Shown one piece after another: positions 1 to 32,512 of a DNA stretch of 32,512 nucleotides. The notes under the pieces were generated by a model. The model was not told the origin of the DNA. It saw only the letters and a list, made by a program, of their open reading frames with translations, and did no database searches. How positions within the stretch are numbered: position 1 is the stretch's first letter; each line of letters opens with the position of its first letter. Origin of the DNA: a virus; IMG/VR virus record IMGVR_UViG_3300042991_000413, positions 1 through 32,512 of that record; one strand, given 5' to 3'. The position numbers were made by a program, and so were the translations under genes.

Positions 1-851
1 TTATGGTTTTTTAACATTCCATTAACATTTAAATCTTCAATTACGATGGTTTGGTTTTCACCAAGTAATTGGTTTGTAATAGAATGTAAATAATATTCTT
101 TAATGTTATTTAATTTATTATATGTTTTAGCAAGTCTTATCCTTGCTTTCTCTTTACTATGACTCTTGTTGGCCTTCCTTGATAGACTCCTTTGAAGCCT
201 TGCCAACCTTTTCTGTTTGTTACGTTTAGACTTCAAATTTTTATAATAGCGTCCTTCGGACGTGACGATGAAATCTTTAATTCCTAAATCTAAACCAATC
301 ACAGAATTAATTGCATCACCAATTGTTTTTAAATCACGTTCAATTAAAATACTAAAATAATAATTACCTGTTTTATCCCTACTTAAAGTTCCAGATTTAA
401 TTAATTCCTGATTTCTATTCAAATACCTTTCATCATCTCTTGAACATTTATAATGAATTGATTTTAATTGATTTATGATATTAATCCTATTTCCTTTTAC
501 TCCAGAAATAGCATCAACTGGAAACCTACACGATTGTTTTTGGTGTTTTGATTTGAATTTTGGAAAACCTTTATTTTCCTTAAAGAAATTTTTATAGGCT
601 TCATCCAAATTAAGTAATGATTGTTGTAAAACCTTTGAATGACTTTCTTTAATCCATTCAAATTCATTCTTTAAGGACGTAAGGAATTTACCTGTTTCTC
701 CAAGACTTGTAGATTTCTTCTTTTCTTTATATTCATTGATTTTATAATTAAGACATTGATTATACACAAACCTTGATGTGCCAAGTAATTTATTCATATA
801 AATTATTTGATCATCAGATGGATATAATTTTATTTTAATTGCTTGTAACAC
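1..851 (-). CDS. tnpB: IS200/IS605-type TnpB (OrfB) transposon-associated nuclease, 3' end outside window
   Basis: The frame starts at a GTG (no in-frame ATG lies between it and an upstream stop) and stays open to the window edge, giving 283 residues. The N-terminus has the TnpB-type KIKLYPSDDQ segment. RuvC-I is at about residues 185-193 (IGLDLGIKD, D188) and RuvC-II at about 269-279 (IVIEDLNVNGML, E272), linked by a Lys/Arg-rich helical stretch. The Zn-ribbon and last RuvC aspartate would lie beyond base 1. TnpB proteins are known as RNA-guided DNA nucleases of IS200/IS605 elements; no TnpA is visible. It follows gp44 on the same strand and may have inserted into the next gene. Arg codons AGG/CGT and GCC/TCG look commoner here than in the neighbours, which hints at separate origin. 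Family call is firm; activity is unknown. Confidence 0.88.
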   Translation of the reverse strand, partial: MLQAIKIKLYPSDDQIIYMNKLLGTSRFVYNQCLNYKINEYKEKKKSTSLGETGKFLTSLKNEFEWIKESHSKVLQQSLLNLDEAYKNFFKENKGFPKFKSKHQKQSCRFPVDAISGVKGNRINIINQLKSIHYKCSRDDERYLNRNQELIKSGTLSRDKTGNYYFSILIERDLKTIGDAINSVIGLDLGIKDFIVTSEGRYYKNLKSKRNKQKRLARLQRSLSRKANKSHSKEKARIRLAKTYNKLNNIKEYYLHSITNQLLGENQTIVIEDLNVNGMLKNH

Positions 852-931
852 TATTATTTATATAGTAATTTTTATTTTTTGTTTTTATTTTTATGAATAT
901 TTATCATAATATTTCACTATTTTTCATTAAA

Positions 932-1027
932 TTATATAAAGTTATTTGATACTAATTGAGACTCTGATATATTTTTGATATTGAAAATAAAATAATCTTC
1001 ATATTCTTTTGATTTTAAATATTTCAT
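932..1027 (-). other. 31-codon ORF translationally coupled to the gp44 stop; possible gene remnant
   Basis: An ATG overlaps the stop codon of the clamp-loader gene (ATGA) and opens a 31-residue frame beginning MKYLKSKEYEDYFIFN, ending in TAA 80 bases before the TnpB start. In T4 the gene directly downstream of 44 is 62, the small clamp-loader subunit, so this is the position where a gp62 start would be expected. I see no clear similarity to gp62 in so short a piece. It may be the 5' remnant of a gene interrupted by the TnpB element, or a chance ORF. Confidence 0.3.
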
Positions 1028-1965
1028 TTTTTTAAAATTTCTTTTATATCTGTAATATAAGAGATTAGATGTATAATAGGATCTATCGTATCTGTATATT
1101 TCTCATTATATGATTTTTGAAGATTCACTAGCATTGCACCCTGTTTTATTAAATTAGCATTATCTATATCCATTAATCTATTAAAAAGTGGTCTACCTAA
1201 TGCTTTCATTAGTTCTAGAGGATAATCTTGAAAGTTATTTATAACAAATTGATAATTTTCTTCAATATTATTTTTACCATCCATTATAAATTCAAAAATA
1301 TCATCATAATTTGACGATAAGTTTTTAAATTGATTGGTGTTATTTGTAATATATACTTCTTGTAATTTTTGTGTTGCACCTCTTAAATCTGGAAAGCTTA
1401 ATAATATTATTTTTTTGATATCTTCATCTGAAATCTCTAATTTAATTTTATTTGCTATCGCTTTTAGATATTTCAAATACATAGTATTTAAATAATCTAC
1501 TTCTTCTTTATTTTTAGGAGTAAAATCAACTTTAGTGAATCTTGATATTATTTTATCATCAATATCTTGTATAAAATTTGTAGTTAGAATAAATCTAACA
1601 TGATGATATTTGTCTGAAAAACCTTTTAAAGCTTTTTTGTATTCTGCAGAAACACCATCAAACTCATCTAAAAATATTGTTTTTTGAGCGCCTTTGCTCA
1701 TAAATGGATTTAAACTTTTACAATGACTTTGTAATTGTTCTCTTAAAATGTTAACACTTGTTTCTTGTGAAGCGTTGAAATCTATATTATCTGTATCTTT
1801 ACACAAAATTTTAGCAAGTGTTGTTTTACCAGTACCTGGTGTGTCACTATAAAAAATCATATTAGTTTTTAATCCATCTTTAACAAGTTCTCTAATTCTT
1901 GGTAATAGTATTATAGTATTTAGATTTTTTGGTTGATATTTATACCAAAACATTTCATTTATCAT
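1024..1965 (-). CDS. 44: Sliding-clamp loader ATPase, T4 gp44-like
   Basis: This is an AAA+ ATPase of 313 aa (T4 gp44 is 319 aa) that would load the sliding clamp onto primer-template DNA at the replication fork. Walker A is at residues 41-49 (DTPGTGKTT), Walker B at about 96-103 (TIFLDEFD), sensor 1 at 128-130 (TTN) and a conserved Ser-Arg-Phe at 141-143 where clamp loaders carry the SRC arginine-finger motif. The C-terminal third is helical, as expected for the collar domain. It is transcribed leftward, opposite to the virion genes, from a 219-bp divergent region. Its stop overlaps a downstream ATG, so coupling to a second subunit gene is plausible. The start MINEMFWYKYQP fits the family, whose N-termini carry an aromatic W-x-x-K-Y-x-P segment. 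Confidence 0.93.
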   Translation of the reverse strand: MINEMFWYKYQPKNLNTIILLPRIRELVKDGLKTNMIFYSDTPGTGKTTLAKILCKDTDNIDFNASQETSVNILREQLQSHCKSLNPFMSKGAQKTIFLDEFDGVSAEYKKALKGFSDKYHHVRFILTTNFIQDIDDKIISRFTKVDFTPKNKEEVDYLNTMYLKYLKAIANKIKLEISDEDIKKIILLSFPDLRGATQKLQEVYITNNTNQFKNLSSNYDDIFEFIMDGKNNIEENYQFVINNFQDYPLELMKALGRPLFNRLMDIDNANLIKQGAMLVNLQKSYNEKYTDTIDPIIHLISYITDIKEILKK

Positions 1966-2033
1966 ATTTAAAAATTTTTAAGTTTCAAGTTAATATATTA
2001 ATAAAATGTGTAATTGTTTAAATATAAAATAAA

Positions 2034-2061
2034 AAACACCATCATTTTGTTGATGGTGTTT
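2034..2061 (-). terminator. Perfect 11-bp hairpin in the divergent region between gp44 and the gp15-like gene
   Basis: AAACACCATCA and TGATGGTGTTT form a perfect 11-bp stem around a 6-base loop. On the minus strand the stem is followed by a T-rich run, the form of an intrinsic terminator; on the plus strand the tail is weak. It lies upstream of gp44, so it could stop antisense transcripts arriving from the right or act as a leader structure for the gp44 mRNA. A second, weaker 7-bp hairpin (TGGAAAT/ATTTCCA) lies at 2088-2106. Confidence 0.5.
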
Positions 2062-2155
2062 AAATATTAACAACTATGAATTGATAATGGAAATTTTTTA
2101 TTTCCACAATATTGTATTTTATTTATATTAAAAAGTTTATTTTTTATAATGATTA

Positions 2156-2170
2156 TTTTATATATAAGAT
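2156..2170 (+). promoter_or_regulatory. Candidate late promoter element before the gp15-like gene
   Basis: TTTATATATAAGAT lies about 15-30 bases before the ATG. The same 14 bases occur on the minus strand at 7429-7442 before the HNH gene, and close variants of TTWATATATA precede most virion genes here. With a gp55-type late sigma in the window, and T4 late promoters being TATAAATA, a late -10-like element is a reasonable guess. The extreme A+T content makes chance matches common. Confidence 0.4.
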
Positions 2171-2184
2171 AAATATTTTTTTAT

Positions 2185-3027
2185 ATGAACATAGATAAGG
2201 AATATAATTACGATGATAATTTTATTAGGATGGCTACTATATCTTTAGCAAAAGTATTAACTACTAAAGTTAGATGGATTAATCGTTGGAGTGATGGTAA
2301 AAAAATAAGAGTTCTAATACCGTTTTATACTTCTTTTGCTGGTCAAGAAAGATTTATGTTAGATGCTTTTGTTGATGATATAGTTGGAAATAGAGCAGAA
2401 TTAAATGCGGACCAAAAACAAAGAGGAGTTATAACATTCAAAGGTGGTTCACAAAAAGATGATGAGTTTGCTAATCCAAATCAATATTTAGCAAAAAGTA
2501 CAAAATTAAATAATAATTTCAAGGATATAATCAGTAGAACAAAGGCTGTTCCAGTCTCATTAAACTACGATATTATTATAAAATTAGATAATGAATGGGA
2601 AGCTAATATTTGTTATACAAAATTATTAGATGTATTATATAATTATAGATTTTTTAGTATTAGTTATTTTGGTATTAAAATAGATGCTTTTTTTAGATTA
2701 CCATCAGAAACTGGAATAGAAATTCCAAGAGAAACCAATTTAAGTACTGATAATACAATAACTATGAAATTTTCTTTAGAAGTTGTCACATATTATCCAG
2801 TTTTTACCGTATTGACAGATGATTTTGAAGTTTGCGATAATGATGCAACTATTGATTGGAACTTTTTGGGTATTGATAGACCTGATGCCAATAAAGAATT
2901 ATTAAATTCTGATGGTGCATTGAAAAGAGTTTATTGGTATCATAATTATTTGGAAAATAAATCAAAAGAAGAATTGATAAAAGAAAAAGAAGAAAATAGA
3001 CAAAACGAAATAAATAATATGGAATAA
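2185..3027 (+). CDS. 15: Tail sheath stabiliser / tail completion protein, T4 gp15-like
   Basis: At 280 aa it is close to T4 gp15 (272 aa), which caps the contracted-tail tube and sheath and joins the tail to the neck. The N-terminal pattern aligns with gp15: F-x-R-x-A-T helix (FIRMATISLAKVL), then the strand KIRVLIPFYTSFAGQERFML, matching gp15 KFIRVPITYASKEHFMMKL. The middle LNYDIIIKLDNEWE and the closing MKFSLEVVTYYPVF match its YELSIFTRYEDD and WSLTFEVNGWMYPP. The last 35 residues are charged and helical. It starts a rightward virion group two bases upstream of the next small gene. The assignment rests on recalled sequence pattern and size, not on a computed alignment. Confidence 0.75.
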   Translation: MNIDKEYNYDDNFIRMATISLAKVLTTKVRWINRWSDGKKIRVLIPFYTSFAGQERFMLDAFVDDIVGNRAELNADQKQRGVITFKGGSQKDDEFANPNQYLAKSTKLNNNFKDIISRTKAVPVSLNYDIIIKLDNEWEANICYTKLLDVLYNYRFFSISYFGIKIDAFFRLPSETGIEIPRETNLSTDNTITMKFSLEVVTYYPVFTVLTDDFEVCDNDATIDWNFLGIDRPDANKELLNSDGALKRVYWYHNYLENKSKEELIKEKEENRQNEINNME

Positions 3028-3028
3028 T

Positions 3029-3241
3029 ATGAAAGTTGTAAAATTTAATGAAAATAAGAATAGTGAACTAGAAGATATAATGTACAGTTTGGCTGAAAAA
3101 TTTGATATTGATTCAATGTCATTTGGTCCATATTCTGCTTATTATTTAAAAAATAGCGATATTATTGAAATGGTTTTTGAATTTCAATCTATTGAGGAAG
3201 ACGAATTTAATACTTTAGTAGATATATTAGAATATGTTTGA
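3029..3241 (+). CDS. Small unknown protein, frame interrupted by in-frame TGA
   Basis: This encodes 70 aa beginning MKVVKFNENKNSELEDIM, acidic and with no recognised domain. The ATG follows the gp15-like stop by one base, so the two are probably co-translated. The frame ends at TGA (3239-3241), but the same frame continues without another stop for 51 more codons to TAA at 3395-3397, and the extension has the same acidic, aromatic character. The original gene was probably about 122 aa. The TGA may be a nonsense mutation, a readthrough site or an error. TGA is clearly used as stop elsewhere here (gp44, gp4). Confidence 0.6.
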   Translation: MKVVKFNENKNSELEDIMYSLAEKFDIDSMSFGPYSAYYLKNSDIIEMVFEFQSIEEDEFNTLVDILEYV

Positions 3242-3397
3242 AAATATGATGATGTGAATTTTTATATTTCACCAAACGCTCTCGATGAATCTTTTAATAC
3301 TGTTGGATTTTATATAAATAATATTTCAGAAGATGCATATTTTACTATGGGTAAAGATTTACAAATAGAATTGGATGGAAATAGATATAATATATAA
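3242..3397 (+). pseudogene. In-frame continuation of the small gene after TGA
   Basis: Fifty-one codons in the same phase follow the TGA, translating to a segment beginning KYDDVNFYISPNALDESF and ending DLQIELDGNRYNI before TAA. There is no ATG at its start, so it is made only by readthrough or not at all. It ends two bases from the 3' end of the convergent minus-strand gene, so the intact 3029-3397 gene would exactly fill the space between its neighbours. Confidence 0.5.
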
Positions 3398-3961
3398 TTA
3401 ATATACTTTTGAATCAATAAAAACCTCAAAGTGATCTTTTGAATAACAACCAGTTTTTTTTCTAACTTCTTCTAATTTTTTACCACCTTCGCTTTTGATG
3501 TCTCTGCTAAATGATGTACTGATTGATTCATTTCTTAATCTTACAGATTCTTTTATTAATGCTTTTTTCCAATCTCTTACGGTAGATTTAACCCAATCTC
3601 CACTTTTATCAATAATTAAATTGTGTTTCATTTCGGTTAAATGATGCCATAAAAAATCCTCATTTTTCATTTCAAATTTATGAATGATTTTTTTCCATTT
3701 TTTTCTTCTTATTTTTTCATATTCTGTCCAATCAAAATTTTCAGATTTATTTTCTTCTTTAAATTTTTTAGGTATAGCAACAATTTCAGGTTGAGTTTTT
3801 TCAATAGAACCAACTAAAAATAATTCTTGAAATCTTATAGGCATAGCATAAAAACCAATAGTAGATGGTGGTGCATGAAAGCTATCTTTACCATAACCTT
3901 GTTGTTTAGTTAAATGAAGCCTGCCGTATCTGATAAATGTGTTATCTATATCTTTTTTCAT
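3398..3961 (-). CDS. Unknown protein, 187 aa
   Basis: I do not recognise this protein. The preferred start is the ATG at 3961 (MKKDIDNTFIRYGRLHL): a Bacteroidetes-type -7 box TACCTTTG (3970-3977, read on the minus strand) lies 8 bases upstream, and the longer open frame would start within a low-complexity Phe/Ile/Leu stretch overlapping that promoter. Notable segments are KDSFHAPPSTIGFYAMP at about 25-41 and a Lys/Trp-rich helical middle (WTEYEKIRRKKWKKI). No signal peptide or membrane segment is seen. It is divergent from the small virion genes at 4067 and convergent with the split gene, so it looks like an early gene embedded in a late region. Confidence 0.7.
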   Translation of the reverse strand: MKKDIDNTFIRYGRLHLTKQQGYGKDSFHAPPSTIGFYAMPIRFQELFLVGSIEKTQPEIVAIPKKFKEENKSENFDWTEYEKIRRKKWKKIIHKFEMKNEDFLWHHLTEMKHNLIIDKSGDWVKSTVRDWKKALIKESVRLRNESISTSFSRDIKSEGGKKLEEVRKKTGCYSKDHFEVFIDSKVY

Positions 3962-3969
3962 AATGAGTA

Positions 3970-3977
3970 CAAAGGTA
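3970..3977 (-). promoter_or_regulatory. Bacteroidetes-type -7 box for the 187-aa gene
   Basis: On the minus strand this reads TACCTTTG, matching the Bacteroidetes -7 consensus TAnnTTTG. The ATG begins 9 bases after the box, so the transcript leader would be only a few bases long. I do not see a TTG at 19-21 bases upstream, so the -33 element is missing or degenerate. Confidence 0.45.
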
Positions 3978-4066
3978 ATATAATTTTTTAAAAATGAAAA
4001 AAAATGAGTTTTTTTTATTAATATATAACTTTGAATTGAATTAAAAAATAAAAAAAACTGCAAGAT

Positions 4067-4480
4067 ATGAAGAGATTTAAGAGTTTTGAAGCTTTTACTA
4101 GTAAAGAAGAATTGAGAAATATTGATGATATTTTAGATAAAATGGGCGAGGGTGGTAAAGCTGATTCTTTATCCGCTGAAGAGCTACAAATATTAAATAG
4201 TGGTGGTGTTAAACCAAAATCGGAACCAAAACCTATAGAACCGTTAAAAGACACTGAATATTCAGATTTTGCTCTTAAGGATTATTTATTAGATGTAAAT
4301 GAAATGACACCAAAAATTTTAAAAGAAATTTTAAATGATATAGAAAGTGAACATGATGGTAGTATTAAAGTAGCTAGATTAAAAAGACTTTTAGAAGTTT
4401 TTCCTAATGTTAAGGTTGATGATAAATTAGTAGATATATGGTGGAACTTTATAAAAAAGATGTATAATAGGTTAAATTAA
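4067..4480 (+). CDS. Candidate internal head protein with capsid-targeting-like N-terminus
   Basis: This 137-aa acidic protein has no recognised enzymatic domain. Its N-terminus MKRFKSFEAF shares the pattern M-K-x-x-K-x-F-E-x-F with the next gene. That resembles the T4 internal-protein capsid-targeting sequence (MKTYQEFIAE), which recruits proteins into the prohead core and is cut by the gp21 protease. Here the exact L/I-x-E cleavage site is not obvious after the motif (TSKEE follows). The centre is Pro/Lys-rich (KPKSEPKPIEPL) and the C-terminus is helical with WWNFIKKMYNRLN. It leads a run of three similarly spaced rightward genes that share A-rich leaders ending in GATATG. Function is inferred. 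Confidence 0.65.
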   Translation: MKRFKSFEAFTSKEELRNIDDILDKMGEGGKADSLSAEELQILNSGGVKPKSEPKPIEPLKDTEYSDFALKDYLLDVNEMTPKILKEILNDIESEHDGSIKVARLKRLLEVFPNVKVDDKLVDIWWNFIKKMYNRLN

Positions 4481-4506
4481 AAAAATAAAAAAAAATAATA
4501 GTAGAT

Positions 4507-4800
4507 ATGAAAAAATTAAAAACATTTGAATCATTCTTAAATGAAAATAAATCTCAAGGTACACCAGAGGAGATTATTAATGGTAAGGTTTCTGGCGGTT
4601 CTTTATCATCTAATGATTTTAAAGAAAATATGCTTGTGGCTCCTTCAATGTTTTATAAATCTCAAGATGAACTTAAAGTTAGATCTGGTAAAGTTACAAA
4701 AGTGGAACCAGAAAAAATAACATATTATAAGGGTGATGGTAATACATATACTTCAAGTCCGTCAGATTTGATTATAATTAATGGAAATTTTACAAAATAA
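4507..4800 (+). CDS. Candidate internal head protein with cleavable capsid-targeting sequence
   Basis: This 97-aa protein starts MKKLKTFESFLNE, a close parallel to the T4 internal-protein targeting peptide MKTYQEFIAE. LNE fits the T4 prohead-protease consensus (L/I)-x-E, so cleavage after residue 13 is predicted, leaving about 84 aa inside the head. The remainder has a Ser/Gly linker (SGGSLSSND) and a beta-rich half ending YTSSPSDLIIINGNF. Upstream, the A-rich leader ending TAGATATG is nearly repeated before the next gene. The prohead protease itself is encoded at 12733. The targeting role is an inference from pattern and context. Confidence 0.65.
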   Translation: MKKLKTFESFLNENKSQGTPEEIINGKVSGGSLSSNDFKENMLVAPSMFYKSQDELKVRSGKVTKVEPEKITYYKGDGNTYTSSPSDLIIINGNFTK

Positions 4801-4828
4801 AAAAAAATAAATAAAAATAATAATAGAT

Positions 4829-6115
4829 ATGAAAAATTTAAAGTATGATTTGTTTAATTTTAAGAAAGATCTTCCAATGGAAGATTATGAATTGAATGTA
4901 ATTGTTGAGAGATATATTAGCAATTACGATAAATATTCTGAAAAAGAATTGGTAAGTTCTTTGAAAGAAAATTTAATGTCTTTTTCTTGGGATGTTAAAG
5001 TTAAAAGATTGGTAGAAGGTTTAGAAGAAGAAATTAAAAGTGAACCTTTGAATTACAATTTGAAAGACTTGTACAAGAAAGTTGAAAGAAAAAATTATGG
5101 TCAAATGTATAGACCAGCGTTGAATTCTATTTTGAATATTATCAATATGAATGATAATGATTCAAAAATGACATCAATTCTTAATGAATTGGTTATACAC
5201 GATTGGATTCCAGAAGTTAAATTATTTTTAAATGGTTATATGAATAATCCTATTCAAAGACAAAATTTGGTAAATTCAGGTAAGGCTTCAAAGGTATTTA
5301 CATTAGTTGAAAAAGTGGAAGATGGTAATTTGGTGTTTCTTAAAGATCGTTGGTTTTTGATTAATCAAGATGAAATTAAACAAACATTAGTTGAAGATCA
5401 CATTAAAGACTTAGATAAAATTAGAGAATTTAGAATTTTAGAAAAAGTTATGACAATTGGTGATATTAAAGAAGATTCAATTTCTTTTAGATTAGATGAA
5501 AATTTAGTTTTAAGTATCTCTACCAAAAATGATAAAGAAATATTTTTAAATGAAGAAAAATTAGACAAAGAAACTAATTTGGAAAATTTATTTGATTCAA
5601 AAATTATTCCTTGGTTGAAAAAAGATTATTATGTTTTATCTAATACAGCAGCCCAAAATATTGATAAATTTGTAGATTTAGATATTGCTTTAAAACTTGA
5701 AAATGCATTATTCCCTTATTTAGAATGTTATGTTATAAATTATAAAGATAAAATGTATATGTATAATAACGATGCAAGAACAGGCTCTGCTTTTTATGAA
5801 TATAATTCAGCAAATAATTTAATTAATGATGTTCAAAAAGAATTGGATTATGATTTAACAAAATTTTTAAATAATAAAATTTCAAAAGAAGTGAAACATT
5901 TAAGATCATTAGAAGATAAAGAAATGGAAATTAAAGAAGGTATCAAAGAAATTGATGATGCATTAGCTCTTTTAAAAGAAAATGAGGAAATGGTAAATAC
6001 AGATAAAGGTTTGAAAAAGGTTTTTGAGGATTTATTAGTTTCTAAACATGAATTATATGATAATTTGAAGAAAATTAAAGAAGACAAAGTTAAGGCTAAA
6101 AGAATGGTTTTATAA
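4829..6115 (+). CDS. Unknown 428-aa protein, probably virion-associated
   Basis: I do not recognise this protein. It is highly charged, mostly helical, and free of signal peptide, membrane segments or evident catalytic motifs. Residues about 360-428 form a strong Lys/Glu coiled coil (ISKEVKHLRSLEDKEMEIKE onward). The middle part alternates short strands (VFTLVEKVEDGNLVFLKDRW) with helices. It is the last gene before a good intrinsic terminator and follows two candidate internal head proteins with nearly identical leaders, so a head-core or internal-protein role is possible but unproven. Its own N-terminus (MKNLKYDLFNF) only loosely resembles the targeting motif. Confidence 0.7.
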   Translation: MKNLKYDLFNFKKDLPMEDYELNVIVERYISNYDKYSEKELVSSLKENLMSFSWDVKVKRLVEGLEEEIKSEPLNYNLKDLYKKVERKNYGQMYRPALNSILNIINMNDNDSKMTSILNELVIHDWIPEVKLFLNGYMNNPIQRQNLVNSGKASKVFTLVEKVEDGNLVFLKDRWFLINQDEIKQTLVEDHIKDLDKIREFRILEKVMTIGDIKEDSISFRLDENLVLSISTKNDKEIFLNEEKLDKETNLENLFDSKIIPWLKKDYYVLSNTAAQNIDKFVDLDIALKLENALFPYLECYVINYKDKMYMYNNDARTGSAFYEYNSANNLINDVQKELDYDLTKFLNNKISKEVKHLRSLEDKEMEIKEGIKEIDDALALLKENEEMVNTDKGLKKVFEDLLVSKHELYDNLKKIKEDKVKAKRMVL

Positions 6116-6135
6116 AATTATAAAGGCTATATTAA

Positions 6136-6170
6136 AAAGTATTTCGTTTTTTAACGAAGTCCTTTTTTTT
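6136..6170 (+). terminator. Intrinsic terminator after the 428-aa gene
   Basis: The stem AAAAGTATTTCGTT pairs with AACGAAGTCCTTTT (one mismatch and one G-U) around a short T loop and runs into eight T residues. It lies 20 bases after the stop codon. The rest of the 230-base gap to the next gene (to 6345) is A+T-rich with two copies of ATTTTAAGGC (6255-6307 area) of unknown meaning and no clear promoter. Confidence 0.75.
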
Positions 6171-6345
6171 TATAAAAAACAATTTTTTATAAACTTTTGT
6201 GTATTAACATAATATAAGCATTGTTATATTTATTTAGTCTAATTAAAAATAACATTTTAAGGCAATATAAGGTATTAAAAATCAACAATTTAAATAATTT
6301 TAAGGCTTATTGAATGAGATTTTTCTCACAAAAAAATATAAAAAT

Positions 6346-6720
6346 ATGGCAAAATATGTTGATGATACGGATTTTTATTATGAAATAGTCTTGAGCAAAG
6401 GCAAGGGCAGGTTGACTAAACGTGCAGAAAATATGATAATAAAAATAGGTGAGGAGATGATTAAAAAATTTGAAAGAAAATATAAAACATCTGATGATAA
6501 ATTTGATTGCATGCAGCAAGGTATCCTCATGATGCTTCAAAATTGGAATGGATATAATGAGAAAAAATATTCTTCAGCGTTTCCTTATTTTTCAGAAATA
6601 TGTAAAAGAGGTATAGCAGGTGGTTTAAATGTTATTTATCAGAAGAAAAATAATCAAGATTCGCCAAAAATGATAAGTTTGAGTCATTCAAACGATGGTA
6701 AAGGATTGCACAACATATAA
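6346..6720 (+). CDS. 55: Late-transcription sigma factor, T4 gp55-like
   Basis: This small sigma-70-family protein (124 aa from the MAKYVDD start) is predicted to bind host RNA polymerase and recognise late promoters. The core segment at about residues 53-100 runs DCMQQGILMMLQNW, then YSSAFPYFSEICKRGIAGG. It follows the gp55 pattern in which an (E/D)xx(I/M)QxGI helix is followed by F-x-x-x-K-x-x-x-A-x-x-Y-x-x-x-x-x-x-(K/R)-x-x-x, which is sigma region 2. Like T4 gp55 it lacks a region 4. The 12 extra residues of the longer frame (from 6310) overlap the leader and are less likely. It sits between virion gene groups, after a terminator and before an antisense HNH gene. I am fairly sure of the family. 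Confidence 0.78.
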   Translation: MAKYVDDTDFYYEIVLSKGKGRLTKRAENMIIKIGEEMIKKFERKYKTSDDKFDCMQQGILMMLQNWNGYNEKKYSSAFPYFSEICKRGIAGGLNVIYQKKNNQDSPKMISLSHSNDGKGLHNI

Positions 6721-6731
6721 AATACTATAAA

Positions 6732-7076
6732 TCAATACTTTGTATATTTATTTAGATTGCCTTCATAAACTTTACCATCTATTATTCTTGTAGTTGACCA
6801 AAGTGGTTGAAGGTTTTTTAATTCACAAACAACTGAAATCTTTTCGTTTTTATCAAAAGATGATATTGGTTTTTTGTGGTCTATATGCCATTCTCCATAA
6901 TTATCCCAAGACATACCAGTTGTAAATAATTTTATCATATGTTCTTTAAGTTCTAATGCACTATATCCTAATATGTCTATTGTGTGTCCTTCTTTATTTG
7001 TACCAATTCTAATTTGAGTGTTTCTTAATAAACTTCTCCAACTTCTTATATGATTTATTCTTTTTTTATTTTTTTT
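6732..7076 (-). pseudogene. HNH homing endonuclease, C-terminal catalytic half (out of frame with its N-terminus)
   Basis: The frame is open from 7076, right after an in-frame TAA at the edge of an A10 tract, down to the stop at 6732. It encodes about 114 aa: RINHIRSWRSLLRN, then LGYSALELKEHM, then the HNH core SWDNYGEWHIDHKKPISSF and LKNLQPLWSTTRI. These match phage HNH endonucleases, where H-I-D-H and the Asn of N-L-Q-P-L-W are the metal and catalytic positions. The first ATG in this frame (6938) lies just before the core and would omit the upstream conserved segment, so independent initiation is unlikely to give a whole enzyme. Adding one A in the tract at 7069-7078 joins it to the N-terminal half for about 226 aa. 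Confidence 0.8.
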
Positions 7077-7411
7077 TTATAATATTTTTTTCTATATTTT
7101 TTTATTTTATCATCATTTTCATTATACCATTGTTTATATTGTTGTTGGGATTTTTCTTTATTTTTCTGGTAATATTCTTTCCTCCATTTTTTTCTTTTTT
7201 CTTCTTTTTCTGGTGTTGATTTTCTTTTTATATTTTCTTTATTTTCCTGATAATATTCTTTATAATATTCTTTTAATTTCTCTTTATTTTTTTGTGCATA
7301 TTTTTTATCATACTCTTTAAAACATTTTTTATTTTTTTCGTAATATTCTTTTTGATTTTTTTTTATTCTTTCTTTATTTTTCTCATAATATTCTTTTTGA
7401 TATTCGCTCAT
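7055..7411 (-). CDS. HNH homing endonuclease, N-terminal Lys/Tyr repeat half (frameshifted)
   Basis: This encodes 118 aa, nearly all Lys, Tyr, Glu and Asn in repeats of the type KEYYEKNKERIKK, as in the DNA-binding N-terminal arm of many phage HNH endonucleases. The frame ends seven codons after a run of ten A residues, while the HNH catalytic domain continues in the -1 frame from the same run. One added A, or a -1 ribosomal slip on AAAAAAAAAAT, restores the full protein. Upstream on the minus strand is TTTATATATAAGAT, identical to the element before the gp15-like gene. It is antisense to the late genes around it and probably a selfish insertion. Confidence 0.75.
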   Translation of the reverse strand: MSEYQKEYYEKNKERIKKNQKEYYEKNKKCFKEYDKKYAQKNKEKLKEYYKEYYQENKENIKRKSTPEKEEKRKKWRKEYYQKNKEKSQQQYKQWYNENDDKIKKYRKKYYKKKIKKE

Positions 7412-7463
7412 AATAATGTATTTTTTTTATCTTATATATAAATATGATGAAGTACCTTTTTAA

Positions 7464-7501
7464 TTTTATTGTATATATAAAAATTTATATATACAATAAA
7501 A
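7464..7501. promoter_or_regulatory. 38-bp perfect palindrome with TATATATA in both arms
   Basis: Two 18-base arms (TTTTATTGTATATATAAA and its exact complement) are separated by AA. The palindrome ends eight bases before the ATG of the 86-aa gene and lies 53 bases from the start of the divergent HNH gene. Each arm contains the TATATATA late-promoter-like element, so it could be a bidirectional promoter, an operator for a dimeric protein, or a cruciform/hairpin in the leader. Confidence 0.5.
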
Positions 7502-7508
7502 ATTAATT

Positions 7509-7769
7509 ATGGCTTTAAGAGATTGGGTTAGGAATGATGGATATATTGAATCTTTACCAGGTCCATCTACGCAATATAAGGGTGATGAAGAGTTTATAAT
7601 GTTAGTTAGAAATATACAATATCAAGATGTTCAATCTGGATCATATACAAGATTTCCAACATTATATGATGTAGCTTTAGCAAATCAAGGTAAAAATTAT
7701 ATTCCTGTTACAGATAATACAAAACTTATTCAAGATCCACCAAATCCAAGAGCTTTAAGAGGATATTAA
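7509..7769 (+). CDS. Unknown small protein, 86 aa
   Basis: I do not recognise it. It starts MALRDWVRNDGYIESLPGP and is rich in Pro, Tyr and Asn, with a C-terminus of IQDPPNPRALRGY. There are no membrane segments or Cys pairs. It lies 23 bases upstream of the gp4-like gene in the same direction and directly behind a 38-bp palindrome. A minor structural or assembly role is plausible from context only. Confidence 0.65.
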   Translation: MALRDWVRNDGYIESLPGPSTQYKGDEEFIMLVRNIQYQDVQSGSYTRFPTLYDVALANQGKNYIPVTDNTKLIQDPPNPRALRGY

Positions 7770-7792
7770 TAGTTAAAAATATAATTTATAAT

Positions 7793-8314
7793 ATGTCTTT
7801 AAATGGAGCAAGATTGGGTAATCGTAGAGATAGTAAGGGTAGGAATAAATATAAACAAGGTAAGTATTATTTACAAAATATAAATAAATATATAGGACAC
7901 ACTCCTGTTTTATATAGAAGTTCATGGGAACTTGCATTTTGTAAATATTGTGATTTGAATAGTAAAGTTGTAAAATGGAGTACAGAATCTGTAATTATTC
8001 CTTATAAAATATCAAATAATGGACAAATAGAAGATCATAGATATATTCCAGATTTTTATATTGAAATGACTACAAATGTAGAAAATGAATATGAGAGAAT
8101 AGTGGTTGAAATAAAACCTAAAGCCGAAACAGAATATCCAAAACCACCTCAAAAACAAACATTAAAAATGCTTGAAAATTATGAATATTCTTTAAGATCA
8201 TACAAACAAAATATTCATAAATGGGCTTTTGCTAAAGATTGGTGTGAAAAAAGACATATGAAATTTATTATAATGAATGAAGATTATCTTAAAAAGATGG
8301 GATTAATAAATTGA
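7793..8314 (+). CDS. 4: Head completion protein / nuclease-fold protein, T4 gp4-like
   Basis: This 173-aa protein follows the T4 gp4 (gp50/65) pattern, which is needed to finish filled heads before tail joining. Conserved stretches are YRSSWELAFCKYCD (about 41-54), VVKWSTESVIIPY (59-71), a YIPDFYI strand with D87, and VVEIKPK (104-110) with E106 and K108. The E...PD...ExK arrangement is that of restriction-endonuclease-like folds. The C-terminus continues through the expected WAFAKDWCEKRHMKFIIMNE. It ends in TGA followed two codons later by TAA, and overlaps the end of the convergent minus-strand gene by 12 bases. Molecular activity of gp4 is not settled; the family assignment is strong. Confidence 0.85.
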   Translation: MSLNGARLGNRRDSKGRNKYKQGKYYLQNINKYIGHTPVLYRSSWELAFCKYCDLNSKVVKWSTESVIIPYKISNNGQIEDHRYIPDFYIEMTTNVENEYERIVVEIKPKAETEYPKPPQKQTLKMLENYEYSLRSYKQNIHKWAFAKDWCEKRHMKFIIMNEDYLKKMGLIN

Positions 8315-8779
8315 TTCTAATGTTTTTAATTTAAAAAATCTGGTATTAAAATCAACATGTTCATCAAAATATTCTAATAGTTTAGCGTTAACCATATATG
8401 ATAAATCTTCTTTTGATGTAGATTCAATATTTCCAATAAATTTTTCAAATTCATTAAATGTTTGACTTTCTCTTTTTTCAATAAAAATTGGTGTTACATT
8501 CAATAAAAAATTTATCATATTCATTACTTTGAAATCGTCAGATTTAATATTCCAAATTCTACAGTAAATTTTCCAAAAATCAGTACTAGGTTTTACTATT
8601 GATGATAATTGCGATTGATATTTGATTTTTGGATATTCTATAAATTCATTTTTACCTAATTTCCCAAAAAATTTTAAAGATTTCTCTGTTAAATAATCAG
8701 GAGAAGTAGTTATTATCATGTTATCCATTAACATTATACAAGTATAATAATAAACATTTTTTATTTGTTGCATATTCAT
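8303..8779 (-). CDS. Unknown protein, 158 aa, host-type promoter
   Basis: I do not recognise it. It starts MNMQQIKNVYYYTCIMLMDN and has no evident motif; the middle is aromatic and mildly hydrophobic but has no clear transmembrane helix. The start is supported by a TATATTTG box (8784-8791 on the minus strand) that ends 4 bases before the ATG, which would make the mRNA essentially leaderless. It is convergent with the gp4-like gene, overlapping it by 12 bases, and divergent from the 252-aa gene. It probably belongs to an early class distinct from its late-gene neighbours. Confidence 0.65.
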   Translation of the reverse strand: MNMQQIKNVYYYTCIMLMDNMIITTSPDYLTEKSLKFFGKLGKNEFIEYPKIKYQSQLSSIVKPSTDFWKIYCRIWNIKSDDFKVMNMINFLLNVTPIFIEKRESQTFNEFEKFIGNIESTSKEDLSYMVNAKLLEYFDEHVDFNTRFFKLKTLESIY

Positions 8780-8783
8780 GTCG

Positions 8784-8791
8784 CAAATATA
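8784..8791 (-). promoter_or_regulatory. Bacteroidetes-type -7 box for the 158-aa gene
   Basis: It reads TATATTTG on the minus strand (consensus TAnnTTTG), followed by CGAC and then the ATG. The expected start point, about 4-5 bases after the box, falls on or beside the A of ATG, suggesting a leaderless transcript. A TTG at -33 is not seen. Confidence 0.5.
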
Positions 8792-8831
8792 TTAAATAGT
8801 TTTTGATTAAAAAAACATTTATATATATTAT

Positions 8832-9590
8832 ATGAAATTTATAGAAGAAGTTAGAGCATTATTAGGTTCATATAATAAAGATATTAAAGCAATAAGAGAT
8901 GATACAACAAAAGAATTATTTAATATCATATTAAAAAATCCAACACATCAATTAGCACCTGTTAATATAAGTACTGTTAGAGTTGGTAGATTTTATGTAA
9001 TTAAATATAATTATAATGGTAATAAATTGTGGTGTCCAATTTTAACTATACCGCCAGTTCCAAATAAAAATGAGGAAGGATTTTTAGAAAGACAATTAAA
9101 AATATCGAATGTTAAAAAAATATTATATGCTATAAATTTTGATTATTTACCATTAAAATATAAAATATCTTTAATAGAAACAATAATAAATAATAATCTA
9201 AATACATATGAAAAAAATGAAGATAGAATATCAAGTGGACTTAAAGTTAAAGATGAAGAAATATTTAGGGTTGAATGGATTTATAAATTTTTAAAATATC
9301 ATGATAAAAATTATTCTATAACAGCATATGATATTTCAAAGATAGTCAATGTGTATGAAGTGTCTTCTACATTATTGGACAGATTTATTTTTTTAGATAC
9401 ATATTATATTAATAATAGAATGATGTATGACACATTAAGTAATATTGTCAATGAAAATATGAGAGATGAATTTTCTAAAAAGATAAAAATGTTTGAAGAA
9501 ATATTAAAAATGTATAAAGATGACGTTGAAGTTTTTTTCAAATCTTTAAGAAATTTTGAAAAGAATTTAAAGTTATTTGATAATATTTAA
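8832..9590 (+). CDS. Unknown protein, 252 aa, probably structural or assembly
   Basis: I do not recognise this protein. It starts MKFIEEVRALLGSYNKDI. A beta segment at about 47-75 (VGRFYVIKYNYNGNKLWCPI then PPVPN) is followed by a long all-helical region with many Tyr, Asn and Lys. It lacks membrane spans and signal peptide. In T4 a baseplate wedge gene (53) follows gene 4, but I see no sequence support for gp53 here. A TTTATATATATTATATG stretch directly precedes and includes the start codon. Its stop overlaps the stop of the convergent zinc-knuckle gene by four bases. Confidence 0.65.
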   Translation: MKFIEEVRALLGSYNKDIKAIRDDTTKELFNIILKNPTHQLAPVNISTVRVGRFYVIKYNYNGNKLWCPILTIPPVPNKNEEGFLERQLKISNVKKILYAINFDYLPLKYKISLIETIINNNLNTYEKNEDRISSGLKVKDEEIFRVEWIYKFLKYHDKNYSITAYDISKIVNVYEVSSTLLDRFIFLDTYYINNRMMYDTLSNIVNENMRDEFSKKIKMFEEILKMYKDDVEVFFKSLRNFEKNLKLFDNI

Positions 9591-10003
9591 TTTTTAATTT
9601 TTGTAAGATATCTTAATGGTATTTCTCTAAAATCTGTACCACCTTTTATTGGTTTTTCTACTAATGCTCTTGGTTCATCATATTTTTCATTTGTTTTAGC
9701 ATCTTCGAGTATAGGATAATATGCGATTTTCCATTTGTCTGGTTTCCCATCCATTTGATATTCATCACCTATTTTGTGGTCTTTCATAAATTTTTCATCT
9801 TCGGTTAATTCTTTTTCGATGATTTTTTTATTTTCTTTAATTACTTCATCTAAACCAGTTAATGTTCCACAATTATGACAATGTATATAAACTATAGACA
9901 TTTCTTCATCTGTATCATCATCAAGCTCTTTCTTTACTTCAAAAGTGAACATGTGATTACATCCACATTTGCCACAAATAATATGAATATTAGGACTTAG
10001 CAT
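9587..10003 (-). CDS. Unknown protein with N-terminal zinc ribbon, 138 aa
   Basis: Two Cys pairs, C10-x2-C13 (CGKCG) and C42-x2-C45 (CHNCG), separated by an acidic stretch, form a probable zinc ribbon in the first 50 residues. The rest is charged, with KIGDEYQMDGKPDKWKIA and a C-terminal IPLRYLTKIKN. Zinc ribbons of this type often bind nucleic acid or RNA polymerase, but nothing here shows the partner. It is the second gene of a two-gene leftward unit, 12 bases after the 73-aa gene, under the host-type promoter at 10261-10290. Confidence 0.7.
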   Translation of the reverse strand: MLSPNIHIICGKCGCNHMFTFEVKKELDDDTDEEMSIVYIHCHNCGTLTGLDEVIKENKKIIEKELTEDEKFMKDHKIGDEYQMDGKPDKWKIAYYPILEDAKTNEKYDEPRALVEKPIKGGTDFREIPLRYLTKIKN

Positions 10004-10015
10004 ATCTTTTTAATA

Positions 10016-10237
10016 TTACAATTCACTTACTTCAAATTCTTCAACTGGAAATTCACCATCATCTGTAAAGATTTTACCATCATCACTATATTTTACCATA
10101 TCATCGTACATTTCATCAGCATCTGTTTTTTTACCAAATGTAATAAATGCTTCATCTTCTTCAACTAAAAATGTACCACCATCATCTTCATAAAAGAATT
10201 TACCTGTTGGTTTGTGTTTAATTGCGTATCGTGTCAT
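10016..10237 (-). CDS. Unknown small acidic protein, 73 aa
   Basis: It starts MTRYAIKHKPTGKFFYEDDG and is strongly acidic (DDG, EEDE and EEFE clusters), with a repeated K-x-F-(Y/T)-x-D-D-G element at residues about 13-20 and 55-61. I do not recognise the family; small phage proteins opening with RYAIKHKPTGKF are usually unannotated. It is first in a leftward two-gene unit with the zinc-ribbon gene. A near-consensus Bacteroidetes promoter lies 24 bases upstream. The acidity suggests an interaction or DNA-mimic-like role, which is only a guess. Confidence 0.65.
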   Translation of the reverse strand: MTRYAIKHKPTGKFFYEDDGGTFLVEEDEAFITFGKKTDADEMYDDMVKYSDDGKIFTDDGEFPVEEFEVSEL

Positions 10238-10260
10238 AATTTTAATTTTTAATTTCAGTG

Positions 10261-10290
10261 CAAATATATGTATTATTTTTTGATTTACAA
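10261..10290 (-). promoter_or_regulatory. Bacteroidetes consensus promoter for the leftward two-gene unit
   Basis: On the minus strand TTG is followed after exactly 19 bases by TATATTTG, matching the Bacteroidetes housekeeping consensus TTG-N19-21-TAnnTTTG. The ATG of the 73-aa gene starts 24 bases after the box. This is the best single piece of evidence in the window for the host phylum. Confidence 0.65.
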
Positions 10291-10335
10291 AATGGACTAT
10301 TTATTTTTAATATATAATAAAAATTAATTTAATAA

Positions 10336-12114
10336 ATGGCTACATATAATAGATATAACCAACCAAATTCCATGTATGAATTCGGTAAAAGTTCAGTAGG
10401 TAGAAGCTTTACTAATAAGCTATTACGAAGAATAAGTAATTTTGGAATGGACGATCAAGAAATGGTTGTTAAGAATAGTCAAGCAATTGGTGCGTTTCAA
10501 GACACTAGTAATTTGCTTTATGAACCAGGTACAAACATGTATGATTTATTTAGTAAAAAAATAATATCTAAAATACTAGAAAAGAAATCAATAGCATATT
10601 TAGATAGACGATATTTAGATAAAAGAAAAATTTTACATCAATATGCTCTTAAAGAAGAGATTAAAGATTATGTTACAAGAATAGCAGAAGAAGCTGTAAA
10701 TTATAATGATGATAATTATTTTTGTAGTTTAACAGATTTACCTGATAATTATGATCAACCAATAAGAGCAAAATATCAAGAGAATTTTAAAAAAATTTAT
10801 AACTCATTTAATTTTAATGACGGTTTGACTGCATGGAATTATATGAAAACCTTTTTAATTGATGGCTTTTTAGCATTTGAAATTGTTTATGATGATAATC
10901 AAAAAAATGTAATAGATTTAAATTTATTGGATCCATTAACATTAATAGTTGCAGCAGAGCCAGGAACTGGTACTGTTGTTTGGATTCAAAATCCTGATAT
11001 CCCACAATTAAGAAGAATCTTATTGGATGCTAATATAATTTATATATCATATTCTAATAATTTAGATTATGATGAAACTAGTTATGTTGAAGGTCTTATT
11101 AAACCATATAATCAATTAAAATTATTAGAATTTACTAAATTGATGTATAATTTAAATCAAGCATCAATTTATAAGAAATTTGTCATACCTGTTAATGGAT
11201 TAACAAGACAACAGGCAGAACAACAAATTGCTCAATTGATGAGTGAATATCACGAAGATATTGAATGGGATGATAGGACTGGTATACCTTATATTAATGG
11301 TTCAACTAAAATTCCACATTCAAAAGACTATTGGTTTCCAACATCAGACCAAGGTACTCCAGAAATGACAATTGAACAACCGCAACAAGCAGAATTAAAT
11401 GAGGATGTAACATTACAATGGTTTTATAAAGGATTTAAAAGAGCATCAAAAATGCCTTTTTCTAGATTAGATGAGGATCAAGGTGGTGGTAATTTTTATG
11501 ATGATACAGCATCTATTACTATGGATGAAATAAGATTTAAAAATTTTGTAAATCGTTTAAGAACTTTATATAAAGAAGTTATAGTTAAACCATTAAAAAT
11601 TCAAATGATATTAGATTTTCCTGAATTGGAACATGATAGAGTTTTTGATAGTTATGTAAAAATAACATTTAATTCTAATGACTTATTTGAAGAATGGAAA
11701 TACCTTAATAATTTAGCTAAAAGAGCAGAAATAGCCTCAACACTTTCATCAAATTTACAAGATGCTGAAGGAAAACCATATTTAAGTATAGAATTTTTGG
11801 TTAGAAGAATTATGAAATTTTCTGATAAAGATATTGAGGAAAACAATAAATATAAAATGATGACTGGTTTATCATCTCCTGGCGGTGGTGCTGGTGGTGA
11901 CATGGGCGGTATTCCAGATATGGGAGCTGGCGGTGGAGCTGGAGGCGGCATGGGAGACTTCGGTGGTGAAATGGGAGCACAAGGATTTGGAGCGCAAGGT
12001 GGCGGAGCACAAGGTGGAGCACAAGGTGGAGCACAAGGTGGAGCACAAGGTGGAGCACAAGGCGGTGGAGCACAAGGCGGTGGAGCACAAGGCGGTGGTC
12101 AAAATGAATTTTAA
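10336..12114 (+). CDS. 20: Portal protein, T4 gp20-like, with Gly/Ala/Gln-rich tail
   Basis: This would form the dodecameric portal vertex through which DNA is packaged and to which the neck attaches. It is 592 aa against 524 in T4. Conserved stretches include IKPYNQLKLLEFTKLMYNL (crown/stem region), HSKDYWFPTSDQGTPEM, FKRASKMPFSRLDEDQGG and DDTASITMDEIRFKNFVNRL, which match T4 gp20 KPANQLKLLED, SMTEDYWLQ, VPLSRIPQDQQGG and GTSITRDELTFAKFI. After about residue 510 comes a tail of Gly, Ala, Gln and Met, encoded from about 11998 by tandem GGTGGAGCACAA-type units; I know of no such tail in T4. It is preceded by TTAATATATAATAAA and followed 17 bases later by an acidic protein gene, as in the T4 20-67 order. 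Confidence 0.92.
   Translation: MATYNRYNQPNSMYEFGKSSVGRSFTNKLLRRISNFGMDDQEMVVKNSQAIGAFQDTSNLLYEPGTNMYDLFSKKIISKILEKKSIAYLDRRYLDKRKILHQYALKEEIKDYVTRIAEEAVNYNDDNYFCSLTDLPDNYDQPIRAKYQENFKKIYNSFNFNDGLTAWNYMKTFLIDGFLAFEIVYDDNQKNVIDLNLLDPLTLIVAAEPGTGTVVWIQNPDIPQLRRILLDANIIYISYSNNLDYDETSYVEGLIKPYNQLKLLEFTKLMYNLNQASIYKKFVIPVNGLTRQQAEQQIAQLMSEYHEDIEWDDRTGIPYINGSTKIPHSKDYWFPTSDQGTPEMTIEQPQQAELNEDVTLQWFYKGFKRASKMPFSRLDEDQGGGNFYDDTASITMDEIRFKNFVNRLRTLYKEVIVKPLKIQMILDFPELEHDRVFDSYVKITFNSNDLFEEWKYLNNLAKRAEIASTLSSNLQDAEGKPYLSIEFLVRRIMKFSDKDIEENNKYKMMTGLSSPGGGAGGDMGGIPDMGAGGGAGGGMGDFGGEMGAQGFGAQGGGAQGGAQGGAQGGAQGGAQGGGAQGGGAQGGGQNEF
11998..12099 (+). repeat. Tandem 12/15-bp repeats coding the portal tail
   Basis: Units of GGTGGAGCACAA (GGAQ) occur four times in a row, flanked by 15-base versions with an extra Gly codon (GGGAQ). 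The block is far more G+C-rich than its surroundings. Such short in-frame repeats can change copy number by slippage without breaking the frame. Confidence 0.85.
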
Positions 12115-12131
12115 AAAATAATTAAAAAAAA

Positions 12132-12602
12132 ATGGGATTAGATAGAAGAATATTGTCAATATTATATTATAATGATATAGTTGATGTTAATGATGTTGAA
12201 AAATTTATTGGCGAAAAAGATGGATATTATATTGTAATTGTTAAAGGTGAAACTAAAAAACTTAAAGTTCCAGGATTTGTTTATCCAGAAGAATCAGTCG
12301 AAGAAATTTTTAATGAGTTTGAATTGGAAGATGAGTTTGAAGAAAGTGAAAATATCTTTGAAAGGATAGTTGAAGATGTTAAATCAAATAATTTTTTAAT
12401 TTCAGAAGTATATACTATGGAAGAACCAGCAGTGGAAGAACCAGTGTTGGAAGAACCAGTAGTGGAAGAACCAGTAGTGGAAGAACCAGTGGTAGAAGAA
12501 CCAGTAGTTAAAACAGAAAAAGTTAAAAAGGAAGTTAAAACAAAATCTAAATCAACTAAAAAAGTAGATGATGATTTTGATGATTTTATAAAATCAGTAT
12601 AA
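12132..12602 (+). CDS. Acidic repeat protein in the prohead-core position
   Basis: This 156-aa protein has a short ordered N-terminal half (MGLDRRILSILYYNDIVDVN, then GYYIVIVKGETKKLKVPG) and an acidic, extended C-terminal half. Residues 97-126 are six tandem EEPVV-type pentapeptides, followed by a Lys-rich patch and DDDFDDFIKSV. T4 has the small prohead-core genes 67 and 68 between portal and protease, and this gene fills that slot. I see no convincing sequence match to gp67 or gp68. It ends just before a strong intrinsic terminator, so it is probably co-transcribed with the portal gene. Role in core assembly is inferred from position and acidity. Confidence 0.7.
   Translation: MGLDRRILSILYYNDIVDVNDVEKFIGEKDGYYIVIVKGETKKLKVPGFVYPEESVEEIFNEFELEDEFEESENIFERIVEDVKSNNFLISEVYTMEEPAVEEPVLEEPVVEEPVVEEPVVEEPVVKTEKVKKEVKTKSKSTKKVDDDFDDFIKSV
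12420..12509 (+). repeat. Six 15-bp repeats coding EEPVV
   Basis: Six consecutive 15-base units of the form GAAGAACCAGTAGTG encode EEPAV, EEPVL and four EEPVV. Pro at every fifth residue suggests an extended, rod-like linker. Confidence 0.85.
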
Positions 12603-12619
12603 TAAATATTATATTAAAT

Positions 12620-12653
12620 AAAAAAGACCAAACTATATAGTTTGGTCTTTTTT
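12620..12653 (+). terminator. Intrinsic terminator after portal/acidic-protein genes
   Basis: The perfect 15-bp stem AAAAAAGACCAAACT / AGTTTGGTCTTTTTT has an ATAT loop and its 3' arm ends in a T run. It lies 18 bases after the acidic-protein stop and separates the portal unit from the protease-scaffold gene. The A/T arms make it potentially bidirectional. Confidence 0.88.
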
Positions 12654-12676
12654 ATTTTTAAGTAACTCATTTTTAT

Positions 12677-12717
12677 AAAAATAGAAAAAAGCCATATTTT
12701 TTATAAAATATATATCA
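12677..12717 (+). promoter_or_regulatory. Conserved 41-base leader/promoter block, copy 1 (before protease-scaffold gene)
   Basis: This block opens AAAAATAGAAAAAA, then CATATTTTTT, then AATATATATCA. It is almost identical to 15107-15147 before the major capsid gene. Both contain ATATATATCA, similar to the elements before other virion genes. It starts 24 bases after a terminator and ends 15 bases before the ATG, as expected for a promoter of the head genes. Confidence 0.55.
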
Positions 12718-12732
12718 TAAAAAAGTAAAATT

Positions 12733-15108
12733 ATGAAACCAGTCCTTATTGTAGAACATTGCATGGACGGTCTAAAACCATTAAGCGAATCTAATACTCC
12801 AAAAGGTGAATATATTTTGGGTGGTACGTTTACTGAGTTCGGAATTAAAAATAGGAACGACAGGATTTATACCGCTGAAAAATTTATACCGCATCTTAAC
12901 GAGTTATTAAGTCGTAAGAAACAATTAGGTGTTGTTTATGGTGAATTTGATCATCCTGATGTTTTTGACACATCATTATCAAGGGTTTCGCACACAATCG
13001 AAAATGCACAGTATGTTAAAGAAAGTAACATAGTTACAGGTAAAATTAGATTGCTCAATACACATTGGGGTAAAGAAGCGAAGGCACTTGTTGATGATGG
13101 TTGTCCAATTTTTGTGTCATCTAGAGCTGCAGGCATTACAGAATCTGATGGTACAGTAACAGTAAAAAAGCTATTTACTTATGATGCCGTAGCTGATCCT
13201 GGATTTAGTTCAGCACGAATGGAAGTTAGATCTTTAAATGAAAGTTTAGGATTTAATGAAAGTTCAAACTTTAGGGTATATGATATATCTGATGAGTCAA
13301 AAATTAATGAATTATTTAAAATGAATGAAGATTTTGTTACAAAAAAACAAATGGTCGAGTATTCTAATTATTTAACTGAAGAAATTGAAAAATTCAAAAC
13401 TGCTATTAACGAAGCAATAAAAGGTAATACCGAGTTTGATCCTTCTAAGTTAGAAACAATGCTTGATTATCACGAAAAATTGCATGAACAACAAACAAAA
13501 ATTGGCAAGTATTTAGATTATTTAGCCGAAAAATTACAATTTGTTGTTAATGAAAACATTGAATTGAAGAAAACCACTACAGGTTTAATTAAACACAATG
13601 ATTATCTTGCTGAAAATTTGGAAAAAATAGGAAACTATTCTGAATATTTAGCTGAAAATCTTGACAAATCTATTGATTATGGTAAATATGTTGCCGAAAC
13701 ATTAGATAAAAATATTGACTTTTCAGAATATATTGCTGAACATGTTGATAAAAATATTAAATACTCTGAGTATTTAGCTGAAAATCTTGATAAATCTATT
13801 GATTATTCAGAATATATAGCTGAAAGCTTAGATAAATCTATTGATTATTCAGAATATGTTGCTGAAAATCTTGACAAATCTATTGAATATTCAGAATATT
13901 TAGCAGAGAGTTTAGATAGTTCTATTGTTTATTCAGAGTACATAGCTGAAAATCTTGACAATAATATTGCATATTCGGAATATATTGCAGAACATGTTGA
14001 TAATAACATTTCTTATTCAGAGTATATCGCTGAAAATCTTGATGATTCAATGGCTTATACAAATTATATCGCTGAAAATCTTGACAAAACTATTGAAAGT
14101 TCAAAACTTTTAACTGAACAGTTGAAAACTGGCGGTAAAGTTAATGAAACATTCGAATTTGTTAATGAAGAAGGTGATGTTAATGTAGATCAATATTACG
14201 ATGATGAAGATGGTGATTCATTAGAAGGTCCAACTTCGGAAGCTCAACCAGAAGTTGTTGATCAAGATCCAACAGCAGTTGATGTGCAAGGTGAAGGCGA
14301 AATTGATGTGCAAGGTGAAGGCGAAATTGATGTGCAAGGTGAAGGCGAAATTGACGTACAAGGTGATGAAGATGTAGAAGAAAGTGACATCGCTGGTATT
14401 CCAGCACCTGGTGAAACTGTTGCAATTGGTGACCAAACTGGTGAAGTTATGGCAACTAATGCACAAACTGGTATCGTTGTAGTTCAATTAGATGTACCTG
14501 ACGAAGAAGGTCAAGTTCAAGAAGTTGAAGTACACGAATCTAAAGTTACTAGATTAGGAAGTAGATTGAACAACGTTCAAACATCCTTAAAAGATAATAT
14601 AAATAAATTGATCCTTGAAACTAAAAAAAGAAAAGCTTCAGAAGAAGATCAACCACATTTTTTAATGTTTTTAACTGAAAAAAGAAAAGCAGCCTATTAT
14701 TCTTTATCTGATGAAGATAAAACTAAAGTTAAAATGGCTTTAAATGAAAACGTTGGTAAATATACTAGCGAATCACAAGTTATTTCAATTATTAATGAAG
14801 CTCTTTCTCCAAAGAAAAAATCATTCAACGAATTGTTACTTGATGCAATGCCATCAGAATTAACACCAATTTGGGAAAAACTTGACAGTAATGTTAAAAA
14901 TAATATTATTTTAACTTCAAGATTGTTCCCTGCTCTTGATACAGTACAAAAATTTGAGAGTTTCTGGTACAGTAGAGATTTAGAAAGGTACACAAACGAA
15001 AAACCTTCAAAACAATTAATTACAGAAAATCGTTTAGTTGACGGTTCAAAATTAACTGAATCACAACTAGATAGATTTAAATCAGTGTTTGATAAATTGA
15101 ATTCTTAA
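12733..15108 (+). CDS. 21: Prohead protease fused to scaffold-like repeat protein (gp21-gp22-like fusion)
   Basis: Residues 1 to about 170 match the T4 gp21 prohead protease: GGTFTEFGIKNRNDRIY, catalytic His in GEFDHP (H74), Ser in FVSSRAAG (S129 or S130) and the YDAVADPGFSSA segment (150-161). T4 gp21 is only 212 aa, whereas this protein is 791. Residues 287-454 are twelve 14-residue repeats of the type YSEYIAENLDKSID, two heptads each, expected to form a long coiled coil. Residues 470-560 are acidic with three VQGEGEID repeats, and 610-791 is a helical C-terminal domain. The extra part has the size and character of a gp22-type core scaffold, so protease and scaffold seem to be one polypeptide. 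It lies between the portal and capsid genes, as 21-22 do in T4. Sites such as SLNES (168-171) could be self-cleavage points. Confidence 0.88.
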   Translation: MKPVLIVEHCMDGLKPLSESNTPKGEYILGGTFTEFGIKNRNDRIYTAEKFIPHLNELLSRKKQLGVVYGEFDHPDVFDTSLSRVSHTIENAQYVKESNIVTGKIRLLNTHWGKEAKALVDDGCPIFVSSRAAGITESDGTVTVKKLFTYDAVADPGFSSARMEVRSLNESLGFNESSNFRVYDISDESKINELFKMNEDFVTKKQMVEYSNYLTEEIEKFKTAINEAIKGNTEFDPSKLETMLDYHEKLHEQQTKIGKYLDYLAEKLQFVVNENIELKKTTTGLIKHNDYLAENLEKIGNYSEYLAENLDKSIDYGKYVAETLDKNIDFSEYIAEHVDKNIKYSEYLAENLDKSIDYSEYIAESLDKSIDYSEYVAENLDKSIEYSEYLAESLDSSIVYSEYIAENLDNNIAYSEYIAEHVDNNISYSEYIAENLDDSMAYTNYIAENLDKTIESSKLLTEQLKTGGKVNETFEFVNEEGDVNVDQYYDDEDGDSLEGPTSEAQPEVVDQDPTAVDVQGEGEIDVQGEGEIDVQGEGEIDVQGDEDVEESDIAGIPAPGETVAIGDQTGEVMATNAQTGIVVVQLDVPDEEGQVQEVEVHESKVTRLGSRLNNVQTSLKDNINKLILETKKRKASEEDQPHFLMFLTEKRKAAYYSLSDEDKTKVKMALNENVGKYTSESQVISIINEALSPKKKSFNELLLDAMPSELTPIWEKLDSNVKNNIILTSRLFPALDTVQKFESFWYSRDLERYTNEKPSKQLITENRLVDGSKLTESQLDRFKSVFDKLNS
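13591..14094 (+). repeat. Twelve tandem 42-bp repeats (14-residue coiled-coil units)
   Basis: The 504 bases are exactly twelve in-frame 42-base units coding variants of x-Y-S-E-Y-(I/L)-A-E-N-L-D-K-S-I, with a thirteenth degenerate unit after them. No indel breaks the phase. Codons differ between units, so the array is old rather than recently amplified. Confidence 0.9.
14284..14355 (+). repeat. Three 24-bp repeats coding VQGEGEID
   Basis: Three tandem 24-base units, almost identical in DNA (GTGCAAGGTGAAGGCGAAAT and on), encode VQGEGEID. They are followed by a partial fourth, VQGDED. The near identity implies recent duplication, unlike the older 42-base array upstream in the same gene. Confidence 0.85.
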
Positions 15109-15147
15109 AAATAGAAAAAAATCATATTTTTTAAAGAATATATATCA
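15107..15147 (+). promoter_or_regulatory. Conserved 41-base leader/promoter block, copy 2 (before major capsid gene)
   Basis: It differs from 12677-12717 at only a handful of bases and keeps AAAAATAGAAAAAA, CATATTTTTT and AATATATATCA. The copy begins at the stop codon of the protease-scaffold gene. The ATATATATCA element is about 55-60 bases before the capsid ATG, longer than for other genes, leaving a leader of about 45 bases. Confidence 0.55.
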
Positions 15148-15192
15148 ATACTGAAAAACAAAGACATAAGTCTTAAAAAAATAAAATTAAAA

Positions 15193-17013
15193 ATGAATTT
15201 ATTAATTGACAATCAAAAAGCCGTCGCAAAATGGAAACCTGTATTGGAATCGTTAGGCGTATCTGATACTTACAAACAAAAGTGGATGGCAGAGTATGCA
15301 GAAATGCACTCTTTAAATGAAAATGTTGCTTATAGTACATTAGGTAACTTAAACGGTATGGGTGCTGTACAAGCGGCTCAACCTTCAACAACTCCTGGTT
15401 TAGTTTGGGGTGACTATGGTATGGGAACAGCAGGTGGTATTGGTTCTGGTGATGTTGGTCAAAACCTTCTTCCAGTTTCAATGAAAATCGCTGCTCAAAC
15501 TATTGGTTTAGATTTAGTAGCTGTTAAACCAGCTTCTTCTCCAAAAGTTGACTTGTTATTTGTTGACTTCAAATATGATAACTTAGCTGACTCTACATTG
15601 AAAGATGAGAGACCAATTATGTTCTCTTTGAATATGGCAAGTTCTTCTAATGTTGCTGCATTGAACGCAGCTTTAAAAGCTTCTATGGCAGCTAAATTGG
15701 ATGCTAATGGACAACCAGTAAGAGAAAAAGTAGGTGGCTTAACTGCTCCTGTTTATGTTCACTTATCAGGTGGTACTCTTTTAACTGCTGCAGGAACATC
15801 AACTGGCGTTTATTTCGCAAAAGGATGGCAAACTGCTGCTCAACTTGAAAATTTTGATTCAACTTTAACCAATTATCCAGCTAATGGTACAACTCCTAAA
15901 AAAGAAGGTATCATGGAATTCTTAGGATGGTCACGTATTAATGGTTATCCAATGTTTAGAATCTTCCGTCAATTCAACACTGGCGCTAATAACGCAGGAT
16001 GGGGTTTTGTAGATGATAGAAATACTTTCCCAACAGCAGCATATTCAATCGTGGATATGTTAAATGATGCTACAGCATTAGAAGTTACTGATGGTGATGT
16101 TTTAAGTGGTCTTACCTTAACTGGTTGTACTATTGATTTAGTATCATTGTTAGAAGATCATATTCCTGGCTTCTCAGCAGGTTGGTATATGAACAAACCT
16201 ATGACAAGAGATGAGGACGAAAGAACTTATCCAAATGTTATTGGACCAGACATCTTCACTAAAAATATTCAAGTTGGTGATGTAGAAATCTCTTCTTCAT
16301 TGAAAAGAACTCAAATTGAAGATATTAAAGCCGCTACTGGTATGGATATCGTTCAAAAATTAGAATCAGTATTGGTTAATGAACTTACTCAAACTATTTC
16401 TAAACAAATTATTGCAAAAGTAACTGAACTTGCAGACAAAAATAGAACAGCTTGGACTACTCCTAAAGATGGTTCTGGTGTTTCTAAATTCGACTTCAAC
16501 GTTGATGCTTATTTAGCAGTTGGTGCAGCTACCCCTGGTGGTGAAACTACTCACTCTATTCAAAGAAAGCTTATTGCTAAATTGAATAATGCTTCTAACT
16601 TCATCGCAACTGAAGGTCGTGTTGGTCCAGCTCAATACCTTGTAACTAACGGTAACTTAGCTTCTGTTATTCAAGATGTTGCTGGTTATACTATTAACCC
16701 AGTTAAAGCAAACTTAAATGCAAATGGTCAATTATTCCCAATGGGTAATGTTGGTAACATTTCTATTTATGTAGATCCTTATCAAAGATGGGATGACAAT
16801 CGTATCTTCTTAGGAAGAAAAAATAGTGTTGAACAACCAGGTTTGGTATTCGTACCTTACTTAATGGCACAGTCAATACAACTTATTTCCGAATCGACTT
16901 GGGCACCAAGAATGTTAATTCGTTCAAGATATGCTGTCGCTGATATTGGGTTCTTTCCATGGAAGCAATTCATGACAATTTTAGTTACTGATACCGCAGG
17001 TGTTCTTATCTAA
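15193..17013 (+). CDS. 23: Major capsid protein, T4 gp23-like
   Basis: This 606-aa protein is the main shell protein of the head. Conserved parts include NLLPVSMKIAAQTIGLDLVA and VKPASSPKVDLLFVDFKYD near the N-terminus, equivalent to the T4 gp23 LIAYDICGVQPMTGPTG region. They also include the C-terminal PGLVFVPYLMAQSIQLISES and the following WAPRMLIRSRYAVAD, which are highly conserved in gp23. The prohead-protease site is probably after E43 in SLNE|NVAYST, which fits the (L/I)-x-E rule. Codon choice shifts to GCT, ACT, AAC and TTC compared with neighbours, as expected for the most expressed gene. It has its own promoter-like block and a strong terminator right after the stop, consistent with a separate abundant transcript. 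Confidence 0.93.
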   Translation: MNLLIDNQKAVAKWKPVLESLGVSDTYKQKWMAEYAEMHSLNENVAYSTLGNLNGMGAVQAAQPSTTPGLVWGDYGMGTAGGIGSGDVGQNLLPVSMKIAAQTIGLDLVAVKPASSPKVDLLFVDFKYDNLADSTLKDERPIMFSLNMASSSNVAALNAALKASMAAKLDANGQPVREKVGGLTAPVYVHLSGGTLLTAAGTSTGVYFAKGWQTAAQLENFDSTLTNYPANGTTPKKEGIMEFLGWSRINGYPMFRIFRQFNTGANNAGWGFVDDRNTFPTAAYSIVDMLNDATALEVTDGDVLSGLTLTGCTIDLVSLLEDHIPGFSAGWYMNKPMTRDEDERTYPNVIGPDIFTKNIQVGDVEISSSLKRTQIEDIKAATGMDIVQKLESVLVNELTQTISKQIIAKVTELADKNRTAWTTPKDGSGVSKFDFNVDAYLAVGAATPGGETTHSIQRKLIAKLNNASNFIATEGRVGPAQYLVTNGNLASVIQDVAGYTINPVKANLNANGQLFPMGNVGNISIYVDPYQRWDDNRIFLGRKNSVEQPGLVFVPYLMAQSIQLISESTWAPRMLIRSRYAVADIGFFPWKQFMTILVTDTAGVLI

Positions 17014-17032
17014 TAATTAGATATTTAAAATC

Positions 17033-17058
17033 AAAGGAGAGTATTTATACTCTCCTTT
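17033..17058 (+). terminator. Intrinsic terminator after the major capsid gene
   Basis: AAAGGAGAGTA pairs perfectly with TACTCTCCTTT around a TTTA loop, followed by more T residues. It begins 20 bases after the capsid stop. It insulates the capsid transcript from the mosaic endonuclease/GNAT gene downstream. Confidence 0.9.
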
Positions 17059-17141
17059 TTTTGTCTCATATAAATAATAATATTTGTGACATTAAAATGA
17101 TAATAATATAAACTTTTGAGCTATTAAATTATATATAGTGT

Positions 17142-19118
17142 ATGATTAAAATAGATAAAATAGAAATAAAAACCACCAATAAAAATGTTGGATATTATAA
17201 GAATATTGGTTATAATATAAAATCAGGAGATGTAATTATTATTAATGTTTCTGATTTACCAGGAACATCAAAATATAAAATTGATGTTTCTTGTGATAAT
17301 TGTAAAAAAGAATATAAAATATCATATTTCTCATATTTGAGAAACATTAAAAGTGATATTTATTATTGTAAAAAATGTTCAGGTATAAGAGCAAAAGAAA
17401 CCAATTTAGAGAAATATGGAGTTGAACATCCTTTACAATTAGAAGAATTTAAAAATAAATCAAAGGAAACTAATTTAGAAAAATATGGATTTGAATATTC
17501 TATTCAAAATAGTAATATTAGAGATAAATCAAAAAATACAATTAAGGAAAAGTATGGTTCAGATGAATATATGTCAACTGAAGATTTTAAGAAAAAATCT
17601 AAAATAACATTAACTGAAAAATATGGTGTAGAACATCCTTTGCAAAATAATTTAATTAAACTCAAAGTTGAAAATACATGTATGAAAAGATATTCAGCGA
17701 AATCTCCATTGGAATCAGATATAATTAAAGAAAAAATATCTATTGTAAAAAAAGATAGATATGGTGATGAATTTTATAATAATAGAGATAAATATAAAGA
17801 AACATGTTTAGAGAGATTTGGGTTTGAAAATCCAATGCAAAATGAATTTGTAAAACAAAAATTATCAAATATAGTATTTGAAAAATATGGTGTATATCAT
17901 CCAGCACAAAACGATACAATATATAAAAAGATGATGAAAAATGGCATTAAAATATCGAAATATAATGAATCAGATATTTATTATCAAGGAGAATATGAAT
18001 TGGATTTTTTGAATAAATATTTTAATAAAATTAAAATAGGAAGAGGCAAATCAATAAAATATATTTTTAATGAGCAAGAATATGTATATTTTCCAGATTT
18101 TTATTTTCCAGATTTAAATTTAATTATAGAGATAAAATCATCTTATTGGTATAATAAACATTATGCTAAAAACTTAGCAAAAGAAAAGGTATGTAAAGAA
18201 AATGGTTATAATTTTTTATTTATAATAAATAAAAATTATGAAATATTTGAAAAAATGATTAATCCTATTATTTATAATAAAGAACACTCATGGCAATATG
18301 ATTTAAGATTAAATACGTTGGAATATGATATTAAAAATATAAATTTTGATTATACTAAACTTAAAATATCAGATTTTAAATTTGAGAGTATAGAAAAAAA
18401 TGATATTAGAACTAAAGAAGTTGTAGAGTTTATTAAAAAGTATGAATGGCTTGGTAAAATGCCAAATAGACCAACACATAGATTTATTGCAACTTATGAT
18501 AATATTTTAGCTGGTGTTATTGTTATGTCAACACCAAATTCTTTTTCTATGATGTTGGGTGAAAATACATCAAATATAGAAAAACTTATTAGTAGAGGTG
18601 CATGTGCATCTTGGACACCAAAGAATTTAGCAAGTTCATTATTAATGTGGTCTATTAATTGGATGGTTAAAAATACAGAATTTAGATTATTTGAAGCATA
18701 TGCAGATCCAGAAGCAAAGGAACTTGGTACTATTTATCAGGCTTGTAATTTTTATTATCTTGGAGATAATTTTGGTTCCGATAAACTATATTTTAATCCA
18801 AATAATCCGAATGGTTGGGTTAACAATAGGGGATTTAGGAAACTTAATTTTTATAAATCATTTTTGAAAAAAAATGGAATCATTTGGAATAATGAATGGA
18901 GTAAAAAAACAACAATATTATGGAATAAAATACCTAATGATATTGTAATAAAAATGAAAGAGTATTCTGTTAATTGTTTAAATGGTTGTCATGTTAGAAA
19001 GCCAAAAAATAAACACAAATATGCGTATGTTATTGGTAAAAATAAAAAAAAAACTAAATTATTAAGAAAGTATTTTGAAAAAAATAATAAAATATTTCCT
19101 TATCCTAAAAATAGATAA
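17142..19118 (+). CDS. Mosaic protein: Zn knuckles, KYG repeats, Vsr-like nuclease, Mom-like acetyltransferase
   Basis: Four parts can be seen in 658 aa. Residues 51-79 hold two CxxC pairs (C51/C54, C76/C79). Residues 84-261 hold about eight 23-residue repeats of the type T-x-L-E-K-Y-G-V-E-H-P-L-Q, known from phage homing-endonuclease-like proteins. Residues about 280-365 look like a Vsr/restriction-type nuclease (GEYELDFL, YFPDFYFPDLNLIIEIKSSY, E330 and K332). Residues about 425-585 match Mom-type GNAT proteins: WLGKMPNRPTHRFIA, LISRGACASWTP and FEAYADPEAKELGTIYQACN. Mu Mom modifies adenines with a methylcarbamoyl group. The gene lies right after the capsid terminator, a usual site for selfish endonucleases. 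It could be a homing endonuclease with a passenger domain or a modification-linked nuclease. Domain calls are from motif reading only. Confidence 0.75.
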   Translation: MIKIDKIEIKTTNKNVGYYKNIGYNIKSGDVIIINVSDLPGTSKYKIDVSCDNCKKEYKISYFSYLRNIKSDIYYCKKCSGIRAKETNLEKYGVEHPLQLEEFKNKSKETNLEKYGFEYSIQNSNIRDKSKNTIKEKYGSDEYMSTEDFKKKSKITLTEKYGVEHPLQNNLIKLKVENTCMKRYSAKSPLESDIIKEKISIVKKDRYGDEFYNNRDKYKETCLERFGFENPMQNEFVKQKLSNIVFEKYGVYHPAQNDTIYKKMMKNGIKISKYNESDIYYQGEYELDFLNKYFNKIKIGRGKSIKYIFNEQEYVYFPDFYFPDLNLIIEIKSSYWYNKHYAKNLAKEKVCKENGYNFLFIINKNYEIFEKMINPIIYNKEHSWQYDLRLNTLEYDIKNINFDYTKLKISDFKFESIEKNDIRTKEVVEFIKKYEWLGKMPNRPTHRFIATYDNILAGVIVMSTPNSFSMMLGENTSNIEKLISRGACASWTPKNLASSLLMWSINWMVKNTEFRLFEAYADPEAKELGTIYQACNFYYLGDNFGSDKLYFNPNNPNGWVNNRGFRKLNFYKSFLKKNGIIWNNEWSKKTTILWNKIPNDIVIKMKEYSVNCLNGCHVRKPKNKHKYAYVIGKNKKKTKLLRKYFEKNNKIFPYPKNR

Positions 19119-19135
19119 TAAAAATAATAATTTAA

Positions 19136-19149
19136 TTTTTATATATAGT
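19136..19149 (+). promoter_or_regulatory. TTTATATATAGTT element before the 155-aa gene
   Basis: TTTTTATATATAGTT lies about 20-30 bases before the ATG. The core TATATATAGT is shared with the element at 17130-17139 before the mosaic protein gene. It is one of the recurring TTWATATATA late-promoter candidates. Confidence 0.4.
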
Positions 19150-19166
19150 TAAAAATAAATTATTAC

Positions 19167-19634
19167 ATGATAACAAAATTTTTAGAATTTCTATATGAAT
19201 ATACATCTTATAGTGTACCTCATGCTACGGTAGGATTTAAGTATTCCGAACCAACTAATAAGTTTACAATATATTTAGATATGATATATGATGGTGATAA
19301 TGAAAATAAGATTAAAAGTATATTATCTAAATATAATATATCTTATGAAAATATGAATTTTAAAGATGAAATGTATAAGGATTCTGAAGATAATAACGTA
19401 TTAATTCAAAAAATAGAATTTTCATTTTTTGCTTATAATGATCTTGAAGCTGATTCTATAATTAAAACAATATTAGGTGATTTTGTTAATAATGATATTA
19501 ATTTTAATCCTCAAAGTATAATAGTGAAACCTTTACTTAGGCTACCTTCGCATCATAATGTAAGGTTAGCTGATCCTGGACAACCACCTTCTGATAGTAT
19601 TAATTCAAGAAGACCTGTAGGTTTTAACACATAA
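19167..19634 (+). CDS. Unknown protein, 155 aa, possible head-targeted virion protein
   Basis: I do not recognise a domain. The N-terminus MITKFLEFLYE resembles a capsid-targeting peptide: it is short, amphipathic and aromatic, ending in L-Y-E, which fits the T4 prohead-protease rule (L/I)-x-E. Cleavage would be after residue 11. Residues 20-115 alternate strands and helices (FTIYLDMIYDGDNENKIK; IQKIEFSFFAYNDLEADS) like a small alpha/beta fold. The C-terminus is polar and Pro-rich (RLPSHHNVRLADPGQPPSDS). It stands between the mosaic endonuclease and the glycan cluster, with its own promoter-like element. The virion assignment is tentative. Confidence 0.6.
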   Translation: MITKFLEFLYEYTSYSVPHATVGFKYSEPTNKFTIYLDMIYDGDNENKIKSILSKYNISYENMNFKDEMYKDSEDNNVLIQKIEFSFFAYNDLEADSIIKTILGDFVNNDINFNPQSIIVKPLLRLPSHHNVRLADPGQPPSDSINSRRPVGFNT

Positions 19635-19703
19635 TTTTCAATTAAACTAAACATTTTATTTTTTTTATATTATAATATTTTAAAATAATGTTATAATTGA
19701 TAA

Positions 19704-20375
19704 ATGAGGCTTTTAATAAAATTTCCAACAAGAAATAGGAGAAAAAAATTTTTTGAAGTGTTAGATAAATATTATTCTATGTTAAATAATATAAATTTAA
19801 CAGATTTTTGTATAACTATTGATGAGGATGATTTAACAATGAATAACGATGAGGTGTTAGCTATTTTAGATGGTTATGAAAATTTAAGTTGGTTTGTTGG
19901 TAATTCAAAAAGTAAAATTGCAGCTTGTAATGCTGATGTAGATGAGATAGAAGATTGGGATGTTGTTTTATTAGCATCTGATGACATGGTTCCACAAATA
20001 AAAGGATTTGATGATTTAATTAGGGATAATATGGAGAAGTATTATCCAGATACAGATGGTGTATTATGGTTTTTTGATGGAAATAGAAAGGACCTTAATA
20101 CACTTTGTATTTTAGGTAAAAAATATTATGATAGGTTTGGTTATATTTATCATCCTGGATATAAATCTTTTTATTGTGATGATGAATTTACAAAAGTTGC
20201 AAATAAATTAAAAAAACAAACATTTATAGAACAAGTAATTATAAAACATGAGCATCCAGATATTCCACAATTTAGATCTAATTTTGACGAGTCTTACGCC
20301 AAAAATAGTAAATATTATCCTGTTGATGCAAATTTTTTTCAATTAAGACAAAAAAATAATTTTGGATTAAAATGA
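19704..20375 (+). CDS. GT-A fold glycosyltransferase-like protein
   Basis: This 223-aa protein opens LLIKFPTRNRRKKFFEVL, the usual first strand and nucleotide-binding loop of GT2-like transferases. An acidic ITIDEDD follows at 38-43, and LLASDDMVPQ at about 89-98 is the DxD-like metal/nucleotide-sugar site. Residues from about 120 (DGVLWFFDGNRKDLNTLCIL) to HPGYKSFYCDDEF give the acceptor side. It has no membrane segment, so it would act in the cytoplasm. It is first in the rightward glycan cluster and overlaps the FkbM gene by four bases (ATGA). Donor and acceptor are unknown. Confidence 0.7.
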   Translation: MRLLIKFPTRNRRKKFFEVLDKYYSMLNNINLTDFCITIDEDDLTMNNDEVLAILDGYENLSWFVGNSKSKIAACNADVDEIEDWDVVLLASDDMVPQIKGFDDLIRDNMEKYYPDTDGVLWFFDGNRKDLNTLCILGKKYYDRFGYIYHPGYKSFYCDDEFTKVANKLKKQTFIEQVIIKHEHPDIPQFRSNFDESYAKNSKYYPVDANFFQLRQKNNFGLK

Positions 20376-20935
20376 ATATAGTACAAATAGGTGTATGTGA
20401 AGCAAATGATGATTTAACACAATTAATTGATAATAATCAACCAGACAAATTAATATTAGTTGAGCCTTTAAGTGTGCATAATGAAAACATATTAAAATGT
20501 TATGATTGGGTTAATAATAAATTTTTAGAAAATATTGCAATTTTACCAAATCATACGGACGAAAAAATAGATTTTTATTATCATGAAAAAGATGGTCCAT
20601 TATATGAGGTTGCAAGTATTAATGTTTCACACATATTAAAACATGGTTTTGATATATCTGGAGTTAAAAAATTGTCTGTTGATTGTTTCACGGTCAATGA
20701 ATTATTTGATAAATATGAATTAAAAAACATTGATATATTATATATTGATGCAGAAGGTATGGATGATCATATAATTAAGAGTATTGATTTTAGTAGTTAT
20801 ACAATAGATACTATATATTTTGAAAATTTACATTTAAATCAACTGGATATATATAATTATTTAAAAAATAAAGGATATGATATTACTATGAAAACTGGTC
20901 GTTATAATTGGAATTCATTAGCTAAAAAAATATAA
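20372..20935 (+). CDS. FkbM-family SAM-dependent methyltransferase
   Basis: This 187-aa protein opens with an IVQIGVCEANDDL SAM-binding loop and LILVEPLSVHNENI, where the acidic E-P is typical of FkbM proteins. It continues with LSVDCFTVNELFDKY and IDILYIDAEGMDDHIIKSID, the hallmark FkbM motifs. These enzymes O-methylate sugars or polyketides; in glycan clusters they usually methylate a sugar hydroxyl. It is somewhat short at the N-terminus compared with most family members, so it is a minimal catalytic core. It is coupled to the preceding transferase gene by a 4-base overlap and followed after 4 bases by another transferase gene, so the three are one translational unit. Confidence 0.85.
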   Translation: MNIVQIGVCEANDDLTQLIDNNQPDKLILVEPLSVHNENILKCYDWVNNKFLENIAILPNHTDEKIDFYYHEKDGPLYEVASINVSHILKHGFDISGVKKLSVDCFTVNELFDKYELKNIDILYIDAEGMDDHIIKSIDFSSYTIDTIYFENLHLNQLDIYNYLKNKGYDITMKTGRYNWNSLAKKI

Positions 20936-20939
20936 GAAT

Positions 20940-21605
20940 ATGAAAAAAATTATTGCATTTAGTTTATGGGGTGATAATCCAAAATATACAATTGGTGCTA
21001 TTAAAAATGCAAATTTAACTAACGAAATATATTCAGGCTGGACTTCAAGATTTTATTGCGGTCAAAGTACACCAGAAGAAATTATTAATCAATTGAAAAA
21101 TATTGATAATTGTGAGGTTGCTATGATGAATGAGGATGGAAATTGGACTGGTATGTTTTGGAGATTTTTACCAGCAGGTGAGAGTGATGTGGATGTTATG
21201 TTAAGTAGAGATTGTGATTCTAGATTAAATTTAAGAGAGAAAGCTGCTGTTGATGAATTTATGAAAAGTTATAAAACATTTCATATTATGAGAGATCATC
21301 CTTGGCACACGACTGAAATTTTAGGTGGTATGTGGGGTGTTAAATATCCCACATTAAGAAAAATGAAAGGAATGATAGATGAATATATAAAGGGTGATTT
21401 TTGGCAGGTAGATCAAAATTTTTTAAGAACAAAAATTTATCCATTAGTAGTTAAAGATAGTTTAGTTCATGATGAATTTTTTAGGTATAATACAAATGCT
21501 AGACCTTTTCCAATTAAAAGGGAAGGTCAACAATTTGTAGGAGAAGCCTTTGATGAAAATGATGTACCTAATTTTCAACATAGAAGTATGATAAAAATAA
21601 TGTAA
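20940..21605 (+). CDS. Putative glycosyltransferase with DCD metal-binding motif
   Basis: This 221-aa protein starts KKIIAFSLWGDNPKYTIGAI, like a number of small bacterial and viral sugar transferases. VDVMLSRDCDSRLNLREKAA at about residues 84-103 provides a D-x-D. After it come MRDHPWHTTEILGGMWGVK and WQVDQNFLRTKIYP, which are typical of the acceptor half of such GT-A enzymes. No hydrophobic segment is present. The gene is followed by the frameshifted GT11 gene after 6 bases. The family is not one I can name precisely, so the transferase call is moderately confident. Confidence 0.65.
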   Translation: MKKIIAFSLWGDNPKYTIGAIKNANLTNEIYSGWTSRFYCGQSTPEEIINQLKNIDNCEVAMMNEDGNWTGMFWRFLPAGESDVDVMLSRDCDSRLNLREKAAVDEFMKSYKTFHIMRDHPWHTTEILGGMWGVKYPTLRKMKGMIDEYIKGDFWQVDQNFLRTKIYPLVVKDSLVHDEFFRYNTNARPFPIKREGQQFVGEAFDENDVPNFQHRSMIKIM

Positions 21606-21611
21606 AAGTAA

Positions 21612-22271
21612 TTGGATATAGGATATATTACAAATGGTATTACACAAGATGGTTTTGGTTCTAGAATGTCGAGAGCAATTGAAGCAATGGCATTTACTTT
21701 TTATTTGCAAGATAAGTTTGATGTGAATATTGAATATATACATACACCATTTTCATTTGAAGGGTTTGATAAAGATTTTACTATGGGTGAATCCGTAAGA
21801 ACAATATATGGTCCGCATAATCAACCTAATTTATTTTCGTATAATATGACCAGTAGAAATGGATATTTAAAAAGAGCATTGTTATGGGATAAGTATATGT
21901 GTTATTCTGGTATAACGATTAATGATATTGAGTTGTGTAATATTACAAATATTTTTGATGCTGGTTTAAATAAGTTTAAATTATTTGATGATATATCAAA
22001 ACATGAATATAATAATAAATTATATTTTATTGAATATTTGCATATGGAATTTAGAAATAGATATATAGATTATAATATAGTAAGTGAATATTATAATCAA
22101 ATAAAAAATAGATTTAATTTAATAATATCTGATATGAGTAATGATATTATATTACAAATTCGCCGCAATGATGTTTCGATTGGAGCTAAATATTATGATT
22201 CATCACGTTATCTTGAAGATGAATATTATTTAAATATATTGCAATATATTGCAATATCTTATACCATATAA
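21612..22271 (+). pseudogene. GT11 fucosyltransferase-like gene, N-terminal part before a frameshift
   Basis: The frame begins at TTG directly after an in-frame stop, and the conserved segment TNGITQDGFGSRMSRAIEAM follows at once, so TTG must be the start or a decayed start. That segment corresponds to the G-x-G-N-x-L-F-Q donor-binding motif of GT11 enzymes. The second motif is NDIILQIRRNDVS at about 175-187, equivalent to the H-x-R-R-x-D motif. The frame then passes through a 10-bp tandem duplication at 22233-22257 and stops at 22271. Removing one 10-base copy fuses it to the next frame (about 307 aa in total, normal for GT11). An intact paralogue lies at 26720. Confidence 0.75.
22233..22257 (+). 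repeat. 10-bp tandem duplication causing the GT11 frameshift
   Basis: The period-10 sequence AATATATTGC repeats 2.5 times. Deleting one unit gives the continuous reading NILQYLIPYKNKFNI across the junction. Because 10 is not a multiple of three, each copy gained or lost shifts frame, so this could act as an on/off slippage switch. Confidence 0.85.
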
Positions 22272-22545
22272 AAACAAATTTAATATTATTATTTACACTC
22301 AACGATGCGGATTTGACTCTAATAAATATAGAGATTGGAATGTAATATATGATGATGAAATAGAAGATTATTTTGCTTTTATAAAGATGATAAATGCAAA
22401 AGTTTTAATAATGGGTAAAAGTCAATTTAGTATTGGATCTGCAATGTTAAATCAAAATACTGTGGTGTTTGCACCAGAAATACAAAGACTAGATAGATGG
22501 ATAAGTAAAGATGATTTTTTATCTAATTTGAGTAAAATTTTATAA
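22249..22545 (+). pseudogene. GT11 fucosyltransferase-like gene, C-terminal part after the frameshift
   Basis: Ninety-eight codons continue the GT11 gene in the +1 frame. They include FNIIIYTQRCGFDSNKYRDW (a strand like the VFSDD region of the intact paralogue) and the third motif MGKSQFSIGSAMLNQNTVV, equivalent to N-S-T-F-S-W-W. A TTG inside the duplicated repeat could in principle start it, but without the donor-binding half it would not be an enzyme. It ends 6 bases before the KAS III gene, so the locus still fits the tight spacing of the cluster. Confidence 0.7.
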
Positions 22546-22551
22546 AATATA

Positions 22552-23490
22552 ATGAAAATAAATAATATAGGAATAAAAGGAATTGGTTCATATGCACCAC
22601 CAAAAATATTAACTAACAATGATATTGATAAATTTAATATTGGTACTAATTCAGATTGGACAAAAAATAAATTAGGTATAGATGAGAGACATATTGTTAC
22701 AACAGAAGATACTTCATACTTAGCATATCGAGCATCATTAAACGCTATTAATGATGCAAAAATTGATATTAGAGATATTGATTTGGTCATATTGGCTACA
22801 TCTAGTCCAGATAGAATATCTCCATCAACTGCATGTATCATGATAAATAGGTTGGGTTTAAAATGTCCAGCATTTGATATTAATGCTGTTTGTAGTGGTT
22901 TTGTTTATGGTTTACAATTAGCAACAAATTTAATTAGTACAAAACAATATAAAAATATATTACTAGTTTCGTCTGAAACATATTCGAAAATAACTGATTG
23001 GAATAATAAAAATTGTGTATTTTTTGGTGATGGCGCTGGTGCTGTTGTTATATCAAGTATTAAAAGCGGTTGGATATCTTCGTATATATACGGTGATGGT
23101 ATAGGTAATAATATTTTTACTTGTCATCACGGTGGAACATTTGAAATGAATGGTAAAGAAGTATATAATTTTGCAACTAAAATTTTACCAGAAACAATAA
23201 TTAAATCTTTACATGATAATAATTTAACAATAAGTGACATATCATGGTTAATACCACACCAGCCGAGTATTAATGTTTTATTAGAAACTGCAAAAAGTAT
23301 TAATTTACCAATTGATAAAGTAGTTTTTAATATGGACAAATATGCGAATACTGCTGCAGCATCAATACCAATGGCATTAGATAAATTATATAAAGAAACA
23401 AAAATAAAAAATAATGATATATTAGTTATGCCAGCGGTTGGATCTGGTTGGACATGGGGAGTTTCAATTATTAAATATATAAGATTATGA
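22552..23490 (+). CDS. Beta-ketoacyl synthase III (FabH-like)
   Basis: This is a 312-aa thiolase-fold enzyme that would condense an acyl-CoA with malonyl-ACP. The catalytic triad is intact: C114 in DINAVCSGF, H236 in LIPHQPSI and N266 in KYANTAAAS, matching C112/H244/N274 of E. coli FabH. GDGAGAVVI and the C-terminal VMPAVGSGWTWGVSII are also typical. Its stop overlaps the ATG of the SDR gene (ATGA). In bacterial O-antigen and flagellin-glycan islands, KAS III and SDR pairs make short hydroxyacyl groups for amino sugars; a similar role is inferred here. No acyl-carrier-protein gene is in the window, so host ACP would be needed. FabH-like genes are unusual in phage genomes. Confidence 0.9.
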   Translation: MKINNIGIKGIGSYAPPKILTNNDIDKFNIGTNSDWTKNKLGIDERHIVTTEDTSYLAYRASLNAINDAKIDIRDIDLVILATSSPDRISPSTACIMINRLGLKCPAFDINAVCSGFVYGLQLATNLISTKQYKNILLVSSETYSKITDWNNKNCVFFGDGAGAVVISSIKSGWISSYIYGDGIGNNIFTCHHGGTFEMNGKEVYNFATKILPETIIKSLHDNNLTISDISWLIPHQPSINVLLETAKSINLPIDKVVFNMDKYANTAAASIPMALDKLYKETKIKNNDILVMPAVGSGWTWGVSIIKYIRL

Positions 23491-24131
23491 AAACTATATC
23501 TATTTTTGGTGGTACTGGTGGTTTAGGTAAAAAATTAATACCTTTTTTACAACAAAGATATAATGTCGTTTCATTAGGTAGTAAAGATGTTGATATAACT
23601 AAATTTAGTGAAGTTAAAGATTTTTTTAATGCTAATGATGTTGATATTGTTTTAAATATGAGTGGTAAATTGTATGATATTTATTTAAGTAAAATTACTG
23701 AAGATGATTTTAAATCAATTAATAATATGCTTAATGTAAATATCTTAGGTAATATTAATATATTATCAGCATGTTTACCTAAAATGATAAATAAAAAATA
23801 TGGTAGAGTAATTTCAATGTCTTCTGTTCTTTCTGATATGAATGTACCAAAGGCTTCACTATATTCAGCATCTAAATCATTTATAGATAGATTATATAGT
23901 TCCGCTAATAAAGAAAATGTTGAATATGGTGTAACTTGTAATACAATTAAATTGGGTTATTGGGATGGTGGAATGTGTGATAATATTGAAATAAATTTTA
24001 GAAATAGTATAAAAGAAAAAATTGGTTTAAAAAGATTTGGAAAAATTGAAGAGTTATATAATACTATTAATTATATAATAGATAATGAGTATGTTTGCGG
24101 AATAAACTTAAAAATAGATGGTGGTTTATAA
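23487..24131 (+). CDS. Short-chain dehydrogenase/reductase (FabG-like)
   Basis: This 214-aa Rossmann protein has the cofactor loop FGGTGGLG (7-14), LNMSG (56-60, equivalent to N-A-G) and the catalytic Ser112/113, Tyr126 and Lys130 in SLYSASKSF. The C-terminus GINLKIDGGL is characteristic of ketoacyl-reductase-like SDRs. It overlaps the KAS III gene by four bases, so the product of the synthase, a beta-ketoacyl group, is the natural candidate substrate. A sugar keto-reductase is the alternative. It is slightly shorter than FabG (244 aa). Confidence 0.87.
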   Translation: MKTISIFGGTGGLGKKLIPFLQQRYNVVSLGSKDVDITKFSEVKDFFNANDVDIVLNMSGKLYDIYLSKITEDDFKSINNMLNVNILGNINILSACLPKMINKKYGRVISMSSVLSDMNVPKASLYSASKSFIDRLYSSANKENVEYGVTCNTIKLGYWDGGMCDNIEINFRNSIKEKIGLKRFGKIEELYNTINYIIDNEYVCGINLKIDGGL

Positions 24132-24151
24132 AAATAAAATAATAAAATAGA

Positions 24152-24574
24152 ATGGAGATAATATATTCAAAAATAGAAGAAGATAAAATTCTTCATATAA
24201 TCAGAAGATTATCAGATGTTGAAAAACAGAACAATTTCAGGTTTGATATCATACCTGATTACAATTTTATTCAATGTTCATCTTTAAACATGAATAAAGG
24301 GAAGACATTTAAATCGCACCGACACATATACAAAGAACGAACATATAAAAATAAGATATCACAAGAATCTTGGATAGTTATTAGAGGTAGTGTAAAGTGT
24401 ATATTTTATGACGTGGATAACACTATAATAGCAGAGCCAATATTATATACAGGTGACGTATCATTTACTTTAGATGGTGGACACACATATCTTATATTGG
24501 AAGATAATACTATAGTTTATGAATATAAAACAGGTCCTTATGAAGGACAAGAGTTAGATAAAATATTCATTTAA
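24152..24574 (+). CDS. Cupin-fold protein, sugar-modification type
   Basis: This 140-aa single-domain cupin has a metal-binding set seen in the right order: H56-x-H58 (FKSHRHIY), E72 (QESWIVIRGSVKCIFYD) and H111 (LDGGHTYLILEDN). The pattern resembles WxcM/WbuC-type cupins in O-antigen clusters, some of which are sugar isomerases or epimerases and some of unknown activity. It lies between the SDR and acyltransferase genes, all in the same direction. The exact reaction cannot be read from sequence. The DNA is a little richer in CGA and CGC codons than its neighbours. Confidence 0.75.
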   Translation: MEIIYSKIEEDKILHIIRRLSDVEKQNNFRFDIIPDYNFIQCSSLNMNKGKTFKSHRHIYKERTYKNKISQESWIVIRGSVKCIFYDVDNTIIAEPILYTGDVSFTLDGGHTYLILEDNTIVYEYKTGPYEGQELDKIFI

Positions 24575-24590
24575 AATAAAAGTTTGAAGC

Positions 24591-25127
24591 ATGAAAAATA
24601 TAATATTTAAAAAAATTGGTTATGATGTCAGAATTGATGATTTATCTAGAATAAATAATCCAGAATTAATAGAATTGGGAAATCATATATCAATTGATAT
24701 GTGTGTTTATATGTCATCTGGTGGTATTATAGGAGATTATGTTCATATTGCACATAATGTAAGTATTATTGGAGGATCAACATCAACATTAATTATGGAA
24801 GATTTTACTGGTATATCTGCAGGTTCTCGAATTATTTGTGCTAGTGATGATTTTAATGATGGACATTTATGTCCCTTTGTTCCTTTAAAATATAGACATG
24901 TTATTAATAAGCCAATAATCTTTAAAAGATTTTCTTGTGTTGGCGTTAATTCTGTTGTTATGCCTGGAGTAATTCTTGCAGAAGGTAGTGTGCTTGGTGC
25001 TAATTCATTATTAACTAAAAATACAGAACCTTGGACTATTTATGTTGGTTCACCAGCAGTGGCTATAAAAATTAGAAATTCTGATTTGGTGTTAAAAGGA
25101 GCCAAGGAATTAGGATATATAGTATAA
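24591..25127 (+). CDS. Hexapeptide-repeat (left-handed beta-helix) acyltransferase
   Basis: This 178-aa protein has irregular hexapeptide turns (IELGNHISID, GGIIGDYVHIAHNVSIIGGS, FSCVGVNSVVMPGVILAEGS), and the closing SLLTKNTEPWTIYVGSPAVA is the signature of the NodL/LacA/WbbJ family. These trimers transfer acetyl or longer acyl groups from CoA or ACP to sugar hydroxyl or amino groups. With the KAS III and SDR genes upstream and an aminotransferase gene 15 bases downstream, N-acylation of an amino sugar is the likely role, though this is an inference. A catalytic His could be H54 (VHIAHN) or H60-range; I cannot fix it. Confidence 0.85.
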   Translation: MKNIIFKKIGYDVRIDDLSRINNPELIELGNHISIDMCVYMSSGGIIGDYVHIAHNVSIIGGSTSTLIMEDFTGISAGSRIICASDDFNDGHLCPFVPLKYRHVINKPIIFKRFSCVGVNSVVMPGVILAEGSVLGANSLLTKNTEPWTIYVGSPAVAIKIRNSDLVLKGAKELGYIV

Positions 25128-25142
25128 AAAATAAAATATATT

Positions 25143-25736
25143 ATGAGTTTTAGTATTATAAAAGAATTTGAAAATAAGATATCTGAGTTTTTTGATTCAC
25201 CTTATGGAATTGCTGTTGATAGTTGTACACACGGTGTAGAGTTATGTTTAAGATATTTAAATGTAAAAAAAATAATAATTCCCAAAAATACATATTTATC
25301 AATACCTTTTTTATCAAAAAAAATGGGAATTGAAATGGAGTGGAAAGATGAAAATTGGATAAATTATTATTATTTAACAGAAAATGTCATAGATGCTGCT
25401 GTTCTTTGGAAGAAAGATAGTTATATTCCAAATACTTTTATGTGTTTAAGTTTTCAATATCAAAAACATTTATCATTAGGTAGAGGTGGTATTATTTTAA
25501 CAGACAATCAAAAAGCTGCTATAGATTTAAAAAAAATGTCATATGATGGTAGATTGCCAGATATACCTTGGAGAGAACAAAATATAGATATGGTTGGATA
25601 TCATTATTATATGACACCCGAAACTGCTCAAAATGGGTTAAATAAATTAGATACTGCAATTAGAACTGTTCCAAAACAGTGGAATATTAATGATTGGCCA
25701 GATTTAACAAAAATGAATATTTTTAAAAATGAATAA
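25143..25736 (+). CDS. Half-size DegT/DnrJ/EryC1-family aminotransferase
   Basis: This 197-aa protein spans only the PLP-binding half of a family usually about 370 aa long. It retains VDSCTHGVELCLRYLN (the cofactor phosphate loop), IIIPKNTYLS, VIDAAVLW (D84, PLP nitrogen contact) and SFQYQKHLSLGRGGIILTDN with K108 in the Schiff-base position. The C-terminal small domain is replaced by about 60 residues ending TKMNIFKNE. The frame is intact and overlaps the Gmd gene by eight bases, so it looks like a compact gene rather than debris. It might act on the 4-keto sugar made by Gmd, or have lost catalysis. Confidence 0.75.
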   Translation: MSFSIIKEFENKISEFFDSPYGIAVDSCTHGVELCLRYLNVKKIIIPKNTYLSIPFLSKKMGIEMEWKDENWINYYYLTENVIDAAVLWKKDSYIPNTFMCLSFQYQKHLSLGRGGIILTDNQKAAIDLKKMSYDGRLPDIPWREQNIDMVGYHYYMTPETAQNGLNKLDTAIRTVPKQWNINDWPDLTKMNIFKNE

Positions 25737-26718
25737 AAAGGCGTTAATAACTGGAATATCTGGTCAAGATGGAAGTTATCTTGCAGAATATTTATTGGAA
25801 TTAGGTTACGATGTTCATGGAATAATTAGAAGAAATTCCGTAACAGAAAATCAACAATCAAGATTAGATCATTTTAAACATAATATTAATATATACTATG
25901 GTGATTTATTAGATCAAACATCAATTGAAAAAATAATAACTGATGTTAAACCAGATGAAATATATAATTTGGCTGCACAGAGTCATGTTAGAATTAGTTT
26001 TGATATACCACAATTTACAGTTCAAACAAATTCTGTAGGTGTTGTCAACTTATTAGAATCGTGTAAGAGATTGTGTCCAGACTCAAAAATTTATCAAGCA
26101 AGCTCATCTGAAATGTTTGGTTTGAGTATAGATGATGACGGATTTCAACGTGAAACAACAATAATGAATCCAGTTTCACCTTATGGCTGTTCAAAAGTTT
26201 TTTCATATAATATGATAAGACATTATAGACGAGCATATAATCTTCATGCTTGTAATGGTATATTATTTAATCATGAATCACCAAGAAGAGCAAGTAATTT
26301 TGTTACTAGTAAAGTTGTAAAAACTGCATGTATGATTAAATTGGGTTTGTCTGATAAATTAGAATTAGGTAATATTGATTCTTATAGAGATTGGGGACAT
26401 AGTAAAGATTATGTGAAAGCTATGCATAAAATAATAAATTATGAAATACCAGATGACTTTGTTGTATCAACTATGGAAACTCATTCTGTTAGAGAAATGT
26501 GTGATGTTGTTTTTAAATATTTAAATTTAAATTATGAAGATTATATTGTTCAAAATAAAAAATATTTAAGACCCGAAGAGCTACCATATCTGAGGGGAGA
26601 TTCTACAAAAGTTAGAAGCTTATTAAATTGGAAACCAGAGTATAATTTTGAACAATTAATGTATGAAATGTGTGATCATTGGATGGACATATTAAATGGA
26701 AAAAAATCGTTAAGATAA
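25729..26718 (+). CDS. gmd: GDP-mannose 4,6-dehydratase
   Basis: This 329-aa extended-SDR enzyme converts GDP-mannose to GDP-4-keto-6-deoxymannose, the precursor of GDP-fucose, GDP-rhamnose, GDP-perosamine and GDP-colitose. NADP binding is by ALITGISGQDGSYLAEYLLE (5-24) and IRRNS (33-37). The catalytic residues are S126 and E128 in SSSEMFG, with Y152-x3-K156 in SPYGCSKVF. FNHESPRRASNFVT and YRDWGHSKDYVKAM are Gmd signatures. No GDP-fucose synthase (Fcl) is in the window, so the next step is either encoded elsewhere or done by one of the aminotransferases, giving a perosamine-type sugar. Confidence 0.95.
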   Translation: MNKKALITGISGQDGSYLAEYLLELGYDVHGIIRRNSVTENQQSRLDHFKHNINIYYGDLLDQTSIEKIITDVKPDEIYNLAAQSHVRISFDIPQFTVQTNSVGVVNLLESCKRLCPDSKIYQASSSEMFGLSIDDDGFQRETTIMNPVSPYGCSKVFSYNMIRHYRRAYNLHACNGILFNHESPRRASNFVTSKVVKTACMIKLGLSDKLELGNIDSYRDWGHSKDYVKAMHKIINYEIPDDFVVSTMETHSVREMCDVVFKYLNLNYEDYIVQNKKYLRPEELPYLRGDSTKVRSLLNWKPEYNFEQLMYEMCDHWMDILNGKKSLR

Positions 26719-26719
26719 T

Positions 26720-27511
26720 ATGGTATATTTTAGGCATTTAGGTGAAGAAGAAAAAAAACAAGGTATTAATAGTGGATTTGGGAATGGGTTATTTCAAATT
26801 GCAGCAGCAGTTGGTTTGGCAGAATTAAATAATGATATTGCTATATTTCCACATTGGAGGTTTAATAAATATTTTGAGTGTGGTATAAAAGAAGATTTTG
26901 CCTCTAATTTTAAAATAACTAAAGAATTTGTTGAGCCTGTATTTAATTATATTAAAATACCATATACTAATGGTATAAACTTGTTTGGATATTTTCAATT
27001 AGAAAAATATTTTTATCACTGTAAGGATAAAATAATAAAACTATTTACACTTAAAGATGAATATGAATTTGATTTAAAGGAAAAATGGAAGATACAATTA
27101 AAAAATAGCGTATCCATTCATGTTAGACGAGGAGATTATATTTCACCAGAACATGTTACTAGTATTATATTTACACAAAAAATGGATTATTTTGATAATT
27201 CTATAAAATATATTGAGTCATTAAAAAATATAGATAATATTTTAGTTTTTTCAGATGATATAAAATGGTGTCAAGAAAATTTTCATGATAGTAGATGTAT
27301 TTTTGTTAAAGATCAAATAGAAATATTTGATATGTTTTTAATGAGTTATTGTGAAAATAATATAACTACAAATTCAACATTTTCTTGGTGGGGTAGTTGG
27401 TTAAATAGAAATGATAATAAAATAATTACAATTCCAAAGAATTGGTTTAGTCCACATATACCAAGAGAGCGTTCTGCTGATTTATATAGAAATGATATGA
27501 TTGTAATTTAA
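26720..27511 (+). CDS. GT11-family alpha-1,2-fucosyltransferase-like enzyme
   Basis: This 263-aa protein carries the three GT11 motifs: GFGNGLFQIAAA (19-30), SIHVRRGDY (132-140) and TNSTFSWWGSWLN (217-229). Family members transfer L-fucose from GDP-fucose, forming alpha-1,2 linkages. It directly follows gmd with one base between them, so its donor is probably derived from the Gmd product. It is the intact relative of the frameshifted gene at 21612-22545. It has no membrane segment and is predicted to be cytoplasmic. Confidence 0.9.
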   Translation: MVYFRHLGEEEKKQGINSGFGNGLFQIAAAVGLAELNNDIAIFPHWRFNKYFECGIKEDFASNFKITKEFVEPVFNYIKIPYTNGINLFGYFQLEKYFYHCKDKIIKLFTLKDEYEFDLKEKWKIQLKNSVSIHVRRGDYISPEHVTSIIFTQKMDYFDNSIKYIESLKNIDNILVFSDDIKWCQENFHDSRCIFVKDQIEIFDMFLMSYCENNITTNSTFSWWGSWLNRNDNKIITIPKNWFSPHIPRERSADLYRNDMIVI

Positions 27512-27530
27512 AATAAAATAATAAAAAAAT

Positions 27531-28328
27531 ATGAGAAAAGATTTTGTGAGTAAAGAAATAGAATGTTGGAAAAATGAATCAGCATTAGAAAAATTAAAAA
27601 TTAAAAACGATAAAAAATTTTTATTGAATTCTGATGAGGGTATTGTTGAAGTTTCAAAGGAAAGATGGGAAGAAGCTCAATATTATGAAAAAAAGACCTG
27701 GGATAAACATGAACATATATCAGATATGCCAAATAGAAATATAGAACATGTATTAGATTTTGATAATTATAAAACATTAAATGATGTTTTAACAAATAAA
27801 GATTTATCTATTATAGAGTTGGGATGCGGACCATTTACGCAAATAACACACATATTGAGAAGAATAAATTATAATAGTGTAAAATTAGATTTATTAGATC
27901 CTTTAGTTGATCATTATTCAAAATTAAATAATTGTGTATATAAAGGTGGTGAGTTAATAGGATTTGAAAATGTCGAAATTAATTTAATAAATTCACCAAT
28001 AGAAGAATATAATTTAAATAAAAAATATGATATTATAGTTATGATGAATGTGTTAGAACACTGTTTTAATGTTGCTGAAATATTTGAAAAAATTAATAAT
28101 ATGTTAAAAGAAAATACCATTTTTATTTTTTCTGATTGTTGTATAAAAAACTCTATGATGAATGATTTGGTGGAGTCTCAATATGATAGTGGACATCCTA
28201 TTAGGATAACAGAAAAAAAATTAGATGAATATTTATCACTTTACAATAATAGAATATATTATAAGGAATTTCATGATAGACATAATCAGGAATGGAGGAT
28301 AGATAAATATTGTATATTTAAAATTTAA
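27531..28328 (+). CDS. Class I SAM-dependent methyltransferase
   Basis: This is a 265-aa Rossmann methyltransferase. Motif I is LSIIELGCGPFTQITHILRR at about 92-111, followed by LDLLDPLVDHY as the acidic end of strand 2 and IIVMMNVLEHCFNVAEIFEK (about 168-187) as motif IV with the LEH typical of sugar and small-molecule methyltransferases. The N-terminal 80 residues are Lys/Glu-rich and may bind the acceptor. In this cluster O- or N-methylation of a sugar is likely, but the substrate is unknown. It is 6 bases upstream of the next gene. Confidence 0.8.
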   Translation: MRKDFVSKEIECWKNESALEKLKIKNDKKFLLNSDEGIVEVSKERWEEAQYYEKKTWDKHEHISDMPNRNIEHVLDFDNYKTLNDVLTNKDLSIIELGCGPFTQITHILRRINYNSVKLDLLDPLVDHYSKLNNCVYKGGELIGFENVEINLINSPIEEYNLNKKYDIIVMMNVLEHCFNVAEIFEKINNMLKENTIFIFSDCCIKNSMMNDLVESQYDSGHPIRITEKKLDEYLSLYNNRIYYKEFHDRHNQEWRIDKYCIFKI

Positions 28329-28334
28329 AATATA

Positions 28335-29015
28335 ATGATAAATAAAACAGCTATACTTTTTTTTGGAATACATTATTTAGAAAATTATACTAGATTTTTT
28401 GACCATAATACTAATATTATTTATAATATAGATTATAAAAATTCTTTTTATAATTATAAATCAACATTATTAAAATTTTTTAATAACTCAGATATTTTTT
28501 TATCTACTAATGATTCTAAAAATGTTTTAGAACTGAAAGAAGATTTTAATTGTTTATCTTGTACAGTTAATAATCATTATAATAATTCTGAATTTAGATA
28601 TAAAGAAGCACAAGATAAACTTATAAGTGGATTAGATTTAATTTTAAGACATCAAGTAGAAAATAATGTTTTTTATGAAAACATAATAATAACTAGGTTT
28701 GATTTATTATTTATGATAGCATTTGAGAATGTTTATATAGATTATAGTAAGATAAATGTGGTTTCTGATTTACAAGATGGTTCTATATTAGAAGATAATT
28801 TTTATATAATTCCAGGAAGTTTTTTGAATATCTTTAAAAATATCATTAGGAATAATCCTAATAGACATGATTTAAAATATCAATTTGAACAACATTTAGG
28901 TATAAATTATTTGTATAGGGAGAATGTAAAATGGGTTAAGGATTTATCTTTTTATAAGGTTTATCATTATTATAATTTTGATGAATATTGTAAAAAAGTA
29001 GAAAATAATAAATAA
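28335..29015 (+). CDS. Putative glycosyltransferase-like protein of unknown family
   Basis: This 226-aa protein opens KTAILFFGIHYLENYTRFFD, a first beta-strand and loop as in glycosyltransferases. It has ENIIITRFDLLFMIAFENV at about 115-133; an (I/T)RxD element of this kind is common in viral and O-antigen glycosyltransferase-like proteins, where the Asp takes the DxD role. YIIPGSFLNIFKNII and YQFEQHLGINYLYRE suggest the acceptor side. It lies between a methyltransferase and a DUF115-like gene with one- to six-base gaps. I cannot assign a family, so the function is tentative. Confidence 0.5.
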   Translation: MINKTAILFFGIHYLENYTRFFDHNTNIIYNIDYKNSFYNYKSTLLKFFNNSDIFLSTNDSKNVLELKEDFNCLSCTVNNHYNNSEFRYKEAQDKLISGLDLILRHQVENNVFYENIIITRFDLLFMIAFENVYIDYSKINVVSDLQDGSILEDNFYIIPGSFLNIFKNIIRNNPNRHDLKYQFEQHLGINYLYRENVKWVKDLSFYKVYHYYNFDEYCKKVENNK

Positions 29016-29016
29016 T

Positions 29017-29787
29017 ATGGAAAAATTTGAAAGTGTTGAAATTTTTAGAAATATACATAAAGGACAACCAGCTTTTGTTTTAGGTGCAGCACCATCTTTA
29101 AAGGAATGTGATATTAGTAAATTATATAGTAATGGTATAATAATATCTTGTAATTCTTCAATAGTAGAATTGAATTATGCTGATTATTTTATATTTGCTG
29201 ATGAGGCTGTAGTATATTTTAATTTTTATGAAAAGGTGTCAAATATATCTAAAAATGTTATTTTTGCTGGTAGAGGTATAGATTATAAATTTTTTCATAA
29301 TGATATAAATGGTTATAACGAAAAAATAGAATTTAAAGGTAAAAAATATTTAATTGATAGAAGATATGATAATTTTGGTAGACCTTTTATTAATAATAAC
29401 ACAAAAGGAGCAGCAGATTTTAATTTAAGAGATGGTAAGATAGTAGATGGTTCTGATGTTTGTCATGGAGCAGCTAATTTTGCATATATTTTAGGTTGTG
29501 ACCCAATTTATATGATAGGTGTTGATTTACAATGGGATAAAGATGAGAGATATTTTAGATCGTTTGATGATGATAGTATTATGCAAAGATCAAATAGTCC
29601 TCGTAAATATATGGATAATAAATCTTATTTTAAACCTAATAATGTTGATACAGCTTTGGAAACTAGTTATAACTGTTGGAAAAAGATTTGTAATGAAAAT
29701 TCAAAATTAAATATAAAGTGTACATCTGAAAAAAGTCGATTGAAAGAACTATTTGAATATGTTGATATAAATAATATAAAATTTTGA
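29017..29787 (+). CDS. DUF115/Maf- or GT42-like protein (putative nonulosonate-type transferase)
   Basis: This 256-aa protein has the pattern PAFVLGAAPSLKECDISKL (18-36), IIISCNSSIVELNYADYFIF (41-60) and HGAANFAYILGCDPIYMIGV (150-169). The glycine-rich loop followed by C-N-S and G-x-D-L is shared by DUF115 proteins (the MptE-like group), Maf flagellin glycosyltransferases and CstI-type sialyltransferases. Those enzymes use CMP-activated nonulosonic acids, and the next gene is a cytidylyltransferase, which supports such a donor. A MptE-like pterin role is the alternative. No signal or membrane segment is present. Confidence 0.75.
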   Translation: MEKFESVEIFRNIHKGQPAFVLGAAPSLKECDISKLYSNGIIISCNSSIVELNYADYFIFADEAVVYFNFYEKVSNISKNVIFAGRGIDYKFFHNDINGYNEKIEFKGKKYLIDRRYDNFGRPFINNNTKGAADFNLRDGKIVDGSDVCHGAANFAYILGCDPIYMIGVDLQWDKDERYFRSFDDDSIMQRSNSPRKYMDNKSYFKPNNVDTALETSYNCWKKICNENSKLNIKCTSEKSRLKELFEYVDINNIKF

Positions 29788-29788
29788 A

Positions 29789-30529
29789 ATGATTTATGCA
29801 ATAATACAAGCAAGAATGTGTTCTACTAGATTACCTAATAAAGTATTTAAAAATATAGTTGGTAAACCCTTATTGTGGCATGTTATAGATAGATTAAAAT
29901 TTTCAAAAACTGTAGATGATATTATTGTTGCAACCACAACTAATGAAAAAGACAATAAAATTTATAAATGGTCAATTAAAAATAACATTAAGGTATTTAG
30001 AGGAGATGAATTTAATGTGGTTAAAAGATATTATGACACTGCTAATTTTTTTAATTTAAAAGATGATGATATAATTATAAGAATAACATCAGACGATCCA
30101 TTTAAAGATCCTTACATTATAGATAATATGATTTTTGAGATGAAAAATAAAAAAATAGATTTTATCTATAATAACAATCCAGTTTCTTTTCCTGAGGGTT
30201 TAGATGTAGAAATTTTTAATTTTTCTATGTTGAAACATAATATAAATTTAATAACAGATAAATTTGATCAAGAGCATGTTACTCAATATTTTTACAAATT
30301 AAGAAATATTAATAAATTTAATTTTAGTAATGATGTAGATTTATCATATTTAAGATGGACTATAGATACACATTCAGATTTAAAAATGGTTAGGAAAATT
30401 TATAAACTTTTATATAAAGAAAACTATATATTTAATACTCAGGATATTTTAAATCTTATCAAAGATCATCAAGATATACCAAAAATAAATTCTGAAATAA
30501 AAAGAAGTTTTATGTATGAAAAGAATTAG
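29789..30529 (+). CDS. SpsF/NeuA-type cytidylyltransferase
   Basis: This 246-aa protein begins with the nucleotidyltransferase signature AIIQARMCSTRLPNKVF (4-20), followed by DDIIVATTTNEKDNKI, the conserved DDIIIRITSDDPFKDPYIID (residues ~93-112, metal-binding D-D-P) and a FPEGLDVEIF segment. These are typical of spore-coat SpsF proteins and related CMP-sugar synthetases that activate nonulosonic or Kdo-type acids with CTP. It follows the DUF115-like gene with one base between them and overlaps the aminotransferase gene by 14 bases. No NeuB-type synthase is in the window, so the acid sugar is not identified. Confidence 0.85.
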   Translation: MIYAIIQARMCSTRLPNKVFKNIVGKPLLWHVIDRLKFSKTVDDIIVATTTNEKDNKIYKWSIKNNIKVFRGDEFNVVKRYYDTANFFNLKDDDIIIRITSDDPFKDPYIIDNMIFEMKNKKIDFIYNNNPVSFPEGLDVEIFNFSMLKHNINLITDKFDQEHVTQYFYKLRNINKFNFSNDVDLSYLRWTIDTHSDLKMVRKIYKLLYKENYIFNTQDILNLIKDHQDIPKINSEIKRSFMYEKN

Positions 30530-31688
30530 TGATTTAGAAAAAAAATATGTTATTGAATGTTTAAATAATGAATTTGAAACTTCTAAAGGTAGTTTTTTTA
30601 CAAATAGATCAGAAAAATTATTTTCAGAATTATATGGAATTAAATATTCTATTAGTCATTGTAACGGTACAGTAACATTACAAAATGCATTAAATTCTTT
30701 GGGAATTTCAGAAAATGATGAAGTTATTGTACCTCCATTAACAATGTCAAGTACGGCAATATCTGTTTTATTAAATAGGTCAATACCTGTATTTGCTGAT
30801 GTTGATAAAGAAACTTTTAACATTGATCCACAATCTATTGAAAAACTAATAACAAAAAACACAAAAGCTATAATGACAGTAGCTTTATATGGTTTGTCGC
30901 CAGAGTATGATAAGATATTAGATATTTGTAAAAAACATAATTTATATCTAATTGAAGATAATGCACAGAGCTTTATGAGTTTATATAAAAATAAATTGGT
31001 TGGAACTTTTGGTGATTTTGCCAGTTTTAGTTTTCAATCAAGTAAACATTTAACAACGGGTGAGGGTGGTATGTTAATAACTGATAATGAGGAATTAGCA
31101 TTTAATGCTAGACGATTTAGTAGTTTAGGTTATGCAGGATTAACAACAAAAAGTTCTAAAATAACTAAAGAAGATATTCAGAATCCTAATTATGATAGAC
31201 ATGTTTCACTAGGTTATAATTTTAGAATGTCTGAAATACAATCTGCTGTTTTATTAGCTCAATTAGAAAGACAAAACGATTTGGTTGGACAGAGAATAAA
31301 AACTGCAGAGTTATTTAATGATGTTATTAAGGATTGTGATTTTTTAAAATCACAGAATGTACCATTTTATTGTAAAAATACATGGTGGTCATTTTCTATG
31401 ATTTTAGATACAAATAAACCAGAAGAAGATTGGTTTAAATTCAGAAGAATATTTTTGAAAAATGGTGGTGATGAATATTATGCAGCATGGAAGTTAACTT
31501 ATAATGAACCTTTATTTAAAAAAGATATACAATATTTAGATAATGTTTGGCAAAAGTATGATATGGATTTGTGTCCAGTTGCAGAGTATTTGCAGCCAAG
31601 AATGATACAAATGAAAACTAATTATTGGAATATAAAAGAGGCGGAAAAACAAGCAGATATATTAAAAAAAACAATTAAAGAATTTTAA
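30516..31688 (+). CDS. DegT/DnrJ/EryC1/StrS aminotransferase (sugar aminotransferase)
   Basis: This is a full-length (390 aa) PLP enzyme that aminates keto-deoxy sugars bound to nucleotides. CNGTVTLQNALNSLGI (49-64) is the phosphate loop, D148 in LYLIEDNAQSF contacts the PLP nitrogen, and K177 in SFQSSKHLTTGEGGMLITD is the Schiff-base lysine. GYNFRMSEIQSAVLLAQLER is the usual family signature in the second half. The start overlaps the cytidylyltransferase gene by 14 bases. Possible products include GDP-perosamine (from the Gmd product) or an amino sugar for a nonulosonate pathway; sequence alone does not decide. Confidence 0.92.
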   Translation: MKRISDLEKKYVIECLNNEFETSKGSFFTNRSEKLFSELYGIKYSISHCNGTVTLQNALNSLGISENDEVIVPPLTMSSTAISVLLNRSIPVFADVDKETFNIDPQSIEKLITKNTKAIMTVALYGLSPEYDKILDICKKHNLYLIEDNAQSFMSLYKNKLVGTFGDFASFSFQSSKHLTTGEGGMLITDNEELAFNARRFSSLGYAGLTTKSSKITKEDIQNPNYDRHVSLGYNFRMSEIQSAVLLAQLERQNDLVGQRIKTAELFNDVIKDCDFLKSQNVPFYCKNTWWSFSMILDTNKPEEDWFKFRRIFLKNGGDEYYAAWKLTYNEPLFKKDIQYLDNVWQKYDMDLCPVAEYLQPRMIQMKTNYWNIKEAEKQADILKKTIKEF

Positions 31689-31691
31689 ATT

Positions 31692-32512
31692 ATGAGAAAA
31701 ACATTTACAAAAATTATTTTACAACAACATCCAGATTCTTCAAATTATAATATTACTACAACCAATTTATTAAATGAGCCAGATGAATTAGATTATATTA
31801 TTCTTAAAAAAATGAGGTTGTTTTTGGATAATAGTAAATTAAATAATTCAGATGGAGAATGGAAATATATAGATGAAAATAAAAGAAAAAATTATATTAA
31901 TTCTTTAAAAAATGGAGAATTATTAATTTTTGTTAATATGTTTAGAAATGATTCTATTTATGGTGTTGTTACACCTTTTTATAAAGAGATAAAAAATGTA
32001 GATGATTTTATAAGTCAGGTATTATTAGATTTAGATACATGTGAAGAATTTTGTTATAATTTTAATATAGATGATTGTTTAGTGTCTCAAAATATTGGCA
32101 ATCCATTTGGATTATTGATAAATGATAAAATTTTAATGCCAGATACTCCAAGGCATTATTATTATTCTGAAAAAATTAATAAATTAAATATAAATAATAA
32201 TTATATTTTAGAGATTGGTGGTGGATATGGTGGTTTGGCTTTAATGTTAAATAAATTGCATAATAATTGTATATTAGTTGATTTATATGAATCATGTTTA
32301 TTGCAATATTACTTTTTAAATAAAAATGGTGTAAATGTTCAATTTATTAATGATATTAATGATGATTTATTAGAAAATTATAATTATATAGTACCTAACA
32401 ATTTATTTGAAAAATTCATTTTGAATAAAAATCTTAATATAGATTTGGTTTTTAATTCTAGATCTTTTTCTGAGATGGATAAGAATACTTTAAATTTTTA
32501 TTTAAATTTTAT
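31692..32512 (+). CDS. Putative sugar O-methyltransferase, 3' end outside window
   Basis: The frame begins at ATG three bases after the aminotransferase stop and stays open to the window edge (273 codons). It starts MRKTFTKIILQQHPDSSNYN. The SAM-binding motif is NYILEIGGGYGGLALMLNKL at about residues 174-193, followed by CILVDLYESCLLQYYFLNK. A double-Gly, G-G-G-Y-G-G motif after a long N-terminal region, preceded by MPDTPRHYYYSEKI, is what I recall of the putative sugar O-methyltransferase family of O-antigen clusters. The remaining C-terminal part is missing, so completeness is not testable here. Confidence 0.8.
   Translation, partial: MRKTFTKIILQQHPDSSNYNITTTNLLNEPDELDYIILKKMRLFLDNSKLNNSDGEWKYIDENKRKNYINSLKNGELLIFVNMFRNDSIYGVVTPFYKEIKNVDDFISQVLLDLDTCEEFCYNFNIDDCLVSQNIGNPFGLLINDKILMPDTPRHYYYSEKINKLNINNNYILEIGGGYGGLALMLNKLHNNCILVDLYESCLLQYYFLNKNGVNVQFINDINDDLLENYNYIVPNNLFEKFILNKNLNIDLVFNSRSFSEMDKNTLNFYLNF

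Follow-up and report, generated by a model that had tools for sequence, protein, structure and literature searches.

Organization of the Fusion Gene

The window, i.e., the whole stretch of viral DNA analyzed here (32,512 nucleotides; IMG/VR record IMGVR_UViG_3300042991_000413), carries a gp23-like major capsid gene on the plus strand (15193..17013; Pfam Gp23, E = 8.8e-25). Directly downstream on the same strand, in exactly the place given by an earlier sequence-only reading of this DNA, lies a gene with an ATG start that encodes a homing endonuclease-Mom fusion protein of 658 aa (17142..19118). Two Pfam families are matched by the protein: DUF7487 (E = 1e-55, best stretch aa 152-356, above the curated cut-off) and Mom (PF25680, aa 421-543, E = 9.7e-12), the latter with a score of 45.4 bits against a curated cut-off of 27.1. 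PHROGs divides the protein in the same manner, assigning the N-terminal half to the homing endonuclease families PHROG 12131, 3339, and 15137 and aa 411-657 to a "Mom-like DNA modification protein" (phrog_1384, E = 6e-15).

Four segments can be delineated along the plus strand. The N-terminal zinc-knuckle domain (aa 1-82; 17142..17387), related to the PHROG 12131 homing endonucleases, contains the knuckles C51-x2-C54 and C76-x2-C79, and all four cysteines are invariant in the 17 proteins checked. It is followed by eight helical KYG repeats of about 23 aa (aa 83-262; 17388..17927), which belong to DUF7487 and presumably form the DNA-reading region. The [KR][YF][GS] repeat starts are found at aa 91, 114, 137, 160, 183, 206, 225, and 248, giving a spacing of 23 except for one of 19, and the predicted model places one helix in each repeat. 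A PD-(D/E)xK nuclease domain (aa 263-375; 17928..18266) and a complete Mom domain (aa 376-658; 18267..19115) make up the remainder. The sequence-only reading had thus described the two CxxC knuckles, the repeats, and the order of the motifs correctly.

A PADLOC screen returned no match for the fusion protein, and its identification as a known defense protein was rejected on this ground. Chance or misassembly was rejected as well: the same intact fusion is present on about a dozen contigs, and both Pfam matches exceed their curated cut-offs. Orthologs of the same architecture were recovered from other loci in our collection (numbered with the prefix L), namely L002-L011, L117/L196, and L197. 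The fusion is real, intact, conserved, and recurrent.

The Mom Domain

The full-protein AlphaFold2 model has a mean pLDDT of 87. In a Foldseek search, Mom of phage Mu took the first two places with its two chains (8bv8, E = 2e-9), and VIA-align likewise ranked Mu Mom first by a wide margin (Z 17.5 over 199 residues, rmsd 3.3; next protein 13.2), in agreement with the GNAT domain with Mom signatures that had been read from the sequence. These signatures lie at aa 484-545. The domain had previously been bounded at aa 425-590; the Mom fold of this region stands, and its start was moved to nearer aa 376-382, at YNKEHSWQYDLR. The domain as now defined by PF25680, phrog_1384, the 8bv8 fold, and alignment with standalone Moms spans the N-terminal motif of standalone Moms, YNKEHSWQYD, through to the C-terminus.

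An alignment of 12 diverse Moms pairs S124 of Mu Mom with S498 of the fusion protein (codon at 18633..18635, plus strand). The title of PDB entry 8bv8 names S124A as an inactive mutant, and the equivalent of S498 is invariant in all Moms compared. In total, Ser124, Arg111, Asp149, Tyr159, and Asn163 of Mu Mom (PF25680; 241-aa ORF numbering) are kept in the fusion, whose R485, D522, Y532, and N536 are likewise conserved. Mu Mom shares the GNAT fold with the fusion at 17-19% identity, yet it is a standalone protein under the control of Com and lacks the extra C-terminal region. By its residues and its predicted fold, the C-terminal half is a bona fide, catalytically complete Mom domain. A domain repurposed for acyl transfer to a protein or another target, or serving only as a DNA-binding aid, would fit the versatility of GNAT folds and the identity of only about 19-26% between the window Mom and distant Moms, but is highly improbable given the closeness of the Mu Mom structure, the invariance of Ser124 and the R/D/Y/N set, and the standalone Moms that are its close relatives.

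The Nuclease Domain

E286, D319, E330, and K332 are invariant across 10 fused and six standalone proteins. In a profile search with the nuclease domain, the best PDB sequence match was I-Bth0305I (3r3p, E = 0.005), a homing endonuclease of a mobile intron; 3r3p was also the sole PDB match of the whole-protein profile up to E = 1. Since the whole-protein fold search was swamped by GNATs, the nuclease domain was folded separately (pLDDT 90). Foldseek then ranked I-Bth0305I first with a modest E of 0.08, PvuRts1I being among the next matches, and VIA-align gave tied scores for TnsA (8.1), I-Bth0305I (7.7), and Vsr (7.4). What had been called a Vsr-like E-x-K nuclease accordingly has a predicted PD-(D/E)xK fold with E330-x-K332 and the invariant residues named above; the label "Vsr-like" is fair, with Vsr sharing its rank with I-Bth0305I and TnsA. 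The PD-(D/E)xK fold is common to I-Bth0305I and the fusion nuclease, although the fold match is modest and I-Bth0305I is intron-encoded and has no Mom part.

The Site Downstream of the Capsid Gene

Between the capsid gene and the fusion gene, a hairpin followed by a T run resembles an intrinsic terminator (17033..17062, plus strand; fold of 17014-17075, -14.6 kcal/mol), and the same arrangement can be read 3' of the capsid gene in relatives. Because this terminator-like hairpin separates the two genes, the fusion gene is probably its own transcription unit. A conserved motif, AACTTTTGAGCTATTAAA, lies 14 bp 5' of the start codon (17111..17128, plus strand) and is a candidate promoter or operator. 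It has one match in the window; a single match at up to three mismatches is not unusual by chance, and the evidence lies in its conservation, as orthologs carry it 13-16 bp ahead of the fusion start, in one to three tandem copies. In the window, and in all fusion loci with upstream sequence, the gp23-like capsid gene is followed first by the hairpin with T run and then by one or more homing endonuclease genes, the fusion among them.

The form AACTTTTGWGCTATTAAA was observed in one to three tandem copies before the post-capsid endonuclease gene in the window (17111-17128) and in L092, L107, L004, L084, L090, and L114. It also precedes unrelated HNH endonucleases at this site and is nearly absent elsewhere in the loci; besides a promoter or an operator, it might be the remnant of a target. 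By analogy with the autorepression of I-TevI (PMC2988022), AACTTTTGWGCTATTAAA might speculatively be regarded as a candidate operator.

For comparison of the site, relatives were picked by their capsid gene only. After the same capsid gene, they carry the fusion, other endonucleases, or neither. Of 10 scanned first post-capsid ORFs that had no obvious DUF7487 match, eight belonged to homing or HNH endonuclease families, one was tail-fiber-like, and one was without a match; the post-capsid ORFs of DUF7487 type in relatives are PHROG 3339, 559, and 9084 proteins. L087 offers an example of direct replacement: its capsid is 86% and its next conserved gene 81% identical, but the two enclose a different endonuclease, of 572 aa. 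L099 shares the repeat region with the fusion (55%) but has another nuclease-like segment as its C-terminal part, and in L114 only a 50-aa remnant is left. The post-capsid site is a homing endonuclease hotspot, of which the fusion is one occupant.

Precedents for such a site exist. In T4, segD is located between the capsid genes 23 and 24 and is bounded by terminators (PMC2988022), like the site described here; unlike the fusion, it encodes a GIY-YIG enzyme, is antisense, and lacks a modification domain. More generally, a 2023 survey found that phage homing endonucleases are often near capsid genes (PMC10448857).

Inheritance and Selection

The fusion is patchily distributed over the capsid tree: its presence requires six changes, at least four of which are forced by well-supported branches. 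Some of the non-carrier calls in this count, L086 and L095 among them, depend on a short stretch of sequence past the capsid gene, and two carrier calls (L089 and L090) on contigs ending inside the gene, while the site is well shown in L087, L093, L097, L108, L116, and L118; the search was for intact genes, and the comparison is thereby biased against decayed copies. The gene has come and gone among these phages. Together with the endonuclease hotspot, this patchiness supports the homing endonuclease that the sequence-only reading had offered as one of its functional options.

For a given pair of phages, dS is about the same between the fusion genes as between the capsid genes. Since the fusion has diverged in step with the capsid gene, the data do not demonstrate recent homing among these phages and are also consistent with an ancient gene that was inherited and repeatedly lost. 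In close pairs, dN is well below dS in every domain and is usually lowest for the Mom half; more distant pairs approach saturation in dS, and their ratios should be disregarded. Both halves are under purifying selection and look functional.

Origin of the Fusion

Both partners are also encountered as separate proteins. Among the best 80 relatives of the C-terminal half in viral contigs, 10 have a long N-terminal part and 70 are standalone Moms of about 290-330 aa, which open with the motif ...YxKxHCWQYDIR..., the fusion counterpart being YNKEHSWQYDLR at about aa 378-389. In a search with the nuclease profile, all DUF7487-nuclease genes outside the fused group end 0-22 aa past the nuclease domain, and the standalone endonucleases are approximately 360 aa in length. 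The fusion is thus a clean union of a whole endonuclease with a whole Mom. In the Mom tree, the fused sequences group together as a single clade (99/94) whose sister is a group of 12 standalone Moms, and they are likewise a single clade in the tree of the endonucleases (100/98). A single fusion event is the simplest reading. Among the genes neighboring standalone Moms, no DUF7487 match was found, and endonuclease families are only scattered.

Several further observations concern the two families. Standalone Moms in bacterial assemblies (L261-L275) come mostly from Bacteriovoracaceae/Bdellovibrionales, i.e., predatory bacteria, and several of them carry a C-terminal extension of about 100 aa. 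An HNH gene overlaps the Mom gene of Geobacillus phage PK3.6 (L165:2511-3693), and a gene annotated as a type II restriction endonuclease overlaps that of Synechococcus phage DSL-LC03 (L178:439-1609), the nuclease gene coming first in both pairs. Across diverse members of the DUF7487 family (L184-L260), the KYG repeats keep an exact period of 23 residues and vary in number. In relatives of the fusion, 94 KYG intervals are 23 residues and 17 are 46 residues long, and about 100 aa of repeats have been lost in frame from the L010 protein. The repeats could be a modular DNA-reading array.

Relationship to Nuclease-Mom Fusions of Jumbo Phages

The combination of a nuclease with a Mom-like acetyltransferase in one polypeptide had been taken for a new layout in the sequence-only reading. 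The layout as such is not wholly new, as nuclease-plus-Mom proteins were noted earlier in large phages: in a 2021 survey, jumbo phages were reported to encode REase nucleases joined to Mom, which were interpreted there as restriction-modification systems (Iyer et al., 2021; PMC7824862). Among annotated phages, RaK2 encodes a 667-aa "homing endonuclease" with KYG repeats, an EFNG-type (Vsr-type) nuclease, and a C-terminal Mom-like GNAT domain. Phage PA5oct has five long PHROG 3339 matches, and the one examined combines an EFNG-type nuclease with a C-terminal GNAT domain. From the matching count, we infer that the five PA5oct cases of the survey are these five PHROG 3339 copies. The published "momylation restriction systems" of jumbo phages are therefore open to a homing endonuclease reading, the five PA5oct cases matching an annotated homing endonuclease family.

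The C-termini of PHROG 3339 proteins are related to Mom, as indicated by hhalign against a diverse Mom set that includes Mu Mom (A4; 97.7%, E = 2e-12). Direct hhalign of a close Mom alignment (A1) against the same C-termini gave nothing, and A1 against Mu Mom alone matched only 29 columns; the depth of the alignment therefore mattered. The PHROG 3339 fusions share with the window protein a DNA-binding N-terminal part, which in RaK2 contains KYG repeats, a nuclease of the restriction fold, and a Mom-like GNAT domain at the C-terminus; several copies are present per genome. They differ in having a nuclease of the EFNGxYWH Vsr type in place of the DUF7487 nuclease (EIKSS), and in the GNAT domain. 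The latter is only remotely related to Mom and has a loop of the GGA[SN]K type, a VxGGA[SN]K-like stretch replacing the TPxNxES of Mom and the serine there not being invariant, whereas the window Mom is near standalone Moms and has all key residues. In addition, the best phrog_3339 stretch in the window protein covers only aa 49-190, long matches being found in RaK2, PA5oct, and L104. Since the window protein resembles PHROG 3339 only N-terminally, has another nuclease type, and carries a Mom near the standalone Moms, the two nuclease-Mom combinations look independent. The combination of a DUF7487 nuclease with a complete Mom was not found in annotated phage records, and a literature search for a homing endonuclease-Mom fusion, which covered the subscription literature in part, yielded only the 2021 survey.

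Possible Functions

We interpret the gene as a free-standing zinc-knuckle/KYG (DUF7487) homing endonuclease that was joined in frame to a complete Mom, occupies the post-gp23 hotspot, and has been kept as a single bifunctional polypeptide, and we give this reading a probability of about one half. How the protein would cut and at which site, which mark it would leave, and how this mark would protect the carrier can be proposed as follows. A DNA site that most likely lies within or beside the capsid gene would be recognized by the knuckle and KYG repeats. In phage genomes without the element, this site would be cut by the PD-(D/E)xK domain, and repair would then copy the element in. The Mom domain would place a Mom-type adenine mark on the DNA of the carrier. 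In phage Mu, the mark is of a carbamoylmethyl type on N6 of adenine. Such a mark could shield carrier DNA against the enzyme's own cut as well as against host restriction.

Taken one step further, the enzyme may be a self-protecting homing endonuclease that cleaves an allele without the element and modifies its own allele, or its genome, with a Mom-type adenine mark that blocks this cleavage; nuclease-Mom coupling would then have evolved at least twice. We put this forward tentatively, as somewhat unlikely in its full form. If true, the gene would be a selfish gene with a built-in immunity mark; if the activities are coupled, such a homing element would bridge homing endonucleases and restriction-modification. 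No link ties the Mom mark to the site of the nuclease, and the two halves could act separately. Sequence by itself would accommodate self-protection, cargo, and restriction-modification alike.

The strongest of the rival readings, although on the unlikely side, is a role of Mom as cargo: an ordinary homing endonuclease would carry Mom as a general anti-restriction rider that shields the phage, with the two activities uncoupled. Several findings would suit a rider: no second Mom turned up in the carrier records searched, most of which are fragments; standalone Moms in other phages adjoin genes of DNA metabolism (replication, methyltransferase); and close pairs show about their lowest dN in the Mom half. 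Adjacent genes would suffice for this purpose, however, and yet all carriers found have kept the covalent fusion, over a range of capsid divergence that reaches about 54%. Moreover, a nuclease and a Mom-like GNAT domain were combined separately in PHROG 3339.

The restriction-modification-like weapon proposed for the REase-Mom fusions (PMC7824862), in which Mom would mark phage DNA everywhere and the nuclease would destroy unmarked DNA of the host or of superinfecting phages, has a parallel in the overlapping nuclease-Mom gene pairs of Geobacillus phage PK3.6 (HNH) and Synechococcus phage DSL-LC03. For the protein described here this seems doubtful, as the N-terminal half belongs to a homing endonuclease family with long, repeat-based, presumed DNA readers that are expected to see rare sites, and the gene is patchily present at a homing endonuclease hotspot. 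The published examples themselves match multi-copy homing endonuclease genes, as in the five PHROG 3339 proteins of PA5oct.

Other Features of the Window

Beside the capsid gene of this T4-like phage, a long run of sugar biosynthesis genes extends over 19704-31688. Its products include a glycosyltransferase, an FkbM methyltransferase, a 3-oxoacyl-ACP synthase III, a short-chain dehydrogenase, a hexapeptide transferase, a GDP-mannose dehydratase, a GT11 family transferase, an MptE-like protein, a cytidylyltransferase, and a DegT aminotransferase. The DegT aminotransferase-like ORF (25143-25736) has 197 aa against a profile of 360 positions and is perhaps a fragment. Upstream of the capsid gene, numerous self-overlapping BLAST matches revealed internal repeats at about 13600-14130, within a 791-aa prohead-protease-like protein (ORF 12733-15108).
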